From positions 7,501 to 71,500 of the forward strand of contig NZ_FUWR01000012.1 of NCBI RefSeq assembly GCF_900167465.1: a stretch of 64,000 nt of DNA, written 5' to 3'. Numbering within the stretch: position 1 is the first letter of the stretch; every line of letters begins with the position of its first letter. The position numbers and the translations under genes are program-made. Source of the stretch: Trichlorobacter thiogenes. GTDB taxonomy: Bacteria; Desulfobacterota; Desulfuromonadia; Geobacterales; Pseudopelobacteraceae. Shown here in pieces: positions 1 through 64,000 of this stretch. Below the pieces are notes generated by a model that searched no databases, was not told where the DNA came from, and saw nothing but the letters and a program-made list of their open reading frames with translations.

Positions 1-1848
1 ACTAATATAGTACGGCTGCTGATAGATCCCTTTATTGGCAAAGGCGGTGTAGGCCGAGGTTAACTCCAGAGGCGACACACTTGCGGCCCCCAATGCCAAG
101 GACAGGTTCGGTTCAATCTTTGAGGTAAAGCCCAATCGCTTGGCAAATGCAACCGCATGGTCCACACCGATTTTTTCAAGAATCTTCACGCTGACCACGT
201 TGATGGAGTTGGTTAAGGCCTCCCGCATGGTGACCGGGCCACGATAGTTATTATCATAGTTTTTGGGTGACCAGGTTTTGCCCAAACCTGCCGGATATTC
301 CACCGGCGAATCATCAATCACCGTGGCAGCGGTAAACCCTTTTTCCAAGGCAGCAGCATAGATAATCGGTTTAAAGGCAGAACCGGCATTTCGCTTGGCC
401 TGCACAGCCCGGTTAAACTGACTCTTACGGAAGTCATAACCGCCGATCATCGCCTTGACACCGCCGGTACGAGGGTCGATCGAGACCAAGGCACCCTGGA
501 CCTCGGGCATCTGATCAAGGGCAAAGATCGCCCCCTGGTTATTCTGATCAGGGGTAATCACCTGCAGGTCTATCACGGCCCCCAGCCCAAGTGATTTGGC
601 TGACTTTTCCGGCTTGCCATAACTGTTCACCAACGCCAATTTGCCGGCCCAACCCATTCCTTTACGGTCAAGTGCGCCGTAACGATCACCCACCCGCACC
701 GTTGCAATCCCCTTGGCAGGATCAACCGCAGTTACTACACCTGCATAGGTCTCGCCTGCTTTCAAGGCAGCAGAATCAATACCTTCTTCGACTTTGTCGC
801 AGAACGGTTCTACCTCTTCCTGCTTCAGATATTTAGCCGCCCCCCTGAACCCCTGACGCTTGTCAACCGCCTTCAAACCGGCCCTGACCGCATCATAGGC
901 CGCACCCTGCATATTGGCATTCATGGTGGTATAGATTTTCAACCCGCCTTTATAGAGCTGGTCTTCTCCATACTTTTCCTCAAGATATATCCGCATCTGC
1001 TCAAGAAAATAGGCAACTCGATCATTCATAACCCGGCGACCAGGCAAAATAGTCAGTGCGGTCTTACGGGCATGATCAGCCTCGGCCTGAGTTACGAACC
1101 CTTCCTGCACCATCCGCTCCAGCACATAGGCCTGACGCTCCTTGGCCCTCTCCAGGTGCTTGATCGGTGAATAGGCATTGGGCGCCTTGGGCAGGCCAGC
1201 CAGTATCGCCATCTCTGCCAGATTAAGCTGTTCAACCCGCTTTCCAAAGTAGGTCTCAGCAGCAGCTTCTACGCCATAGGAGCCAGCCCCCAGGTAAATC
1301 TGATTCAGGTAGAGATACAAAATCTCATCCTTGGTCAGCTTTTCTTCCATCCGCTTGGCCAGGATCGCCTCTTTAATCTTGCGGGAAAGCTTCTTTTCCG
1401 GGGTCAACAGCATGGTCTTGGTAACCTGCTGGGTAATGGTGGATGCCCCCTCTTTTTTGCGCATGGAGATGATGTTCTTGAAGGCGGCACGAACGATACC
1501 GAAATAGTCTATCCCCTTATGGGAGTAAAAACTGGCATCTTCAGCAGCAACAAAGGCCTGTATCAACTTGCGCGGCATCTTGTTAACCGGCACTACCAAT
1601 CGGCGCTCAAGATAAAACTCCCCCACCAGCGTCCCATCATCGCCAAACACCTGAGAGACAATCGGCGGCTTATAATCGGTCAGACGATCCACCTTGGGGA
1701 GCTTGGCCATCAAAAAGGCCACATATCCCCCCAGCCCCAGCAGTGACACCACCACTAAAGTAACTACAATCAACAGAAGGGTGGACAGAAAACCTTTTCT
1801 GCTGTGACTGGGTGCTCGACGACTTGTTTTGCTCTGTTCCTGATACAT
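1..1848 (-). CDS. mrcA: Penicillin-binding protein 1A, bifunctional (3' end outside window)
   Basis: Class A penicillin-binding protein that polymerises glycan strands and cross-links stem peptides in the periplasm. The frame is open from the ATG at 1846-1848 to the window edge, giving 616 residues without the C-terminus. A cytoplasmic basic stretch is followed by one membrane anchor near residues 20-42. The GT51 transglycosylase part shows EDASFYSHKG and a GASTITQQ motif. The transpeptidase active-site serine lies in GSAFKP near residue 488. AAAGG stands about nine bases before the start. The gene is divergent from the sensor operon at 2028. The family call is secure; the symbol follows the usual name of this class. 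Confidence 0.93.
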   Translation of the reverse strand, partial: MYQEQSKTSRRAPSHSRKGFLSTLLLIVVTLVVVSLLGLGGYVAFLMAKLPKVDRLTDYKPPIVSQVFGDDGTLVGEFYLERRLVVPVNKMPRKLIQAFVAAEDASFYSHKGIDYFGIVRAAFKNIISMRKKEGASTITQQVTKTMLLTPEKKLSRKIKEAILAKRMEEKLTKDEILYLYLNQIYLGAGSYGVEAAAETYFGKRVEQLNLAEMAILAGLPKAPNAYSPIKHLERAKERQAYVLERMVQEGFVTQAEADHARKTALTILPGRRVMNDRVAYFLEQMRIYLEEKYGEDQLYKGGLKIYTTMNANMQGAAYDAVRAGLKAVDKRQGFRGAAKYLKQEEVEPFCDKVEEGIDSAALKAGETYAGVVTAVDPAKGIATVRVGDRYGALDRKGMGWAGKLALVNSYGKPEKSAKSLGLGAVIDLQVITPDQNNQGAIFALDQMPEVQGALVSIDPRTGGVKAMIGGYDFRKSQFNRAVQAKRNAGSAFKPIIYAAALEKGFTAATVIDDSPVEYPAGLGKTWSPKNYDNNYRGPVTMREALTNSINVVSVKILEKIGVDHAVAFAKRLGFTSKIEPNLSLALGAASVSPLELTSAYTAFANKGIYQQPYYIS

Positions 1849-1902
1849 GCTGACAACCTTTCAAACCCCTCTATTCACACAAAAACTGCTCTGTATTTTC
1901 GC

Positions 1903-1931
1903 ACGATACCTGATTCAGGAACGTGGTTCAA
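1903..1931 (-). promoter_or_regulatory. Sigma-70-type promoter for the PBP1A gene
   Basis: On the minus strand TTGAAC (1926-1931) and TATCGT (1903-1908) are separated by 17 bases, about 55 bases upstream of the PBP1A start. It is the best match in this divergent intergenic region; seen by eye only. Confidence 0.5.
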
Positions 1932-1961
1932 GTTTTAGCTAGTGTATCGGCCTGGCTCTGC

Positions 1962-1989
1962 TTGTCAATCCGGTTATTCAGGTTATACT
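1962..1989 (+). promoter_or_regulatory. Sigma-70-type promoter for the sensor operon
   Basis: TTGTCA at 1962-1967 and TATACT at 1984-1989 are 16 bases apart. A second TATACT follows at 1992-1997. The position, about 35 bases before the ATG at 2028, fits transcription of the heme-sensor operon. Confidence 0.45.
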
Positions 1990-2027
1990 GGTATACTTAA
2001 TAGCGTTTACTCTCCGCGAGGCCACCC

Positions 2028-3227
2028 ATGCGCATCACCACCAAACTGACGTTAATTATATCTGTGTTGCTGATAACCCTGTTCATGGCACTGGGCTGGA
2101 ACTCCTATCAGCACGAACTGCGCCTGATCCAGCAGCAAGGGGTAGAAAAGGCACGCATTATTGCACGCCAGATCATCGAAACACGGGACTATCTCTCCCG
2201 TGCCGAACAGGGAGAGGCAGCACATAACTTCGCCCTGGTACCTCAAGTAGCAGCCAGCCGGATAGCGGTGAGAATCACCGAAGGCTCACCCTACTACGTC
2301 CGTCAAGTCTCCCTGCGCAATCGCAACCCGGAAAACAAGCCTGACCAGTATGAAGCATCGGAGCTGGCAAGAATAGCAGCTACGCCTGTGCCACAGGAAA
2401 GCTACAGGGTCGTTGGCAGTAACGGCAAGGAAGCCCTGCGCTACCTGCTGCCGATGACCGCCGAGAAGTCCTGCCTGACCTGCCATGGCAGCTTTGAGTC
2501 CGCACCACGCTTTGTCCAGGAACGCTTCCCCAAGGGGCATCCTTCTTACAACTACCAGGTCGGTGAAGTTATCGGCGCCATCTCTGTCTCTGTGCCGATG
2601 CGGGAACTGTACCGCTCCATTGACAGCAACCTGTTTCACGGCCTGGTGATAGAATCGGCCATCCTGCTATTGCTGCTGGTGTTTACCGGCTGGGTCATTC
2701 ACCGCGCGATTCTGAAACCGGTAGCCACGGTTGCCAAAGGGATTGAAGGGGTAGCAAGCAGCGGCAACTATACCCAGCGGATCGAACAGCCGGGCAATGA
2801 TGAAATCGGTCATCTGGTGGCCTCGTTTAACGAGCTGATGGCAGAACTGGAGCGGAGAACCCTGCAGCGGGCCGAGTCGGATGAACGCTACCGCAATTTC
2901 ATTGAGATTGCCCAGTCGCCAATCATCACCTTCCTGCCGGATGGCAAAATTGTAATCGCCAACCAAAAGGCGGAGCAACTGTTCGGGCTTACCAAAGAAG
3001 AGCTGCTGGGTCAGAGTATTTGCGATTTCATGGCCGACCCTGAACCGCTTAGAGCCGGAATCAGAGACTATTTTCAGGCTGGCAGCAGTAGTCTGATCGG
3101 CACCACCAGCCTGCAAACAGTGCGCAATGTCTGTGGCAAGCTGTTTGAGGTGGAAATGGTGATCTCTGTTTCGCAGACCGATCAGGAGGCGATGTTTACC
3201 GCCATACTCAGGACCACAAAGAGCTGA
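2028..3227 (+). CDS. Membrane sensor with periplasmic c-heme (Tll0287/DUF3365-like) domain, HAMP and PAS
   Basis: A 399-residue inner-membrane sensor. Transmembrane segments lie at about residues 7-26 and 203-224. The periplasmic part between them has a CLTCH heme-attachment motif (C149, C152, H153) in a Tll0287-like context. A HAMP linker (about 225-280) and a PAS domain (about 285-399) follow, and the protein ends there with no histidine-kinase, cyclase or methyl-accepting domain. Its signal must therefore pass to a partner, most likely the HD-GYP, STAS and RsbW-like proteins encoded directly downstream. Redox or ligand sensing through a covalent heme is known for such Geobacter domains; the stimulus here is unknown. 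Confidence 0.85.
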   Translation: MRITTKLTLIISVLLITLFMALGWNSYQHELRLIQQQGVEKARIIARQIIETRDYLSRAEQGEAAHNFALVPQVAASRIAVRITEGSPYYVRQVSLRNRNPENKPDQYEASELARIAATPVPQESYRVVGSNGKEALRYLLPMTAEKSCLTCHGSFESAPRFVQERFPKGHPSYNYQVGEVIGAISVSVPMRELYRSIDSNLFHGLVIESAILLLLLVFTGWVIHRAILKPVATVAKGIEGVASSGNYTQRIEQPGNDEIGHLVASFNELMAELERRTLQRAESDERYRNFIEIAQSPIITFLPDGKIVIANQKAEQLFGLTKEELLGQSICDFMADPEPLRAGIRDYFQAGSSSLIGTTSLQTVRNVCGKLFEVEMVISVSQTDQEAMFTAILRTTKS

Positions 3228-3242
3228 CGGGGGCCTGTGAGC

Positions 3243-4163
3243 ATGACTGCACTCCAGAACAACACGCTTTTCCAACAACTGACCAGAATCTTGAACGAGG
3301 TTTCACAGGGGAATACCACCAACGTTGAAACCATCTTTGAGCTGACCAAAGAGGGGGTGTACCCTCCGGAAATCGTAAACCTGGCGGAATCTTTCGGCAT
3401 GTTGATCGTGAACATAGAAGCAAAACAGCAACGTCTTGAACGACTGCTTACAGATTTGCAGGACAAAAACAGGGAGCTGGAACAGGTTTCCTCCAGCCTG
3501 TTAAATGCAAACATCGGCATGCTGGAGGTGCTAGGCAGTGCCATTGCAAAACGGGACAGTGATACCTGCGCCCATAATTATCGGGTATGCATTTACTCAA
3601 TCCATCTGGGAAAGGCATTGGGGTTGCCTGACGACAGTCTTCGCAGCCTGATCAAGGGTGCGTTTCTGCATGATATTGGCAAGATAGCTATCAGCGACAC
3701 CATTCTGCTGAAACCAGGCGGTCTTGACGACCGGGAATATGAGATCATCAAGACCCATGTACTGCATGGCAGTGAGATCATCAGGGCCTACAGCTGGTTG
3801 TCCGATGCCCATGATGTGGTGCTGCATCACCATGAACGCTATAACGGCGAAGGTTACCCTGACAGGCTCAAGGCAGAGCAGATCCCGCTTCATGCACGTG
3901 TTTTCAGCATTTGTGATGTCTTTGACGCACTAACCTCAAAACGCCCCTACAAGGAACCCTATCCCGTTGACTACAGCTTGAGAACCATGAGAACCGAGGT
4001 GGGTAGCCATTTTGATCCGGAAATTTTCGACCTGTTTGTACAGAATGCCCGGACTATGTACGAAACTATTGTGAATTTCAGTGAAAATCAGTTAGAAAGC
4101 AGATTACACACCATCATGCAGGACTATTTTGCGCCGCCAGAAAAGATTGGAGAAAAACGATGA
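3243..4163 (+). CDS. HD-GYP phosphohydrolase with an unnamed N-terminal domain
   Basis: Predicted cyclic-di-GMP phosphodiesterase or related HD hydrolase of 306 residues. The HD-GYP core shows HDIGKIAI and HHERYNGEGYP, followed by DVFDALTSKRPYK. The first 75 residues are not a receiver domain; they contain IFELTKEGVYPP and LAESFGM and closely resemble the N-terminus of the sigma-54 activator at 15673. A coiled coil links this part to the HD domain. The ATG at 3243 is preferred to a GTG at 3237 because the GGGGG at 3229-3233 is better spaced for it. The last four bases overlap the STAS gene, so translation is probably coupled. Confidence 0.88.
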   Translation: MTALQNNTLFQQLTRILNEVSQGNTTNVETIFELTKEGVYPPEIVNLAESFGMLIVNIEAKQQRLERLLTDLQDKNRELEQVSSSLLNANIGMLEVLGSAIAKRDSDTCAHNYRVCIYSIHLGKALGLPDDSLRSLIKGAFLHDIGKIAISDTILLKPGGLDDREYEIIKTHVLHGSEIIRAYSWLSDAHDVVLHHHERYNGEGYPDRLKAEQIPLHARVFSICDVFDALTSKRPYKEPYPVDYSLRTMRTEVGSHFDPEIFDLFVQNARTMYETIVNFSENQLESRLHTIMQDYFAPPEKIGEKR

Positions 4164-4495
4164 CGATTCAGACAACAAAAGAAGCAAACGCCACGGTACT
4201 GACCATAGCCGGCAGAATGGACGCTGTCACCGCACCGGAGTATGAAAAGGCACTGAATGAGCAGATAGCAGCCGGAGAATCCGCCTTTGTGATCGATTTT
4301 CAGGGGCTGGAGTACATCAGTAGTGCTGGCCTGAGGGCACTGCTTGCCACAGCAAAACTACTGAAGACCAAAAACGGACAGATCCGGTTGGCCAACGTAC
4401 TGGGAACGGTCAGAGAGGTATTCGACATCTCCGGTTTTGGTTCCATCTTCCAGATTCAGGATTCCGTTAGCGCTGCCCTGGCCGACCTGGGCTAA
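4160..4495 (+). CDS. STAS-domain anti-sigma factor antagonist (SpoIIAA/RsbV type)
   Basis: A 111-residue single STAS domain. The phosphorylation-site region reads YISSAGLRALL, matching the conserved Asp/Ser-Ser-x-Gly-Leu-Arg of SpoIIAA/RsbV antagonists. It starts inside the stop of the HD-GYP gene and is followed five bases later by an RsbW-like kinase, its expected partner. A SpoIIE-type phosphatase at 37557 could supply the opposing activity, but that link is inference. Confidence 0.9.
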   Translation: MTIQTTKEANATVLTIAGRMDAVTAPEYEKALNEQIAAGESAFVIDFQGLEYISSAGLRALLATAKLLKTKNGQIRLANVLGTVREVFDISGFGSIFQIQDSVSAALADLG

Positions 4496-4500
4496 AGGCC

Positions 4501-4926
4501 ATGACCTTTGATACACTCAAATGTGCAGCCACCCTTGAGAACCTCAATCAGGTAATCGAGTTCGTGGAAGAGGCTGCCGACCGATTCCAGCTGGCCACCA
4601 AGAAAAAGTTAGGCATGTTGATTGCGGTTGAAGAGGCCTTTGTCAATGTCTGCCACTATGCCTATCCCGATGCGGAGGGCGACGCAAGCATCTCATGCGG
4701 TAACGATAACGGGGCGTTTGTCGTCGAAATAGCCGATTCAGGGGCTCCGTTCGATGTCCTGTCACTACCCGCTCCTGACACCACCTCAGACATCATGGAT
4801 CGCCAGATCGGCGGTCTGGGGGTCCACTTCATCCGTACCCTGACCGATCAGGTCAGCTATCGTCGTGAAGAGGGAAACAACATCCTGCAGATGATCCTCC
4901 ACAAGGCAGAGGACACGCCTCCATGA
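4501..4926 (+). CDS. RsbW-like serine kinase / anti-sigma ATPase
   Basis: A 141-residue GHKL-fold (HATPase_c_2) protein. The N box is present in VEEAFVNVCHYAY, the G1 box as IADSGAPFD, and the G2-type segment as GGLGVHFI. Proteins of this family phosphorylate STAS antagonists and sequester a sigma factor or another target. No sigma-B-like gene is present in the window, so the output may be non-transcriptional. The end overlaps the TolC-like gene by four bases, which ties signalling and export into one operon. Confidence 0.88.
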   Translation: MTFDTLKCAATLENLNQVIEFVEEAADRFQLATKKKLGMLIAVEEAFVNVCHYAYPDAEGDASISCGNDNGAFVVEIADSGAPFDVLSLPAPDTTSDIMDRQIGGLGVHFIRTLTDQVSYRREEGNNILQMILHKAEDTPP

Positions 4927-6395
4927 CCCACTGTTTAGCGGCACGTCTGCTTTGTCTCCTGCTTCTGCTTCTTGCCCCTGCCATCACTCCAGCACACGCC
5001 GCTGACCCGGCCATGTCCCTGGATGACTGTATCGCCTTGACCCTGCGAGAAAACCGCACCATCAAAAATGCCTACCTTGACCGGGTTGTACAGAAATATG
5101 ACCTGCGCATGGCTGAAGACAAGTTTATCCCCACCCTGACCCTGGCGCCATCGGTTACCGGCAGCGGCAACACAAAACCCCTGGGAGGCGGTATAAACAA
5201 CAGCAGCAGCGACACCACGCTCAAGCCAGGTGCGGTTGCGACACTGACTGAAAACCTGCCAGCCGGTGGCACACTAAGCGTTGGCAGCAGTTATACCGTC
5301 ACCAGCACCCAGCAGGCAGTGCCGTCACGGGACTACGGCTGGAACGTCAACCTGACCCAACCGTTACTGAAAGGGGCCGGCCTGGATGTCAACCTGGAGT
5401 CAGTCCGGATTGCCCGTATAAACGAACAGAAGAATATCCTCGCGCTTAAGTCGACCCTTATCTCCACCATGTCATCAGTCATCACCTCCTACCGCAGCTA
5501 CATCCAGGCAATTAAATCGCTGGAGATCACCCGGCAGTCGCTGGAGCGCAGCCGTGAACTGGTGGCCACCAACCGGGAACTGATTGCAGCCGGACGGATG
5601 GCGGCAATCGAAATTGTCCAATCGGAAGCAGACCTGGCCAATCAGGAACTGAGTCTGTTGACTGCTGAAAACAGCCTTGATGCCGCCAGACTGGCATTAA
5701 CCAAGGCGATTGATATTGATAAAAACACCCGGATTACCCCGCTGGCAGAAACCCAGATCCCGCCGGTACCGTACACACTTGTACAGGCCAGGCAGCTGGC
5801 CTTCAGTAACCGACCGGACTACCAGAGCCTGCTACTGGATTACGAAAACAGCAAACGGGCCCTGACCATTGCCAAACGCAATACACTCTGGGATCTTTCC
5901 CTGACCGGCAGCTACACTGAAACCTACAACCGGGCCACCAGCATAACACCGGTCAACTCCAACGGTGCCTGGACAGCGGGCCTGACCCTGACCATTCCGC
6001 TGGATAACCTCTACCGTTCTTCAAGCGACCGCCAAGCCGCTCTGGCTGCTGATATCGGCCTGAAGAAGATGGAAAACAGTCTGGCACGGCAGCGGGAGGA
6101 TATAGAGATCGAGATCCAGGATGCCCTGCGTTCTGCTGAAATGAACTACCGTCAAATTAAGCTGGCCACCCTGGCACGGACACTGTCGGAAAAAAAAGTG
6201 GAAATTGAAACGGAAAAGCTGAAAGCCGGGCGTTCCACAAACTTCCAACTGGTCAGTTACCAGAATGATCTTAAAAACGCGCAGAGAAGTGAACTTGATG
6301 CGATTATCACCTACCAGAACGCCTTGACCAGCCTTGAAAGCAAGCTGGGTATTACCCTGGAACGTTGGGGTATCGCCCTGGCTGAACGGCCCTGA
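4923..6395 (+). CDS. TolC-family outer-membrane efflux channel
   Basis: A 490-residue protein with a Sec signal peptide (cleavage near AHAADP, about residue 26) and two long alpha-helical coiled-coil regions separated by beta-strand-rich segments, as expected for outer-membrane factors. The conserved start MSLDDCIALTLRENRTIKN is typical of the family. It forms the outer part of a tripartite exporter with the membrane fusion protein at 6410 and the MacB-like ATPase and permease at 8223-10117. Substrate unknown. Confidence 0.9.
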   Translation: MTHCLAARLLCLLLLLLAPAITPAHAADPAMSLDDCIALTLRENRTIKNAYLDRVVQKYDLRMAEDKFIPTLTLAPSVTGSGNTKPLGGGINNSSSDTTLKPGAVATLTENLPAGGTLSVGSSYTVTSTQQAVPSRDYGWNVNLTQPLLKGAGLDVNLESVRIARINEQKNILALKSTLISTMSSVITSYRSYIQAIKSLEITRQSLERSRELVATNRELIAAGRMAAIEIVQSEADLANQELSLLTAENSLDAARLALTKAIDIDKNTRITPLAETQIPPVPYTLVQARQLAFSNRPDYQSLLLDYENSKRALTIAKRNTLWDLSLTGSYTETYNRATSITPVNSNGAWTAGLTLTIPLDNLYRSSSDRQAALAADIGLKKMENSLARQREDIEIEIQDALRSAEMNYRQIKLATLARTLSEKKVEIETEKLKAGRSTNFQLVSYQNDLKNAQRSELDAIITYQNALTSLESKLGITLERWGIALAERP

Positions 6396-6409
6396 AACCG
6401 GGACAAACA

Positions 6410-8221
6410 ATGGAACAGCAAACCATCATAGCAGGCAGAATACTTGAAGATATGTCAGATGGGGTGATGACCATCGACCTGAGCGGTCGAATCACCACCT
6501 TTAATGCCTCAGCAGCCAAAATACTGGGGATCGCCCAGGAAGATGCACTGGCAAAGTCCTTTGGCGAGGTATTTCTGCTGGCAGAAGCCAATGATGACTT
6601 CAACCAGACCATCCTGGATGCCATCTACGAATCATCCACCAGCCATAACCGGATTGTCCCGTTTACCTGCAACGATAAACAGACCACCCTGGCATTGACC
6701 ACCACCTTTCTTAAGGCTGAGGATGGCACTGACCAGCGGATGGGCGTGATCGCCGTATTCAGTGACATTACCGAGCTGCAGGCGCTGCAGGAGGCTGAAG
6801 CCCGGCTGGCAGAAGAGATCAAAAATAAACACCGTGAACTGCAGGCAGCCTACCTGAAGACCGAAGAAGGTAATCAGCAGTTACAGTCGGCCCTGAAGAA
6901 GGTCCAGATCATCAGGAACAGTGCCACCGCCTTCACCATCATTCTCTTTCTGGGGATCGGCCTGTTTGTCTGGAACCGCAAGCCAGCCAGTCTTAGCTCT
7001 TCAGCCCCCTCACCAGCATCAACACAGGCATCTGCACCAAGCGTTGTGCCGGTCACCCCCCAGCCGGTCTCCAGCAGTATTACCCTGACCGGCAAGCTGC
7101 TGCCATTGCAGATGGTGAATATCACCAGCCCGATCTCCGGCAAGGTGGGCCAGGTCATGGTCCGCTATGGCGACGTGGTCAAGGCAGGACAACCCTTACT
7201 GGTCATGGACACCAGCGAGGCGATGATCAAGTACCGCGAGGCAAAGGCAGCCTACATCAAGGCGCAAAACAGCTACAAGCAGATGGAAAAATGGGACACC
7301 AGCGCTGATGTTGCCCGGGCGCAACGTTCTCTGGCAAAGGCCAAACTCTCACTGGAAAACCAGAAAAAGACCCTGGACGAATCAGAACGACTGTACAAAA
7401 AAGGGATTATCCCGGCCACCGAGTATGATTCAGCCAAAAGTCAGTACATCAATCAGCAGATGGATTACCAGAGTGCCCAGGAAGAGCTGAAGGCTGCCCA
7501 TGAAAAGGGTAACAGTGAAAATCGCAAGGTATCCCGTTTTGAGCTGGACAATGCTGAATCCCGCATGCGGCAGGCTGAAAAGGATATCGCCTCCTCAGCT
7601 GTAGTGGCGCCGGTCTCAGGCATTATCATGAAGCCGCCAGCCAGCGGTCAGTCCAAAGAGGGCAGAACCGTGGAGCGCGGCACCACCTTCCAGCAGGGAG
7701 AACTGCTGCTGGCCATTGGCGATCTGTCAGGTTTTTCCGTCAATGCCAAGCTGGATGAGGTGGATGTCACCAAGGTCCAACTGGGGCAGAAGGTACGGGT
7801 AAGCGGCGATGCCTTTCCGGGTCAGCAGTTAAGCGGCAGCATCCAGAGCATCTCCCCCCATGCAGAAGAGGGGGAAGGGGGCAAATCGGTCTCCTCCTTT
7901 GGCATCAAGGTGGTGATTGACTCGGTACCACCAGAACTGAAAAAGCGGATCATGGTGGGGATGACCGCCAACCTTGAGATTATCATCTACGAAAAACCCG
8001 ATGCCCTGATGGTGCCGCTGGCTGCGGTGCATGATGAACAGGGCAAACGGTATGTTACCAGAAAAAAAGGGACTGCCCCGTCAGATGCCGCCGAGAAGGT
8101 ACCGGTCACCACCGGTTACACCACCCAGGATGCGGTTGAGATCACCAGCGGCCTGAAGGCCGGTGACCTGCTAGAGGTAGCCACGCTCGGGCCACCGCCC
8201 TCACCAGGCGGGAAGCCTTAA
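6410..8221 (+). CDS. PAS domain fused to HlyD/MacA-type membrane fusion protein
   Basis: A 603-residue fusion. Residues about 8-122 form a cytoplasmic PAS domain (DMSDGVMTIDLSGRI, VFSDITELQ); 123-168 are a coiled coil; 171-189 form one membrane span; the rest is a periplasmic adaptor with lipoyl halves (ITSPISGKVGQVMV and VVAPVSGIIMKP), a long hairpin and a beta-barrel. MacA-type adaptors usually have only a short cytoplasmic tail, so a sensor domain here implies control of the exporter by a cytoplasmic signal. The reading frame is continuous, with no sign of a sequencing join. It sits between the TolC-like and ATPase genes. Confidence 0.9.
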   Translation: MEQQTIIAGRILEDMSDGVMTIDLSGRITTFNASAAKILGIAQEDALAKSFGEVFLLAEANDDFNQTILDAIYESSTSHNRIVPFTCNDKQTTLALTTTFLKAEDGTDQRMGVIAVFSDITELQALQEAEARLAEEIKNKHRELQAAYLKTEEGNQQLQSALKKVQIIRNSATAFTIILFLGIGLFVWNRKPASLSSSAPSPASTQASAPSVVPVTPQPVSSSITLTGKLLPLQMVNITSPISGKVGQVMVRYGDVVKAGQPLLVMDTSEAMIKYREAKAAYIKAQNSYKQMEKWDTSADVARAQRSLAKAKLSLENQKKTLDESERLYKKGIIPATEYDSAKSQYINQQMDYQSAQEELKAAHEKGNSENRKVSRFELDNAESRMRQAEKDIASSAVVAPVSGIIMKPPASGQSKEGRTVERGTTFQQGELLLAIGDLSGFSVNAKLDEVDVTKVQLGQKVRVSGDAFPGQQLSGSIQSISPHAEEGEGGKSVSSFGIKVVIDSVPPELKKRIMVGMTANLEIIIYEKPDALMVPLAAVHDEQGKRYVTRKKGTAPSDAAEKVPVTTGYTTQDAVEITSGLKAGDLLEVATLGPPPSPGGKP

Positions 8222-8222
8222 A

Positions 8223-8888
8223 ATGCTGACCCTGCGCGACATACGCAAGAGCTACCGGATCGGCCCCACCGAGGTGGATGTACTCAAAGGGGTATCCCTT
8301 GAAATTCAGCAGGGAGAGCTGGTCTCCATCATGGGACAGTCTGGCTGCGGCAAATCCACCCTGATGAACATCATCGGCCTTTTGGACCGCCCCACCTCCG
8401 GCAGCTTTATGCTGGATGGCGCTGAAGTCAGCTACAGCGATGATGATGCCCTGTCCGAGATCCGCAACCAGCGGATCGGCTTTGTGTTCCAGCAGTACTT
8501 CCTGCTTTCCCGCCTGACCGCCCTTGAAAACGTTGCCCTGCCGCTGGTCTACCGCGGCGACACCGGCACCAACAGTCATGATCGCTGTATGGAACTGCTA
8601 AAACGGGTCGGCATGGATGACCGTGCCAATCACCGGCCCAATGAACTTTCCGGCGGGCAGCAACAGCGGGTGGCCATTGCCCGTGCCCTGGTGGGCAATC
8701 CATCTCTGATCCTGGCCGATGAACCGACCGGCGCCCTTGACACCAATGTGGGGGGCGAAATCATGGAACTGTTCAAGACACTGAATGCGGAGGAAGGGAT
8801 CACGGTGGTGATCATCACCCACGATCCCGGCATTGCACGCCAGTGCAAACGGGTGGCGGTCATGAAGGACGGGGTGATCGTGCCATGA
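8223..8888 (+). CDS. MacB/LolD-type ABC transporter ATPase
   Basis: A 221-residue nucleotide-binding subunit. Walker A is GQSGCGKST, the signature LSGGQQQRVAIARAL, and Walker B LILADEPTGALD. The sequence class is that of LolD and MacB mechanotransmission ATPases. It begins one base after the stop of the fusion-protein gene and overlaps the permease start by four bases, so the two form a split MacB. It powers the tripartite export complex. Confidence 0.95.
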   Translation: MLTLRDIRKSYRIGPTEVDVLKGVSLEIQQGELVSIMGQSGCGKSTLMNIIGLLDRPTSGSFMLDGAEVSYSDDDALSEIRNQRIGFVFQQYFLLSRLTALENVALPLVYRGDTGTNSHDRCMELLKRVGMDDRANHRPNELSGGQQQRVAIARALVGNPSLILADEPTGALDTNVGGEIMELFKTLNAEEGITVVIITHDPGIARQCKRVAVMKDGVIVP

Positions 8889-10117
8889 TGATTCATCCAT
8901 CCCACCTGAAAGAGGCGGCCCGCAGCCTGCTGGCCTCAAAACAACGCACTATTCTGGCCTTGATCGGCATTGTAATCGGTATCGGTTCGGTGATCGCCAT
9001 GGTCTCAGTCGGCAGGATCGTACAGGAAGAATCCCTGCGCCAGTTTAAAGAGATGGGCACCGATATCCTGACCATTGAAAAGGAGTTCGGCGGCGGTGGT
9101 CCTCCCGGCATGCAGGGCGCACCGGGTGCTGCTGGCGGAGCTGCAGCAAAGGCAGCGCTCAGACTTGATACCATCCTGGCCATCCCGTCCCGCTGTCCCG
9201 GTATTGCGGCGGTGGCCCCATCAGTCAGGGGTAGCGGCGACATCAGCTTTGCGGGCAAAAAATTGGAGCGCTGCAGCCCGATGGGGGTTACCGCATCATT
9301 TCTGGATATCAACAAGCTGACCATGCGCGAAGGGCGCTTCCTGTCTGATCTGGACGAGCAAAGCCGCTACTGTGTCATCGGCAGCCAGGTGGCTGCAGAG
9401 CTGCAAAAGCAAGGGGCATCCAAGCTGGCTGGTTCAAAGATCAGGATTGGCAACAACCTGTTTACGGTTATCGGGGTTACCAACGAGGTTCCCCAGGGCG
9501 GTATGCGGCGCTTTGAACCCAATGAGATGATCTACCTGCATATCACCACCGGTCTACGGGTCTTTGCCAATGCCGAGATACAATCCATCACCGCCAGGGT
9601 CAGCCCCGGCACCACCAACAACGCTGCCCGTGATCAGGTCATGGCCTACGTTGCCTCCCTGGGCAAAGGTCAGGCGGTCAGGATAACCAGCCCGGAGGAA
9701 ATCATCGCCCAGATGGAAAAGCAGATGCAGATGTTTACCCTGCTGCTGGGGGCCATCGGTAGCATTTCGCTGATTGTGGGAGGGGTGGGGGTCATGAACG
9801 TGATGCTGGTATCGGTGACGGAGCGCCGCCGGGAGATCGGCATCCGCCGTGCCCTGGGGGCCAAGCGGGGTGACATCAAAGGCCAGTTCCTGATCGAATC
9901 AATCATCCTCTCTTTGATCGGTGGCCTGCTGGGTATCATCTTCGGTATCGGCGCATCATGGCTGATCGCCCACTTTGCCAAGTGGCAGTTTGCCCTCTCC
10001 TTCAGCGCCATCCTGCTTGGGGTTGGCGTCTCCAATGCCGTTGGGATCTTCTTCGGCTACTACCCTGCCCGTCAAGCCTCTCTGCTAGACCCGATTGTTG
10101 CGCTGAAATCTGATTAA
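8885..10117 (+). CDS. MacB-type FtsX-like permease
   Basis: A 410-residue inner-membrane subunit with one N-terminal span (about residues 20-42), a large periplasmic MacB-PCD domain, and three C-terminal spans. The family hallmark GVGVMNVMLVSVTERRREIG is followed by IRRALGAKRGDI. The ATG at 8885 overlaps the ATPase stop and is preferred to an upstream in-frame start. A Gly/Ala/Pro-rich insertion lies near residues 70-90. The last codons lie about 25 bases before the first repeated sigma-54 module, and a degraded copy of this 3' end occurs at 12511. Confidence 0.93.
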   Translation: MMIHPSHLKEAARSLLASKQRTILALIGIVIGIGSVIAMVSVGRIVQEESLRQFKEMGTDILTIEKEFGGGGPPGMQGAPGAAGGAAAKAALRLDTILAIPSRCPGIAAVAPSVRGSGDISFAGKKLERCSPMGVTASFLDINKLTMREGRFLSDLDEQSRYCVIGSQVAAELQKQGASKLAGSKIRIGNNLFTVIGVTNEVPQGGMRRFEPNEMIYLHITTGLRVFANAEIQSITARVSPGTTNNAARDQVMAYVASLGKGQAVRITSPEEIIAQMEKQMQMFTLLLGAIGSISLIVGGVGVMNVMLVSVTERRREIGIRRALGAKRGDIKGQFLIESIILSLIGGLLGIIFGIGASWLIAHFAKWQFALSFSAILLGVGVSNAVGIFFGYYPARQASLLDPIVALKSD

Positions 10118-10120
10118 ACC

Positions 10121-10213
10121 GCCAACAGAGTTGGCACGCCAGGACGATCGTTGGCAGTTGCAAAACACATAACACACTAATATTACTTGTCGAAAATTTG
10201 GCACAGACCGTGC
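10121..10213 (+). promoter_or_regulatory. Sigma-54 promoter module 1
   Basis: Inverted repeat GCCAACAGAGTTGGC at 10121-10135, third half-site GTTGGC at 10150-10155, A/T-rich block at 10166-10186, and a -24/-12 element with GG at 10200-10201 and GC at 10212-10213 (TTGGCAC...TGCT). It precedes the secreted protein at 10249 and the ABC transporter at 10697. Confidence 0.85.
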
Positions 10214-10248
10214 TACCAATAAAGAACAAACACTAAAGGAGTTCTCCC

Positions 10249-10638
10249 ATGCATGCACGTTCATTCGCCATTGCTGCGATCACACTTTTGTCTCTGGCAC
10301 CGTTTGCCACAGCTGGCGATTATCTCATTACCTGGAAAAGTACGCTGCCAGAAGGCACTACAAACAGGTGCAATATCAAGGTAACCGGTAGTCCCACGGT
10401 GGGGGCAAGCACGCTGCTTAAGCAGTGGGAGGGTGTCAGTTTTCCGCTGTATGCATTTATTCCAGCCGATTTTAACAAGAAAATCAGCTACAGCCCTGTC
10501 TCTGGCTGCGCCAAGCTAAACATTGACATTGCCTGCCATTCCAAACCAGAGGGTTCAGACTGGAGACAGGTGCTTACCATCAGCCCCTGTCAGGATCGCA
10601 CCATCCTCATACATGTGGATGGCGTCCGCCTGCAGTAA
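10249..10638 (+). CDS. Small secreted protein, unknown family
   Basis: A 129-residue protein with a Sec signal peptide ending near FATAGD (about residue 23). The mature part has four cysteines (NRCNIK, SGCAKL, IACHSK, ISPCQD), which could form two disulfides in the periplasm or outside the cell. Its start resembles other secreted proteins of this region in having a small residue-Gly cleavage site followed by a beta-strand, but I do not recognise the family. The Shine-Dalgarno AAAGGAG precedes the ATG. First gene after sigma-54 module 1. Confidence 0.75.
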   Translation: MHARSFAIAAITLLSLAPFATAGDYLITWKSTLPEGTTNRCNIKVTGSPTVGASTLLKQWEGVSFPLYAFIPADFNKKISYSPVSGCAKLNIDIACHSKPEGSDWRQVLTISPCQDRTILIHVDGVRLQ

Positions 10639-10696
10639 CCAGAACGGCGCACAAGCAAAAAACAGATTAACGACTCTAAGCACGCAAGGAAATCAG

Positions 10697-12424
10697 ATGC
10701 AAGAGCCTCACGCAACCATGAATATTTATGACCTGAAACTCTGGAAAAAGATCTGGGACATCTCAAAAATGTACTGGTTCTCAGATGAGAAGTGGAAGGC
10801 TCGATGGCTGCTGTTCTTGTTACTGCTGCTACTGGCATCGGTCACCGGTATTAATATTTTGTTCAACTACCTGGGCCGCGATCTGATGGATGCACTGGCA
10901 AACAAGAATTTGACGCAGTTCTACCGCTGCATACTGCTCTATGCAACCGGCTTTGCGGTTGCCATACCAATAACCGCCCTCTACGGCTACATCCAGCAAA
11001 AACTGTCCATTAACTGGAGACGCTGGCTGACCACCCGGTTTATGGAGCGCTACTTCAAAAACCGCGCCTACTACCATATCAGCAATGATCCGGGGATAGA
11101 TAACCCTGATCAGCGAATTGCCGATGACATAAAAAATCTTACCCAAAACAATCTGTCGGTACTGCTGCTGGTCCTAAGCTCGCTGATGGATTTTTTCTCC
11201 TTTGTGGGCATCCTCTGGAGCATCTCAGGAAAGCTGGTGCTGGTGTTGCTGTTTTACGCCACCATTGGCACCATCATCAGCGTATTGCTTGGTAAACGCC
11301 TGCTTAACCTCAATTTCCAACAGACCCGACGGGATGCTGATTTCCGCTATGGCCTGATGCATGTCAGGGACCATGCAGAGTCGATCGCCTTTTACCAAGG
11401 GGAAGAACGGGAAAATCTTCAGGTGCTTGACCGATTGAAGGCTGCAATCAGCAACAATCTGCTCCTTGCAAGCTGGGAACGTAATCTGGCCTTTTTCACC
11501 TCTGGCTATAACTACATCCCCCAGGTGCTGCCACTGCTAGTTCTGGCTCCGCAATTTTTCGCAGGCCAACTGCATTTAGGGGTTATGACCCAGGCGGCCG
11601 GTGCTTTTGCCATGGTACTGACGGCGCTTTCGTTAATAGTCACAAAATTTGCGATGTTCAGTTCCATCGCAGCCGGGGCAGCCCGTCTGGAATCTTTTGA
11701 TACGAAGCTGGATCAACTGGTTGAGGTGCAACAATCGTCAGAAACGACAGGCATTCTATCCAAAGAAGACAGCGTGCTCGCGCTGGACAGGGTCTCGCTC
11801 CAGACACCCGATCAACAGCACACCTTGATCAAGGAGACCTCCGCCCAGGTCCCATCAGGAAAAGGGCTTTTGATTGCCGGACACAGCGGTGTGGGGAAAA
11901 GCTCACTCCTGCGGGCTGTTGCCGGACTCTGGAATACTGGAGAAGGTCAGATAACCAGACCACCCTTGCATGAGATCTTTTTTCTGCCACAACGACCTTA
12001 TATGATTCTGGGCTCATTGCGAGAACAGCTGCTCTATCCGAACCTGGACAGTGCAACATCAGATGACGGACTTCGGGCGGTGTTGGACACGGTTAATCTG
12101 CCCAATCTGGCTGACCGGTTTGGTGGGTTTGATGCGGTTATGGGCTGGGGGACACTGCTGTCTCTAGGGGAACAACAGCGCTTGGCCTTTGCCAGACTTT
12201 TGTTAGCAAAGCCACGTTACGCCGTACTCGATGAAGCAACCAGTGCCCTTGATGTAACCAATGAGGCCCTGCTCTACGGCTACCTCCAGCAATCCGGGAC
12301 CACCTTCGTCAGTGTCGGCCATCGCCCCAGCCTGATCAGCTACCACAATCAGGTGCTGGAACTGACCGGCAATGGCGGCTGGCGACTGTTGACAGCTGAG
12401 GAGTATCAGGCAGTCATGGCTTGA
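10697..12424 (+). CDS. ABC transporter, fused permease-ATPase of SbmA/BacA-YddA type
   Basis: A 575-residue half-transporter. About six membrane helices fill residues 30-330 (ABC_membrane_2 type), followed by an ATPase with Walker A AGHSGVGKSS, signature LSLGEQQRLAFARLLL and Walker B YAVLDEATSALD. This class imports peptides or cobalamin-like compounds in other bacteria; the substrate here is unknown. The ATG at 10697 is chosen because AAGGA lies seven bases before it; an in-frame start far upstream would overlap the secreted-protein gene. It is probably co-transcribed from sigma-54 module 1. Confidence 0.88.
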   Translation: MQEPHATMNIYDLKLWKKIWDISKMYWFSDEKWKARWLLFLLLLLLASVTGINILFNYLGRDLMDALANKNLTQFYRCILLYATGFAVAIPITALYGYIQQKLSINWRRWLTTRFMERYFKNRAYYHISNDPGIDNPDQRIADDIKNLTQNNLSVLLLVLSSLMDFFSFVGILWSISGKLVLVLLFYATIGTIISVLLGKRLLNLNFQQTRRDADFRYGLMHVRDHAESIAFYQGEERENLQVLDRLKAAISNNLLLASWERNLAFFTSGYNYIPQVLPLLVLAPQFFAGQLHLGVMTQAAGAFAMVLTALSLIVTKFAMFSSIAAGAARLESFDTKLDQLVEVQQSSETTGILSKEDSVLALDRVSLQTPDQQHTLIKETSAQVPSGKGLLIAGHSGVGKSSLLRAVAGLWNTGEGQITRPPLHEIFFLPQRPYMILGSLREQLLYPNLDSATSDDGLRAVLDTVNLPNLADRFGGFDAVMGWGTLLSLGEQQRLAFARLLLAKPRYAVLDEATSALDVTNEALLYGYLQQSGTTFVSVGHRPSLISYHNQVLELTGNGGWRLLTAEEYQAVMA

Positions 12425-12510
12425 TTGCCCATAGCCCAGCTGTGTTAAAGAGATGACGCACTCATACCTTCTCTTGTACTGCAACGGATTGTTAAACCTC
12501 TTTGCCGAGG

Positions 12511-12540
12511 CCGATTGTTGCAGTGAAGCTGAATCAGACC
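12511..12540 (+). repeat. Degraded copy of the macB 3' end next to module 2
   Basis: About 30 bases ahead of module 2 match, with a few changes, the last codons of the MacB-type permease gene (10091-10120). The match continues into the module itself. It indicates that module 1 and its upstream flank were duplicated to this position. Confidence 0.65.
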
Positions 12541-12634
12541 GCCAACAGAATTGGCACACACGGACGAACAGTGGCACCACGGAACAACACAACTATTCAT
12601 TATTGCAACAGATATCAATTGGCACACATACTGC
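12541..12634 (+). promoter_or_regulatory. Sigma-54 promoter module 2
   Basis: Inverted repeat GCCAACAGAATTGGC at 12541-12555, a degenerate third half-site AGTGGC at 12570-12575, and a -24/-12 element with GG at 12621-12622 and GC at 12633-12634. It precedes the DUF1566 gene and then the receptor, permease and activator genes up to 16899. Confidence 0.82.
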
Positions 12635-12681
12635 TCTATTTCAAGTACACGTTCACCACAAAAGAACAGGAGGAAACAACA

Positions 12682-13119
12682 ATGAAAAAGCAGATCATGG
12701 CAGTAGTGACACTCTTAGGAATGATGGTGGCAGGGACAGCTTTTGCGGACCTAAAAGACAATAATGACGGCACACTCATCGATACCACGCAACGTCTGGT
12801 CTGGCTCAAACAGGCCGATTGCTTTGACAAGGTAAATTTCTATTATGCCCAGAACAAACCTTACGGCCTGGCATCGGGCATGTGCGGCCTGTCCGACAAA
12901 TCATCTGCCGGACAATGGCGTCTACCCAACGAAGTTGAGCTAAAATCACTGCAAGGCAATCTGTCAAAGTTCAACGGGAACATCAGTGATTGGTACTGGA
13001 CATCAAATCCGGGCACAGCCCCAAGCACCAGTAAATGTATCCTTCTCACCAATGGCACTACCCAGAGTTTTGACCGGAACAGCTTACATTATGTCTTGCC
13101 GGTTCGCAGGTTACCGTAA
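12682..13119 (+). CDS. Secreted DUF1566 (Lcl C-terminal-like) protein
   Basis: A 145-residue protein with a Sec signal peptide ending at AFADLKD. The DUF1566 pattern is clear: DNNDGTLIDTTQRLVWLK, CGLSDKSSAGQWRLPNEVEL, WYWTSNP and the end YVLPVRR. Such domains have a C-type-lectin-like fold and often face the cell exterior. Four cysteines occur in the mature part. The ATG at 12682 follows AGGAGG by eight bases; a longer in-frame start would cover the promoter. Paralogue of the protein at 17518. Confidence 0.85.
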   Translation: MKKQIMAVVTLLGMMVAGTAFADLKDNNDGTLIDTTQRLVWLKQADCFDKVNFYYAQNKPYGLASGMCGLSDKSSAGQWRLPNEVELKSLQGNLSKFNGNISDWYWTSNPGTAPSTSKCILLTNGTTQSFDRNSLHYVLPVRRLP

Positions 13120-13241
13120 AAACTCAAACCGGGCAGACTTCAGATCAGTTACCCCACTGGCCGCCGGATACCCCTGAATACCAGCGACCAGATGATGTAA
13201 CATGTTAGTTTTAAACAGCGATCAGCAAGGAGAGAAATACC

Positions 13242-14027
13242 ATGCAAAAAAAGATTTTCAGCGCAGTTTGTATCAGTTTGATCTTCACGGGGCTCTTCAT
13301 GCTCACCGCTTGCAGTAAGCGGGAGAAGGTCACCCACCTGCTGCAACTGTCCGGCAAGCAGTTCGCCGTCCCCACCGGAACCGTTGCCGACAAACTGGTG
13401 CTCTCAAAATTCCCCGATGCAAAATTTCAGTATTACAACAGCGTGCTGGATGCAGCACTGGCGGTACAGGCAGGCAAGGCTGATGCAGCAGCCTATGATG
13501 AGCCGATTCTGAAAAACATTGCCGCAAAAAATAAAGGGCTGACCGTGCTACCGGAGTTGATCACCAAGGATAATTACGGTTTTGCAGTGCAGTCCAATCG
13601 GCAGGATTTGAAACAGGCCATTGATCTCGTTGTCAGTGACCTGAAAAAGAACGGCAGCTATGATGCCATGCTGCAGCGCTGGCTCCCCAAAACAGGTAAT
13701 CCTGCTCCCATGCCGGAGATCAAGCTGACCGGCAGCAAGGGGGTACTGAAATTCGGCACCTCTGCGGTGACTGAGCCGTTTTCATTCATGGATGCCTCCC
13801 ACACGGTTGTCGGCCTTGATATCGAAATCGCCCGTTATGTTGCACAGAAGCTTGATATGACCCTGGAAGTCGTCAACATGGACTTTGGCGCCATGATCCC
13901 GGCCTTGATGGCTGGCAAAGTAGACATGATCGGTGCCTGCATCACCATTACCGAGGAACGCTCGAAAAAAGTGCTGTTTTCAGAACCGTACTACGTCGGC
14001 GGTATTGCGGCATTGGTCAGGCAATAG
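13242..14027 (+). CDS. Lipoprotein amino-acid-binding protein with swapped lobe order
   Basis: A 261-residue lipoprotein (lipobox LTAC, about residues 22-25). It consists of one SBP_bac_3 unit in permuted order: residues about 35-150 match lobe II (KQFAVPTGTVADKL, AAYDEPI, LQRWLPK) and residues about 155-261 match lobe I (LKFGTSAVTEPFSFMD, GLDIEIARYVAQKL, ALMAGKVDMIG, ITEERSKKVLFSEPYY). A normal family member runs I then II. It resembles units of the 1000-residue protein at 31095. The next gene carries another such unit plus a permease. Confidence 0.85.
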   Translation: MQKKIFSAVCISLIFTGLFMLTACSKREKVTHLLQLSGKQFAVPTGTVADKLVLSKFPDAKFQYYNSVLDAALAVQAGKADAAAYDEPILKNIAAKNKGLTVLPELITKDNYGFAVQSNRQDLKQAIDLVVSDLKKNGSYDAMLQRWLPKTGNPAPMPEIKLTGSKGVLKFGTSAVTEPFSFMDASHTVVGLDIEIARYVAQKLDMTLEVVNMDFGAMIPALMAGKVDMIGACITITEERSKKVLFSEPYYVGGIAALVRQ

Positions 14028-14108
14028 GGTTGCCGGAGCTGCCTCTGAAACAGAGCCGAATCAAACGGGGCAGCGCCTCAACGCCTTAAACCAACACAGG
14101 CAGGATGA

Positions 14109-15656
14109 ATGAAAAAACTCATGCAGCCCACCTCATTACTTCTGTACCTGGCCCTGCTTTTCCTGGTTGGCACCGTTGCCAGCTGCGGCAGCGACCGGTC
14201 AGATCGCCCCGGTTCCCGTAGCACGCTGGCCACCGCCAACGACCTGCAGGACAAGCGGATTGCTGTATTGCAGGGTTCCACCCATGAAGCCTATGCAACA
14301 CAGCACTATCCCAAGGCCACAGTGCTGCAGTACAAATCTGTTTCAGACATGCTGCTGGCAATAAAGACCGGCAAGACAGATGCTGCCATCTACAGCCGCG
14401 ATGAACTGATGGAGTATATGCGTAGCAGCGATGATCTGGGATTTGTGGGTGGCCCACTTTACCGCACACCGGCCTCCATTGCTTTCCAGCAACAGGACAC
14501 TGAGCTGCTCAGCTCCTTTAATCGCTTTCTGCAACAGCTCCGTTCGGACGGCACCTATGACGGCATGCTCAAGCGCTGGATGGAACAAGGCGCCACCGAG
14601 ATGCCGAAACTGAACACGACCGGAACCGGCAAGCCACTGGCGGTGGGGGTTCTGAGCGACAACGGTCTGCCCTTTATGGTTATGAAGGACAACAGGCTGA
14701 TCGGCTTTAATATTGAGCTGATGGAGCGTTTCGGCGCCTTCTGCAACCGGAAAATCCAGTATATTGATCTGGATTTCGGCAGCCAGATCGCTGCCCTGGC
14801 AGGACACAAGATCGACTTGATCGCCACGCCCCTGGCCATCACGGAAGAGCGCAAAAAACGGGTAGCCTTTTCAGACCCTTACTACACGTTTGATTCATTG
14901 GCCGTAGCCCTGAAAAAAAATATTGCCACCCAATCAGCTTCCTCCTCCCGCCCCCCCTCCTTCATCACCGGCATCATCACCGGCATCATCACCAGCTTTC
15001 AGAGCAACATCATCCATGAAAAACGCTATCTGCTGATTCTGGACGGCCTTAAAACCACCGTGATCATCTCCATCTTTGCCACCATCTTCGGCACCCTGCT
15101 GGGTGCCTTGGTCTGCTTCATGCGGATGGCAAAAAGCCGCCTGCTCTCTGCACCGGCAAAGATCTACATCGCCATTCTGCGGGGCATGCCGGTACTGGTC
15201 TTATTGATGCTGATCTTTTACGTGGTCTTTGCCTCAGTCAATATTAACCCGGTGATTGTGGCGGTGATCGCCTTTGGAATGAACTTTGCCGCCTACACCG
15301 CAGAGATCTTCAGGACCGGCATTGAAGGGGTGGAAAAGGGGCAGACCGAGGCAGGTATCTCTTTGGGCTTCACCAGGACCAGTACCTTCCTGCATATTGT
15401 GCTGCCCCAGATGGTGCGCCGGATTCTGCCAGTCTACAAAGGTGAGTTTATCTCGCTGGTCAAGATGACCTCCATTGTGGGCTACATCGCGGTACAGGAT
15501 CTGACCAAGGCCAGTGACATCATCCGCAGTCGCACCTTTGATGCCTTCTTCCCGCTGGTGATGGTGGCCATACTCTACTTCCTGATCTCATGGATCTTAA
15601 TGCAGGCAATGGGCTGGCTTGAGCAAAAGACCGACCGTAGACGAGCAGCAAGCTGA
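14109..15656 (+). CDS. Amino-acid receptor/permease fusion, one permuted receptor unit
   Basis: A 515-residue lipoprotein-like fusion (possible lipobox VASC). Residues about 45-165 are lobe II and 175-275 lobe I of an SBP_bac_3 unit; about 300-510 form a HisM/GlnP-type permease with the EAA-like segment GISLGFTRTSTFLHIVLPQ. Over the permease the DNA is almost identical to 33420-34020, so this is a recent duplicate or a product of gene conversion. A 12-base direct repeat near 14968-14995 encodes a small extra segment before the first span. No ATPase lies beside it; it may share the one at 34094. The downstream activator gene begins 17 bases later. Confidence 0.87.
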   Translation: MKKLMQPTSLLLYLALLFLVGTVASCGSDRSDRPGSRSTLATANDLQDKRIAVLQGSTHEAYATQHYPKATVLQYKSVSDMLLAIKTGKTDAAIYSRDELMEYMRSSDDLGFVGGPLYRTPASIAFQQQDTELLSSFNRFLQQLRSDGTYDGMLKRWMEQGATEMPKLNTTGTGKPLAVGVLSDNGLPFMVMKDNRLIGFNIELMERFGAFCNRKIQYIDLDFGSQIAALAGHKIDLIATPLAITEERKKRVAFSDPYYTFDSLAVALKKNIATQSASSSRPPSFITGIITGIITSFQSNIIHEKRYLLILDGLKTTVIISIFATIFGTLLGALVCFMRMAKSRLLSAPAKIYIAILRGMPVLVLLMLIFYVVFASVNINPVIVAVIAFGMNFAAYTAEIFRTGIEGVEKGQTEAGISLGFTRTSTFLHIVLPQMVRRILPVYKGEFISLVKMTSIVGYIAVQDLTKASDIIRSRTFDAFFPLVMVAILYFLISWILMQAMGWLEQKTDRRRAAS

Positions 15657-15672
15657 CAGAAGGAGACGTGCA

Positions 15673-16899
15673 ATGAACAACCTTAAAGTGAATCAACTGC
15701 TTGACCGCCTGATTGCGGTGACCGAGGAGCTTTCCCAAGGACGTTTTGGCCAGTATGACGACATCTTCGAGCTAACCAAGAGTGGCCAGTACCCTCCCCT
15801 GATCGCCCGCTTTGCGGAATCGTTCGGTATGATGGCGGTCAAGGTAGAAGCGCGGGAATACCGGCTGGAACAGATGATTGAGGAACTGCGCTCAACGGAA
15901 GCCCAACTGCGCGCAGCCAGGGAACAGCTGGCTCGCGAGAACAGCACCCTCAAGAAAAACCTGCGCCGTTCCTTCCCTTTCTCCTCCATCCTCGGCACCA
16001 GCCCTCAGATCAGAGAGCTGATCAGCAAGGCAGAGCGGATAGCCGATTCCCGGCTCTCCGTCATCATCACTGGCGAGACCGGTACCGGTAAAGAGCTGTT
16101 TGCCAAGGCGATCCACTTTAACAGCCCCCGCAGCGCCAAACCGTTTGTGGCGGTCAACTGTTCCGCCATCCCTGAGACCATCTTTGAAAGCGAGATGTTC
16201 GGCATTGAAAAAGGGGTGGCCACCGGGGTTGAGGCCCGGATCGGCAAGATCCAGCAGGCCCAAGGCGGCACCCTATTTCTGGACGAAGTAGGCGAAATGC
16301 CGCTACAACTGCAGGCCAAACTGCTGCGGGTGCTGGAAGAACGGACCCTGGAACGGGTCGGCAGCCGGACCGCCATTCCGGTTGATCTGCGGATCATCGC
16401 CGCCACTAACCGTGATCTGACCAAAGAGATCGCAGAAGGACGATTCCGTGAAGACCTCTACTACCGTTTAAACGGGGTTACCCTGCGGATTTCACCCCTG
16501 CGGGAACGCAAAGGCGATATTGAGCTGATCGCCCGGCAGTTTCTGGACAAGTGGGGCCGCAGCTGCGGCAGGCCACCGATGCGGATTGCCAAAGATGCCC
16601 TGGAACGATTGCGCAACTACCCTTGGCCCGGCAACGTGCGGGAGCTGGATAATGAGATTGAACGGGCTGTAGCCCTGGCCTATGGCGACACCATTACCAT
16701 GACCGACCTCTCTGATCCGCTGCAGCAGCAAGCCAGACCATCAGCAGCAGGGGGGAAATCACTGCTGAAGGATTCAGAAAAACAGTTGATTGAGCTGGCA
16801 TTGAAAGAGGCCAAAGGCAACAAGACCCAGGCAGCAGAGCGGTTGGGGATGAGCCGGGAAGGGCTACGCAAGAAACTGAAGCGGCTGGGGATGGAGTAA
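15673..16899 (+). CDS. Sigma-54 enhancer-binding activator with unnamed N-terminal domain
   Basis: A 408-residue bacterial enhancer-binding protein. Residues 1-75 lack receiver, GAF or PAS features and instead resemble the N-terminus of the HD-GYP protein at 3243 (IFELTKSGQYPP, FAESFGM). A coiled coil leads into the AAA+ core: Walker A GETGTGKE (134-141), Walker B GGTLFLDE (198-205), and R-finger region FREDLYYRLNGV. The sigma-54 contact loop reads GVATGV (181-186), not GAFTGA. A Fis-type helix-turn-helix closes the protein (NKTQAAERLGMSREGLRKKL). AAGGAG lies ahead of the ATG at 15673. It is the only activator in the window and the best candidate for the eight repeated modules. Confidence 0.9.
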   Translation: MNNLKVNQLLDRLIAVTEELSQGRFGQYDDIFELTKSGQYPPLIARFAESFGMMAVKVEAREYRLEQMIEELRSTEAQLRAAREQLARENSTLKKNLRRSFPFSSILGTSPQIRELISKAERIADSRLSVIITGETGTGKELFAKAIHFNSPRSAKPFVAVNCSAIPETIFESEMFGIEKGVATGVEARIGKIQQAQGGTLFLDEVGEMPLQLQAKLLRVLEERTLERVGSRTAIPVDLRIIAATNRDLTKEIAEGRFREDLYYRLNGVTLRISPLRERKGDIELIARQFLDKWGRSCGRPPMRIAKDALERLRNYPWPGNVRELDNEIERAVALAYGDTITMTDLSDPLQQQARPSAAGGKSLLKDSEKQLIELALKEAKGNKTQAAERLGMSREGLRKKLKRLGME

Positions 16900-16915
16900 C
16901 CATAATCCATAAACG

Positions 16916-17052
16916 GCAGTTACTCACGCAAAGCCGCAACGCTCGCAACAAAAACCAAACACTTACAGAAACTTAAGTTTCACCTGTTTGGTGAGAGGCT
17001 CGATTTATACAAAGATTTTATTTTTATGGCGTTGCGCCGTTGCGTGAACTGC
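16916..17052. mobile_element. MITE-like element with terminal inverted repeats, copy 1
   Basis: About 137 bp in the gap after the activator gene. The left end (16916-16942) and the reverse complement of the right end (17029-17052) share GCAGTT, CACGCAA and CGCAACGC with small offsets. There is no coding capacity. The left end resembles that of the element at 39731. The rest of the 16900-17115 gap shows nothing else I can support. Confidence 0.6.
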
Positions 17053-17115
17053 TTTTTATAAAATAAGAGAATAGCTTATGCATAAGCACCTTACTAAACA
17101 GAGAAGGTCAGATAC

Positions 17116-17388
17116 ATGAAAGATAGTATCACCTTCTTCTTTTTGATTGCCCTATTGATGATCTTCGGATGCGCCGGACAACCGTCTGACAGTCAGTCGT
17201 CACTGGCCGGCACGTTTATTGGCCTGGCCGGATGCGACCGGACCCGGCTGATGCGGGTGGCGGAAAAAAGTTGTGCCCCGGAAGAGTGCATCCACCATGA
17301 GGCAGGCGTCATCACACCGGACAAGGTGCTAAACGCCCTGCTGGCAGCCGATGCCATCGGGCGACAACGCTACTGCCAACAAAGTTGA
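17116..17388 (+). CDS. Small lipoprotein, unknown function
   Basis: A 90-residue protein with a lipoprotein signal (lipobox IFGC, Cys near residue 19). Four further cysteines occur (GCDRT, SCAPEECIH, YCQQS). The C-terminal KVLNALLAADA segment recurs in a decayed form at 26190, before module 7. The stop codon lies inside the inverted repeat of module 3, so the gene end and the regulatory site overlap. Family not recognised. Confidence 0.65.
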   Translation: MKDSITFFFLIALLMIFGCAGQPSDSQSSLAGTFIGLAGCDRTRLMRVAEKSCAPEECIHHEAGVITPDKVLNALLAADAIGRQRYCQQS

Positions 17389-17468
17389 CGCTAGCGGCCA
17401 GTTGTTGGTAGCAACCAAGCACATAACACCCTGTAACTACATATATACAGCGTTGGCACTAAAGCTGC
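17375..17468 (+). promoter_or_regulatory. Sigma-54 promoter module 3
   Basis: Inverted repeat GCCAACAAAGTTGAC at 17375-17389, third half-site GTTGGT at 17404-17409, A/T-rich block from 17420, and GG at 17455-17456 with GC at 17467-17468. It drives the DUF1566 gene at 17518 and probably the PreA-like gene. Confidence 0.82.
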
Positions 17469-17517
17469 TTTGGTACAATTGGAAAACAACTAAATGTTCC
17501 TCAAAAGAGAGGCAATC

Positions 17518-18003
17518 ATGAAAACAAACCTGATCAAACGGCTCATCACCATCGCGGCGGCAACGGCCTTCATGCTGGCTATCGGCACAGGCGCAGTCCA
17601 TGCGAGGGATAACGGCAACGGCACGTACACCGACGCTACCGGCCTGGTCTGGCTGAAGGATGCCGGCTGTTTGGGAAGCATGAACTGGGTTGATGCCACG
17701 GCAAGCCCCAAAAACCTTGCACACGGCAAGTGCGGTCTATCAGACAACTCCAGACCGGGTTCCTGGCGACTTCCCACAGGTGACGAATTAAATCGAATAC
17801 ATCAGGAACTTTCAGGTTTCACGAACATCCGGCAGGGCAACTACTGGTCGTCCTCCTGCGTGGTACAAATGCAGGGGCCAGGTTGGGGAATGCCGGTAAC
17901 ACTCTGTAACAGTTCCAGTCTGGACGGTCACCCCTACAGTATCTACTCCAGAGAGATGATAAACAAAATCAACTACGTGTTGCCGGTTCGCGCCGGACAA
18001 TAG
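17518..18003 (+). CDS. Secreted DUF1566 (Lcl C-terminal-like) protein
   Basis: A 161-residue protein with a signal peptide ending near AVHARD. The domain shows DNGNGTYTDATGLVWLKDAGC, CGLSDNSRPGSWRLPTGDEL, NYWSSS and YVLPVRAG. Four cysteines occur in the mature protein. It is a paralogue of the protein at 12682 with the same gene-start-to-promoter geometry. The ATG at 17518 follows AGAGAGG and is preferred to one at 17494. No enzymatic residues can be assigned; surface binding is the likely role. Confidence 0.85.
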   Translation: MKTNLIKRLITIAAATAFMLAIGTGAVHARDNGNGTYTDATGLVWLKDAGCLGSMNWVDATASPKNLAHGKCGLSDNSRPGSWRLPTGDELNRIHQELSGFTNIRQGNYWSSSCVVQMQGPGWGMPVTLCNSSSLDGHPYSIYSREMINKINYVLPVRAGQ

Positions 18004-18053
18004 ATTAGTTTTATTGGTGACTTGGTAGTACACAGCAAACATGGAGCACTGCA

Positions 18054-19238
18054 ATGAACCTGCAAACCAGCTATCTGGGAGTAGCATTTAACAACCCGTT
18101 TATCCTGGCCTCGGCGCCACCCACCGCCAACGGCGACATGATCCGGCGTGCCTTTGAAGCGGGCTGGGGCGGAGCTGTAATTAAGACCATCTGCCACGAT
18201 CCGGTCCACAACCTTTCTAATCGTTTTGCCACGCTACGAAGCGGCGGGGAAATTTTCGGCTTTGAAAATCTGGAACTTTTGTCTGAGAAAGGACCGGATG
18301 AATGGTATCGCGACATTGCCGCTGTCAAGGCAGATTTTCCTCACTGCCCGATCATCGGCAGCATCATGGGCAGTGCCGATTCACCAGAAGAGTGGCTTTC
18401 TCTGGCCCGTGGCTGCCAGGATGCCGGTGCTGACCTGCTGGAACTAAATTTTTCCTGTCCCCATGGCTGCCCGGAACGTGGTCGCGGTGCCGCAATCGGT
18501 CAGAACCCGGAATATGGCACTCGAATTGTAAAATGGCTTACCGCATCTACGGATATAACCATACCGATCATCCCCAAGCTAACCGCAGCAGTTGCCGATA
18601 TCCGGTTTATTGCCGAAGAACTGGCGACGGCAGGCGCCCACGGTTTTTGCGCCATCAATACGGTCCCTTCGTTTTTTGGCTTTGATCTGCAGACGCTTCG
18701 CCCCAAACCGGATTTGGGCGGTATGACCAGCTACGGCGGCTATTCCGGCCCCGGCATCAAGCCGATCGCTCTGCGGGCAGTGGCTGAGCTGTGTCAGTCT
18801 CCGGGACTGCCGGTCATGGCCAGCGGCGGGATCGCCAGTGGTTTTGATGCAGCAGAGTTTATGCTGCTGGGGGCTCCGGTGGTGCAGGTAGGAACCGGGG
18901 CCATGCTGCGAGGATTCACTCTTGTCAAAGAGATGCAGCAGCAACTGCAGGAATTCATGGGCTGGCACGATTTTTCTGAGCCTGCTGACGTTATCGGCCT
19001 TTGCAAAGATCGAATCAGCTCATTTGAGCAGCTTGCAAACAACCTGAAGGTTCGTCCTGTGGTCAATCCAGATCGTTGCTGCAACTGCGGTCTATGCCTG
19101 ACCGCCTGCCGTGACGGTGGTTATCAGGCCATTACCCCTGGCCTGGACAGCCCGGTCTTTGTCACAGACAACTGCAGCGGCTGTTCACTGTGTAGCCAGG
19201 TCTGCCCTGTCGGGGCACTGCAGATGCGACCATGCTAA
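18054..19238 (+). CDS. PreA-like dihydropyrimidine/dihydroorotate dehydrogenase with two 4Fe-4S clusters
   Basis: A 394-residue cytoplasmic flavoprotein. The TIM-barrel FMN domain (about 1-310) shows NPFILASAPPT, ELNFSCPHG, the catalytic-loop region, and MASGGIASGFDAAEFMLLGA. The C-terminus has two ferredoxin motifs, CCNCGLCLTAC and CSGCSLCSQVCPVG. It resembles the catalytic subunit PreA of NAD-dependent dihydropyrimidine dehydrogenase, but no PreT partner is adjacent. It lies between a secreted-protein gene and a truncated epimerase gene, an unusual setting. Exact substrate uncertain. Confidence 0.85.
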   Translation: MNLQTSYLGVAFNNPFILASAPPTANGDMIRRAFEAGWGGAVIKTICHDPVHNLSNRFATLRSGGEIFGFENLELLSEKGPDEWYRDIAAVKADFPHCPIIGSIMGSADSPEEWLSLARGCQDAGADLLELNFSCPHGCPERGRGAAIGQNPEYGTRIVKWLTASTDITIPIIPKLTAAVADIRFIAEELATAGAHGFCAINTVPSFFGFDLQTLRPKPDLGGMTSYGGYSGPGIKPIALRAVAELCQSPGLPVMASGGIASGFDAAEFMLLGAPVVQVGTGAMLRGFTLVKEMQQQLQEFMGWHDFSEPADVIGLCKDRISSFEQLANNLKVRPVVNPDRCCNCGLCLTACRDGGYQAITPGLDSPVFVTDNCSGCSLCSQVCPVGALQMRPC

Positions 19239-19312
19239 AAACTCTATTAAACAGGTGCCACAACCATGCCTTCACCAATACAGCAGGCCCGCGCAGCCAT
19301 CATCACCGCGCC
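19236..19312 (+). repeat. Direct repeat copy 1 (5' part of an epimerase gene)
   Basis: About 75 bases covering the leader and first codons of the truncated epimerase gene. They recur with few changes at 21943-22015, so the two copies flank the 2.6-kb block that contains module 4 and its genes. Confidence 0.75.
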
Positions 19313-19505
19313 ACTCAACACCCCGTTCAGGATCACAACCGGTCAGCATAACCAGTTAGAGAAAGACTTCTATCAGGTCCAGGCCACCAACGGCATCCGC
19401 GGCTACGGTGAGGCGGCGGTTACCAGTCATATCACCGGTAAAACCGTGGAGCAGACCCAGGCTGGGGATGCTGTTCGCCCAGCTGTGTCGCTTGCTGTGA
19501 TGTAG
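19266..19505 (+). pseudogene. Truncated dipeptide epimerase gene fragment
   Basis: Residues 1-62 of this 79-codon frame match the N-terminus of the full-length epimerase at 35221 (TAPLNTPFRI, TGQH, GYGEAAV, HITG, TVEQT). The similarity then stops and the frame ends in unrelated sequence just before module 4. The catalytic barrel is absent, so it cannot be an active enzyme. It is a remnant of a duplicated gene. Confidence 0.85.
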
Positions 19506-19511
19506 TGAATC

Positions 19512-19605
19512 GCCACCAGCGTTGGCGGCACCGGCAGAAAGTTGGCAGGACAAACCACCATAACACACTGATATCACTTGGATGACATTTTGGCACACAA
19601 TCTGT
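19512..19605 (+). promoter_or_regulatory. Sigma-54 promoter module 4
   Basis: Inverted repeat GCCACCAGCGTTGGC at 19512-19526, third half-site GTTGGC at 19541-19546, A/T-rich block from 19557, and GG at 19592-19593. The -12 position has GT (19604-19605) rather than GC. The leader to the next ATG is almost identical to that of module 5. Confidence 0.82.
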
Positions 19606-19655
19606 AACAGCTCCTGCAAAGGCGAACATCCGCTAAACACAGAAGGGAGACTCCC

Positions 19656-20102
19656 ATGAAAAACAGCTATGCGCTAGCTTTTGCCCTGCTCACCCTTGCT
19701 CTTGTACTTTCGTTTGCATCACACGCCGCGGCAGGGCAGGTCACCATCATCAACAAAACCCAGGACTGGAACTGTTATATCTCAGCCCATGGCTTCCTCT
19801 TCGGAGTTGCAACCGAAATGAAAACCCCTTGTGCGCTCCCCGGCAAGACGGAATGGTTTCACACCTCACTCTCGGTCGGCCACGTGAACGCTCTTTGCAG
19901 CTATAAAGGCACCAGCGCCAGCGCAAACGCATGTGGCTATACCGTTGATTCCGACTACAGGGCGCATCCGCATGAGGGGAAATTCTTTACTATAGGCGGC
20001 ACCTGGCTTCCCCATCGTAATTTTACGGTGACCGTTACCGGCAACCGATCATCAATGTATTTTCAGCATGGCGATGTAACCTTTACGCTTACGGAAAATT
20101 AG
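19656..20102 (+). CDS. Small secreted protein, WLPHRNFTVT family, member 1
   Basis: A 148-residue protein with a Sec signal peptide ending at HAAAGQ. The mature part starts with VTIINKT...CYIS, has four cysteines, and near the end carries WLPHRNFTVTVTGN. It is strongly similar to the protein at 22913 over its whole length, including leader DNA, and more distantly to the one at 20127. A beta-sandwich fold is plausible from the alternating pattern, but the family is unknown to me. First gene after module 4, AAGGGAG before the ATG. Confidence 0.8.
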   Translation: MKNSYALAFALLTLALVLSFASHAAAGQVTIINKTQDWNCYISAHGFLFGVATEMKTPCALPGKTEWFHTSLSVGHVNALCSYKGTSASANACGYTVDSDYRAHPHEGKFFTIGGTWLPHRNFTVTVTGNRSSMYFQHGDVTFTLTEN

Positions 20103-20126
20103 CGACGCTATCAGAGGAGATTTAAC

Positions 20127-20540
20127 GTGCGACTAACACTCATGAACGCCAAAACCAACGGTTTCCTGGCAACAGTTGCGCTGATAGCCGTAACGGCCAG
20201 CCCTGCCCTGGCCGGAACCGTAACGCTGGTCAATACGTCAACGAAGCACTATTGTAATGCAACCGCCACCGTCTATGTTTTGGGGATTCCATTTGATGTT
20301 ACGACACCATGCGTAGCGCCCGGCAGTTCGGGGACGGTTACCAGTTGGCTTTCGACGGGCTATATACGGACAGAGTGCTCTGATAACGCGTTGTGTCGCC
20401 ATTTTTGCGGCATGTATAATGAGAGGTTTGCCATGCCCTGCCCAGGTAAAAAATATGATGTACCCGGCACGTGGCTACCGCATCGCAATTTTACCGTCAC
20501 CTTTACGCCACCCAATGATTTCGTGATGATAGAGAAATAG
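20127..20540 (+). CDS. Small secreted protein, WLPHRNFTVT family, member 2
   Basis: A 137-residue protein with a signal peptide ending at PALAGT. The mature part reads VTLVNTSTKHYCNAT and carries WLPHRNFTVTF near the C-terminus, so it is a diverged relative of 19656 and 22913. Six cysteines are present. A GTG start at 20127 is used because AGGAG lies seven bases before it; an ATG at 20142 is the alternative. It follows the first member by 24 bases and is likely in the same operon. Confidence 0.75.
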   Translation: MRLTLMNAKTNGFLATVALIAVTASPALAGTVTLVNTSTKHYCNATATVYVLGIPFDVTTPCVAPGSSGTVTSWLSTGYIRTECSDNALCRHFCGMYNERFAMPCPGKKYDVPGTWLPHRNFTVTFTPPNDFVMIEK

Positions 20541-20560
20541 GGGAAAAAAGGAGCAACATC

Positions 20561-21031
20561 ATGAAACATCTGACCATTACTGTCAGCAGATTTACCGGCC
20601 TCTTTGTATCGGCTGCCCTGCTTTTTGTGCCCGTATCGGCTACCTGGGGATGCGACACGGCGGACAGTTGGAAGTTCGGCTTGGTGCGAACAGACGGAGG
20701 AGAACCGAAGATCTACTGCAGCAAAAAGGTTGCTTATGATAATAAATCTGTGGTGCTGACCTATTGTACGAGCCCCAATGTTGATTCTCCCCCAGCCAAG
20801 CTTGTATATGATTGTCGGGACACGGAAGACACGATATCGCCAATTGACAGAATCAAGAATCACATAACCGTTATCCCATGGCATGCGAAGTGTACCGTAA
20901 GGAATGGTACGGTGGGGGGAACATATCAGCTCAATGGCTCTTCAGTGGCGACACTCCATTACCTCTCCATAGAAGGCGGGTTGTGTGAAGACGGTTACAG
21001 ACTCTTGGGTATCTGGGCCAAAAAGAAATGA
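20561..21031 (+). CDS. Small secreted cysteine-rich protein, unknown family
   Basis: A 156-residue protein with an N-terminal signal peptide (about residues 1-30, ending near ATWGCD). The mature part has six cysteines (GCDTA, YCSKK, YCTSP, DCRDT, KCTVR, LCEDG), consistent with three disulfides. AAAGGAG precedes the ATG. It is the third gene of the module 4 operon. I do not recognise a family. Confidence 0.72.
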   Translation: MKHLTITVSRFTGLFVSAALLFVPVSATWGCDTADSWKFGLVRTDGGEPKIYCSKKVAYDNKSVVLTYCTSPNVDSPPAKLVYDCRDTEDTISPIDRIKNHITVIPWHAKCTVRNGTVGGTYQLNGSSVATLHYLSIEGGLCEDGYRLLGIWAKKK

Positions 21032-21527
21032 ACATAACCGCTGGAGGTAGCCAGATCATTTTTTGCACTGGTTTGATTGTAAGCTCCACTCTAGGAGTGG
21101 TTGGGGGTGGTAAGGTTTTAGTCTTTGACTCTTACAGGAACTACTTTTAGTAGCAACGGGGTACCCCAAAAAAATGAAGTTGAGGGACCATTGAACTGTT
21201 GAGGGAGAGAGGGCCGCTTCCCGTTTTACCAGCAAGTGGCGCATGGATAGAGGCTATGGCTGCATACTCCAGAACACAAAATCCAAGGTAGATGACAAGC
21301 TAAAGATACGACAAGCCTTCGATCCCATTATCAAACCAGGCACAAGCGAAAGCGAGGCATGTGCGATTGCTTACAACTTGCTGAAATATTGAAGCTGTAC
21401 ATACAAAACAAAAAGGATAGTTCCCTTTTAACCACTGTTTTTACATCGCACGCTTCATATACCGGCGTGGCACGCCATGACAGATCAGATTTGCTATCTC
21501 GAATACATCTTGGAAAGGAAACAACAA
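21032..21527. other. Gap with no convincing gene
   Basis: About 500 bases with lower coding character. A 49-codon frame at 21243-21392 begins with ATG but has no clear ribosome-binding site and no family match. There is no copy of the repeated regulatory module. The gap may hold decayed coding sequence. Confidence 0.4.
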
Positions 21528-21932
21528 ATGAAAACAACAGCACGCATCAGTATAGTCGCCCTCTTCTGTATGACGTTCTTCGCAGCCGCACCGGCCTTCT
21601 CGGTAACACTGCCTGAGGCCGCCCCGAAATTTACGGGCAGGATTGTTGTCAACAAAACCATGGTCAGTTCCGGCTATCCTAATGGTTCCATGACCTTCAA
21701 CAGCAACGGCAGCCTCACCTGCACCAATTACCCCAGCTTTATCGGTTGCAAGCACTGGCAGATTCAGCACGATGGCACCTTGCGGCGTGAATTTACGGAC
21801 AGTCACACCGGCAAGACCGTTGAAGTAGTGGCAATCTGGAAACTTTTGAGCCAGTCCGGCAACACCCTGCAGGTGCAACAGACCTCCAACAATAGTGACG
21901 TGGCAACCACTGTGACCGTTACCATCAAGTAA
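21528..21932 (+). CDS. Small secreted protein, unknown family
   Basis: A 134-residue protein with a signal peptide ending near AFSVTL. The mature part has GRIVVNKTMVSSG, two cysteines (LTCTNY, IGCKHW) and a Thr/Val-rich beta-like C-terminus. The ATG at 21528 follows AAAGGAAA. No sigma-54 module stands directly ahead; it either belongs to the module 4 transcript or has its own unseen promoter. Function unknown. Confidence 0.7.
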   Translation: MKTTARISIVALFCMTFFAAAPAFSVTLPEAAPKFTGRIVVNKTMVSSGYPNGSMTFNSNGSLTCTNYPSFIGCKHWQIQHDGTLRREFTDSHTGKTVEVVAIWKLLSQSGNTLQVQQTSNNSDVATTVTVTIK

Positions 21933-21942
21933 GCAATTGACT

Positions 21943-22015
21943 GAAAACTTTATTAAAACAGGTGCCACAACCATACCTTTACCAATACAGCAGGCCCGCG
22001 CAACCATCATCGCCG
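21943..22015 (+). repeat. Direct repeat copy 2 (decayed epimerase 5' end)
   Basis: Matches 19236-19312 with few substitutions. The start codon of the epimerase fragment has become ATA here. It ends just before the acetolactate decarboxylase gene. Confidence 0.75.
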
Positions 22016-22031
22016 TAAGCCAAGGTGACCC

Positions 22032-22760
22032 ATGACAAACAAGACTCCTGACGCATCCCGCTGCAACAGCATCTATTTTTGCGCCCCGGTCAACGCCCTG
22101 GTGGAGGGGATCTATCAGCAGAAAATCCCCTTTACTGAAATCAAGCAACACGGTGACTTCGGGCTGGGCACCTTTGATCATCTGGACGGCGAGATGGTGA
22201 TGCTGGATGGCGAGATCTACCAGATCACCTCCGATGGAGCAGCGGCCAGGGTGGCCGATGATACCCTGACCCCCTTTTCCTGCGTGACCTTTTACCAGCC
22301 GATGAGCCATGACCGGCTTGAGCAGCCCTGCAGTTACCCGGCGTTTCTGGAATGGCTGAACAGCCTGTTCCCTTCCCCCAACATCTTCTACGCCATCCGG
22401 GTTGAGGGGCATTTCAGCCGGATCAAGGTCCGTTCAGTGCCCCGCCAGGAGAGCTATCGCCCTCTGGCAGAGGTGGCCAGGGACCAGCCGGTCTTTGAGT
22501 ATAGCGATACCGAAGGCACCCTGGTGGGCTTTTACACGCCGTCGTTCATGGGCTCGCTGAGCGTGCCGGGGATGCACCTGCATTTTCTCTCCGCAGACCG
22601 CAAAACCGGCGGCCATCTGCTGGAATGTTGTCCCAACGACGTAACCGTGGGCATTCAGTTTCTGACCACATTGGAGTTAGGGCTGCCGATGAGTTTTGAT
22701 TACCTTACCTGCGACTTTCAGCGGGACACGGAAAAAGATCTGGAGAGCGCAGAAAAATAG
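22032..22760 (+). CDS. budA: Alpha-acetolactate decarboxylase
   Basis: A 242-residue cytoplasmic metalloenzyme that decarboxylates (S)-2-acetolactate to (R)-acetoin. Family motifs are clear: GLGTFDHLDGEMVMLDGEIYQ near 44-64 and the zinc-binding stretch MHLHFLSADRKTGGH with H182, H184 and H195. The length is normal. No acetolactate synthase or butanediol dehydrogenase gene is nearby, so it is an orphan in this secreted-protein region. It lies between an epimerase fragment and module 5. Confidence 0.93.
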   Translation: MTNKTPDASRCNSIYFCAPVNALVEGIYQQKIPFTEIKQHGDFGLGTFDHLDGEMVMLDGEIYQITSDGAAARVADDTLTPFSCVTFYQPMSHDRLEQPCSYPAFLEWLNSLFPSPNIFYAIRVEGHFSRIKVRSVPRQESYRPLAEVARDQPVFEYSDTEGTLVGFYTPSFMGSLSVPGMHLHFLSADRKTGGHLLECCPNDVTVGIQFLTTLELGLPMSFDYLTCDFQRDTEKDLESAEK

Positions 22761-22769
22761 GTTGTAAGC

Positions 22770-22862
22770 GCCACCAGAGTTGGCGGTCACGGCAGATAGT
22801 TGGCATAGCCACTTATCACAACATATTGGTATTACATTGATTACTTTTGGCGCACAATTTGT
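22770..22862 (+). promoter_or_regulatory. Sigma-54 promoter module 5
   Basis: Inverted repeat GCCACCAGAGTTGGC at 22770-22784, third half-site GTTGGC at 22799-22804, A/T-rich block from 22815, GG at 22849-22850 and GT at 22861-22862. Module and leader are near-duplicates of module 4. Confidence 0.82.
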
Positions 22863-22912
22863 AATAACTCCAGCAGAGGCGAACATCCGCTAAACACAGA
22901 AGGGAGATAACC

Positions 22913-23359
22913 ATGAAAAACAAATATGCGTCAGCTCTTGCCCTACTCACCCTTGCCGTTACTCTCTCGCTTGCATCACACGCAACGGCAGGACAGGTCA
23001 CCATCATCAACAAAACCCAGGACTGGAACTGTTATATATCAGCCAAAGGCTACTTCCTCGGAATTCCAACCGAAATGAAAACCCCTTGTGCGCTCCCCGG
23101 CAAGACGGAATGGTTTCACACCTCGCTCTCGGTCGGCAACGTGGCCGCTCATTGCGTCTATAAATATAAAATAGGCGCCAGCGCCAGTACACAAGCATGC
23201 GACTATAACCTTAATACCGACTACGTGCATGAGGCGAAAAACTTTATTATTGACGGCATCTGGCTTCCCCACCGCAATTTTACGGTAACCGTTACCGGCA
23301 ACCAATCGAAAATGCTTCATAAATATGGCGATATGACCTTTACACTGAAGGAAAATTAA
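22913..23359 (+). CDS. Small secreted protein, WLPHRNFTVT family, member 3
   Basis: A 148-residue protein with a signal peptide ending at HATAGQ. It matches the protein at 19656 along its length: VTIINKTQDWNCYIS, KTPCALPGKTEWFHTSLSVG and WLPHRNFTVTVTGN. Differences cluster in the middle, around the third and fourth cysteines, which may mark a variable surface. The shared promoter, leader and gene indicate a duplication of roughly 590 bases. First gene after module 5. Confidence 0.8.
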   Translation: MKNKYASALALLTLAVTLSLASHATAGQVTIINKTQDWNCYISAKGYFLGIPTEMKTPCALPGKTEWFHTSLSVGNVAAHCVYKYKIGASASTQACDYNLNTDYVHEAKNFIIDGIWLPHRNFTVTVTGNQSKMLHKYGDMTFTLKEN

Positions 23360-23445
23360 CGACGCTTTCAGTATAACAAGGCAAACGTCCCCCATGACGG
23401 TGTGAACTTCCAAGCCACACAGTCCCGCTCAAAAGGAGAACCACC

Positions 23446-23718
23446 ATGAAAAAAATCAGCGTTGCTTGTACCCTGCTCTCATTACTGCTCGTTTCCGCAC
23501 CGGCTTTTGCGGCAAACAGCTGTTTCTGCGTTGGACAGAACCGTTCCGCAGGGACATGTGGAAATGGCGGCGTGTCGGGCAGTTTTATGGATGTACGTAA
23601 AAACCTTCCCGACAACCTGATGAGGTTCCTGCTGCTTACACAAACGCTGCGAGACACCCTGTCCACCACAGGGAAAGCCTATGATCCAACATCAGGCTGG
23701 TCCTGCTGGAAAGAGTAA
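23446..23718 (+). CDS. Small secreted CGNGGV protein, copy 1
   Basis: A 90-residue protein with a signal peptide ending at AFAANS. The mature part has CFCVG, CGNGGVSG and a C-terminal GWSCW. The same pattern is found in the protein at 25345, so the four cysteines are conserved as a family mark. The family is unknown to me. AAAGGAG precedes the ATG. Second gene after module 5. Confidence 0.75.
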   Translation: MKKISVACTLLSLLLVSAPAFAANSCFCVGQNRSAGTCGNGGVSGSFMDVRKNLPDNLMRFLLLTQTLRDTLSTTGKAYDPTSGWSCWKE

Positions 23719-23817
23719 CCACCGGCTGAAGACCACTCCGGGGGCAGCTTATAGCTATGCAAGCACAAGTAGGTAAGGCACCCTCGGAATAATACCCTGC
23801 TTATGGAAAGACCGACT

Positions 23818-25203
23818 ATGACACGGACACCGTTTACCTGTTCAATTGTTGCCGCAACCTTGCTGTTCATCACAGCCGGATGCGCACCACAGCACACTGC
23901 TGTCCTTGTGAAGCAGGGTACGACAGCAGCTTCAACAGATGACTTCAACCGTTCAAAACCAGAAGAGCTGCCAAGTGAGATTGAGGATATCCAAAAGATA
24001 CCGCAGAATCTGCGCAGGTTCACCGCCACACTACAACCACTACCAACCAGCGAAGAATCGGCCAACGCCCTGCGTCGGTTTCGCACACAACATTTCTCCC
24101 CCTGGACAGAGCCGCAGCCGACCCACAACCTCACACAGTCAATCCAGGGGATGAAGGATATCGCAAAAACAACCTGGTATGGAGAGAACCGTCTTAAAGT
24201 TAAGCCGGAGCGGATCAAAGTGATTCTTGGGCATGCCGACCTTGATCAACTGCCTTCCATGAACCAGCCGGGGATAGCCATAGCCCCCACCTTTATGCGG
24301 GGGCTGCCCAACCTGAAACCGCTGTATGAGACCTCTGATGACTTTCCCTTTGATCAGTTGCAATACAGCGAGGTAAAGCCCAACGAGCCGGTGCGTATCC
24401 TGCACCTGTCTGACACCGGGGCCTGGGCATTTGTCGAGACCGCCTATGGCCTTGGCTGGGTAAAGGCAGGCACGGTGCTACCGGTTGACAGATCAATGCA
24501 GCAACGGCTGACCAGCGCTGATCTCGTCGTCATTACCATGGATTTTGCAGTGATTCGGGATGACAAGGGGAAGGCGATGCCGCAACCCAGAATTGGTGCC
24601 TTGTATCCCCTTGTGCGCGAAGAGCCGGATTACTGGCTGGTTGAGCTGGCTGTCCCTGGAGAAGATGATTGGGCAACGCTTAAAACAGCACGGATCCTGA
24701 AAAAGGATGCCCAACGTTTCCCGCTGCCGTTTAACGCCGAAACCGTAACACATATCGGTAACGAGCTGCTCAAGACCCCCTACGGCTGGGGTGAGCTGTT
24801 CCGTGACCGTGACTGTTCCGCCACCACCAGAGATTTCTTCCTGCCGTTCGGCATCTGGCTGCCCCGTAATTCACGGGAACAGTTGCATTCCGGGCCTTTT
24901 GTCTCGCTGGCCAACCTCTCGAAACCGGACAAGGAAAAGCTGCTGATCCAGCAGGGGGTGCCGTTTCGTACCATTGTCCACCGCAAAGGGCATATCATGC
25001 TCTACGCAGGGCTTTTTGACGGCAGGCCGGTGGTGCTGCATACCACCTGGGCGATCCGCTTTAAAACCAAGAGCGGTCAGGAAGAAAAGTTCTACGTTGG
25101 CAGAACAGTGCTGACCACCCTGGAGGCTGGTTTTGAGCTACCCCTCTCCAGAGGAACCCTGCTTGACCATGTGGATGGTATACTGACGCTACCGGCCAAA
25201 TAG
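23818..25203 (+). CDS. NlpC/P60 murein endopeptidase lipoprotein with SH3-like domains
   Basis: A 461-residue lipoprotein (lipobox ITAGC, Cys22). The middle contains bacterial SH3-like segments (WAFVETAYGLGWV). The C-terminal NlpC/P60 domain shows TPYGWGELFRDRDCS with probable catalytic Cys333, KGHIMLYAG with His392, and His408 in HTTW. Such enzymes cleave the gamma-D-Glu to diamino-acid bond in stem peptides and yield L-Ala-D-Glu, the substrate type of the epimerase at 35221. ATG at 23818 is preferred to 23803 because GGAAAG precedes it. The stop is next to module 6. Confidence 0.87.
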   Translation: MTRTPFTCSIVAATLLFITAGCAPQHTAVLVKQGTTAASTDDFNRSKPEELPSEIEDIQKIPQNLRRFTATLQPLPTSEESANALRRFRTQHFSPWTEPQPTHNLTQSIQGMKDIAKTTWYGENRLKVKPERIKVILGHADLDQLPSMNQPGIAIAPTFMRGLPNLKPLYETSDDFPFDQLQYSEVKPNEPVRILHLSDTGAWAFVETAYGLGWVKAGTVLPVDRSMQQRLTSADLVVITMDFAVIRDDKGKAMPQPRIGALYPLVREEPDYWLVELAVPGEDDWATLKTARILKKDAQRFPLPFNAETVTHIGNELLKTPYGWGELFRDRDCSATTRDFFLPFGIWLPRNSREQLHSGPFVSLANLSKPDKEKLLIQQGVPFRTIVHRKGHIMLYAGLFDGRPVVLHTTWAIRFKTKSGQEEKFYVGRTVLTTLEAGFELPLSRGTLLDHVDGILTLPAK

Positions 25204-25206
25204 TCT

Positions 25207-25300
25207 GCAAACAAAGTTGGCAGCACAAGACATGCGTTGGCGGTTATTATTCACATAACATACTGATATAACAATCATTTATTGCTGGCACAAAATCTGC
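25207..25300 (+). promoter_or_regulatory. Sigma-54 promoter module 6
   Basis: Imperfect inverted repeat GCAAACAAAGTTGGC at 25207-25221, third half-site GTTGGC at 25236-25241, A/T-rich block from 25252, GG at 25287-25288 and GC at 25299-25300. It precedes the genes at 25345 and 25723. Confidence 0.83.
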
Positions 25301-25344
25301 TATGAGTTACATGTGGCTATCATGCAACTACCAAGGAGATCACC

Positions 25345-25623
25345 ATGAAAAAAACTATCATCGGAGTACTGCTTTTGGGCATTATGCTGTCCGGCGTACC
25401 TGCCGAAGCAACTACCACCTGTCTGTGCGTTGGAAGTGGAAATACCAAATTCTGCGGGAACGGCGGTGTAGGAAGCGATTTCCTGGGCGTCCATACCAGA
25501 ATATTAAGTCAGAATATTAAGTACTTCCTCCTGACATCGGCTTTGCAGGCGCAGTTGAGTGCCAGCGGCAAGGTGTACGATTCAAAGAGTGGCTGGTTTT
25601 GCTGGAACGGCACGTTGCAATAG
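25345..25623 (+). CDS. Small secreted CGNGGV protein, copy 2
   Basis: A 92-residue protein with a signal peptide ending near AEATTT. It has CLCVG, CGNGGVGSDF and GWFCW, as in the protein at 23446, with a helical-looking middle (YFLLTSALQAQLSASGKVYD). AAGGAG precedes the ATG. First gene after module 6. Family and role unknown. Confidence 0.75.
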   Translation: MKKTIIGVLLLGIMLSGVPAEATTTCLCVGSGNTKFCGNGGVGSDFLGVHTRILSQNIKYFLLTSALQAQLSASGKVYDSKSGWFCWNGTLQ

Positions 25624-25668
25624 CGGCAGATTGAAAACTGTATGGTTTTTGTTCTGACTAACGGAAAC

Positions 25669-25694
25669 AAAAAAGGGGCAGCCCCCACTTTTTT
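25669..25694 (+). terminator. Possible terminator or attenuator hairpin
   Basis: GGGG and CCCC (25675-25685) form a short G/C stem flanked by an A run and a T run (25689-25694). It lies between two genes that share module 6 and could reduce expression of the second. Confidence 0.45.
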
Positions 25695-25722
25695 CGGAAC
25701 TGGATTGGGAAAGGAGGACATC

Positions 25723-26157
25723 ATGTTCAGCAGGCGCAGGAGCATACGGTGGTCAGTAAATAGCAGCTCTCTATTTGCACTGGCAATTGCCGGTCTGGTA
25801 TCGGCCACCCCCGGCAGTGTGCTGGCCGGAAGTTGCATGGATGGTAAACTTTCCTGCTCGATCAACTACATCTACAATGACACCCAAATCAAGATCATCA
25901 AGAGTGTCAAAATCGACTACTCCGCGACCATATCGCCAAGTGTAAAGACACGGGTGGAATGCAGCCAAGTCGCGGACGGCACGACAGACCTTGATTGCAG
26001 ATCATGGACAACCTATGCCTATATTTACCAGATCAAGGTGGCCTATCCTGGCAGGATAAAAAATCCGGGCTATTCCGCCATCATCGGTGACACGTGTGAA
26101 AAGGTATGCAATGCGCTTGGTATTGGGGTGTACTACATGAACGGCAGACCGTTGTAA
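25723..26157 (+). CDS. Small secreted protein, unknown family
   Basis: A 144-residue protein with a long signal peptide ending near SVLAGS. The mature part begins SCMDGKLSCSINYIYND and has six cysteines in all, with a C-terminal CEKVCNALGIG. GGAGG precedes the ATG at 25723; an upstream in-frame start would include the hairpin. No family recognised. Confidence 0.7.
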   Translation: MFSRRRSIRWSVNSSSLFALAIAGLVSATPGSVLAGSCMDGKLSCSINYIYNDTQIKIIKSVKIDYSATISPSVKTRVECSQVADGTTDLDCRSWTTYAYIYQIKVAYPGRIKNPGYSAIIGDTCEKVCNALGIGVYYMNGRPL

Positions 26158-26159
26158 CC

Positions 26160-26260
26160 GTCTATTGTCACCCGATCGGCTTCTGTGATCCGGTCATTAA
26201 GGTGCTGAATGCCCTGCTAATGGCGGACGGGGACGACAGAGTAAACCGGGAGTGCCCTAG
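26160..26260 (+). pseudogene. Decayed 3' end of a small-lipoprotein gene
   Basis: One frame reads KVLNALLMAD, matching KVLNALLAAD near the C-terminus of the lipoprotein at 17116. As there, the fragment ends at a repeated sigma-54 module (module 7). It has no start and no signal peptide. Confidence 0.55.
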
Positions 26261-26270
26261 CGCGCTATAT

Positions 26271-26364
26271 GCCGACATTGTTGGCGTATCCGGACGAATG
26301 TTGGCGCACAGCAATGACATAATATACTGATATAACTACTTTCATCATTTGGCACGAACTCTGC
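26271..26364 (+). promoter_or_regulatory. Sigma-54 promoter module 7
   Basis: Inverted repeat GCCGACATTGTTGGC at 26271-26285, third half-site GTTGGC at 26300-26305, A/T-rich block from 26316, GG at 26351-26352 and GC at 26363-26364. It precedes a run of secreted-protein genes up to 29018. Confidence 0.83.
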
Positions 26365-26399
26365 GTTAGTAATTTTACCTTACAATACAGGAGATAGCC

Positions 26400-26843
26400 A
26401 TGAAATCAGCCAGTGTCATTACCCTGTTTTTCTGTTTCTTGTGCCTGACCATACTTGCGCCAAATCGGGCTCGGGCGTTTCAGCTCCAGCTTCCCAACAC
26501 CTATCAATGGAAGGTACAGTTGCCGAGTGACCTGCCGTTTGATCACTACACGATCACCATGCAGGCCGGCGGGACAACAAATACTGTGGTCCTGCAGCGG
26601 GGACAGATCTACACCTGGACAGCCCCCTATAACACGCCGCTCATGACAATCGAGGGGTGGAGGGTTGATAAATACAACAATAGGATCTATTTGGCAGGCC
26701 GCACCTGCGCCGGCACCGATTATGTACAAGGCCTTAATTTTGTCGAATGCAAATACAGTGTCAGTGTCAGGGTCTGCCCCAAACCGTCAATACCGCCTGA
26801 TCCTGTCTTGGAGAACGTCAAATACGGTTTCTGCCCTAATTAG
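26400..26843 (+). CDS. Small secreted protein, unknown family
   Basis: A 147-residue protein with a signal peptide ending near ARAFQL. The mature part is rich in Thr, Tyr and Val and looks all-beta (YTITMQAGGTTNTVVLQRGQ), with four cysteines in the C-terminal half (RTCAG, VECKY, RVCPK, GFCPN). A chaperone- or lectin-like sandwich is possible but not shown. GGAG precedes the ATG. First gene after module 7. Confidence 0.72.
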   Translation: MKSASVITLFFCFLCLTILAPNRARAFQLQLPNTYQWKVQLPSDLPFDHYTITMQAGGTTNTVVLQRGQIYTWTAPYNTPLMTIEGWRVDKYNNRIYLAGRTCAGTDYVQGLNFVECKYSVSVRVCPKPSIPPDPVLENVKYGFCPN

Positions 26844-26903
26844 CCGGAATAAGTTCAACGCTTAATTCAGCTTAACACCACAATTCCAGGGGGAAAGATC
26901 CTG

Positions 26904-27380
26904 ATGAAGACGCGGCAATACATTAGAAGTTTCCTTGTAGCAGCACTCCTCATGGCGACAATCACCGGTCAGTCAGAGGCAAAGGATTTCAGCGAAACCT
27001 GCAGAAACATATCACTACAAGGAAAGTACCTTAGCGCTGTGTGCATGACCTCAATGAAGTGTACCCCGGGCATAGAATCCCCCTGTATCTGTGACTTTCT
27101 CGGAATGAATTGCCGTATCGGACGGCCAACCGCAATCGATCTTAATCAGGGCATCTCAAATGTAGCGGGAGCGCTAAAATTTAAAGGGACAAATTTTAGT
27201 ACCACCTGCAGCAACCTCCATCTTGAGGTAAAACCAGGTTATGAGGTTGCGATGACTGGTAGCGTGACCTTACATGCAAAGTGTAAAACCTGGGGACCTC
27301 TGTCTCTGGACATTCCTGCAGCACTCGATCTAAATACCGGTATTAGCAACAATAAGGGAGTGCTGCTGTTTGACCAGTAG
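26904..27380 (+). CDS. Secreted cyanovirin-N (CVNH) lectin
   Basis: A 158-residue protein with a signal peptide ending near SEAKDF. Two tandem CVNH halves are visible. Half 1 (about 28-95) has FSETCRNISLQG, YLSAVC, IDLNQGISNVAGALKF; half 2 (about 98-158) has FSTTCSNLHLE, LHAKCKT, LDLNTGISNNKGVLLF. C33-C47 and C102-C127 correspond to the two disulfides of cyanovirin-N. A Cys-rich insertion with four extra cysteines (53, 61, 63, 70) lengthens half 1. CVNH domains bind mannose-rich glycans; secretion suggests binding of foreign or own surface sugars. Confidence 0.85.
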   Translation: MKTRQYIRSFLVAALLMATITGQSEAKDFSETCRNISLQGKYLSAVCMTSMKCTPGIESPCICDFLGMNCRIGRPTAIDLNQGISNVAGALKFKGTNFSTTCSNLHLEVKPGYEVAMTGSVTLHAKCKTWGPLSLDIPAALDLNTGISNNKGVLLFDQ

Positions 27381-27426
27381 GGATAACTGGTGAGGGAGTA
27401 TAAATAAACCTGATAAGGAAAAGTAA

Positions 27427-27712
27427 ATGAAGAAAAAAACACAGTGGTAATCGGGATGGTGGTCTATTTCATGATGATGGCGACTGTGGCCTGGGCTCTA
27501 GCGTCAGCATGGCTTCCGCTGATTCACTGACGGTAGTGCTGGCAAACAGGCTTCCAGGCAGCGTTCAGGTGGTAGCTAAAGTAGGCGGGTGGAGCATGTA
27601 TTAAATTGCAGTACGATCCGGTTTAACCGCAGGCGTAGCAGGATGTAGCCACTGGTTTACCATGTCTTGCACTACCGCTAATAGCTGCTATTCTCTCATT
27701 TATGTCAAATAG
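27427..27712 (+). pseudogene. Frameshifted secreted-protein pseudogene
   Basis: AAGGAAA precedes an ATG at 27427, but the frame stops after seven codons in an A-rich run. Shifting frame restores a typical signal peptide core (VVIGMVVYFMMMATVAWALA). A second shift then gives SADSLTVVLANRLPG, one in-frame TAA, and a further tail with three cysteines to the stop at 27710. At least two frameshifts and one nonsense codon show decay of a small secreted-protein gene. This fills most of the 27381-27822 gap. Confidence 0.65.
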
Positions 27713-27822
27713 ATCGACAGCGGAAAACAGAGCTGGACTTTCCAGCAGCAGAGACAACGGATAGCGGCACAGGACAATGAAAACGGAAGCTCAGACAGTA
27801 GTTTATACAAAAGGAGGGTATC

Positions 27823-28236
27823 ATGAGACTGGCAACGATCATCAGTATCCTGGTTATTTTGGCTTCTTCGGCCTCAGCTCACGCCAATGGCTGTCATTTT
27901 CTGGATCTGTATGCGTTTATAAAAGACTACCGGATCGGTGATGTGTACTGTTCAAAAGGCAAACTGATGGGCAAGGCCACCAACGACCTTTATGTTCAGC
28001 AAATCGGCGGGGAGGGACCAAGTTGCGATGTGACGTTCATCCAAAACAGTGCAGCGCCATTTGGTAACAACTGGGTAGAAGTTTCCAAGATACATATCCA
28101 GCAAAACCTGTGTGCCTTGAAGGCAGGTAACATCCATGTCAGCCACCTGAGCGGCAAGGTTCCCACCTACACGACAAAGGAAGGGAGTTTCTCACACAGC
28201 CGAAGCGGAAACATAACCATTACCGGCTTCAAGTAG
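27823..28236 (+). CDS. Small secreted protein, unknown family
   Basis: A 137-residue protein with a signal peptide ending at SAHANG. The mature part has four cysteines (GCHFL, VYCSK, SCDVT, NLCAL) and a beta-like Ser/Thr C-terminus (SHSRSGNITITGF). AAAGGAGG precedes the ATG. It is in the module 7 gene run, after the pseudogene. No family recognised. Confidence 0.72.
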   Translation: MRLATIISILVILASSASAHANGCHFLDLYAFIKDYRIGDVYCSKGKLMGKATNDLYVQQIGGEGPSCDVTFIQNSAAPFGNNWVEVSKIHIQQNLCALKAGNIHVSHLSGKVPTYTTKEGSFSHSRSGNITITGFK

Positions 28237-28284
28237 CTATCGATACAGAAGGAGTCCGTTCCCTTCGGCAGACAAGAGAGCATC

Positions 28285-28608
28285 ATGCAAGCAGCGTGCA
28301 AATCGTTTCATCGACCCCCAATAGCAATCCTACTCCAGCAGATCGGATCTGCGGCGCTGATCGTCTTTTTCATGTCGGCAATCAGCGCTGCAGCTGCCCC
28401 GACCCCCAAATATGCCCCCAAAACCGTGCCATTATCCCGCGACCACGTCTATTTCCAGAATCCTGCCCATCCGGCTCCCGACTACTGGGCCTTATCCGGC
28501 AAGCCGGTGGCGGATTCCCGTCGCTGTAACAGCTCAAGCTGGACAGAAAACCGCTTAAACACAAAGGGGAGGACAAAATGCATCGCTACTTCTTTAAAGG
28601 TTTCATGA
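28285..28608 (+). CDS. Small secreted protein, possibly truncated
   Basis: A 107-residue frame with an N-terminal hydrophobic export signal ending near SAAAAP. The segment VPLSRDHVYF...PAPDYWALSGK looks like the start of a larger conserved protein, and the tail from about residue 80 runs into the leader and first codons of the next gene (30-base overlap), which is unlike its neighbours. A frameshift or deletion that removed the rest is likely. Function not assigned. Confidence 0.5.
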   Translation: MQAACKSFHRPPIAILLQQIGSAALIVFFMSAISAAAAPTPKYAPKTVPLSRDHVYFQNPAHPAPDYWALSGKPVADSRRCNSSSWTENRLNTKGRTKCIATSLKVS

Positions 28609-29018
28609 TACTCGCAGCGGCAATTCTTGCGCTGACAGCCTCGGTGCCTTCGAGCTGGTCAGGTACTTACATTGAAGAAGAGTATAAAAAAGTGGAAGCC
28701 TTCACAGTTGCAAGCCCATGGAAATGTACTTTTTCAAAGCTGCTGTTCTCTTCTGTCATCGAGTTCTGGCGCTGGGGCACATGGGAATCTTTCGAGCTGA
28801 TGTATCAGGATACGTCAAGGCGGGGTTATAATCACCATTACAGATCCATATGCTACGCTTGCTATCATACAAGCGGCAATAGTTATGAGTGTTACATGGG
28901 CTCTTGTTTGGAAGGGAGTGCTGCAAGCGGCGACAGGACCGGACAGGTAGCACTGGACCCTGGTGTAACCAAGGAACAGGCCTGCAAGATTGTTTTCGAA
29001 AAGCTTCATGTGAAGTGA
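28578..29018 (+). CDS. Small secreted cysteine-rich protein, unknown family
   Basis: A 146-residue protein with a signal peptide ending near SSWSGT. The mature part has six cysteines (WKCTF, SICYACYH, YECYMG, SCLEG, QACKI counted by motif) and several aromatic residues. GGGGAGG precedes the ATG. It is the last gene before module 8. No family recognised. Confidence 0.7.
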   Translation: MHRYFFKGFMILAAAILALTASVPSSWSGTYIEEEYKKVEAFTVASPWKCTFSKLLFSSVIEFWRWGTWESFELMYQDTSRRGYNHHYRSICYACYHTSGNSYECYMGSCLEGSAASGDRTGQVALDPGVTKEQACKIVFEKLHVK

Positions 29019-29109
29019 CAACAAAAACCGTATTCAAGGGACGCCGGGTGACAAAAAAATGAAGCGGAGTTCCGCCTGTTTCCGTATCACAATGCAGAGC
29101 CGTTAAACC

Positions 29110-29204
29110 GCCAACAATGTTGGCAGAACCAGGCGTAAGTTGGCAGCTGCCGCAGAGATACAAGGTCATTAATTCAGCATGTTAGCCATTGGCACATCTA
29201 TTGC
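29110..29204 (+). promoter_or_regulatory. Sigma-54 promoter module 8
   Basis: Inverted repeat GCCAACAATGTTGGC at 29110-29124, third half-site GTTGGC at 29139-29144, GG at 29191-29192 and GC at 29203-29204. The middle A/T block is weaker than in other copies. A leader of nearly 200 bases (29205-29399) without a clear gene follows before the ATG at 29400. Confidence 0.82.
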
Positions 29205-29399
29205 TGAACAAGGTAACAACGGCAGAATGAAGGGAAACTGCCACTTCGTTACAAGTAACAGGTATAGCCAGGATACAGGCCTGCGAGGCCGTATTCAGGG
29301 AAACCAGATAATGTCAGAATAGCAACCGAACGACCGCTATTAGCATTCTATTGTCCCCATTCATTTGGGAACGTCCCTACGTAAACCAAGGAGATCGCC

Positions 29400-29780
29400 A
29401 TGAAAAAGACAACCCTCATCACCGCATTCGCCACCCTGCTGACAACCGTACTGTGCAGTCTGGGCAGCGCCGAAGCCGGTATGGTCAAGGTCATCAACAA
29501 CTCAAATTTCGTACTCGGCGTCGGCGTCAAATTCAGCGACGGCAGTAAAAGCAGCCCCGAGATCATCAACCCCAACAGCTCCAAGCCGGGGCTGGGATCA
29601 CCGGTAAAAGCGGTCAGCCAGATCAAGGTGGTCAACACCACCGACGGTACCGATCCCAGCAAGGCAGTATTGAAGGAGTATCAGGAGCCAGCTCCCAAGC
29701 TGCTAAAAGACTACGTTGTTACCGTGGACAAACAGGGCGGTGTTATCGTTACCTCAAGTACCCCGGCGGGTTTCTTTTAA
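29400..29780 (+). CDS. Small secreted protein, distant relative of the VTIINKT group
   Basis: A 126-residue protein with a signal peptide ending at AEAGMV. The mature start AGMVKVINNSNF parallels AGQVTIINKTQDW of the proteins at 19656 and 22913, and the end has DYVVTVDKQGGVIVT. It has no cysteines in the mature part, unlike the others. AAGGAG precedes the ATG. It is the first gene after module 8 and leads the NagZ/transport run. Confidence 0.72.
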   Translation: MKKTTLITAFATLLTTVLCSLGSAEAGMVKVINNSNFVLGVGVKFSDGSKSSPEIINPNSSKPGLGSPVKAVSQIKVVNTTDGTDPSKAVLKEYQEPAPKLLKDYVVTVDKQGGVIVTSSTPAGFF

Positions 29781-29824
29781 ACGGTCGAAAGCAGTCGTTT
29801 ATTCTTAAAAAGGAGGAGAACTGC

Positions 29825-29881
29825 ATGAACAAGAGCATCCCAATCAGCACCTTTATCCCCGTTGCCGTACTCAACCTTTGA
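29825..29881 (+). CDS. Possible 18-residue leader peptide or signal-peptide stub
   Basis: ATG at 29825 follows a very strong AAAGGAGGAG and opens 18 codons (MNKSIPISTFIPVAVLNL) ending in TGA at 29881, 30 bases before the NagZ-like gene. It looks like the start of a signal peptide. It could be a stub of a lost secreted-protein gene or a short translated leader. Confidence 0.4.
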   Translation: MNKSIPISTFIPVAVLNL

Positions 29882-29910
29882 GCCGTAAACACTGAATCCT
29901 GCGAGGAAAC

Positions 29911-31098
29911 ATGCAGACCTGCACCCGCCGTACCTTTCTCAAAAACAGCGCCCTGACCGGTGCATCCCTGTTGCTGCCCGGCCTGCTGCTGGGCGGCTGC
30001 GCCGCCACCCGTCCGGCAATCCGGCAGAGCTTTCCCGACCTGCAGTCATGGCCGCTGGAGCGTAAGATCGCCCAGATGCTGCTGTTGGGGTTTCCCGGCG
30101 AGACCCTGGAACCGGGCAGCCCGATTGATCAGGCCATCCGGCGCTACGGTGCAGGCGGGGTGGTGCTGTTTGACAACAACATTGATCTGGGGGAGACCGG
30201 TCGCAACATCACATCCCCGGCCCAGTTAAAGCAATTGACCAGTGTCCTGCAACAGGCAGCAGAAGTGCCTCTTCTGATTGCGGTTGATCAGGAAGGGGGC
30301 GTGGTTGCCCGGCTGAAGGATCGCTATGGCTTTCCGGCAACGGTATCAGCCAAGCATCTGGGGCAGCAGAACCGACTGGAGCTGACCCGCGCATCCAGCG
30401 ACAGCCTTGCAGCAACGCTGGAGGAATACGGCTTCAACCTGAACCTGGCGCCGGTGGTTGACCTGGCAACAAACCCGGACAATCCGGTAATCGCCTTCAA
30501 AGAGCGCAGTTTTTCTGCCGACCCTGCCCTGGTAACGGCCCATGCTGCCGAGTTCATCAAGGGCCACCACCGTCACCAGATCCTGACCTGCCTGAAGCAC
30601 TTCCCCGGCCACGGCAGCTCTCGGGATGATTCCCACCTGGGCCTGGTGGATGTGACCCGTTACTGGCATGAAAACGAACTGCAGCCCTACCGTGACCTGA
30701 TCAGCCAGGGGCTGTGCGATATGGTGATGACCGCCCACACCTTTAATACCGCCATAGATCCCCTGTACCCTGCCACCCTTTCAAAAGCCACCATTGATGG
30801 TATACTTCGCAAACAGTTGGGCTTTAACGGCGTGGTGGTCAGCGACGACCTGTACATGGGGGCGATTATCCAACATTACAGCTATGAGACCGCGGTGGAA
30901 AAGGCGATTAATGCCGGGGTTGATCTGCTGGTGGTGGCCAATGACAAGCTCTACAGCCCCGACATCATGCCCCGCACCATTGAGCTGCTGTTAACGATGG
31001 TGGAGCAAGGCAGGATTTCACGGGAACGGATCGATCAGGCCTGCAACCGGATTATAGCGATGAAGAAGCGCACATTGAAACATGGGGATGCTGCATGA
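29911..31098 (+). CDS. Exported NagZ-like beta-N-acetylhexosaminidase (GH3)
   Basis: A 395-residue glycoside hydrolase family 3 protein. The N-terminus carries a twin-arginine motif (RRTFLK) and a lipobox (LLGGC), so it is a periplasmic lipoprotein, whereas E. coli NagZ is cytoplasmic. The NagZ hallmark KHFPGHGSSRDDSH is complete and the nucleophile lies in VVSDDLYMG (Asp near 312). It removes terminal GlcNAc from muropeptides. The stop overlaps the receptor/permease start by four bases, which points to co-expression with uptake of the products. Confidence 0.9.
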   Translation: MQTCTRRTFLKNSALTGASLLLPGLLLGGCAATRPAIRQSFPDLQSWPLERKIAQMLLLGFPGETLEPGSPIDQAIRRYGAGGVVLFDNNIDLGETGRNITSPAQLKQLTSVLQQAAEVPLLIAVDQEGGVVARLKDRYGFPATVSAKHLGQQNRLELTRASSDSLAATLEEYGFNLNLAPVVDLATNPDNPVIAFKERSFSADPALVTAHAAEFIKGHHRHQILTCLKHFPGHGSSRDDSHLGLVDVTRYWHENELQPYRDLISQGLCDMVMTAHTFNTAIDPLYPATLSKATIDGILRKQLGFNGVVVSDDLYMGAIIQHYSYETAVEKAINAGVDLLVVANDKLYSPDIMPRTIELLLTMVEQGRISRERIDQACNRIIAMKKRTLKHGDAA

Positions 31099-34097
31099 AG
31101 AAGATTCTGCTGACGACCGTCAGCCTGCTACTGTTGATACTCTGCGCAGCAGGCTGTAGCAAGACAGAAAAGACAATCACCCGTCTTGATGATGCCAAGA
31201 CAGCAAAGATCGGCGTCATGACCGGCACCACCGGCGAAGAGATTACCAAAGCGCGCTTTCCCAATGCCCAGGTAAAAAGCTTTGATGATGTGATGGATGC
31301 GGTTGCCGCCCTGAAGTCGGGGCAGCTTGAGGCGATCGTCACCGCCCTGCCCACCGCTGTTCAGGTCTCAAAGGTAAACAAAGAATTCACCACCCTGCCG
31401 GAACCGCTGGATAATGAAGACACCGCCATCGCCCTGAGAAAAGCAGACAGCCAGCTTTTGGCTGATCTGAACCGGATTATTAGCGATCTGCAGGCAGACG
31501 GCACCCTGGCCTCCATGCGGAAGCGTTGGTTAAAGGCAGATACCGGACCCTATGAAGAGCTGAAGCTTACGCCACCCACATCAGGAAAGCTGCTTAAGAT
31601 CGGGGTATCTGCCACCCGCGAACCGCTCAGTTTTGTGGATAAGGATGGTCGGGTCACCGGCCATGACGGCGAACTGGCCCGTCTGATCAGCATCAAGCTT
31701 AACCGCCCGATTGAGTTTTCAAACATGAAGTTCATGGCGCTGATACCTGCCCTGCAGTCAGGCAAGGTAGATATGATCCTGAGCGGCATGACCGCCACGG
31801 ATGAGCGCAAAAAAGCGGTCAACTTCACCCGCCCCTACTTTGCCAATGCCCAGGTGATGCTGGTAAAAAATGCGGTAAAAACTGCTGCTGCGTCAGACGA
31901 CTCACTGGCAGGGCTGGGCAACAAGCGGATCTGCGTACTGAACGGCTCAGCCGGTGATCTGGCTGCCCGCAAAAACTTTCCCGGCGCACAGTTCCAGACC
32001 TTTACTGCCGCAGCTGATGCGGCCCTGGCGATCAAGGCCAACAAGGCCGATGCCTTTATCTATGACAAAAGCGTACTGCTGAACCTGGTTGTAAAGAACC
32101 CTGAACTGGTGATTCTTGACAAGCCGGTGGCCAAGCTGGAGGTGGCTGCAGCAATTAAAAAAGAGAACAGCCAACTGCTTGCAGAAATAAACAGGGCACT
32201 CCAAAACCTGAAAACAGAAGGCGACCTGCAACGACTCAGGCAAAAGTGGGTTGACGCAAAGTACAGCGCAACGCCAACGCTGTCGGCCACCGACACCACC
32301 GCCGCTAATGGTGTGCTGAAGATGGGTACCTGTGCCAATCTTGAACCGTTTTCTTTCCAGTCCAACGGCAAACTGACCGGCCTGGATATTGAACTGAGCC
32401 AGCTGATCGGCAAACAGCTTGGCAAAAAAGTTCAGATTGTTGATATGAATTTTGAGGCCCTGATTCCTGCCTTGCAATCAGGCAAAATCGACTTTGCCCT
32501 CTCCAATTTCAATGTAACTGACGAGCGCAAGAAACTGATCAACTTTTCCGCGCCGTACATCACTAACGACATCGGTGCGTTGGTCAGACGGAGCGACCTT
32601 CCGTCCAGTTCCGGCACCACCGGCGCCAAACCGGAAAAAGCAGGGGGTCTGCTACGCACTGCCGACGATCTGAAGGATAAACGGATCGGCGTTCTGCTGG
32701 GTTCGGTCCATGACACCTACGCCACCAAACAGTATCCCCAGGCCACCATCCTGCAGTACAAAAGCCCTCCTGATCTGATACTGGCGGTCAAATCCGGCAA
32801 GGTTGATGCTGCCTTTTATACCCACGAAACCCTGCTGGAGGTTCTGCGACAAGACAAAGAGTTGGCACTGCTGGGAAAACCGCTCTTTTCCGTTCCAATC
32901 GCAGTCGGCTTTAACAAGGGTAATGACGCACTGAAAGACCAGTTCAACACCTTCCTGCGTCAGATCAAATCAAACGGCCAGTTTAATGACATGGTCACCC
33001 GCTGGATCCTGCAGGGCAGCACCCAGATGCCAAACATTGACAATACAAAGAACAATGGCCGACTGGTGATCGGCATTGTCAGCGACAAGGGGATGCCGTT
33101 CACCATCATTAAAGACAATAAAATGATCGGCTTTGATGTTGAATTGGCTGAACGGTTTGCCGCCTACCTGGGCAAGGAACCGGTCTTTGCCGACATGGAG
33201 TTTGGCAGCCTGATTGCCGCCGCCTCAACCAACAAGATCGACGCTATCTTCAGTACCCTGATGATTACCGACGAGCGGAAGAAGCAGGTCGCTTTTTCAG
33301 AGCCGTACTATGAACTGGGGGCCAGTGTCTTTGCGCTGAAGAAGAATACTGCTGATGCTGACACAACAAGTCATGGCCCCAAGCTGGCTGCCCCTTCCTT
33401 CATCACCAACCTCGTTGCCAGCTTTCAGAGCAACATCATCCATGAAAAGCGTTATCTGCTGATCCTAGACGGCCTTAAAACCACCGTGATCATCTCCATC
33501 TTTGCCACCATCTTCGGCACCCTGCTGGGTGCCTTGGTCTGCTTCATGCGGATGGCACAATCAAACCTGCTGAATCTGCCTGCCAAGCTCTACATCGCCA
33601 TCCTGCGGGGCACACCGGTACTGGTGCTGTTGATGCTGATCTTCTATGTGGTCTTTGCCTCAGTCAATATCAACCCGGTGATTGTGGCAATCATCGCCTT
33701 TGGGATGAACTTTGCCGCCTACACCGCAGAGATCTTCAGGACCGGCATTGAAGGGGTGGAAAAGGGACAGACTGAGGCCGGTATTTCTCTGGGCTTCACC
33801 AAGACCAGCACCTTCTTCCATATTGTGCTGCCCCAGATGGTGCGGCGGATCCTGCCGGTCTACAAAGGAGAGTTTATCTCGCTGGTCAAGATGACCTCCA
33901 TTGTGGGCTACATCGCAGTGCAGGACCTGACCAAGGCCAGTGACATCATCCGCAGCCGCACCTTTGATGCCTTCTTCCCGCTGGTGATGGTGGCCATACT
34001 CTACTTCCTGATCTCATGGTTCCTGATGCAGTCCCTGGAGTACCTGGAACGGGTCACAGATCCAAAATTCAAAAAGAAAAAGGTGGCCAACCAATGA
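31095..34097 (+). CDS. Giant amino-acid receptor/permease fusion with three permuted receptor units
   Basis: A 1000-residue lipoprotein-like fusion (lipobox CAAGC near residue 20). Six half-domains alternate in the order lobe II (about 35-150), I (165-255), II (270-390), I (405-495), II (515-645), I (655-745), then a GlnP/HisM-type permease (about 765-985) with [19 protein letters not shown]. Lobe I halves show the pattern TxEPxSFxD, ALQSGKxD, TDERKKxxxF; lobe II halves end in GxxxxMxxRW. SBP_bac_3 proteins normally start with lobe I, so these units are permuted. The receptor is tethered to its own permease; the ATPase is encoded next, with a four-base overlap. Confidence 0.9.
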
Positions 34098-35185
34098 TCA
34101 AGGTACACCATCTCTCCAAGACCTACGGTGACCTCACCGTACTGAAGGATATCTCCCTTACCGTTACCAAGGGTGAAGTCATCTCCATTATCGGACCATC
34201 GGGCACCGGCAAATCCACCTTCCTGCGCTGCCTCAACCTACTGGAGCAGCCCAGTGGCGGCTCCAGTACGGTGGACGGGATTGACCTGCTGGATAAAAAG
34301 AGCGATGTCCCTAAAATCCGGCAGCGGATGAACATGGTCTTTCAATCCTTCAACCTGTTTTCCCATCTGACGGTGCTGGAAAACCTGACCATCGGACCGA
34401 TCAAGCTGCTGGGGATGCAGCGGGGTGAGGCAGAACAAAAATCCCTGGAGATCCTTAAACTGGTGGGGCTGGCTGAAAAGGCCGACAGCTTTCCCGATGA
34501 ACTTTCCGGTGGACAGAAACAACGGGTGGCCATTGCCCGCTGTCTGGCCATGAACCCGGAGATCATCCTGTTTGATGAACCGACCTCAGCCCTTGACCCC
34601 ACCATGGTCAGCGAGGTACTGGCCGTTATCCGGCGGCTGGCCAAAGACGGTATGACCATGCTGATTGTGACCCATGAGATGGCCTTTGCCCGCGATGTCT
34701 CCAATCGGGTGCTGTACATGGATGAAGGCCTGATCTATGAAGAAGGGACACCGCAGCAGATCTTTGAACAGCCACAAAAGGAAAAGACCAGGGCCTTTAT
34801 CAACCGGATCCGCAGCTTCAACTATCGGATCAGCTCACCTGACTATGACCTGTATGCCATGAACGCAGAGATTGAACAGTTCTGCGAACGTCAGATCCTG
34901 CCCAGAAAGACCCGGCACAATCTGCTACTGCTGGTGGAAGAGCTACTGCAGATCCATAACCCGCTGCTGGCCACAACGACCCTTGACCTGACCATCGCCT
35001 ACTCTGAGAAGAAGGAAACCATTGAGATCATTCTGGAACATCAGGGAGAGACAGGTAACCTGTTAGACAAGAAGCGCCTGCCCGATGAGCTGGGGCTGAA
35101 CATCATCACTCACCTGGCTCAGGAGATTGATTATCAACGGGTTGATGCAACAAACCGGGTGACGGTGCTTTTGAAAAAGGATTGA
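34094..35185 (+). CDS. Polar amino-acid ABC ATPase fused to an RsbW-like domain
   Basis: A 363-residue protein. Residues 1-250 form a GlnQ-type ATPase: Walker [10 protein letters not shown], signature [16 protein letters not shown], Walker [13 protein letters not shown]. About 110 further residues follow, which ordinary GlnQ lacks. They match the layout of the RsbW-like protein at 4501: an N-box-like [14 protein letters not shown], then a strand pair and [18 protein letters not shown]. Key GHKL residues look partly degenerate, so it may bind a partner rather than ATP. ATG at 34094 overlaps the permease stop. Confidence 0.85.
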
Positions 35186-35220
35186 GGCAGATGCAGCAAA
35201 CCACAGCTATGAGGTAACCG

Positions 35221-36324
35221 ATGGATACCATACGCATCAAACAGGCCTGCGCCGCTATTGTTACAGCGCCGTTGAACACCCCCTTCAGAATCGCCACCGG
35301 CCAGCACGACCAGTTGCAAAATGTCTTTCTGCAGCTTGAAACCGACAACGGCATCTGCGGCTATGGTGAGGCTGCAGTTGCCACCCATATCACCGGCGAA
35401 ACCGTGGAGCAGACCCTGGCCAATCTGCAACAGGTAGCAGAACAGCTGGTCGGACGCAGCATTGTTGATTACACAGCCCTGATCAACGGGTTCCGTCCCT
35501 GTTTTGATGCCAACCATGCCGGCCTGGCAGCCTTTGAGATGGCACTGCTGGATCTGGTCAGCCGTAGTCGGGACATGCCGTTTGGCAGCCTGTTCAGCCC
35601 TGCCCCCGGCTGCAGCCCCAGGCCCTGCTTTACCAGCGACATCACCATCGTAATCGGCAGCCTGGAAGAGGCCGAGAGCGCAACACGCCACTATGCGGGA
35701 CAGGGGTTTAACGCCTTTAAGATCAAGATCGGCAAAGCCCCTGATCTGGACCTGCAACGGGTCTTGGCGGTCAAGCGGATTGCACCTGACAGCAGCCTGA
35801 TTCTGGATGCCAACATGGGCTTTGATGCTGCAGGCATGCTGAAGTTTCTGAAACAGCTTGAAGGGTACGGCATCCGCCCGATGCTGCTGGAACAACCGGT
35901 TCCCAAGGGGGATTGGGATGGCCTGGCCGCCATCACCCGCGCACTGGAGGGTAGCGGCATGCTGGTCTGTGCTGACGAGAGTGTCGGTTCACTGGCAGCA
36001 GCTAAACAGGCCATCAAGCTGCAGGCGGTCAATTCCATCAACATCAAGTTCATGAAGAGCGGCATTCTAGAATCAGTACAGATTGCCGAACTGGCCTGTC
36101 GCAACAACATCAGGCTGATGCTGGGGGCGATGATGGAAAGCAGTCTGGCCATTACCGCTGCAGCACACTTTGCCGCAGCCCTGGGCTGCTTTGAGGTGAT
36201 TGATCTGGACACCACCTTCTTTATCAACGGCCCCCTGTCCCGCAGCCCCTATCTGGATCAGAGCGGCAGGTTTGACCTGAGCAACCCGACACCCGGCATC
36301 GGAGTGGAACTACAGTTGCCATGA
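35221..36324 (+). CDS. Dipeptide epimerase (L-Ala-D/L-Glu type, enolase superfamily)
   Basis: A 367-residue MLE-subgroup enzyme. The capping domain has TAPLNTPFRI and GYGEAAV. The barrel shows the KxK motif FKIKIG (K167, K169), metal ligands in LDANMG, LLEQPV and CADES, and the opposing lysine in NIKFMKSG. Such enzymes convert L-Ala-D-Glu from murein to L-Ala-L-Glu for catabolism. It fits with the NagZ-like and NlpC/P60 proteins. Two broken copies of its 5' end occur at 19266 and 21943. The stop overlaps the DUF819 gene. Confidence 0.9.
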   Translation: MDTIRIKQACAAIVTAPLNTPFRIATGQHDQLQNVFLQLETDNGICGYGEAAVATHITGETVEQTLANLQQVAEQLVGRSIVDYTALINGFRPCFDANHAGLAAFEMALLDLVSRSRDMPFGSLFSPAPGCSPRPCFTSDITIVIGSLEEAESATRHYAGQGFNAFKIKIGKAPDLDLQRVLAVKRIAPDSSLILDANMGFDAAGMLKFLKQLEGYGIRPMLLEQPVPKGDWDGLAAITRALEGSGMLVCADESVGSLAAAKQAIKLQAVNSINIKFMKSGILESVQIAELACRNNIRLMLGAMMESSLAITAAAHFAAALGCFEVIDLDTTFFINGPLSRSPYLDQSGRFDLSNPTPGIGVELQLP

Positions 36325-37484
36325 TCCAGCAGCCGTTGTTGATCATCATGGTCCTGCTGGCCATTGAGCTGCTGGTACTGTCAATGGCCAACCACCAGCG
36401 GACCAAGGGCTGGTTTAACCTGCTGCCGCCGGTTTTCTGGATCTACTTTCTGCCGATGCTGGCCAGTAGTTTTGGCCTGATTGACCCCAAAAGTCCGGTT
36501 TTTGGCATGATTACCACCTGGCTGCTGCCTGCCTGTCTGCTGCTGCTCCTGCTGCCGGTGGATATCAAGGCTATTCTGCGGCTTGGCCCCACTGCACTGG
36601 TCATGTTTTTTGTGGGCGCATTGGGGATTGTTGCTGGTACAGCCCTGGTTTTCAGTCTGCTCAAGCCGTTGATCGGTCAGCAGTTCTGGTCAGGCTTCGG
36701 TGCCCTGTCCGCCTCATGGACCGGCGGCAGCGCCAACATGATTGCGGTCAAGGAAGCCCTGAGTGTGCCGGATCAGGTCTTTGCGCCGATGGTGATTGTG
36801 GATACGGTGGTGCCCTACCTCTGGATGGCAACCCTGATCGCCGGTGTTGCCCTGCAGCCGGCCTTTGATCGTTGGAACAGGGCTGATCGCCGGATTGTTG
36901 ATGAACTTGGCAGCCGATCCCTGGCAGCCGGGCAGGCGCTACAGCAGCGGTTCAGCATGGGTGGTTTCTTGCTGATCCTGCCGGTTGCTGCAGCAGGAAG
37001 CAGCATGGCGCACTGGCTTGGTCGTCAGTTACCGGCTATTAAAGATGTCATCTCCGGCTACACCTGGACCATTGTCATCGTCTCTTTGCTGGGGCTGCTG
37101 CTTTCCTGCACCCCGGCCCGCAAGCTGGAGCAGCATGGCGCATCCAAGGCCGGTTCCTGGCTGCTCTATTTTGTGCTGACCGCCATCGGCGCCAAGGCAT
37201 CGGTGGCCAGCTTCGGCTCAGCGCTACTGCTGATCGGTGCAGGCCTGTTGATCATGCTGGTGCATGCCCTGTTTCTGCTGGTAGCTGCCAGCCTGCTGAA
37301 GGCACCGCTGTTTCTGGTGGCTGCTGCCAGTCAGGCAAATGTTGGCGGTGTTGCCTCGGCCCCGGTGGTGGCAGAGGTCTACCAGCCCGGACTGGCGTCA
37401 GTAGGTCTATTGCTGGCCATTCTGGGCAATATCTTTGGCACCTATTTTGGCATCTTTTGCGCTCAGCTCTGCAGGATGCTATAA
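36321..37484 (+). CDS. DUF819-family membrane carrier
   Basis: A 387-residue integral membrane protein with about ten helices. The segment SASWTGGSANMIAVKEAL near residue 135 and the C-terminal SQANVGGVASAPVVAEVY are typical of DUF819 proteins, which are thought to be transporters. It starts inside the epimerase stop, so it may move the dipeptide or its amino-acid products. Substrate unproven. Confidence 0.85.
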   Translation: MIQQPLLIIMVLLAIELLVLSMANHQRTKGWFNLLPPVFWIYFLPMLASSFGLIDPKSPVFGMITTWLLPACLLLLLLPVDIKAILRLGPTALVMFFVGALGIVAGTALVFSLLKPLIGQQFWSGFGALSASWTGGSANMIAVKEALSVPDQVFAPMVIVDTVVPYLWMATLIAGVALQPAFDRWNRADRRIVDELGSRSLAAGQALQQRFSMGGFLLILPVAAAGSSMAHWLGRQLPAIKDVISGYTWTIVIVSLLGLLLSCTPARKLEQHGASKAGSWLLYFVLTAIGAKASVASFGSALLLIGAGLLIMLVHALFLLVAASLLKAPLFLVAAASQANVGGVASAPVVAEVYQPGLASVGLLLAILGNIFGTYFGIFCAQLCRML

Positions 37485-37556
37485 GGTACCGCGATGCTAA
37501 CGAGCCGCTGCGTTCCCGGCGGCATGACATTCTACCGGTAAAGGTACTGGCAAACC

Positions 37557-39707
37557 ATGACCAATCGCAGACGATTACGCCCCAAAAATATCCGAACCCG
37601 TATCCTGTATGCACTGTTGGGTACGGCACTGCTGTCACTGGTCTGCTTTGGCCTGGTTTCATTCTGGAGCATGAACAACCTGGGACAGACCTCGCTGAAG
37701 GGGACCGTTGGCCTCAGTCAGGAACTGCTCAAGATCAGCAAAGGTTCCCTTGAAACCCTGACCCAGGAGGGGCTGCTAAAGTCTACGGTAGATCAGGCCG
37801 CACTGATCGACGCCCAGTTCCGCGATGTGGAAAACGACCTGAAGGTACTGGTGGACAGTGCAGAACGGATCTGGAAGACCCCCGGCCTCTACCCCCACAA
37901 GCGGTCCTATTCCATTGCAGATCAGCCTTCTGACCCGAAAGCCGCCTCAGTCTGGCAAATTCCCCAGGGGGTGCCTACCTCTGCTGTTGCAACAGAACTG
38001 CAGACGTCATCCGCCATGGACGACTTTATGATATCGGTTTTAAAGAGTAACCCGATCATCAACGACTGCAACCTGGCCACCCCCCAGGGACTGTTCCGGC
38101 GTTTTCCCTGGTCAGCCAATATTGACAAAAACTATGATGTCAGAAAACGTGACTGGTTCACCAGAGCACTTACCTCTGGCAGTCTGGGCTGGAGTGAGCC
38201 CTATGTGGGGGTCATCGCCCGCAACCTGCGAGTCAACTGTTCTGCCCCGGTTAAAAAGAACAATAAAATTGTTGCTGTGATCGGCCTGAATGTCCCGCTG
38301 ACCACCATTCAGGAGCGGATCATCAAGATGCGGATCAACAACCAGGGTAGGGCCTATCTGATCTCCAAAGACCGGCGGATCCTGGCCCGCGAAGGTCTGG
38401 ATACCAGCAGTAATGACTGGGGCGAGAAGCAAAAGGGGGAGTTTTTCTCCTTTGATGACCAGAAGGCGATGCCGCTGTTGGACAAGAACCTTGCCTCAGG
38501 CACCCCTGGCATCATGCGCGGCATGCTGGGGAAACAGGACAGTTTTGTGGCCTATGCCCCCTCCAGCACCACCGGCTGGTCAGTACTGTTTGCCCTGCCG
38601 GTTGAGGCGGTCTATGCCCCGATCCGGCCGACGGAACAGGCAATTGTAGCCCAGACCAAGGCTGCCAGCAGCCTTGTCTATCAGCAGATCGGCATTACCA
38701 TGGCTATTCTGGCGGGTGTGTTTTTGCTGGTATTGGGCGGCGTCACCGTGGTTTCCCGCCGTGTTGCAGAAAAAATTACTGCGCCGATCCTTGAACTGGA
38801 GAGCGGTGCGGAGATCATCGGTAACGGTAACCTGGAACATCGCCTGCAGCTGCAAAGCGGCGACGAGATCCAGCAACTGGCAGAGACCTTTAACCGGATG
38901 GCTGCGGACCTGTCCCGCTACATCCATGATTTGACCGTGACCACCGCAGCCAAAGAACGGATCCAGAGTGAACTGAAACTGGCCACCGATATTCAGGCCT
39001 CACTGCTGCCCCGCATCTTTCCGCCCTTTCCTGATCGCAAAGAATTTGCCCTGTTTGCCCTGATGGAACCGGCCAAGGAAGTGGGCGGTGATTTCTATGA
39101 TTTCTTCTTCCTTGATGATCGCAGAATTTGCCTGGTGATTGGCGATGTGTCTGACAAAGGGGTACCGGCCGCCCTCTACATGATGGTGGCCAAAACCCTG
39201 CTGAAGAGTGAGGCGCTACGGGATGCAAATCCGGCCCAGATCCTGGAGCGCACCAACTCCATCCTGGCACTGGATAACGAGACATCCATGTTTGTGACCG
39301 TTTTCTGCGCCATTCTGGATACCGATACCGGCCAGCTTGACTGCGCCAATGCCGGGCACCTGCCGCCGCTGATCCAGAAGGCTGATGGCTGCACCACCTA
39401 CCGCAGTTTCTCCCCCGGCTTTGTGCTGGGCCCGATGCCGGACATCAGCTACCGGACTGAACAGATCATGCTGCAGCCGGGCGAACTGTTCCTGCTGTAC
39501 ACCGATGGGGTCAATGAAGCGGTTAATCCAGCCCTTGAAGAGTACGGAGACAAACGTCTGCTGGATTGTGTGACCGCACACCCTGCGGCAACGCCAGAGC
39601 AGATCATCCATGCTATCCGGGCAGAGGTGCTGGGTTTTGCCAATGGCGCACCACAGTCGGATGATATCACCATGCTGGCCATACGCTATCTGGGAAAGCA
39701 GGCGTGA
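37557..39707 (+). CDS. Cache-HAMP-SpoIIE (PP2C) phosphatase sensor
   Basis: A 716-residue membrane sensor. Helices near residues 18-40 and 378-400 flank a periplasmic double-Cache domain with RKRDWFTRAL and GWSEPYVGV. A HAMP domain follows (to about 455), then a SpoIIE-type PP2C domain with EVGGDFYDFF, GDVSDKGVPAALYM, NAGHLPPLI and TDGVNEAVN. Such phosphatases reactivate STAS antagonists, so the STAS/RsbW pair at 4160-4926 or the RsbW-like tail at 34094 are possible targets. Cache domains often bind amino acids or carboxylates, which fits the neighbouring transporters. Confidence 0.92.
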   Translation: MTNRRRLRPKNIRTRILYALLGTALLSLVCFGLVSFWSMNNLGQTSLKGTVGLSQELLKISKGSLETLTQEGLLKSTVDQAALIDAQFRDVENDLKVLVDSAERIWKTPGLYPHKRSYSIADQPSDPKAASVWQIPQGVPTSAVATELQTSSAMDDFMISVLKSNPIINDCNLATPQGLFRRFPWSANIDKNYDVRKRDWFTRALTSGSLGWSEPYVGVIARNLRVNCSAPVKKNNKIVAVIGLNVPLTTIQERIIKMRINNQGRAYLISKDRRILAREGLDTSSNDWGEKQKGEFFSFDDQKAMPLLDKNLASGTPGIMRGMLGKQDSFVAYAPSSTTGWSVLFALPVEAVYAPIRPTEQAIVAQTKAASSLVYQQIGITMAILAGVFLLVLGGVTVVSRRVAEKITAPILELESGAEIIGNGNLEHRLQLQSGDEIQQLAETFNRMAADLSRYIHDLTVTTAAKERIQSELKLATDIQASLLPRIFPPFPDRKEFALFALMEPAKEVGGDFYDFFFLDDRRICLVIGDVSDKGVPAALYMMVAKTLLKSEALRDANPAQILERTNSILALDNETSMFVTVFCAILDTDTGQLDCANAGHLPPLIQKADGCTTYRSFSPGFVLGPMPDISYRTEQIMLQPGELFLLYTDGVNEAVNPALEEYGDKRLLDCVTAHPAATPEQIIHAIRAEVLGFANGAPQSDDITMLAIRYLGKQA

Positions 39708-40822
39708 TGATCACAGAAAAAACAATCTCTCACGCGGAGCCGCGAAGCTCGCGGAGCAGACCAACCAGCTGCCGCCTGATATTGATTCCCTGGCACCGTA
39801 TCATCACCTCTGTTTTCAGGTGTCTCTTTAGCACTCTCCGCATCTCCGCGTCTCCGCGTGCAATAGCCTTTTGCCGGTTCATCGGTCTGCTGCTCTGCAT
39901 AACAGCCATCCTGTCAACCTTTTTTGACACGGCCCAAGCCAAAGAACGGGTTGAGATCGCCATGGTACTCTGGCGGGGCGAGACTGAAGCAGAAAAAGGC
40001 TTTCGTGAAAAACTGGCAACATCGCCTGACTATGAGGTGGTGATTACCGCCTTTGATGCAGGTCAGAACAAAGAAAAACTGGACAAGATCCTGGCCGGGC
40101 TGGACCACAAACGCTTCCGACTGGCCTACACCTTTGGCACCATGGTGACCCAGGCAGCCCTGCAGCAGACTCGTGATATCCCGATCATCTTCAACATTGT
40201 ACAGCGTCCGGTTGAGGGCAAAGTGGCTGCCAGCATGGAACATCCCGGCGGCAGGGCCACCGGTGCCTCCAACCTGGTGCCGATGGACAGCGCCTTCCGC
40301 ACCCTTGGCACCCTGATGAACATCCGCAAGCTGGGCTTTGTCTACTCAAGCCACGACCCGGCCCCCCGCTACCAGTTGGCAGAGATCAGGAAGCAGCAGA
40401 AGCGGTTCGGCTTCAAGACCCTGGAGTTCCCGATTAACGGCAAAGAGGGTATTGCCAGCACCATGAAGCAGGTGATTGATGCACGGGTTGATGCCGTGAT
40501 CTTCCCGTCTGACTCCTTTGTCAAGGCCAATGCCAGCCGTATTATCGGCATCCTCAACAAGCACCGGATTCCCAGCGTGGTGGTCATACCGGAGATGGTC
40601 AGCGAAAACGGGGCGCTGATCTCACTGGGGCCGGATTACCGCACCCTGGGTCAACTGGCGGCAGACAATGCCCTGCTGGTCCTGAAAGGGCGCAAACCAG
40701 GAGATCTTCCGGTTCGTGTCGTGCCCCAGCTTGCCATTACCATCAATCTTGCCACTGCCGACCGGCTGGGCATCCATATTCCGCTGCAGCTGCTGTCGGT
40801 TGCCACGGTGGTAAAGCGATGA
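39707..40822 (+). CDS. ABC-type periplasmic binding protein (PF04392-like) with repeat-derived N-terminus
   Basis: About 371 residues. From near residue 60 the protein has a signal-peptide core (FIGLLLCITAILSTFF, ending near AQA) and then a type I binding fold of the ABC_sub_bind class (EIAMVLWRGETEAEKGF, IFNIVQRPVEG, IFPSDSFVKAN). The preceding 50 or so residues are encoded by a MITE-like element (39731-39860) read in frame, and I see no usable start after it. ATG at 39707 overlaps the phosphatase stop; a GTG at 39704 is an alternative. Export with so long an N-terminus may be impaired. Confidence 0.75.
   Translation: MITEKTISHAEPRSSRSRPTSCRLILIPWHRIITSVFRCLFSTLRISASPRAIAFCRFIGLLLCITAILSTFFDTAQAKERVEIAMVLWRGETEAEKGFREKLATSPDYEVVITAFDAGQNKEKLDKILAGLDHKRFRLAYTFGTMVTQAALQQTRDIPIIFNIVQRPVEGKVAASMEHPGGRATGASNLVPMDSAFRTLGTLMNIRKLGFVYSSHDPAPRYQLAEIRKQQKRFGFKTLEFPINGKEGIASTMKQVIDARVDAVIFPSDSFVKANASRIIGILNKHRIPSVVVIPEMVSENGALISLGPDYRTLGQLAADNALLVLKGRKPGDLPVRVVPQLAITINLATADRLGIHIPLQLLSVATVVKR
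39731..39860. mobile_element. MITE-like element with terminal inverted repeats, copy 2
   Basis: The left end (39731-39756) and the reverse complement of the right end (39836-39860) share CACGCGGAG, CGCG and GCGGAG. The element is 130 bp, GC-rich at the ends, has no gene, and lies between the start codon and the signal peptide of a binding-protein gene. Its left end resembles that of copy 1 at 16916. Confidence 0.65.
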
Positions 40823-41826
40823 CAGGAACTGCTGCAGCCCTGATCAGCAGCGGTGCCACCGCCGCCCAATCCCTCTCCCTGCGGATACTGGTAACCGCCG
40901 TGATCATCATTGTGGCCGGGGCCTTGATGGCCAAATGGGAAGGGGGCGGTCAACAAAACACCCTGGCCCGGCTGAACAGCCAGATCTTTATCCCCTGCCT
41001 GATCTTTGCGGCCATGAACCGCACCCCGCTGACACTGCCTGAAGCGTTGACCATGGGGGCCGGAGCCCTGTTTTTCTCCCTCTGTTCCTATCCGCTGGCC
41101 CACTGGTGGGTAGCACGGGACCCGGAGGGGGACCGGAACGGTTTTATCTCCATGCTGTTCGGCAGCACCAGCACCATCCTGCTGCCGCTGGCCTATCTGC
41201 TGTTTGGCAGCCAGGGGCTGACCAAGGCCGCCTTTTTCCATCTAGTGAATCTGTTCCTGATCTACACCTGGGGCCGCTGGCGGGCCGGACACCCCACCCA
41301 GTTGACCGCCTTCCTGAAGACACCGACCCTGCATGCCGTGCTGCTGGCGCTTGGGCTTAAACTGTTTGAACTGGATCTTCCCGGTCAACTACAGGACCTG
41401 CTCTGGCTGGTGGAAAAAGGGATCGGCATGATGGCAAGCGGCGCCCTGCCGATCCTGCTGATCAGCCATGGCTATGCCCTCTACTGCCTGCGCAGCTCCG
41501 GTGGATCCTGGTGGTCCGGCGCTGCATTCCTGCGCATGCTCTGGCTGCCGCTGGTGGCAACCACGCTGATTCTGTTGCTGAGGGCGATTGGCCTGGCACC
41601 ACTGGATAAGGGCTATGACCTGATGCACTACCTGGATCTGCGCACCACCGAGGCGATCCTGCTGTTGGCCTCTGCCCTGCCCTGCACCATTTCCGCCTTT
41701 TGGCGGCCAGGGGACAGCCCGCTGTCCAAACGGGACTCGTCGCTGCTGCTTTCATCAGCCCTCTTGTCGATCATCGCCTTTGGCTTGCTGGTCTTTATCA
41801 TTAACCGCTACATCTTCAACGCCTGA
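40819..41826 (+). CDS. AEC-family permease, copy 1
   Basis: A 335-residue membrane protein with about ten helices of the auxin-efflux-carrier class. It shows NSQIFIPCLIF, the helix break FGSTSTILLPLAYLLFG, and a C-terminal half with a matching symmetry (LRTTEAILLLASALP). Bacterial members export or import carboxylates and amino acids. The start overlaps the binding-protein stop by four bases. It is a paralogue of the next gene. Substrate unknown. Confidence 0.82.
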   Translation: MTGTAAALISSGATAAQSLSLRILVTAVIIIVAGALMAKWEGGGQQNTLARLNSQIFIPCLIFAAMNRTPLTLPEALTMGAGALFFSLCSYPLAHWWVARDPEGDRNGFISMLFGSTSTILLPLAYLLFGSQGLTKAAFFHLVNLFLIYTWGRWRAGHPTQLTAFLKTPTLHAVLLALGLKLFELDLPGQLQDLLWLVEKGIGMMASGALPILLISHGYALYCLRSSGGSWWSGAAFLRMLWLPLVATTLILLLRAIGLAPLDKGYDLMHYLDLRTTEAILLLASALPCTISAFWRPGDSPLSKRDSSLLLSSALLSIIAFGLLVFIINRYIFNA

Positions 41827-41838
41827 AACGGAACCACC

Positions 41839-42819
41839 ATGTTTTCAAACCAGAACTTTCTGATCATCAGCGCCGTCATCCCCTCCTTTGCCATCGCCTT
41901 TGCCGGTTTCTGGCTGGGCAGGCTGGATACCAAACGGGAGCTGAACCAGAAGAGCATCTCAAACCTGGTCTACTATTTTCTGGTACCGTCACTGATCTTT
42001 TCATCCACCCATAAACGGGCCTTTGACCCGTCTGAATTTTCACTGCTGTTTGTCTCAGCCATTGCCATGATTGCACTGATGGTGCCGGTGGCGCTGCTGT
42101 TGAAGCGCCGTGCCGGAGTCCAGCGCAACGGCTTTATCCTGCCGCTGATCTTTATGAACACCGGCAACATCTCCCTGCCGATCGCCCTGTTGATGTTCGG
42201 CAATGAAGGACTTTCCAAATCCATTATTTTCCACCTGGCCAACATCTTTGTGCTGTACAGCGCCGGGGTCTTTCTGGTCAGCGGCCAGACCGACCTGAAG
42301 CAGTTTCTGAAGATTCCGGCCCTGTATGCCATGATCGCCGGTGTGGCAGCCGCAACCCTGCCGCTACCGGAAGCGCTGAAGCCAGCCCTTTATTTTGCCG
42401 GTAAGCTGACCGACATCCTGGGCTATGGCGCCATACCGCTTTTGATTGTCAACCTGGGCTATTCGATGAGTGATATCAGGCTTGAGACCCTGAAGACCGG
42501 CATTACCGGGGGGATGATACGCTTGATTGGCGGGCCGCTGCTGGGGATCGGATTGGTACTGTTCTGGCGCATGATCGGCTGGACACCGGTTGATCCAACC
42601 CTTGATCCCTTGATCTGGCTGGGCTACCGGACTTCAGAGGCGGTCATCATCCTGAACGCCTCCATGCCGGGCCCGGTCATGGCCTATCTGCTGAACCTGA
42701 AATACGACAACTGCCCGGAACAGGCCGCTGCCATGGTGGCGGTCGGCACCCTTGGCGGGATCATCACCATCCCGCTGGTGCTGCAACTGATTAGCACCTT
42801 GATCATGAAGGCCGGTTAG
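41839..42819 (+). CDS. AEC-family permease, copy 2
   Basis: A 326-residue membrane protein with about ten helices. Motifs parallel those of copy 1: SNLVYYFLVPSLIFS, FMNTGNISLPIALLMFGNEGLSK and YRTSEAVIILNASMPGP. It is the last gene of the plus-strand run that starts at 29400. Its stop overlaps the end of a short minus-strand gene by four bases. Two different carriers in a row suggest that two related substrates, or two halves of one complex, are handled. Confidence 0.85.
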   Translation: MFSNQNFLIISAVIPSFAIAFAGFWLGRLDTKRELNQKSISNLVYYFLVPSLIFSSTHKRAFDPSEFSLLFVSAIAMIALMVPVALLLKRRAGVQRNGFILPLIFMNTGNISLPIALLMFGNEGLSKSIIFHLANIFVLYSAGVFLVSGQTDLKQFLKIPALYAMIAGVAAATLPLPEALKPALYFAGKLTDILGYGAIPLLIVNLGYSMSDIRLETLKTGITGGMIRLIGGPLLGIGLVLFWRMIGWTPVDPTLDPLIWLGYRTSEAVIILNASMPGPVMAYLLNLKYDNCPEQAAAMVAVGTLGGIITIPLVLQLISTLIMKAG

Positions 42820-42971
42820 TAGATCAAAATATAGCCGTGGGATTCAGCTATCCTGCGCACCTCATCCTTGTCAGCAATCCGGTAGGTCTTGCCCTCCAGA
42901 GTAAACAACCAGCCATCACCATCTTCCACCACCGACTCCAGCAGCGCCTCAAATGTTGCGGTTTTAACCAT
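42816..42971 (-). CDS. Small conserved-looking protein of 51 residues
   Basis: A minus-strand gene starting with ATG at 42969-42971 and ending at TAA (42816-42818). The strong AAGGAG on the minus strand stands seven bases before the start. The protein (MVKTATFEALLES, WLFTLEGKTYRI, ESHGYILIY) is acidic and has no signal peptide or cysteines. The convergent overlap with the AEC gene is four bases. Function unknown. The rest of the gap to 43258 holds nothing I can support. Confidence 0.6.
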   Translation of the reverse strand: MVKTATFEALLESVVEDGDGWLFTLEGKTYRIADKDEVRRIAESHGYILIY

Positions 42972-43258
42972 ACTTTTCTCCTTGTAAGCGATTAAGACAG
43001 CTCATGGGTAACACCAAAGCTGCAATAATTCGACACGCCTGATTGTATAACCCACCCCACCCCTCAAAATGCACCAACTCCACCCAAAGGTACGTCAAGA
43101 GCGTCCACAGGTCAATATGAAGCAAATGCACCATTAACTGGACTTCTGAGCCACCCTGTAACCACAACACAACCATTTGATCTTGAACCATAAAACAATC
43201 AAATGACCAGTTCATAGGGCTCAAGTCACAAACAATGAAAATGATGAAAGTTTTGTTC

Positions 43259-43286
43259 TTGACAGCTCCTTGACTACTGGTATAGT
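43259..43286 (+). promoter_or_regulatory. Sigma-70 promoter of the mra/fts cluster
   Basis: TTGACA at 43259-43264 and TATAGT at 43281-43286 are 16 bases apart, just ahead of the MraZ boxes. It is the only strong promoter seen before the cluster. Confidence 0.75.
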
Positions 43287-43294
43287 TTTGCCAC

Positions 43295-43321
43295 AAAGTG
43301 GAAATTAGTGGAAATTAGTGG
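43295..43321 (+). promoter_or_regulatory. MraZ operator, three GTGG boxes
   Basis: GTGG occurs at 43298, 43308 and 43318, each copy 10 bases apart, within AAAGTGG/TAGTGG contexts. MraZ is known to bind direct repeats of this kind with a 10-base period. The position, overlapping the probable transcription start, suggests autorepression. Confidence 0.75.
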
Positions 43322-43344
43322 CAAAGAAACACGAAAGGGATGCC

Positions 43345-43824
43345 ATGTTTGGTGGCGAAAGCCTGACTACCATCGACGCAAAAGGGCGCACCAGCATCCC
43401 GGTAAGATTCCGGGAACTGTTGATTGCGGAGTTTGGTGACGAGCGTTTTGTCATCACCAAGGCATCTCCCGTTGCATTTGAAGATGGCAGCTATGGCCGT
43501 GGCCTCTCGGTTTATCCCTATTCTGAATGGCAGGAACTGGAAAAAAAGATCAATGCCAATGAAGGCGAACAGCCACTTGCGCAACTTAACAGCCTTAAAC
43601 GTTTGATACTGGGGCCAGCCCAGGAGTGTTCCACCGACAAACTTGGGCGCGTATTGATTCCTCCGGCACTCCGGCTCCATGCGGCTCTCGATCGCGACCT
43701 GTATTTTGTCGGGATGGGCAAGCGCTTCGATATCTGGGCAAAAGAGATCTATACCCGTGTTAATGCCCAGGATGAGCACAACTTCCCGCAGGATTCAGCT
43801 GCACTTGCAGCGCTTGGCATATAG
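43345..43824 (+). CDS. mraZ: Transcriptional regulator MraZ
   Basis: About 159 residues with two AbrB-like SpoVT units: [23 protein letters not shown] and, near residue 95, [15 protein letters not shown]. It represses the division and cell-wall cluster by binding repeats ahead of its own gene. The ATG at 43345 starts at the usual family position; an in-frame GTG at 43318 would lie inside the MraZ operator. It is followed without a gap by rsmH. Confidence 0.93.
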
Positions 43825-44766
43825 ATGGAGGAATTTCATCACCTGTCTGTGCTGGCCAAAGAGGTCATTGAGCAACTGGCCCCTCGCCCCGGCGGTATCT
43901 ATCTGGATGGTACCCTGGGCGGCGGAGGCCACAGCCAGCTGATTCTGGAGCAGATCGGACCGGATGGCCTGCTGATAGGCATTGACCGGGATCAGTCAGC
44001 CCTGGCTGCCGCATCTGAACGGCTTCGTCGTTTTGGCGCCTGCTTCAGGCCGGTACAAGGCAGCTTTGGAGATCTGGCAGAGCTGTTGAAAAGAGAAGGT
44101 ATCAACGCCCTTGACGGCCTGCTGCTGGACCTTGGCGTGTCGTCCCATCAGCTGGATACCGATGAGCGGGGCTTCAGCTTCCGGCTTGACGGTCCCCTGG
44201 ATATGCGGATGGACCGCAGCTGTGGCGACTCTGCTGCAGACCTGCTGCAGGAATGCTCCGCCCAGGAGCTGGAACAGATCATCAAGGAGTTCGGCGAAGA
44301 GCGCTGGGCAAAAAAAATCGCTTTGAGAATCGTGCAGGTCCGCCAGGAAACGCCGATCACCACAACGCTTCAGTTGGCAGATCTAGTGGCTGGCACCATT
44401 CCACGCCGCTTTCACGAAGACCGGATTCACCCGGCAACCCGTACGTTTCAGGGGTTACGGATCGCGGTCAATCAGGAGTTGGAGCAGGTACAGCAGGGGG
44501 TTGGCGCGGGAATAGCTGTTCTGAAACCGGGAGGCCGGATTGCCGTGATCTCGTTTCACTCCCTTGAAGACCGGATTGTGAAACACCTGTTTCGTGAGGC
44601 AGCAACCGGATGCACCTGCCCCCCCAGGATGCCGTACTGCGTCTGTAACAAAAAGCCGCAACTGCGCATCCTGACCGGGCGACCGATAATTGCCGGAGCA
44701 GAAGAAACTGACCGCAACCCCCGCGCACGCAGCGCCAAGTTGCGGGTTGCTGAAAAACTGGGCTAG
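43825..44766 (+). CDS. rsmH: 16S rRNA (cytosine-1402-N4)-methyltransferase
   Basis: A 313-residue S-adenosylmethionine-dependent enzyme (MraW). The cofactor motif [12 protein letters not shown] and [11 protein letters not shown] are present, as are [12 protein letters not shown] and [12 protein letters not shown]. It modifies the ribosomal P site. It starts immediately after the mraZ stop, in the canonical cluster order. [13 protein letters not shown] cysteine-rich segment lies near the C-terminus, as in other members. Confidence 0.97.
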
Positions 44767-44787
44767 TCCCGGAAGGAGGGCTCATCC

Positions 44788-45126
44788 ATGGGCATGGTAA
44801 AAACTGATAGTTCCAAACTGACCTTTCCCGGACATCTGGGGGCTGATCTGGCCCCACGCCGGATGGATATTGTCAAGTTCCTGATGATCTGCATGGTGTT
44901 GCTGACCGTGGTATCCATTTTTCACGTCTGGTCGCGCTTTCGCCTGATTGAACTCAACCTGCAGATCGGTGAAGCGAGTCGTCAGCTCAAGGATATGGAG
45001 CAGGAACAAAAACGGCTGAAACTTGAGGCGGAATCGCTCAAAACACCGGCGAGAATTGAGATCATTGCAAAGCGTGATCTGGGCATGATCGTCCCTCAGG
45101 ACCAGCAGGTAATCTTGGTAAAATGA
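44788..45126 (+). CDS. ftsL: Cell division protein FtsL
   Basis: A 112-residue bitopic protein: a short cytoplasmic part, one membrane helix (about residues 31-50, FLMICMVLLTVVSIFHVWSR) and a periplasmic coiled coil ending with IAKRDLGMIVP. It forms the FtsQLB-type complex and is placed between rsmH and ftsI as usual. AAGGAGG precedes the ATG. Confidence 0.9.
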   Translation: MGMVKTDSSKLTFPGHLGADLAPRRMDIVKFLMICMVLLTVVSIFHVWSRFRLIELNLQIGEASRQLKDMEQEQKRLKLEAESLKTPARIEIIAKRDLGMIVPQDQQVILVK

Positions 45127-45157
45127 TCCGCAGCACAGCAGATGCAGGGAGCAGCGC

Positions 45158-47155
45158 ATGAAAAACGACAAGGAAAAGTGGGCACGGGTCAGGATCATCA
45201 TGGTCTCCTGCCTGTTTGCCTTCGGCTTCCTGGCTGTCGCGGCACGTAGCTTCTACCTTCAAATACTTGAGCATGATCAGCTGGTTAAGTTGGCTGAACG
45301 GCAGCATCACCGTACCATACCAATTACACCGGCGCGTGGTGGCATCTTTGACCGGACCGGCGCACCTCTGGCTGTCTCGCTGGAAATGGATTCGCTGTAT
45401 GCCGAACCCAAACGAATCACTGATCCCGCAGGAACAGCAGCAGCCCTTGCACCACTTGTCCAGCTACCACAGCAGGAACTGCAACGTAAACTTGGCTCCG
45501 AGAAAAGTTTTGCCTGGCTTGCCCGTCAACTGCCCCCGGAAACCGCAGTAAAGATCAAACAGATGAAGCTGCCCGGAATCGGCTTTGTCAAAGAGAACAA
45601 GCGTTTTTATCCGAATTTTGAGATGGCATCCCATGTGCTGGGATTTACCGGCATGGACCCAGGTGGCCTGGAAGGGCTTGAGCGTCGCTACGACACCACT
45701 ATTCTGGGTAAAACCGGCTACCTGCTCACCGAGCGGGATGCCCTGGGGCGGGATGTTTCCATAAGAAGTGCCGTGGTACAGGACGCGGCTCCGGGCAAAA
45801 ACCTGTACCTGACGCTGGATAAAAACATCCAGTATTTTACTGAAAAAGAGTTGGCCAAGGCGGTCGAAGGCAGCAGGGCAAAAAGTGGTATGGCGCTGGT
45901 AATGGACCCCTGGACCGGCAAGGTACTGGCCATGGCCAACTACCCGACCTTTAACCCAAACTCATTCAGACAATATCCTACGCTTAACCTGCGTAACCGC
46001 TGTGTGAGCGACAATTTTGAACCTGGCTCAACCTTCAAGGTCTTTCTGTTATCTGCTGCCATTGAAGAAAAAATAGTAACCCCCCGTGACGGCATCAACT
46101 GTGAAAACGGTCGTTATTCCTTTGGCGGTCGGATTATCAGGGATGACCACCCCCACGGCAGGGTTTCCGTTGCAGAGGTTCTGAAATACTCAAGCAATAT
46201 CGGATCAGCCAAGATCGGCCTCAAGCTGGGTGATGACCGGCTGCACCGTTATCTGAAGGCGTTCGGCTTTGGTGACAAGAGCGGCGTTGATCTACCTGGT
46301 GAGGCATCTGGGGGCCTGCGCCCGGTCAGTCGCTGGTACGGCACCGATATCGCCACCATCTCCTTTGGCCAGGGGGTCTCAATCACCGCCCTGCAACTGG
46401 TGGCTGCCACCTCTGCCGTGGCAAATGGCGGCCTGCTGATGAAGCCGTACCTGGTGGAGCGGGTTACCGACAGTGCCGGACTGGAACTGCAGCGCTTTGA
46501 GCCTCAAACCGTCAGGCGGGTGATCTCAACACAGACCGCTGCAACCATCAGTCAGATGATGGAAGGCGTTACCCAGAAAGGTGGCACCGCCACCAACGCC
46601 GCCATAGACGGCTTCAGGGTGGCAGGCAAAACCGGCACAGCCCAGAAGGTTGATCCGGTCAGCAGGGGCTATTCCGCCACCAAGCGGACCGCCTCGTTTG
46701 TCGGTTTTGTGCCGGCAGAAAAGCCGCTCCTGACCATTCTGGTGGTGATTGATGAGCCAACCACCAGCCCCTATGGCGGGGTGGTTGCTGCTCCTGCATT
46801 CCGTGAGATCGCCTTTAACACGCTATGCTACCTGAAGGCGGCCGGAGTCGGCAAGGCCTGTGAACTGCCCAAGACACAGACCGTACAGGCAGCACCGGCA
46901 CAACCGGCACCCACGGCAAAACCGCAAGCTGCTGCCGATGCTGAAGAAGGCGGCAGCATTGAAGTTGCCGGAGCCGGAACACCTATGCCGGACTTCAGAG
47001 GCATGAGTATGCGGCGGGTCCTGCAGGTAATGGAAAAACGGCAGCTTAATTTGCAACTGCGTGGCAGCGGACGTGTCATTGAACAGCATCCGCAGCCAGG
47101 GCAGGTTATCCATGGCTCGGATGAAATCTGGGTCCGTCTGGCACCTGCGGTATAA
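45158..47155 (+). CDS. ftsI: Septal transpeptidase FtsI (class B PBP) with PASTA domain
   Basis: A 665-residue penicillin-binding protein with one N-terminal membrane helix. The transpeptidase motifs are SxxK in GSTFKVF, SxN in YSSNIGS, and KTG in GKTGTAQ. After an Ala/Pro-rich linker a C-terminal PASTA domain follows (MPDFRGMSMRRVLQVMEKR, VIEQHPQPG). PASTA is common in Gram-positive SpoVD/PBP2x proteins and absent from E. coli FtsI. It makes septal peptidoglycan with FtsW. Confidence 0.95.
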   Translation: MKNDKEKWARVRIIMVSCLFAFGFLAVAARSFYLQILEHDQLVKLAERQHHRTIPITPARGGIFDRTGAPLAVSLEMDSLYAEPKRITDPAGTAAALAPLVQLPQQELQRKLGSEKSFAWLARQLPPETAVKIKQMKLPGIGFVKENKRFYPNFEMASHVLGFTGMDPGGLEGLERRYDTTILGKTGYLLTERDALGRDVSIRSAVVQDAAPGKNLYLTLDKNIQYFTEKELAKAVEGSRAKSGMALVMDPWTGKVLAMANYPTFNPNSFRQYPTLNLRNRCVSDNFEPGSTFKVFLLSAAIEEKIVTPRDGINCENGRYSFGGRIIRDDHPHGRVSVAEVLKYSSNIGSAKIGLKLGDDRLHRYLKAFGFGDKSGVDLPGEASGGLRPVSRWYGTDIATISFGQGVSITALQLVAATSAVANGGLLMKPYLVERVTDSAGLELQRFEPQTVRRVISTQTAATISQMMEGVTQKGGTATNAAIDGFRVAGKTGTAQKVDPVSRGYSATKRTASFVGFVPAEKPLLTILVVIDEPTTSPYGGVVAAPAFREIAFNTLCYLKAAGVGKACELPKTQTVQAAPAQPAPTAKPQAAADAEEGGSIEVAGAGTPMPDFRGMSMRRVLQVMEKRQLNLQLRGSGRVIEQHPQPGQVIHGSDEIWVRLAPAV

Positions 47156-47166
47156 GGAATCATTGT

Positions 47167-48687
47167 ATGCGCCTTGAACAACTACTGCATGAACTACCGC
47201 TACAAGCAAGCCACGGTGATCTCTCTGTTGCGGTCGCGGCACTTACCTGCGATTCCCGTCAGGTAGCTGCAGGCACACTCTTTTTTGCCCTGCACGGCAC
47301 CAAGGTTGATGGACACCGCTTCATCCATCAGGCCGTTGCTAGCGGTGCAGCAGCCATTGTGTTGGAAGACCCGACCTATGCACCTGCCCAGATCCCCTGG
47401 GTACAGGTGACAAACGGTCGTCAGGCCATGGCGTTGATGGCGGCCCGCTTCTTTGGCCAACCGACCCGCGATCTGCCACTAATCGGCATCACCGGCACCA
47501 ACGGCAAGACCACCACCAGCTACCTGCTGGAAGGGATTCTCACGGCTGCTGGTCTGCCTGCTGCCGTGCTGGGCACCATCAGCTACCGTTTTGGCGATAC
47601 CTGTATTGAGGCCAGCCATACCACGCCGGAATCCACTGAACTGCAAGGCATCTTCCGCCAACTTGCCGATGCTGGTGCAAAGGCGTTTGTGATGGAGGTT
47701 TCCTCCCACAGCCTTGAGCAACGCCGGGTCGATGGATCTGTCTTTGATGTGGGAATATTCACCAACCTGACCCGCGACCACCTGGACTACCATGGCACCA
47801 TGCAGGCTTACAGCAGCGCCAAACAGCGCCTGTTCAGCGAACTGCTAAAACCGGACACCAGCACACCAGTACGCCATGCCGTCATCAATGCCGATGATCC
47901 GGCAGCAGAAGATTTCATCCAGGCAGCTGCCTGCCCGGTCATCCGCTATGGTCTTGCTCAGGACGCAGAGGTTACGGTCCGCGAGATGAGCTCATCGGTG
48001 AACGGGATCAGCGCTATCCTGGTGACGCCACAGGGAGAACAACCGTTTCATTCACAGCTGCTGGGCGGGTTTAACCTCTCCAACATCCTGGCAGCGGCTA
48101 CTGCAGGAGTAGCGCTAAGACTACCGCTGCAGGCCATTGTACAGGGGATTGAACAGCATACCACCGTACCAGGACGCCTGGAGCGAGTTGTAAACGGCGT
48201 CGGCGTCACCTGCCTGGTTGATTATGCCCATACCGGCGATGCCCTTGAAAATGTCTTGAGCACTCTGAAAGAGCTGGCAACAGCAAGAATCATTACTGTA
48301 TTCGGCTGCGGCGGAGATCGGGATAACGGCAAACGGCCGATTATGGGGAGGATTGCGGCAGACTATTCCGACCTGGCCATTGTCACCTCAGACAACCCGC
48401 GCACCGAAGATCCCCATGAAATCCTGCGCCAGATCCGCGAAGGAATTCTTCCACTGGGGCTGCGGGAATACAGCCCGGACGAACTGACTACTAACCCTGA
48501 GTACAAGGGGTTTGTCATGCTTGAAAACCGCCATGAGGCAATCAGGCTTGGTGTACAGCTGGCCAAGCCTGGCGACATCCTTTTGCTGGCCGGTAAAGGA
48601 CACGAAGATTACCAGATCATCGGCACCACTAAACACCACTTTGATGACCGGGAAGAAGCGTCCAACGCCTTCAGGGAGCGGACCTGA
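47167..48687 (+). CDS. murE: UDP-MurNAc-L-Ala-D-Glu:meso-diaminopimelate ligase
   Basis: A 506-residue Mur ligase. The ATP site is [14 protein letters not shown], and the diaminopimelate-selecting motif DNPR occurs in VTSDNPRTEDP. It adds meso-diaminopimelate to the stem peptide, so the murein is of the Gram-negative A1-gamma type. AAGGA precedes the ATG. Confidence 0.97.
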   Translation: MRLEQLLHELPLQASHGDLSVAVAALTCDSRQVAAGTLFFALHGTKVDGHRFIHQAVASGAAAIVLEDPTYAPAQIPWVQVTNGRQAMALMAARFFGQPTRDLPLIGITGTNGKTTTSYLLEGILTAAGLPAAVLGTISYRFGDTCIEASHTTPESTELQGIFRQLADAGAKAFVMEVSSHSLEQRRVDGSVFDVGIFTNLTRDHLDYHGTMQAYSSAKQRLFSELLKPDTSTPVRHAVINADDPAAEDFIQAAACPVIRYGLAQDAEVTVREMSSSVNGISAILVTPQGEQPFHSQLLGGFNLSNILAAATAGVALRLPLQAIVQGIEQHTTVPGRLERVVNGVGVTCLVDYAHTGDALENVLSTLKELATARIITVFGCGGDRDNGKRPIMGRIAADYSDLAIVTSDNPRTEDPHEILRQIREGILPLGLREYSPDELTTNPEYKGFVMLENRHEAIRLGVQLAKPGDILLLAGKGHEDYQIIGTTKHHFDDREEASNAFRERT

Positions 48688-48688
48688 C

Positions 48689-50077
48689 ATGTTCAGCCCA
48701 GAACAACTGACAAGCATCACCAATGGCAGATTGATCGGACCTGAGACCGGACCAATAACCGGCATCTCAACAGACTCACGCACCATAAAGCCTGGTGAGC
48801 TGTTTGTGCCGTTACAGGGAGACCGGTTTGACGGGCACGACTATATTCACGGACTGGCCACCCGGCGCATTACCACCAGCCTTTGCAGTGAGGCCTGGCT
48901 GCAGCATCAACAACCGCCAGCCACCATAAGCTGCATCGCGGTTCAGGACACCCTGCGGGCATTGGGCGACCTTGCCGCTGCCTTCAGAAAACGGTTTGCG
49001 CTGACCATGATCGGGGTTACCGGCAGCAATGGCAAAACCACCACCAAAGAGATGCTGGCGGCTATCCTTGGCAAGGTTGATCAAGGACTGAAAACCAGCG
49101 GCAATCTGAACAATCTGATCGGCCTGCCACAGATGCTGTTTCAGCTGAAACCGGAACACTGCTGGGCAGTGCTGGAGATGGGCATGAGTGAGCCGGGTGA
49201 GATAGACCGCCTGGCAGAGATCGCCTGCCCTTCAATCGGTATTGTCCTGAACGCCTATCCGGCCCATCTGCAGAGCATGGGCAGTGTCGAGGCAGTTGCG
49301 CAGGCCAAAGGTGAACTGCTGAACCGGATTCAGGATGGCGGCCTTGCGGTGGTGAATGCCGATGATCCCCGTATTGCCAGCCTGCATCAGAACCCTTCAG
49401 CCCGCAGGATCAGCTTCGGTATCCGGCGGGGAGAAGTCCGCGCTGAAGAGATCCAGGCAATCGGCACCGAGGGTCAGACATTCAAGCTGGTTACCCCCAA
49501 AGGCAGTATCCAGATCCAGCTCAAGGCCCTGGGGCAACACAATATCTATAACGCCCTGGCTGCAGCAGCCGGATTACTGGAGCTGGTGGGCCTGGAGACC
49601 ATAGCTGAAGGGCTTGAGGCGTTCACTCCCTACAGCGGACGGTTCCATCTGGAGCAGCTGTCCAACAACAGGCTGTTGATTGATGACAGCTACAACGCAA
49701 ACCCTGCCTCCTGCGCTGTTGCCCTGGCAACCCTGCGGGATGTCAAGGGCAGTAATCGTGTACTCGCCGCTTTTGGAGACATGCTGGAGCTGGGCAAAGA
49801 TGAGTTGGAGCTGCACCGCCAGCTGGGCATGCAGGCAGCTTCTGTTGCTGATCGGCTCTACCTGCTGGGTAACCTTACCAAAGAGACTGCCAGCGCAGCT
49901 AAAGAAGCAGGCATGGGAGCAGAGGCGATTGTTTCTGCTGCAAGCCATGAAGAAATTGCCAATGATATTATTAAGCAGGCAGGCCCGGGTGATCTGATCC
50001 TGGTCAAGGGTTCACGGGGAATGAAGATGGAAAAAATTGCCGCTCTGCTTCGGGCTGCAGATCGTCAGGAGGCTTAA
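48689..50077 (+). CDS. murF: UDP-MurNAc-tripeptide D-Ala-D-Ala ligase
   Basis: A 462-residue Mur ligase with ATP motif [15 protein letters not shown] and [10 protein letters not shown]. It adds D-Ala-D-Ala to complete the pentapeptide. The ATG at 48689, two bases after the murE stop, matches the usual family start ([15 protein letters not shown]); a longer frame upstream lies inside murE. Confidence 0.96.
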
Positions 50078-50082
50078 CACCA

Positions 50083-51159
50083 ATGCTCTATCACCTGTTC
50101 TACCCCCTGGCATCCAACCTGAAGATTCTGAACATCTTCAAGTATCTGACCTTCAGAACCATCTATGCCATGATCACCGCCCTGATTGTCTGCTTTGTCC
50201 TGGGGCCCTGGATCATCCGCAAGCTGGAAGGGTTGCAGGCCCGGCAGGTGATTCGGACTGATGGACCGGAATCACATCTGGAAAAGCAGGGCACCCCCAC
50301 CATGGGCGGCCTGATCATACTCTCGGCTATCATCCTGCCCACCCTGCTCTGGGCGGATCTGACCAACATCTATATCTGGCTGACTCTGTTCATTATCGTG
50401 GGCTATGGTCTGATCGGCTTCATGGATGACTACCTCAAGGTGGTAAAGAAGAACACCAAAGGGCTCTCGGCCAGACAGAAGATGTTCTGGCAGGTGCTGC
50501 TGGCAGGCGGCGTGGCGGTATTTCTCTATATTACCCCAGGCTTCAATGAGATGCTGTATGTCCCGTTTTTCAAGAACTTTCACCCGGACCTGGGGATATT
50601 CTTTATCCCGTTTGTCACCCTGGTAATTGTGGGTGCCAGTAATGCCGTGAACCTGACCGATGGTCTGGATGGCCTGGCAATCGGGCCGGTGGCAATCAAT
50701 GCTGCCACCTACATGCTGTTTGCCTATATTGCAGGACACGCAACCCTTTCAGCCTACCTGCAGATCCCCCGGGTGGTTGGCGCTGGCGAGCTGGCAGTGA
50801 TCTGTGGCGCCATGGTGGGTGCAGGCCTGGGCTTTCTCTGGTTCAACTCCTACCCTGCCGAAGTATTCATGGGGGATGTGGGGTCGCTCTCACTGGGTGG
50901 TACGCTGGGAGTGATTGCAGTGCTGACCAAGCAGGAGATCCTGCTGGTGATCGTGGGGGGCATCTTTGTGATCGAGGCGCTCTCGGTTATCTTCCAGGTC
51001 GGCTCCTACAAATACCGGGGCAAACGGATCTTCCGCATGGCGCCGATCCACCATCACTTTGAACTAAAGGGGGTGGCAGAACCGAAGATCATTGTCCGGT
51101 TCTGGATCATCACCATAATCCTGGCCCTGGTGGCCATTTCAACCCTGAAGATGCGCTGA
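50083..51159 (+). CDS. mraY: Phospho-MurNAc-pentapeptide transferase
   Basis: A 358-residue membrane enzyme with about ten helices that makes lipid I. Catalytic-site motifs are [22 protein letters not shown] and [11 protein letters not shown]. Length and place in the cluster are normal. Confidence 0.97.
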
Positions 51160-51160
51160 C

Positions 51161-52501
51161 ATGGAACTGAAACATACGAAAATAACCGTCATGGGCCTCG
51201 CCAAAACCGGCGTGGCCTCTGCACGTTTTCTGGCACAGCAGGGTGCGCAGATAACCGCTACAGATATGCGAGATGAAACCGCCCTGGCCGGGGTGCTGAC
51301 TGAACTGGCAGGGCTGGGTATCCGCTTTGTTCTTGGTCATCATGATCAGGCTGATTTCACGGCAACGGACCTAGTGGTGGTATCACCCGGTGTGCCACAG
51401 GAACACCCGCTGTTGCTGAAGGCAACAGAAGCAGGGGTTGCCGTGGCCAGTGAGATAGAACTGGCCAGCCGTTTTATCACCGCCCCGCTGGTGGCCATAA
51501 CCGGCACCAATGGCAAGACCACCACCACCACCCTGGTTGGTGAGCTGTTTCAGGCCAACGGCTTTAGCACCTATGTGGGCGGCAACATCGGTGATCCACT
51601 GATTGACCTGCCTGCTTCCGGTGAAACAGTGGAGCGGGTTGCAGCTGAGATCAGCTCGTTCCAGCTTGAATGGATTGAACAGTTCAAGCCCAGAGTTGCA
51701 GCATTGCTGAACATCACTGAAGACCACCTGGACCGCTACCATGGCTATCAGGAGTACATCAACGCCAAGCTGCGGATCTTTGAAAATCAGACAGCAGATG
51801 ATTTTGCCGTAGTTAATCGCGATGACGAGCTGGTCTGGCAGGCTGCGCAATCACTCAAGGCGCAGTTGTTTCCGTTTAGCCGCAGGCATGAGCTTGCAGA
51901 GGGGATCTTCTGCCGTGAAGCTGAACTGGTTTTCCGCCACAACGGGCTGGAGCAGACCTTCCCTACAGCTGGTTTCAAGCTCCAGGGGGTACACAACCAG
52001 GAAAACATCATGGCTGCCCTGGCCTGCTGTCTGCTGCTGGGGTGTCAAAGAGATGCAAGCCTGGAACTGCTGAACCGTTTTGAGGCACTGCACCACCGGA
52101 TGGAGTTTGTGCGCGAAGTAGCCGGTGTACGTTATTTTGAGGACAGTAAGGCCACCAATGTGGGCAGCGTTGCCAAGGCGCTGGAGAGCTTTGAGAACAT
52201 CACCCTGATTGCAGGCGGCAAGGACAAGGGTGGTTCCTACGCACCGCTGGCAGAACTGGTGCAGCAGCGGGTCAGACACCTGGTGTTGATCGGTGAGGCC
52301 ACTGAACGGATGCAGCAGGAACTTGGCACCTGTACTGCCACACACAGGGCCAAAACACTGGAGGAAGCAGTGCAACTCAGCGCCAGGCTGACCGCACCGG
52401 GCGGGGTGGTGCTGTTGTCGCCAGCCTGCTCAAGTTTTGACATGTTCAAGGATTACGAAGAACGTGCCCAACGCTTTATTGCAGCGGTAAAGGGGCTTTA
52501 G
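51161..52501 (+). CDS. murD: UDP-MurNAc-L-Ala:D-Glu ligase
   Basis: A 446-residue Mur ligase that adds D-glutamate. An N-terminal Rossmann part ([17 protein letters not shown]) is followed by the ATP motif [14 protein letters not shown] and the C-terminal [19 protein letters not shown]. It begins one base after the mraY stop. Confidence 0.97.
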
Positions 52502-52504
52502 GCG

Positions 52505-53650
52505 ATGCTCGCGATGCTGCGCAAACCATTCAATCTGGCAGAGTATGATCTGGTACTGCTGCTGATGGTGGTGGCGCTGACCAGTTTCGGGATCGTGATG
52601 GTCTACTCGGCATCATCGGTCATGGCTGCCAAAAACTTCCATGATGGTGCCTACTTTCTGAAACGGCAGGGGATCTTTGCGCTGGTTGGCTGCGCTGGCG
52701 CACTGGTTGCCATGCGGATTGACTATCAGGTCTGGCGGCGCTGGGCAGTACCGTTGCTGTTTCTCAGCCTGATTCTGTTGGTACTGGTGCTGATTCCCGG
52801 CATAGGTGGCAAGGTCAAAGGGGCCTCACGCTGGATCAGGTTGCCCGGCTTTAACCTGCAACCATCGGAATTTACCAAGATCGCACTGATCATGTACATG
52901 GCCTATTCGATCGACAAGAAGCAGGACCGGATCCGCCTCTTGTCAGCAGGTTTTCTGCCCTACATGGTGGTGTTAATGATCCTGTTGGGCCTGTTGCTGA
53001 AACAGCCGGACATGGGGGCAGCCCTGACCCTGGCAGCCGTCACCATCACCATGCTGTTTGCTGCAGGCACACGGCTGATTTTTATTCTGGGCAGCGGCAT
53101 GGTGGCGATGCCGTTTGTGGTCTATCTGGTGGTCCACTCAGCCTACCGTCTGAAACGGATCAAGGCCTTTATGAACCCGGAACAGGACCCAACCGGCATC
53201 GGCTGGCAGATTATCCAGTCAAAGTACGCCTTTGGGGCTGGCGGTTTCTTTGGACAAGGACTGGGCGAAGGCAAACAGAAGCTGTTCTACCTGCCGGAGG
53301 CCCACACCGACTTCATCCTTTCAGTCATAGGAGAGGAGCTGGGGTTTATCGGCGTAATCGTGATCATCGGTATGTTCTTTATCCTGGTGCAACGGGCAAT
53401 GCGGATCGCCATGGCTGCCCAGGACACCTTTGGCCGTTTTCTGGCACTGGGGATTGCCGTACTGTTTGCCATTGAGGCGGTGGTGAACATGGCAGTGGTC
53501 ACCGGGCTGTTTCCAACCAAGGGACTGGCCCTGCCATTCCTGAGTTACGGCGGCAGTTCGTTGTTGATAAGTCTGTTTGCCGTGGGGATTCTGCTGAACA
53601 TCTCAGCCGGGCTGAAGCTGGCCCCGCTGACCGGGAAGGAAGCAAAATGA
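52505..53650 (+). CDS. ftsW: Lipid II polymerase FtsW (SEDS)
   Basis: A 381-residue SEDS protein with about ten membrane helices. Family motifs include MVYSASSVMAAK, GASRWIRLPGFNLQPSEF and the C-terminal LPFLSYGGSSLLI. It polymerises septal glycan with FtsI. The stop overlaps the murG start by four bases. Confidence 0.96.
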   Translation: MLAMLRKPFNLAEYDLVLLLMVVALTSFGIVMVYSASSVMAAKNFHDGAYFLKRQGIFALVGCAGALVAMRIDYQVWRRWAVPLLFLSLILLVLVLIPGIGGKVKGASRWIRLPGFNLQPSEFTKIALIMYMAYSIDKKQDRIRLLSAGFLPYMVVLMILLGLLLKQPDMGAALTLAAVTITMLFAAGTRLIFILGSGMVAMPFVVYLVVHSAYRLKRIKAFMNPEQDPTGIGWQIIQSKYAFGAGGFFGQGLGEGKQKLFYLPEAHTDFILSVIGEELGFIGVIVIIGMFFILVQRAMRIAMAAQDTFGRFLALGIAVLFAIEAVVNMAVVTGLFPTKGLALPFLSYGGSSLLISLFAVGILLNISAGLKLAPLTGKEAK

Positions 53651-54750
53651 AACTGATTGTAGCCGGTGGCGGCACTGGCGGACACCTTTTTCCCGGCATT
53701 GCGGTGGCAGAAGAATTTCTGTCCCGAGATCCTGCCAACCAGGTGCTTTTTGTGGGATCTGAGCGGGGGATTGAGGCACGGGCCATCCCACGCCTGGGCT
53801 ATCAGCTGGAGCTGATCTCAGCCGCCGGTATCCGTGGCAAAGGCAGCCTGGCCAAACTGAAAGGGGCTGCCATGATGCTCTATGGCTACTCCCAGTCACG
53901 TAAAATCCTGCAGCAGTTTAAACCGGATCTGGTGCTTGGGGTGGGTGGCTACGCATCTCTGCCAATGGTGTTGGCTGCACGGGGGATGGAGATTCCACGC
54001 TATATCCATGAGCAGAACGCCCTGCCCGGCATGTCCAACAAGGTGCTGTCACGGGTTGCCAACAAGGTCTTTATCTCGCTGGAAGAGTCGGCAAAGTTCT
54101 TTCCAGAGGGTTGCACTATGCTGACCGGCAACCCGCTCAGAAAGCAGATCCTGGAGATGCTGACCAGCAGCCTACAGGAACAGCAGCCAGACGGAACGTT
54201 CCAGCTTTTTGTCTTTGGCGGCAGCCAGGGCGCCCATGCCCTAAATCTGGCGCTTCCTCAAGCGTTGGCGCAGTTAAGTCCAGAGTACCAGGCGCGGTTA
54301 AAGGTCACCCACCAGACCGGTGAGGCAGACCTGCAGCAGGTGCAGGCCGCATACCTGGCATGCGGGCTGGCGGCTGTTGTCCGCCCCTTTATTGATGACA
54401 TGGCAACGGAATATCACCGGGCAGATCTGATCATCTGCCGGGCAGGGGCCACCACCATTGCCGAGGTAACCGCATTGGGCAAGGCCTGCCTGTTTGTGCC
54501 GTTTCCCCATGCCACTGACGACCATCAACGCAAGAACGCTGAGGCGCTGCTAAAAAGGGGAGCCTGCGAGATGCTGGTGGAACAGGAAATCGGCGGTAAT
54601 GGGCTATCCAACGCCATTGCCAGACTGATGGATAACCGGGACGCACTGAAACTGATTGGTGAAAATGCCGCTGCCCTGGCCCGCCTGGATGCAGCCAAGG
54701 TAATTGTTGACCAGATGCTGGAAGGGGTACAGCCATGTACGGAAACATAG
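53647..54750 (+). CDS. murG: Lipid II synthase (GlcNAc transferase)
   Basis: A 367-residue GT28 enzyme that transfers GlcNAc to lipid I on the inner face of the membrane. Motifs are [31 protein letters not shown] and the sugar-nucleotide site [12 protein letters not shown]. It overlaps ftsW by four bases and murC by sixteen. Confidence 0.97.
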
Positions 54751-56108
54751 AAAAAATTCACTTTGTGGGCATTGGCGGCATCGGTATGAGCGGTATTGCC
54801 GAAGTGCTGCTGAACCTGGGGTACAAGGTTTCTGGTTCAGACCTACGGGAGAGTGACACCACCGAGCGGCTGCGGGGGCTGGGTGGCGAGATCTGCATCG
54901 GCCATGCTGCAGAAAACCTGACCAACGTGGATGTGGTGGTCACCTCGACCGCTGTGCAGAGTGATAACCCGGAGGTGATTGAGGCCAAGCATCGCATGGT
55001 ACCGGTCATCCCGCGGGCTGAGATGCTGGCAGAGCTGATGCGGATGAAGTACGGCATTGCCATTGCCGGTACCCACGGCAAGACCACCACCACCTCAATG
55101 GTGGCCACCGTGCTGACCCATGCCGGGATCGACCCAACCATCGTGATTGGCGGCAAGCTGAACACCCTGGGCAGCAATGCCAAGCTGGGACAGGGCAAAT
55201 TTCTGGTGGCTGAGGCGGATGAGTCCGATGGTTCATTCCTGACCCTCTCCCCCACTATTGCCGTGGTCACCAACATCGATGCCGACCACCTGGACTTCTA
55301 CACCGGCGGGCTGGAGCAGATCAAAGACACCTTTGTCTCTTTTATCAACAAGGTGCCGTTCTACGGCCTCGCGGTACTGTGCCAGGAAGACCGCAACATC
55401 AACGAGATCATCCCCCGCATCAAGAAGCGGTTCATGACCTACGGCCTCTCATCCCAGGCTGACCTGCGTGCCACCCATGTCAAACTGGACGGCTTCCAGA
55501 CCAGCTTTACCGCCCATTACAAAGGCTATCGACTGGGTGAGATCAGCTTCAACATGCCCGGTGCCCACAACGTACTGAACGCCCTGGCCTGTACGGCGGT
55601 GGCGCTGGAGCTGGATGTACCGTTTGATAAGATTCAGGAAGGCTTTGCCCAGTTTGGCGGTGTCGGTCGTCGCTTCACGGTCAAGGGTGAGAAAAACGGG
55701 ATCATGGTGGTAGATGATTACGGCCACCACCCTGCTGAGATCCGGGCCACCCTGGGTGCAGCGCGCAACGGCTGGCCTGAACGACGTCTGGTGGTGGCAT
55801 TCCAACCCCACCGCTACAGCCGCACCAAGGAGCTGTTTAACGAGTTTGTGACCTGTTTCTACGATGCCGATGTGCTGGTACTGACCGATATCTACGCTGC
55901 CAGTGAGCAGCCGATCCCCGGTGTTACCGCAGAACGACTGGCCGAAGAGACCCGTCGCCATGGCCAGCGGGACGTTACCTACATTGCTGACCGGAACGAC
56001 CTGCCAGACCACCTGGCCAGCATCGTCAAAGAAGGTGATATCGTGATCACCTTGGGTGCCGGTAACATCTGGCAGGCAGGTGAAGCATTAGTGGCTAAAC
56101 TTGGATGA
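54735..56108 (+). CDS. murC: UDP-MurNAc:L-Ala ligase
   Basis: A 457-residue Mur ligase that adds L-alanine as the first stem residue. It shows [17 protein letters not shown] at the N-terminus, the ATP motif [12 protein letters not shown] and the family stretch [12 protein letters not shown]. Its start lies within the end of murG. Confidence 0.97.
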
Positions 56109-56989
56109 ACATACCAGGCTTCCAGGGCATAGCACTGCATAACGAGCCGATGAGCCGCCATACCTCCCTGAAAGTGGGAGGCCCGGCTGATCTGTACGCT
56201 GTACCGAAAGACCTGGAAGATCTGCTACTGCTGGTCAACTGGCTGGATGCAGAGCAGATGCCCCGCATGGTGGTGGGAGGCGGCTATAACCTGCTGGTGC
56301 GGGATGGCGGCATCAGAGGCGCGGTAATCTCGCTGGAACGGTTTAACTGCATAGAGACGCTTGGCAATGGCTGTATCAAGGCCTGGGCAGGGGCAGAAAA
56401 CCTGCAGGTGGTGCGCTTCGGGCAACAGCTTGGGCTGGGTGGCATCGGTTTTATCTCCGGCATCCCCGGTACGGTTGGCGGCGCAATCAGGATGAACGCC
56501 GGTGCCTATGGCAACGGCCTGCTGGACCATGTTGACACCTTGTGTTTGTTACGCCACGGAGCTGTGCAGGAGATAGACCACAGCCAGATCGAGTATGGCT
56601 ATCGCCGACTTGACCTGCAGCAGGGTGACATCATCCTGGCGGCGACCCTGCAACTGGAGCCGACAGATCCTGCAGTTACCGAGGAAGAGATTCGCAAGGA
56701 TCTTGAGCTACGACGTACCAAGCACAATGTGGGCTATCCCAGTGCCGGATCATTTTTCAAAAATCCGCCGGACCAGGCAGCCTGGAGATTGATTGATGCG
56801 GCCGGTATGCGTGGGCAAACCGTTGGCGGGGCTCAGATGGCTGAACTGCACAGCAACTTTTTGATCAACCGTGGCAGTGCAACAGCCACCGACTGTCTGG
56901 AACTGGCTAAAAAGGTGAAGCAGGCGGTACTGGCAACCTCAGGGATACAGTTGGAAGAAGAAGTGCGGATTGTGGGGGAGGAGCCATGA
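56105..56989 (+). CDS. murB: UDP-N-acetylenolpyruvoylglucosamine reductase
   Basis: A 294-residue FAD enzyme of the shorter (type II) class. FAD-binding region [17 protein letters not shown] reads GYN where GSN is usual. [19 protein letters not shown] and the catalytic-region [10 protein letters not shown] are intact. It overlaps murC and ddl by four bases each. Confidence 0.95.
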
Positions 56990-57912
56990 AAGGCAAAAAA
57001 ATCGGCGTACTGATGGGTGGACTGTCGGCAGAACGTGATGTATCGCTGAAAAGCGGGCTGGCCGTCCATCAGGCCTTGTTGGCAATGGGCTATGACAGCA
57101 CCGCCATTGATGTACGCAGCGAAGTGGCAAACATGCTGCGGGATGAAAAGATAGAGGTGGCCTTTATTGCACTGCATGGCCGTTATGGCGAGGATGGCTG
57201 CATTCAGGGGCTGCTGGAACTGATGCAGATTCCCTACACCGGCTCTGGCGTACTGGCCAGTGCCCTGGCCATGCATAAACTGTACAGCAAGCAGGCCTTT
57301 GCTGCTGCCGGACTAACCATCACCCCTTACCTTGCGTTACGTCGCGGCGACACCTGTAGTGCTGAAACACTTCCCTTTGGTCTGCCTGTTGTGGTCAAGC
57401 CGGTGCAGGAAGGTTCATCAGTCGGTGTATCAATCGTTAAAAAGGCCGAAGATCTGCAGGCAGCCCTGGACGAGGCCTTTCGCTATGACGAATTGGTGCT
57501 GGTTGAACAGTACATCAAGGGACAAGAGGTGCAGGTCGGAATTCTGGACAACCAACCGATCGGCGCTATCGAGATTGTACCCAAAAACGAGTTCTACGAC
57601 TTTGAAGCAAAATACAGCGACGGCATGGCTGAGCATTTCTTCCCTGCCAGGCTGGATGCTGCCCTGTACGAAAAAGTGCAGCAACAGGGACTGAAGGCGC
57701 ATCAGGCGCTGGGCTGCGATGGCTACTGCCGGGTGGATTTTCTGGTGACCGAAACCGGTGACTGCTACCTGCTGGAGGTTAACACCCTGCCAGGCATGAC
57801 CGCCCTGTCACTGCTACCTGAAATCGCCCAAAAAGGTGCCGGACTTTCCTTTGAACAGCTGGTTGAACGGATTCTTACTTCAGCAAGCACCAAGGTATGT
57901 AACGCAGCATGA
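56986..57912 (+). CDS. ddl: D-alanine-D-alanine ligase
   Basis: A 308-residue ATP-grasp enzyme. The N-terminal [28 protein letters not shown] loop and the metal/catalytic C-terminus [21 protein letters not shown] are present. It supplies D-Ala-D-Ala to MurF. The stop overlaps ftsQ. Confidence 0.97.
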
Positions 57913-58742
57913 TGACCGACCTGCGACATATCGGCAGCCAACCCAAGAATAAAAAGGTGGCGTCGAACAGGCTCAAGGTAAAAAAGGAACCAGTTGACCT
58001 GCGCAAATACCTGTTGCCTTTAATCAGGGTCGGTAGCCGTGCAGGACTGGTACTGCTCGCGGGAGGACTGATAGCAGCCTCAATCCACGCACTGATGCAG
58101 ACAACGCCATTTCCGGTACAGAAGGTCGAAGTACGTGGCACCAAACGACTGACCCACGAAGAGATTGTTGCCCTGACCGGCGTCACACCAGGCCAGAACC
58201 TGCTGGCACTGCGCCTGAAGAGCATCGGCCAGCAGGTCTCCTCCAACCCCTGGGTTGCTTCGGTACGGGTACAACGCTTCTTTCCTGGCACCATTGCCGT
58301 CAGCATCAGCGAACGACAACCGGTGGCAGTCATCAACATGGGACTCCTCTATTATCTGGATGATAAGGGAGAACCATTTAAGCCGTTAAGCTTTGGGGAT
58401 AGCCTTGATTTCCCCGTGGTAACCGGTATTGCTGAAGATGATCTGAACAATGATCCAGCAACAACCAAAGATGCCTTGAAAACCGCATGTAATCTGATTG
58501 AGGCACTCAAGCAGCATGGTTCATTTATCCTTGCGGATGTGTCGGAGATTCATTACGATAGGGGCCACGGTTTTACCCTGTACACCACCGCCGGTGCCCT
58601 GCCTGTAAAAATCGGAACCGATGATTTCGACAAAAAATTGCAACGCTTTGCACGTATTTATCAGAATCTTATGACACAACAGCCGGGGCTACAGTATATT
58701 GACCTGGACTATAGCGACCGTATCGTAGTTAAAAAGGGTTGA
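57909..58742 (+). CDS. ftsQ: Cell division protein FtsQ
   Basis: A 277-residue bitopic protein: a basic cytoplasmic part of about 45 residues, one membrane helix (about 47-65), a POTRA domain ([22 protein letters not shown]) and the FtsQ domain ending near [15 protein letters not shown]. It scaffolds the divisome. The stop codon lies in a perfect hairpin that reaches towards ftsA. Confidence 0.92.
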
Positions 58743-58760
58743 ACCGATTGTTCAACCCTT
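58734..58760 (+). promoter_or_regulatory. Perfect 11-bp hairpin between ftsQ and ftsA
   Basis: AAGGGTTGAAC (58734-58744) pairs with GTTCAACCCTT (58750-58760) around a five-base loop. It includes the ftsQ stop and ends a few bases before the ftsA Shine-Dalgarno. No U tract follows, so it is more likely a translational or mRNA-stability element than a terminator. Confidence 0.6.
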
Positions 58761-58776
58761 ATAGGGGAGGAATACT

Positions 58777-60012
58777 ATGTCCGCCAGAAGAGATAACCTG
58801 ATTGTTGGGCTTGATATCGGCACCACTAAGATCTGTGCCATTGTCGGCAACCATACCGAGGATGGCATTGAGATTGTCGGTATTGGCACCAGCCCATCCA
58901 GCGGCCTGCGCAAGGGTGTGGTCATCAACATCGAAAGCACGGTTACCTCAATCAAAAAGGCGATTGAAGAAGCCGAGCTGATGGCTGGTTGCGAGATCAA
59001 GTCAGTCTACGCTGGCATTGCCGGTGGGCATATCAAGGGGATCAACTCCCAGGGTGTGATCGCCATCAAAAACCGTGAGGTTTCCCAAGAAGATGTCAAG
59101 CGGGTGATTGACGCAGCCAAGGCGATCGCCATCCCGATGGATCGGGAAGTGATCCACATCCTGCCCCAGGAGTTCATCATTGATGAGCAGGACGGCATCC
59201 GTGAGCCACTTGGCATGAGCGGTGTCCGCCTTGAGGCAAAAGTGCATATTGTCACCGGTGCGGTGGCCAGCGCCCAGAATATCGTTAAATCCTGCAATCG
59301 GGCCGGTCTTGATGTAGCTGATATTGTGCTTGAGCAGCTGGCATCCTCTGAGGCGGTCCTTTCCGCTGACGAAAAAGAGCTGGGGGTCTGTCTGGTTGAT
59401 ATCGGCGGTGGCACCACTGATATCGCCATCTTCTGCGATGGTGCCATCAAGTACACCTCGGTCATCTCCCTTGGCGGCAACCAATTGACCAATGACATTG
59501 CCGTAGGTCTGCGTACGCCGTTTGCTGAGGCAGAAAAGATCAAGCGCAATCAGGGTTGCTGTCTGTCGGCCCTGGTGGGCAAAGATGAAAAAATCGAGGT
59601 TCCCAGCGTTGGTGGCCGCAAACCGCGCGAGCTGTCCAGAAATGTTTTATGTGAAATTTTAGGTCCCCGCGTTGAAGAGCTGTTTTCACTGGTAAATCGT
59701 GAAATTATCAAGTCAGGACTGGAAGACTCCATCGCATCCGGGGTTGTAATTACCGGTGGATCGAGTATACTTGAGGGGATGCCTGAGCTGGCTGAGCAAA
59801 TCTTCAATCTTCCTGTTCGGCGCGGTCTGCCACAGAAGATTGGCGGGCTTACCGATGTAGTAAATTCACCAGTTTATTCCACAGGAGTCGGACTCATCGT
59901 GTACGGAAGCCGCAATCAGGGCCCACGTGAATTTCCGGCAACCAAGTCGGAAGACAGCATCTTTAATACCACCACCCGGCGGATGAAGAGCTGGTTCAAA
60001 GAATTCTTCTAA
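58777..60012 (+). CDS. ftsA: Cell division protein FtsA
   Basis: A 411-residue actin-fold protein that tethers FtsZ to the membrane. GLDIGTTKICAIVG and VDIGGGTTDIAIF are the phosphate-binding loops; VVITGGSSILEGM is the adenosine motif. The C-terminus (TRRMKSWFKEFF) is the amphipathic membrane-targeting helix. GGGGAGG precedes the ATG. Confidence 0.97.
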   Translation: MSARRDNLIVGLDIGTTKICAIVGNHTEDGIEIVGIGTSPSSGLRKGVVINIESTVTSIKKAIEEAELMAGCEIKSVYAGIAGGHIKGINSQGVIAIKNREVSQEDVKRVIDAAKAIAIPMDREVIHILPQEFIIDEQDGIREPLGMSGVRLEAKVHIVTGAVASAQNIVKSCNRAGLDVADIVLEQLASSEAVLSADEKELGVCLVDIGGGTTDIAIFCDGAIKYTSVISLGGNQLTNDIAVGLRTPFAEAEKIKRNQGCCLSALVGKDEKIEVPSVGGRKPRELSRNVLCEILGPRVEELFSLVNREIIKSGLEDSIASGVVITGGSSILEGMPELAEQIFNLPVRRGLPQKIGGLTDVVNSPVYSTGVGLIVYGSRNQGPREFPATKSEDSIFNTTTRRMKSWFKEFF

Positions 60013-60094
60013 AGAAGAGCTACGAAACAAAGGGATCGCACCAGTTTTGAGGCAGCCCTGACAACTTATATTGACTCTAGACAAGGGGGAGCGG

Positions 60095-61261
60095 ATGTTC
60101 GAATTTGACGAGACCATTGAGCAGAGTGCGGTCATCAAGGTCATTGGCGTAGGTGGCGGCGGCGGTAATGCCGTTAACACCATGGTGACCAGTGGCATGA
60201 ACAAGGTCGAATTTATTGTTGCCAACACAGATGCTCAAGCACTCCGCTCTTCAAAGGCACCGGTCAAGGTGCAGTTGGGTGGTCAACTGACTAAAGGTCT
60301 AGGTGCTGGCGCTAACCCCAATGTGGGGCGTGATGCCGCAATGGAAGATAAAGACAAACTGGTTGATATGCTGAAGGGTGCTGACATGATCTTCATTGCC
60401 GCCGGCATGGGAGGTGGCACCGGTACCGGCGCTGCCCCGGTCATCGCTGAGGCAGCCCGTGAAGCTGGCGCACTTACGGTTGGTATCGTCACCAAGCCCT
60501 TCTCCCGTGAAGGCAAGCAGCGGATGGCAAAGGCTGACGAAGGGGTTCGCGCCCTGAAGCAGCATGTTGACTCACTGATCATCATCCCCAATGATCGCCT
60601 GATCAGCATCGCCCCACGCTCGCTTGGCATCCTTGATGCCTTTAAACCTGCTGATGATGTGCTACGTCAGGCTGTGCAGGGCATTTCTGATCTGATCACC
60701 ACCTCTGGCTTCATCAACGTTGACTTTGCAGACGTTAAAGCGATCATGAGCGAGCGTGGCATGGCCATGATGGGTATCGGTATTGCGGAAGGCGATAACC
60801 GTGCCATAGAGGCTGCTATCAAGGCGATCTCCTCGCCGCTGCTGGAAGACATTGATGTCTCTGGTGCCAAAGGGGTACTGGTCAACATCACCGGTTCTTC
60901 CAGCATGACCATGGATGACTTTGATGCGGTCAACAAGACCGTTCATGAAAAGGTCCATGAAGACGCCAACATCATTATCGGTGTGGTGATTGATGAGACC
61001 ATGGGCGAGACCATCAAGGTAACTGCCATTGTGACCGGCTTCGGCGACAAGTTTGGTGAAACCGAGCGCAATCGTGGTTTAAGCAGCATTAGTGCGATTG
61101 CAAAACCAAACACTGTAGTGAGTATCGACACCCCCACCTTCATCCGTGACCAGCGCCAGAAGGCTGATACACCTCGCCCGACCCGCCATGTCGGCTCAGT
61201 TTCCTTTGATGATGAGGATGCCTATGACATCCCCACCTTTCTGAGAAAGTCAGTTGACTAG
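60095..61261 (+). CDS. ftsZ: Cell division GTPase FtsZ
   Basis: A 388-residue tubulin homologue. The signature [13 protein letters not shown] and the T7 loop region [11 protein letters not shown] are intact, and the conserved tail is [12 protein letters not shown], which binds FtsA. The ATG at 60095 follows GGGGGAG; an upstream in-frame TTG at 60071 is not preferred. The 80-base gap after ftsA may hold a separate promoter that I cannot assign firmly. Confidence 0.98.
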
Positions 61262-61287
61262 AACCCGGCGTTAACGCTGCCAAAATC

Positions 61288-61316
61288 AAAAGGCCTCCAA
61301 ATCGGAGGCCTTTTTT
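61288..61316 (+). terminator. Rho-independent terminator after ftsZ
   Basis: GGCCTCC (61292-61298) pairs with GGAGGCC (61304-61310), loop AAATC, followed by TTTTTT. It closes the division cluster; with the A run on the left it could also serve the minus-strand gene that ends here. Confidence 0.92.
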
Positions 61317-61497
61317 ACTGGTTGCAGTCATGGGCGTACATCATCGCCAGCTGTGCTCGGTTCTCAAGACAGCGGGGGCACAACTCTCCGGCATCCTGCC
61401 AGACCTCCTCGGCTAACCACTCACCGGCTTCGTGAAACACTGAAGATATTTCAGCGTTTTCATCATACTCTGCACCACAGATACTGCACTGCTTCAT
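61315..61497 (-). CDS. Small zinc-ribbon-like protein
   Basis: A 60-residue protein with two CxxC pairs (QCSICGAEYD and LCPRCLEN), a likely zinc ribbon, and an acidic middle. It starts with ATGA overlapping the stop of the radical SAM gene, with GGAGTGAG as the ribosome-binding site. Function unknown; the coupling suggests a role with that enzyme. Confidence 0.75.
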   Translation of the reverse strand: MKQCSICGAEYDENAEISSVFHEAGEWLAEEVWQDAGELCPRCLENRAQLAMMYAHDCNQ

Positions 61498-63125
61498 ACG
61501 CTCACTCCTATCACCTGCATTGCTGCGCGATATTCAGCTTCAAGCCTGCTTGCATCAGCAGAATGAACAACATCCCAAGGCACTCTGGCATCCGATGAAA
61601 GCGTTGTGGTAACAATCTGTTCTGCGTTGATACCACAGGCCTTGCCAGCCTTTTTAAGATTCATCCCCTCTGACATCTTACGTATCAACGGAGTCAGTTC
61701 GCGCCCCCCCCGTGAAAGCAGTGCCTGCAAAACACATCCCTGTAACTCTTCAACCTTAAGTCTGACATTGGCCAGGGGACGGATCTGCTTTTCAAGCCAG
61801 GCCACCTTACGCTTCAACTCCTCCAATGGACACATGCCTGCCCACTGCAACGGCGTAAACGGCTTGGGAATGAACGGATTCACTGACAGCGTAATTTCTC
61901 CCAGCCGTTTGTGAGCCCGGGCCTGTTCAAGCACGCGATCCTTGATCGCAGCGGTCAGACGCACCATCGCTTCCAGATCCTGATCGGTTTCGCCGGGCAG
62001 ACCAATAATAAAATACAGGCGCAGGTTCAGAATACCAGCCTGGGCAACCGCCTCAGCTGCATCAAGGATCTGCTCATCCGTCAGATTCTTTCGAATCATG
62101 TCACGCATCCGCTGTGAGCCTCCCTCGGGCGCAAGAGAGATCGTGCGATGGCCTGATTTTGCCAACAGCCCGAGCATGGATGGCGTCAACCGGTCTACCC
62201 GCAGCGATGACAGAGAGGGTGAACCGCCCTGCTCAACGATAAACTCACACAGCGCCTCAATATCACGGTGGTCAGACACTGCTGCACCAACCAGACCGAT
62301 GGTCTTACGATGCTGAAGCCCTTCACGCACTGCTGCCTTGAGCGAATCCAACGGTTGCTGACGAAATGGCTGATACACGAATCCAGCAGCACAGAAACGG
62401 CAACCCCGTGGACAGCCCCGGCTGACCTCCACCAGATACATGTTGCCGAACTCAGTTTCATCAGTCAGCACAACAGAACAGGAGGGTGGTGATTCCTTGG
62501 GTGCGCAGAGCCTGATCACCGGTTTTTCAGGTGCCAGCGAAGGCACGTAGATGCCTGGCAACGCTGCTGCGCCCTGGAGTAGCTCCTGACGCTCTGTATG
62601 CTGCTGCTGAACCAGAAAATCAGCCAACGTCGGTATCAGGGTTTCTCCCTCACCCACCGCTATCAGATCAATACAATCAGCTATGGGCTCAGGATTGATG
62701 AAAAATGCTGCACCACCAGCCAGCACCAATGGCTCGGCATCGCCACGTTCCGCAGAAAGTTCGCTAATACGTGCCAGCCTGAGGATACGGGGGATATTGA
62801 TAAAATCAGGCTCAAAGGAGACGGAAAAGGCGATCAGATCAAAATCAGACAAAGGGCGTTCATTCTCAAATGAGACCAACGTATCACCTGATTTTTCATA
62901 GAGGGCAAGTTCATCCCGATCCGGCAGAAAAGCACGTTCACAAACAACATCAGGCTGATCATTAAACAGCTTATAGACCGACTGGAACCCCAGGCTGCTC
63001 ATGGCAACCGAGTAGTGATTGGGATAGACCAGACAGACCGCGAGCGCGCCCCCCCTGCCTGCCGGGATAGCACCTGTCTCTGCCCCACGTCTGCGCCGCA
63101 GTATTTGCTGAATCTGCCAGTTCAC
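61494..63125 (-). CDS. B12-binding-type radical SAM protein (TIGR03960-like)
   Basis: A 543-residue protein. An N-terminal cobalamin-binding-like region (CLVYPNHYSVAMSSLGFQSVYKL) precedes a radical SAM core with the cluster motif CPRGCRFCAAGF (CxxxCxxC) and SLAPEGGSQRMRD. A GTG start at 63123-63125 follows GAGGTG. The YgiQ/TIGR03960-like class is widespread in Geobacter but its substrate is not known. Confidence 0.88.
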   Translation of the reverse strand: MNWQIQQILRRRRGAETGAIPAGRGGALAVCLVYPNHYSVAMSSLGFQSVYKLFNDQPDVVCERAFLPDRDELALYEKSGDTLVSFENERPLSDFDLIAFSVSFEPDFINIPRILRLARISELSAERGDAEPLVLAGGAAFFINPEPIADCIDLIAVGEGETLIPTLADFLVQQQHTERQELLQGAAALPGIYVPSLAPEKPVIRLCAPKESPPSCSVVLTDETEFGNMYLVEVSRGCPRGCRFCAAGFVYQPFRQQPLDSLKAAVREGLQHRKTIGLVGAAVSDHRDIEALCEFIVEQGGSPSLSSLRVDRLTPSMLGLLAKSGHRTISLAPEGGSQRMRDMIRKNLTDEQILDAAEAVAQAGILNLRLYFIIGLPGETDQDLEAMVRLTAAIKDRVLEQARAHKRLGEITLSVNPFIPKPFTPLQWAGMCPLEELKRKVAWLEKQIRPLANVRLKVEELQGCVLQALLSRGGRELTPLIRKMSEGMNLKKAGKACGINAEQIVTTTLSSDARVPWDVVHSADASRLEAEYRAAMQVIGVSV

Positions 63126-63141
63126 TCGTCTGTCACCTCAA

Positions 63142-63177
63142 TAAAAAAAGGCGCCGCATGCAACATGCGACGCCTTG
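63142..63177 (-). terminator. Rho-independent terminator of the nuoG-like gene
   Basis: On the minus strand a stem of AAGGCG and CGCATG with their complements, interrupted by one mismatch, is followed by a T run (63142-63149). It lies between the nuoG-like gene and the radical SAM gene. Confidence 0.85.
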
Positions 63178-63203
63178 AAAGTACCACGGTCAGAACTGCT
63201 TTA

Positions 63204-64000
63204 CTAGCCTTTGGCGATGGTCACGGTCAGGCTGGCAGACTTGGTCATCAACCCGCTGATACCACTGGCAGGAAAATGGGTTGGGGCAAGGGCAAGTCCG
63301 GCTGGGATGCCGTCACGCAGTTGCACCGGCAGAGTAACTGATGCGCCGGAAGCGGTAACCGTCACGTTATCGCCATCCTTGACGCCAAGCCGGGTGGCAT
63401 CAGCTGCACCAAGGCGGACAACCGCTTCAGCAGCAACCAGCAGGTTATTTTCTGACCAGCTGGTGTAGCTGCCGTTGTGACGCAGGAACGGAGCAACCAG
63501 CAGGGTCATGGAACCGGCTGCATGGGCCTGGGGGGCTGTAAAGGCAAGAGCCGGACGCTCAAGTTTCTTCTTAACAACCGGCTTGATCTCCTGTTGCAGA
63601 GCAGCCAGACTAGGAATAGCACCACCGCTCAGACGGGCATACAGGTCGCCCAGAATCACCAGATCAGGACGGGCCTCGCCCGGTGCTGATGCAGCAGCAG
63701 TAAAGCTCTGGGTACGGTTATCCGTGCTGGTGAATGAACCTGCCTTCTCAGGGGCAGCAGCAGCAGGCAGTAGTACATTGGCCAGTTGTGCAGTAGCGGT
63801 GGGGAACAGATCCAGCACCACCAGACACTCAAGCTTCTGCAGGGCAGCGGCAATCTTGCGGCTATTAGGCAGTTGCAGCAGATCAGCGCCCATCACGTAC
63901 AGGCAGCGGATCTCACCCTTCTCAATCCCTTCAACAATAGCAAACAGATCTTTGCCGCCAGCAGCAGGGGCAACCCCCATATCCAGCATACCCTGGGTAT
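63204..64000 (-). CDS. nuoG: NADH-quinone oxidoreductase subunit G-like, C-terminal part
   Basis: The last 265 or so residues of a molybdopterin-oxidoreductase-type protein; the frame continues past the window edge. IRCLYVMGADLLQLP, LVVLDLFPTATAQLANVLLPAAAAPEKAGSF (family pattern: target residues of the molybdopterin fold) and a C-terminal molydop-binding part with LGVKDGDNVTV are visible. NuoG of complex I is most likely, but another molybdopterin-family subunit cannot be excluded without the N-terminus. Confidence 0.8.
   Translation of the reverse strand, partial: TQGMLDMGVAPAAGGKDLFAIVEGIEKGEIRCLYVMGADLLQLPNSRKIAAALQKLECLVVLDLFPTATAQLANVLLPAAAAPEKAGSFTSTDNRTQSFTAAASAPGEARPDLVILGDLYARLSGGAIPSLAALQQEIKPVVKKKLERPALAFTAPQAHAAGSMTLLVAPFLRHNGSYTSWSENNLLVAAEAVVRLGAADATRLGVKDGDNVTVTASGASVTLPVQLRDGIPAGLALAPTHFPASGISGLMTKSASLTVTIAKG

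Follow-up and report, generated by a model that had tools for sequence, protein, structure and literature searches.

A 1000-residue protein encoded in the window, which is the whole 64,000-nucleotide stretch of DNA analysed here, very probably combines, in a single subunit, the receptors and the permease of an ABC importer of the polar amino acid type (PAAT, type I). Each of its three tandem II-I units very probably makes up a whole SBP_bac_3 receptor, a type II binding protein, with circularly permuted half-domains. This reading builds on the order of the halves, the unit boundaries, their conservation, the range of copy number and the predicted fold, all of which the analysis shows. The open reading frame (ORF) begins with ATG and comprises, in order, a signal peptide, II-I, II-I, II-I and the permease.

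31095..34097, plus strand: importer subunit with lipoprotein-type signal, (II-I)x3 and permease domain, 1000 aa (Pfam and half-domain HMMs)
31095..31157, plus strand: signal peptide, lipobox ending at Cys21 (LCAAG-C; read from sequence)
31185..31532, plus strand: half-domain II of unit 1, residues 31-146 (half-domain HMM, E 2e-45)
31587..31871, plus strand: half-domain I of unit 1, residues 165-259 (half-domain HMM, E 4e-42)
31914..32252, plus strand: half-domain II of unit 2, residues 274-386 (half-domain HMM, E 5e-41)
32307..32591, plus strand: half-domain I of unit 2, residues 405-499 (half-domain HMM, E 2e-38)
32664..33008, plus strand: half-domain II of unit 3, residues 524-638 (half-domain HMM, E 6e-51)
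33054..33344, plus strand: half-domain I of unit 3, membrane-proximal, residues 654-750 (half-domain HMM, E 1e-41)
33414..34085, plus strand: permease domain (TM), BPD_transp_1 / polar amino acid type, residues 774-997, nearest solved chain 4yms_D (Pfam, HMM and structural comparison)

The half-domain HMMs were derived from the importer protein and then, in one further round, from its relatives. Because every half matched at E 2e-38 or better, the order II-I-II-I-II-I before the membrane part, which had been read from the sequence in the original prediction, is borne out and is not a chance reading; the same HMMs read ordinary receptors as I-II (12 complete ones and 18 further). The signal peptide was assigned by the lipobox rule. 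Pfam finds SBP_bac_3 (PF00497) as four stretches, with a whole-protein E of 3.1e-105 and 347.7 bits against a curated cut-off of 26.4, and BPD_transp_1 (PF00528) at residues 810-986 (60.7 bits against 26.4); the permease also scores 70.8 bits against 42.2 for the HEQRo family TIGR01726. A BPD_transp_1/HEQRo permease and a GlnQ-like ATPase stand in one operon, as in PAAT type I importers. The I-II lobe order of SBP_bac_3 was not found in any of the 54 complete receptor-bearing family ORFs that were typed, all of which read (II-I)n; the importer receptors are a permuted variant of the family, not standard members. DNA-level repeats within the ORF are short, scattered and at most 21 nt, so the units are old and do not stem from a recent tandem duplication. 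A promoter/terminator scan stayed at chance level (3 vs 3.9 expected; 9 vs 7.4 expected).

The survey of repeat number among relatives, a check suggested at the outset, yielded n = 1-4 before the permease or free-standing II-I. The 54 ORFs divide into 21 free-standing proteins (~260 aa), 10 with n = 1, 14 with n = 2, seven with n = 3 and one with n = 4, these four groups with a permease, and one with n = 2 without a permease; 22 of the 32 complete fused ORFs therefore carry two to four units and 10 carry one. The n = 2 ORF without a permease is that of locus L048, where the break lies between I and the permease, the latter in another frame. Three further ORFs depart from the (II-I)n-TM order: L035, whose open frame holds just the tail of I followed by II-I-TM, L057 (II-I-II fragment-TM) and L065 (II fragment-TM). 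The 54 do not include ORFs that a locus end truncates or in which any half is less than 70% covered; ten family rows besides those three are of this kind, one being the neighbour of L057 and about nine others also reading (II-I)n. ORFs sharing identical last 150 residues were merged, and a manually compiled list removed 15 loci that repeat or nearly copy places already included. L001-L003 were left out as loci, being repeats of the window, and L049 was left untyped, with 125 matched aa only. Relatives with one to four receptors per chain, or with separate receptor genes, occur in several bacterial phyla. The importer is present in 4/395 genomes of the window's phylum (the window's own counted) and in 21/61 genomes of the order to which L030, a Pelodictyon record, belongs (L030's own counted). 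In 13 loci of that order a II-I gene lies beside a permease-only gene and a tailed ATPase, and no other I/II-type receptor was found among the ORFs of the stretches fetched for these 13 loci. In the tree, the permuted units make up one side of a branch with an SH-aLRT support of 98.

The same 64-kb window also holds a split paralog of the importer.

13242..14027, plus strand: free-standing II-I protein with lipoprotein-type signal, 261 aa (half-domain HMMs)
14109..15656, plus strand: signal, II-I and permease, 515 aa, 66% identical to importer residues 516-991

Which halves pair is indicated by the joints between them. The II-to-I joint measures 15-18 aa in 59/59 cases between well-covered halves, from which the first joint of L048 (-12, half I short) was excluded. 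The original prediction had also allowed for adjacent halves pairing across units and leaving the first II to the last I. This would give standard I-II receptors (I1-II2 and I2-II3), two ordinary receptors being inserted in a third. In linear sequence I1-II2 does align end to end with ordinary receptors (AncQR, E 1.6e-37), and the best Pfam/NCBIfam stretches straddle units, for example 167-387 and 396-638; linear annotation tools place such I-II receptors across two actual ones. However, the I-to-II joint of the permuted family is longer and variable (10-28 aa, 26 joints) compared with 4-9 aa in 31 ordinary receptors (5-7 aa in 13 and 4-9 aa in 18), and in the free-standing II-I proteins and those with n = 1 the chain offers no further half as a partner. 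The half-domain distances, whose correlation reflects II-I moving as a genetic module as well as physical pairing, correlate within units of multi-unit proteins with Pearson 0.92 and Spearman 0.73 (58 units; the rank correlation over all 96 units is lower, 0.69), against 0.25 and 0.28 across units (34 pairs). In 24 proteins, the first II correlates with the first I at Pearson 0.95 and Spearman 0.91, and with the last I at 0.55 and 0.50. Joint lengths, the (II-I)n survey, the distance correlations and the full-length model described below all disfavour both I(k)-II(k+1) and first-II/last-I pairing, and the cross-unit arrangement is very unlikely.

AlphaFold predicts the lone II-I unit, taken from the paralog at 13242-14027, with a pLDDT of 95.7 and a pTM of 0.89. 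Its longest good structural match is OpuAC (Z score of 12.1, rmsd 4.0, 201 aligned, 10% identity). Lobe I aligns with domain 1 of TmArgBP (Z score of 11.2, rmsd 2.4, 94 aligned, 41-42% identity) and the permease domain with 4yms_D (Z score of 17.9, rmsd 3.6, 206 aligned, 31% identity). A phosphate receptor and HisG enzymes lead the Foldseek rows for the lone unit, the top ones of which reach a TM of about 0.5, as expected when a permuted order is searched sequentially. The full-length importer model was computed with 20 aligned rows and has a pTM of 0.34, at which the arrangement of the units is not fixed and the pairing of the lobes is to be read as a prediction. In this model unit 2 (272-503) matches OpuAC with a Z score of 13.8 and rmsd 4.3 over 208 aligned residues, and I(k) and II(k+1) are not joined as one receptor: ranges that cross units, such as 165-348 and 402-600, give rmsd 14.2-17.4 against ordinary receptors and 25.0 against both GlnPQ domains. 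Foldseek receptor rows for the full-length model (rmsd 14-31) come without query ranges and were hence not counted as a test of pairing. Standard I-II receptors preceded by a non-receptor N-terminal segment, the outcome named beforehand as contrary to permutation, do not appear in the AlphaFold models.

Pairing could also occur between chains, with II of one chain completing I of the other in an importer dimer. Such a domain swap is compatible with the sequence, and the single permease gene per system suggests, from gene order, two identical chains; yet the free-standing II-I protein is confidently predicted to fold as a single chain, and the near-fixed length of the II-to-I joint is that expected of an intrachain link, which makes a swap very unlikely. 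The assignment of each II-I unit as a permuted receptor is instead supported by the lone II-I genes beside unfused permeases, the n = 1 relatives, the joints, the distances and the AlphaFold models.

Two pocket positions were followed in alignments with ordinary receptors, from which the column equivalence is taken: an Arg of lobe I and an Asp of lobe II, which we take to bind the carboxylate and the amine of the ligand, respectively. The carboxylate-site Arg is kept in 96/96 units. The amine-site Asp is present in 45/96, namely in 3/24 first, 9/10 middle, 12/25 last, 20/22 free-standing and 1/15 single units. Since the Asp varies with unit position, the importer units probably bind different ligands, and some, as the residues of the mostly Asp-less first and single units suggest, may bind non-amino-acid ligands or none. 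A related reading, which fits the permuted fold too, is that just one or two of the units function as receptors and the rest are spacers or docking modules without binding; the missing Asp in most first and single units and the receptor remnants in L057 and L065 fit it, but the invariant Arg speaks against it, as do the position-specific unit types, which are old and conserved (one set with support 99 comprises 20/24 first units and another, also with support 99, 24/25 last units). We regard this reading as unlikely.

The genes around the importer are as follows.

29911..31098, plus strand: GH3 protein, NagZ-like, with lipoprotein-type signal, overlapping the importer start by 4 nt (NCBIfam)
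34094..35185, plus strand: partner ABC ATPase (GlnQ-like) with C-terminal HATPase_c_2-like tail (profile matches)
34841..35182, plus strand: HATPase_c_2-like tail of the ATPase, conserved with the importer system
35221..36324, plus strand: enolase-superfamily protein nearest to L-Ala-D/L-Glu epimerases (under the curated cut-off)

The ATG at 34094 was chosen within the listed ORF 34016-35185 and lies in a 4-nt overlap with the permease stop. The best match of the ATPase is GlnQ, at 301.9 bits under an equivalog cut-off of 379. Among 38 related genomes its tail occurs only in the nine with the importer. The tail of the window's ATPase does not reach the curated cut-off of HATPase_c_2 (PF13581; 21.4 bits vs 27.4). 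In the set of 16 aligned tails, to which it belongs, every copy matches with an E of at most 0.1 (lowest 1.3e-6). Judged by eye, neither the Asn nor the Asp of the nucleotide-binding N and G1 motifs is conserved. The GH3 protein scores 190.5 bits against an NCBIfam cut-off of 207.

In the permuted receptor, the old C-terminus would be linked to the old N-terminus by the 15-18 residues of the II-to-I joint and the chain opened at the I-to-II hinge. As the chain is presumably lipid-anchored at its start and is membrane-embedded at its end, three Venus-flytrap receptors would stand in a row over the permease. The fusion of several II-I units to one permease implies several putative binding sites per channel, six in the case of a homodimeric permease, which its single gene suggests. 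The ATPase at 34094-35185 would serve this channel. The units would probably present different carboxylate-bearing ligands, perhaps amino acids or small peptides, to one channel, each unit presumably delivering to it. These ligands may be peptidoglycan-derived and released by the adjacent NagZ-like enzyme, a possible murein link that is based on neighbours present in few relatives of the importer. It is doubtful that these systems form a separate cross-phylum ABC importer class, with one to four permuted receptors per channel, each having a ligand of its own, together with an ATPase whose degenerate anti-sigma-kinase-like tail reads ligand load or gates the pump, possibly with adjacent sensor PP2C phosphatases.

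The importer units share the Arg and Asp alignment columns with TmArgBP and LAO-type receptors, which are free-standing and ordered I-II. The permease has the fold and family of 4yms, of which the matched chain is the permease alone (215 residues). Both chain ends of an ordinary receptor lie in lobe I; a permuted unit begins with lobe II and ends with lobe I, so that anchor and permease hold different lobes. Among the literature matches listed, in which subscription journals are mostly missing, TpMglB-2, GlnPQ and OpuA were found, but none that describes arrays of permuted SBP_bac_3 receptors. Naturally permuted binding proteins seem to have been described rarely; TpMglB-2 is the one case among these matches. 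TpMglB-2 presumably differs from the importer in its Type I glucose-binding fold, its permutation point and its being a separate lipoprotein without receptor-permease fusion. TpMglB-2 (Tp0684) of Treponema pallidum is proposed as 'Type Ic / Cluster Bc' and its permutation is suggested to be a possible adaptation to anchoring (PMC4990184). The family described here provides a whole series, from free-standing receptors to arrays of one to four, for asking whether permutation serves tethering. Tethered receptors, as in the importer, are also seen in OpuA, a receptor-permease fusion in L. lactis, and in the lipid-tethered OpuAC of B. subtilis, which belong to the betaine receptor family with one receptor per chain (PMC2861598). 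In layout the importer resembles GlnPQ of Lactococcus lactis (structure entry 6h30), in which SBD1 and SBD2 stand in tandem and are joined to the permease (PMC8025302). Both have more than one SBP_bac_3-type receptor N-terminal to the permease and several sites per channel, putative in the importer; the GlnPQ receptors are ordinary I-II and two per chain, whereas the importer family has II-I receptors, either free-standing or numbering one to four in a chain.

Half-domains I and II of the SBP_bac_3 receptor and the permease membrane part (TM) were located with HMMs built from the importer subunit itself and rebuilt once from its relatives. Pfam assigns SBP_bac_3 to four stretches of this protein together with one BPD_transp_1 domain. 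The half-domain HMMs resolve the chain as II-I-II-I-II-I-TM, with all halves at E 2e-38 or better, and show the order and coordinates given for 31095–34097 in the original prediction to be correct. The window also holds the genome's closest relative of this protein, a split paralog encoded by two genes (the third and fourth entries below):

31095–34097, + strand: importer ORF, 1000 aa, with a lipoprotein-type signal at its start
34094–35185: ABC ATPase of the importer, with a C-terminal HATPase_c_2-like tail (34841–35182)
13242–14027: free-standing II-I protein, 261 aa, with its own lipoprotein-type signal
14109–15656: signal, II-I and permease protein, 66% identical to importer residues 516–991

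The paralog genes separate at the I/II boundary and not at II/I; the pair is a natural dissection of the fused architecture within one window. A run of small ORFs at ~19656–29780 separates the two importer loci and holds two similar small secreted-looking proteins (19656–20102 and 22913–23359).

One scan of genome contigs yielded 23 relative loci, named here as on their records, which are metagenome assemblies for most. These comprise Geobacter, Trichlorobacter, Geobacteraceae, Desulfobacteraceae, Methylococcaceae, Nitrotoga, Methylophilales, Methylophilaceae, other Gammaproteobacteria and Hyphomicrobium, as well as Pelodictyon, Melioribacteraceae, Verrucomicrobia, Pelotomaculum, Sporomusaceae and another Bacillota. 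The complete, fully covered receptor-bearing ORFs of the contig-scan loci, the genome-search loci and one fetched region gave 54 typed family members: 21 II-I, 10 II-I-TM, 14 (II-I)2-TM, 7 (II-I)3-TM, 1 (II-I)4-TM (L086, 1253 aa) and 1 (II-I)2 without TM. Repeat number, which the original prediction had proposed surveying, thus ranges from one to four II-I units before the permease, beside free-standing II-I proteins. II comes first in 54/54, and I is last ahead of the permease or stop; the set also contains 12 complete receptors of the ordinary kind, taken from other systems, and these are all I-II, as the original prediction has it for ordinary SBP_bac_3 proteins. Three ORFs depart from the (II-I)n pattern. 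The open frame of L035 begins inside I, L057 1498–3237 reads II-I-II fragment-TM and L065 1342–2208 reads II fragment-TM, the latter two from the taxonomic order of L030, a Pelodictyon record; their receptor remnants look like decayed units. In 13 loci from this taxonomic order a separate II-I gene lies beside the gene for the tailed ATPase and one for the permease alone. Because the permeases of L058 and L065 retain scraps of half II, recognized by eye, the unfused state there may be secondary.

Two readings of the half-domain order had been offered: each II-I unit is a permuted receptor, or adjacent halves pair across units, leaving the first II to pair with the last I. The joint between II and I spans 15–18 aa in 59/59 cases between well-covered halves, the I to II joint 10–28 aa (mean 17.0, sd 5.8, n = 26) and the I to TM joint 13–25 aa (n = 26); the I to II hinge of ordinary receptors measures 5–7 aa (n = 13) and 4–9 aa (18 more). 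A permuted unit would be expected to have just such a near-constant II-to-I link and a long, variable I-to-II link. Within units, the pairwise distances among II halves correlate with those among I halves (Pearson 0.91, Spearman 0.69 for all 96 units; 0.92 and 0.73 for the 58 units of multi-unit proteins). Across units the correlation drops to 0.25 (Spearman 0.28, 34 pairs) between each I and the following II of the same proteins, though these too are chain neighbours; the same halves give 0.93 and 0.95 within units. In 24 proteins the first II correlates with the last I at 0.55 (Spearman 0.50) versus 0.95 (0.91) with the first I. Both forms of cross-unit pairing are disfavoured, and the distances, which track within units and not across them, show II-I to be the module that duplicates and moves.

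Considered with AlphaFold models, these correlations suggest that II-I is also the folding unit. The model of the free-standing unit (47 aligned units) has a pLDDT of 95.7 and pTM of 0.89. VIA-align, run on Foldseek's 1000 best chains, matches it to OpuAC (Z 12.1, rmsd 4.0, 201 aligned, 10% identity) and its lobe I to TmArgBP domain 1 (Z 11.2, rmsd 2.4, 94 aligned, 42% identity), a tie in Z by VIA-align's rule; many amino-acid receptors follow at Z ~10 over ~165 aligned residues. The full-length model, the structure prediction proposed originally, has a mean pLDDT of 78 and a pTM of 0.34 (20 rows aligned), and its global arrangement is undefined. Local quality within units is fair to good, most 10-residue blocks having pLDDT 77–94, with low values at the I to II joints. 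Unit 2, taken as II-I, fits OpuAC with Z 13.8 and rmsd 4.3 over 208 aligned residues. Ordinary receptors fit ranges running from I into the next II only at rmsd 14.2–17.4, and the fit over both GlnPQ domains gives 25.0 (ranges being first and last aligned residue). On these fits, halves pair within units in the predicted full-length structure. Its permease matches 4yms_D (Z 17.9, rmsd 3.6, 206 aligned, 31% identity).

A tree of 96 units, rearranged to I-II order, and 31 ordinary receptors fetched as outgroup was computed by a quick method and has long branches. A branch with SH-aLRT 98 parts all permuted units from the ordinary receptors, the plain reading of which would be a single permutation event. 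Among the permuted units, position governs the clustering: 20/24 first units with 5 single and 1 free-standing (26 units, support 99); 24/25 last units with 10 single, 2 middle and 1 first (37 units, support 99); 20/22 free-standing units with 1 first (21 units, support 99); and 7/10 middle units in a set of 9 (support 93).

Pocket columns were set by alignment to solved receptors, where we take the Arg column to bind the alpha-carboxylate and the Asp column the alpha-amine, as in HisJ/LAO-type receptors. The Arg is present in 96/96 units. The Asp occurs in 3/24 first, 9/10 middle, 12/25 last, 20/22 free-standing and 1/15 single units, and in the window protein in unit 2, units 1 and 3 being without it. 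The simplest reading of these residues is that ligands would differ from unit to unit; alternatively, some units may no longer bind.

The ATPase tail matches HATPase_c_2 weakly in the window (21.4 bits, cut-off 27.4); all 16 aligned tail copies have E values of 0.1 or lower, the best being 1.3e-6. In a single comparison it shares 19% identity (E 0.001) with a protein at 4501–4926, named RsbW-like by eye. It is possibly a regulatory domain. The tail is present in exactly 9/38 related genomes, the same 9 that carry the importer (best E 1e-200 or lower; 1e-34 or weaker in the other 29). T. thiogenes has a single tail of this kind, and so a single tailed ATPase, for its two importer loci; the split paralog and the window protein probably share it. 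A STAS protein precedes this HATPase protein (4160–4926 for both), and the two may form a partner-switch pair. In the importer relative L048 the gene directly 3' of the tailed ATPase (4574–7795) codes for a hybrid histidine kinase whose sensor domain is of SBP_bac_3 type.

The fourth gene past the importer in the window encodes a dCache-HAMP-SpoIIE phosphatase (37557–39707), and the phosphatase of L030 has this architecture too. SpoIIE-like genes adjoin the system in several phyla (L027, L028, L030, L032, L071, L073 and L076); in L031 one comes after the DUF819 gene, and L043 has a weaker match (E 1e-17). In L027, L028 and L030 the SpoIIE-type gene is preceded by one for an NMT1-like binding protein. 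A NagZ-like gene adjoins the system in four places, namely the window and L031, L032 and L034; L045 has a weak NagZ match at its edge (E 9e-20). Epimerase-like and DUF819 genes lie downstream in the window and L031. These neighbours make uptake of peptidoglycan-derived amino acids or peptides plausible in the Geobacter group, but not general. Elsewhere in the window, similar N-terminal stretches (IFELTK.G.YPP....AESFGM) occur in an HD-domain-type protein (3237–4163) and a sigma54-activator-type protein (15619–16899), both identified by eye, and two neighbouring membrane proteins at 40819–42819 are mutually similar (E ~3e-32).

The window importer is neither GlnPQ nor TpMglB-2. As read from sequence and models, it resembles GlnPQ in tethering several receptors to one channel; however, GlnPQ receptors are I-II and the units here II-I. 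TpMglB-2 is likewise a natural permutation, but has a type I fold and is a separate protein, whereas the window units are fused to the permease. The window receptors belong to a branch of the SBP_bac_3 family with permuted halves, here carried by a PAAT-type importer.
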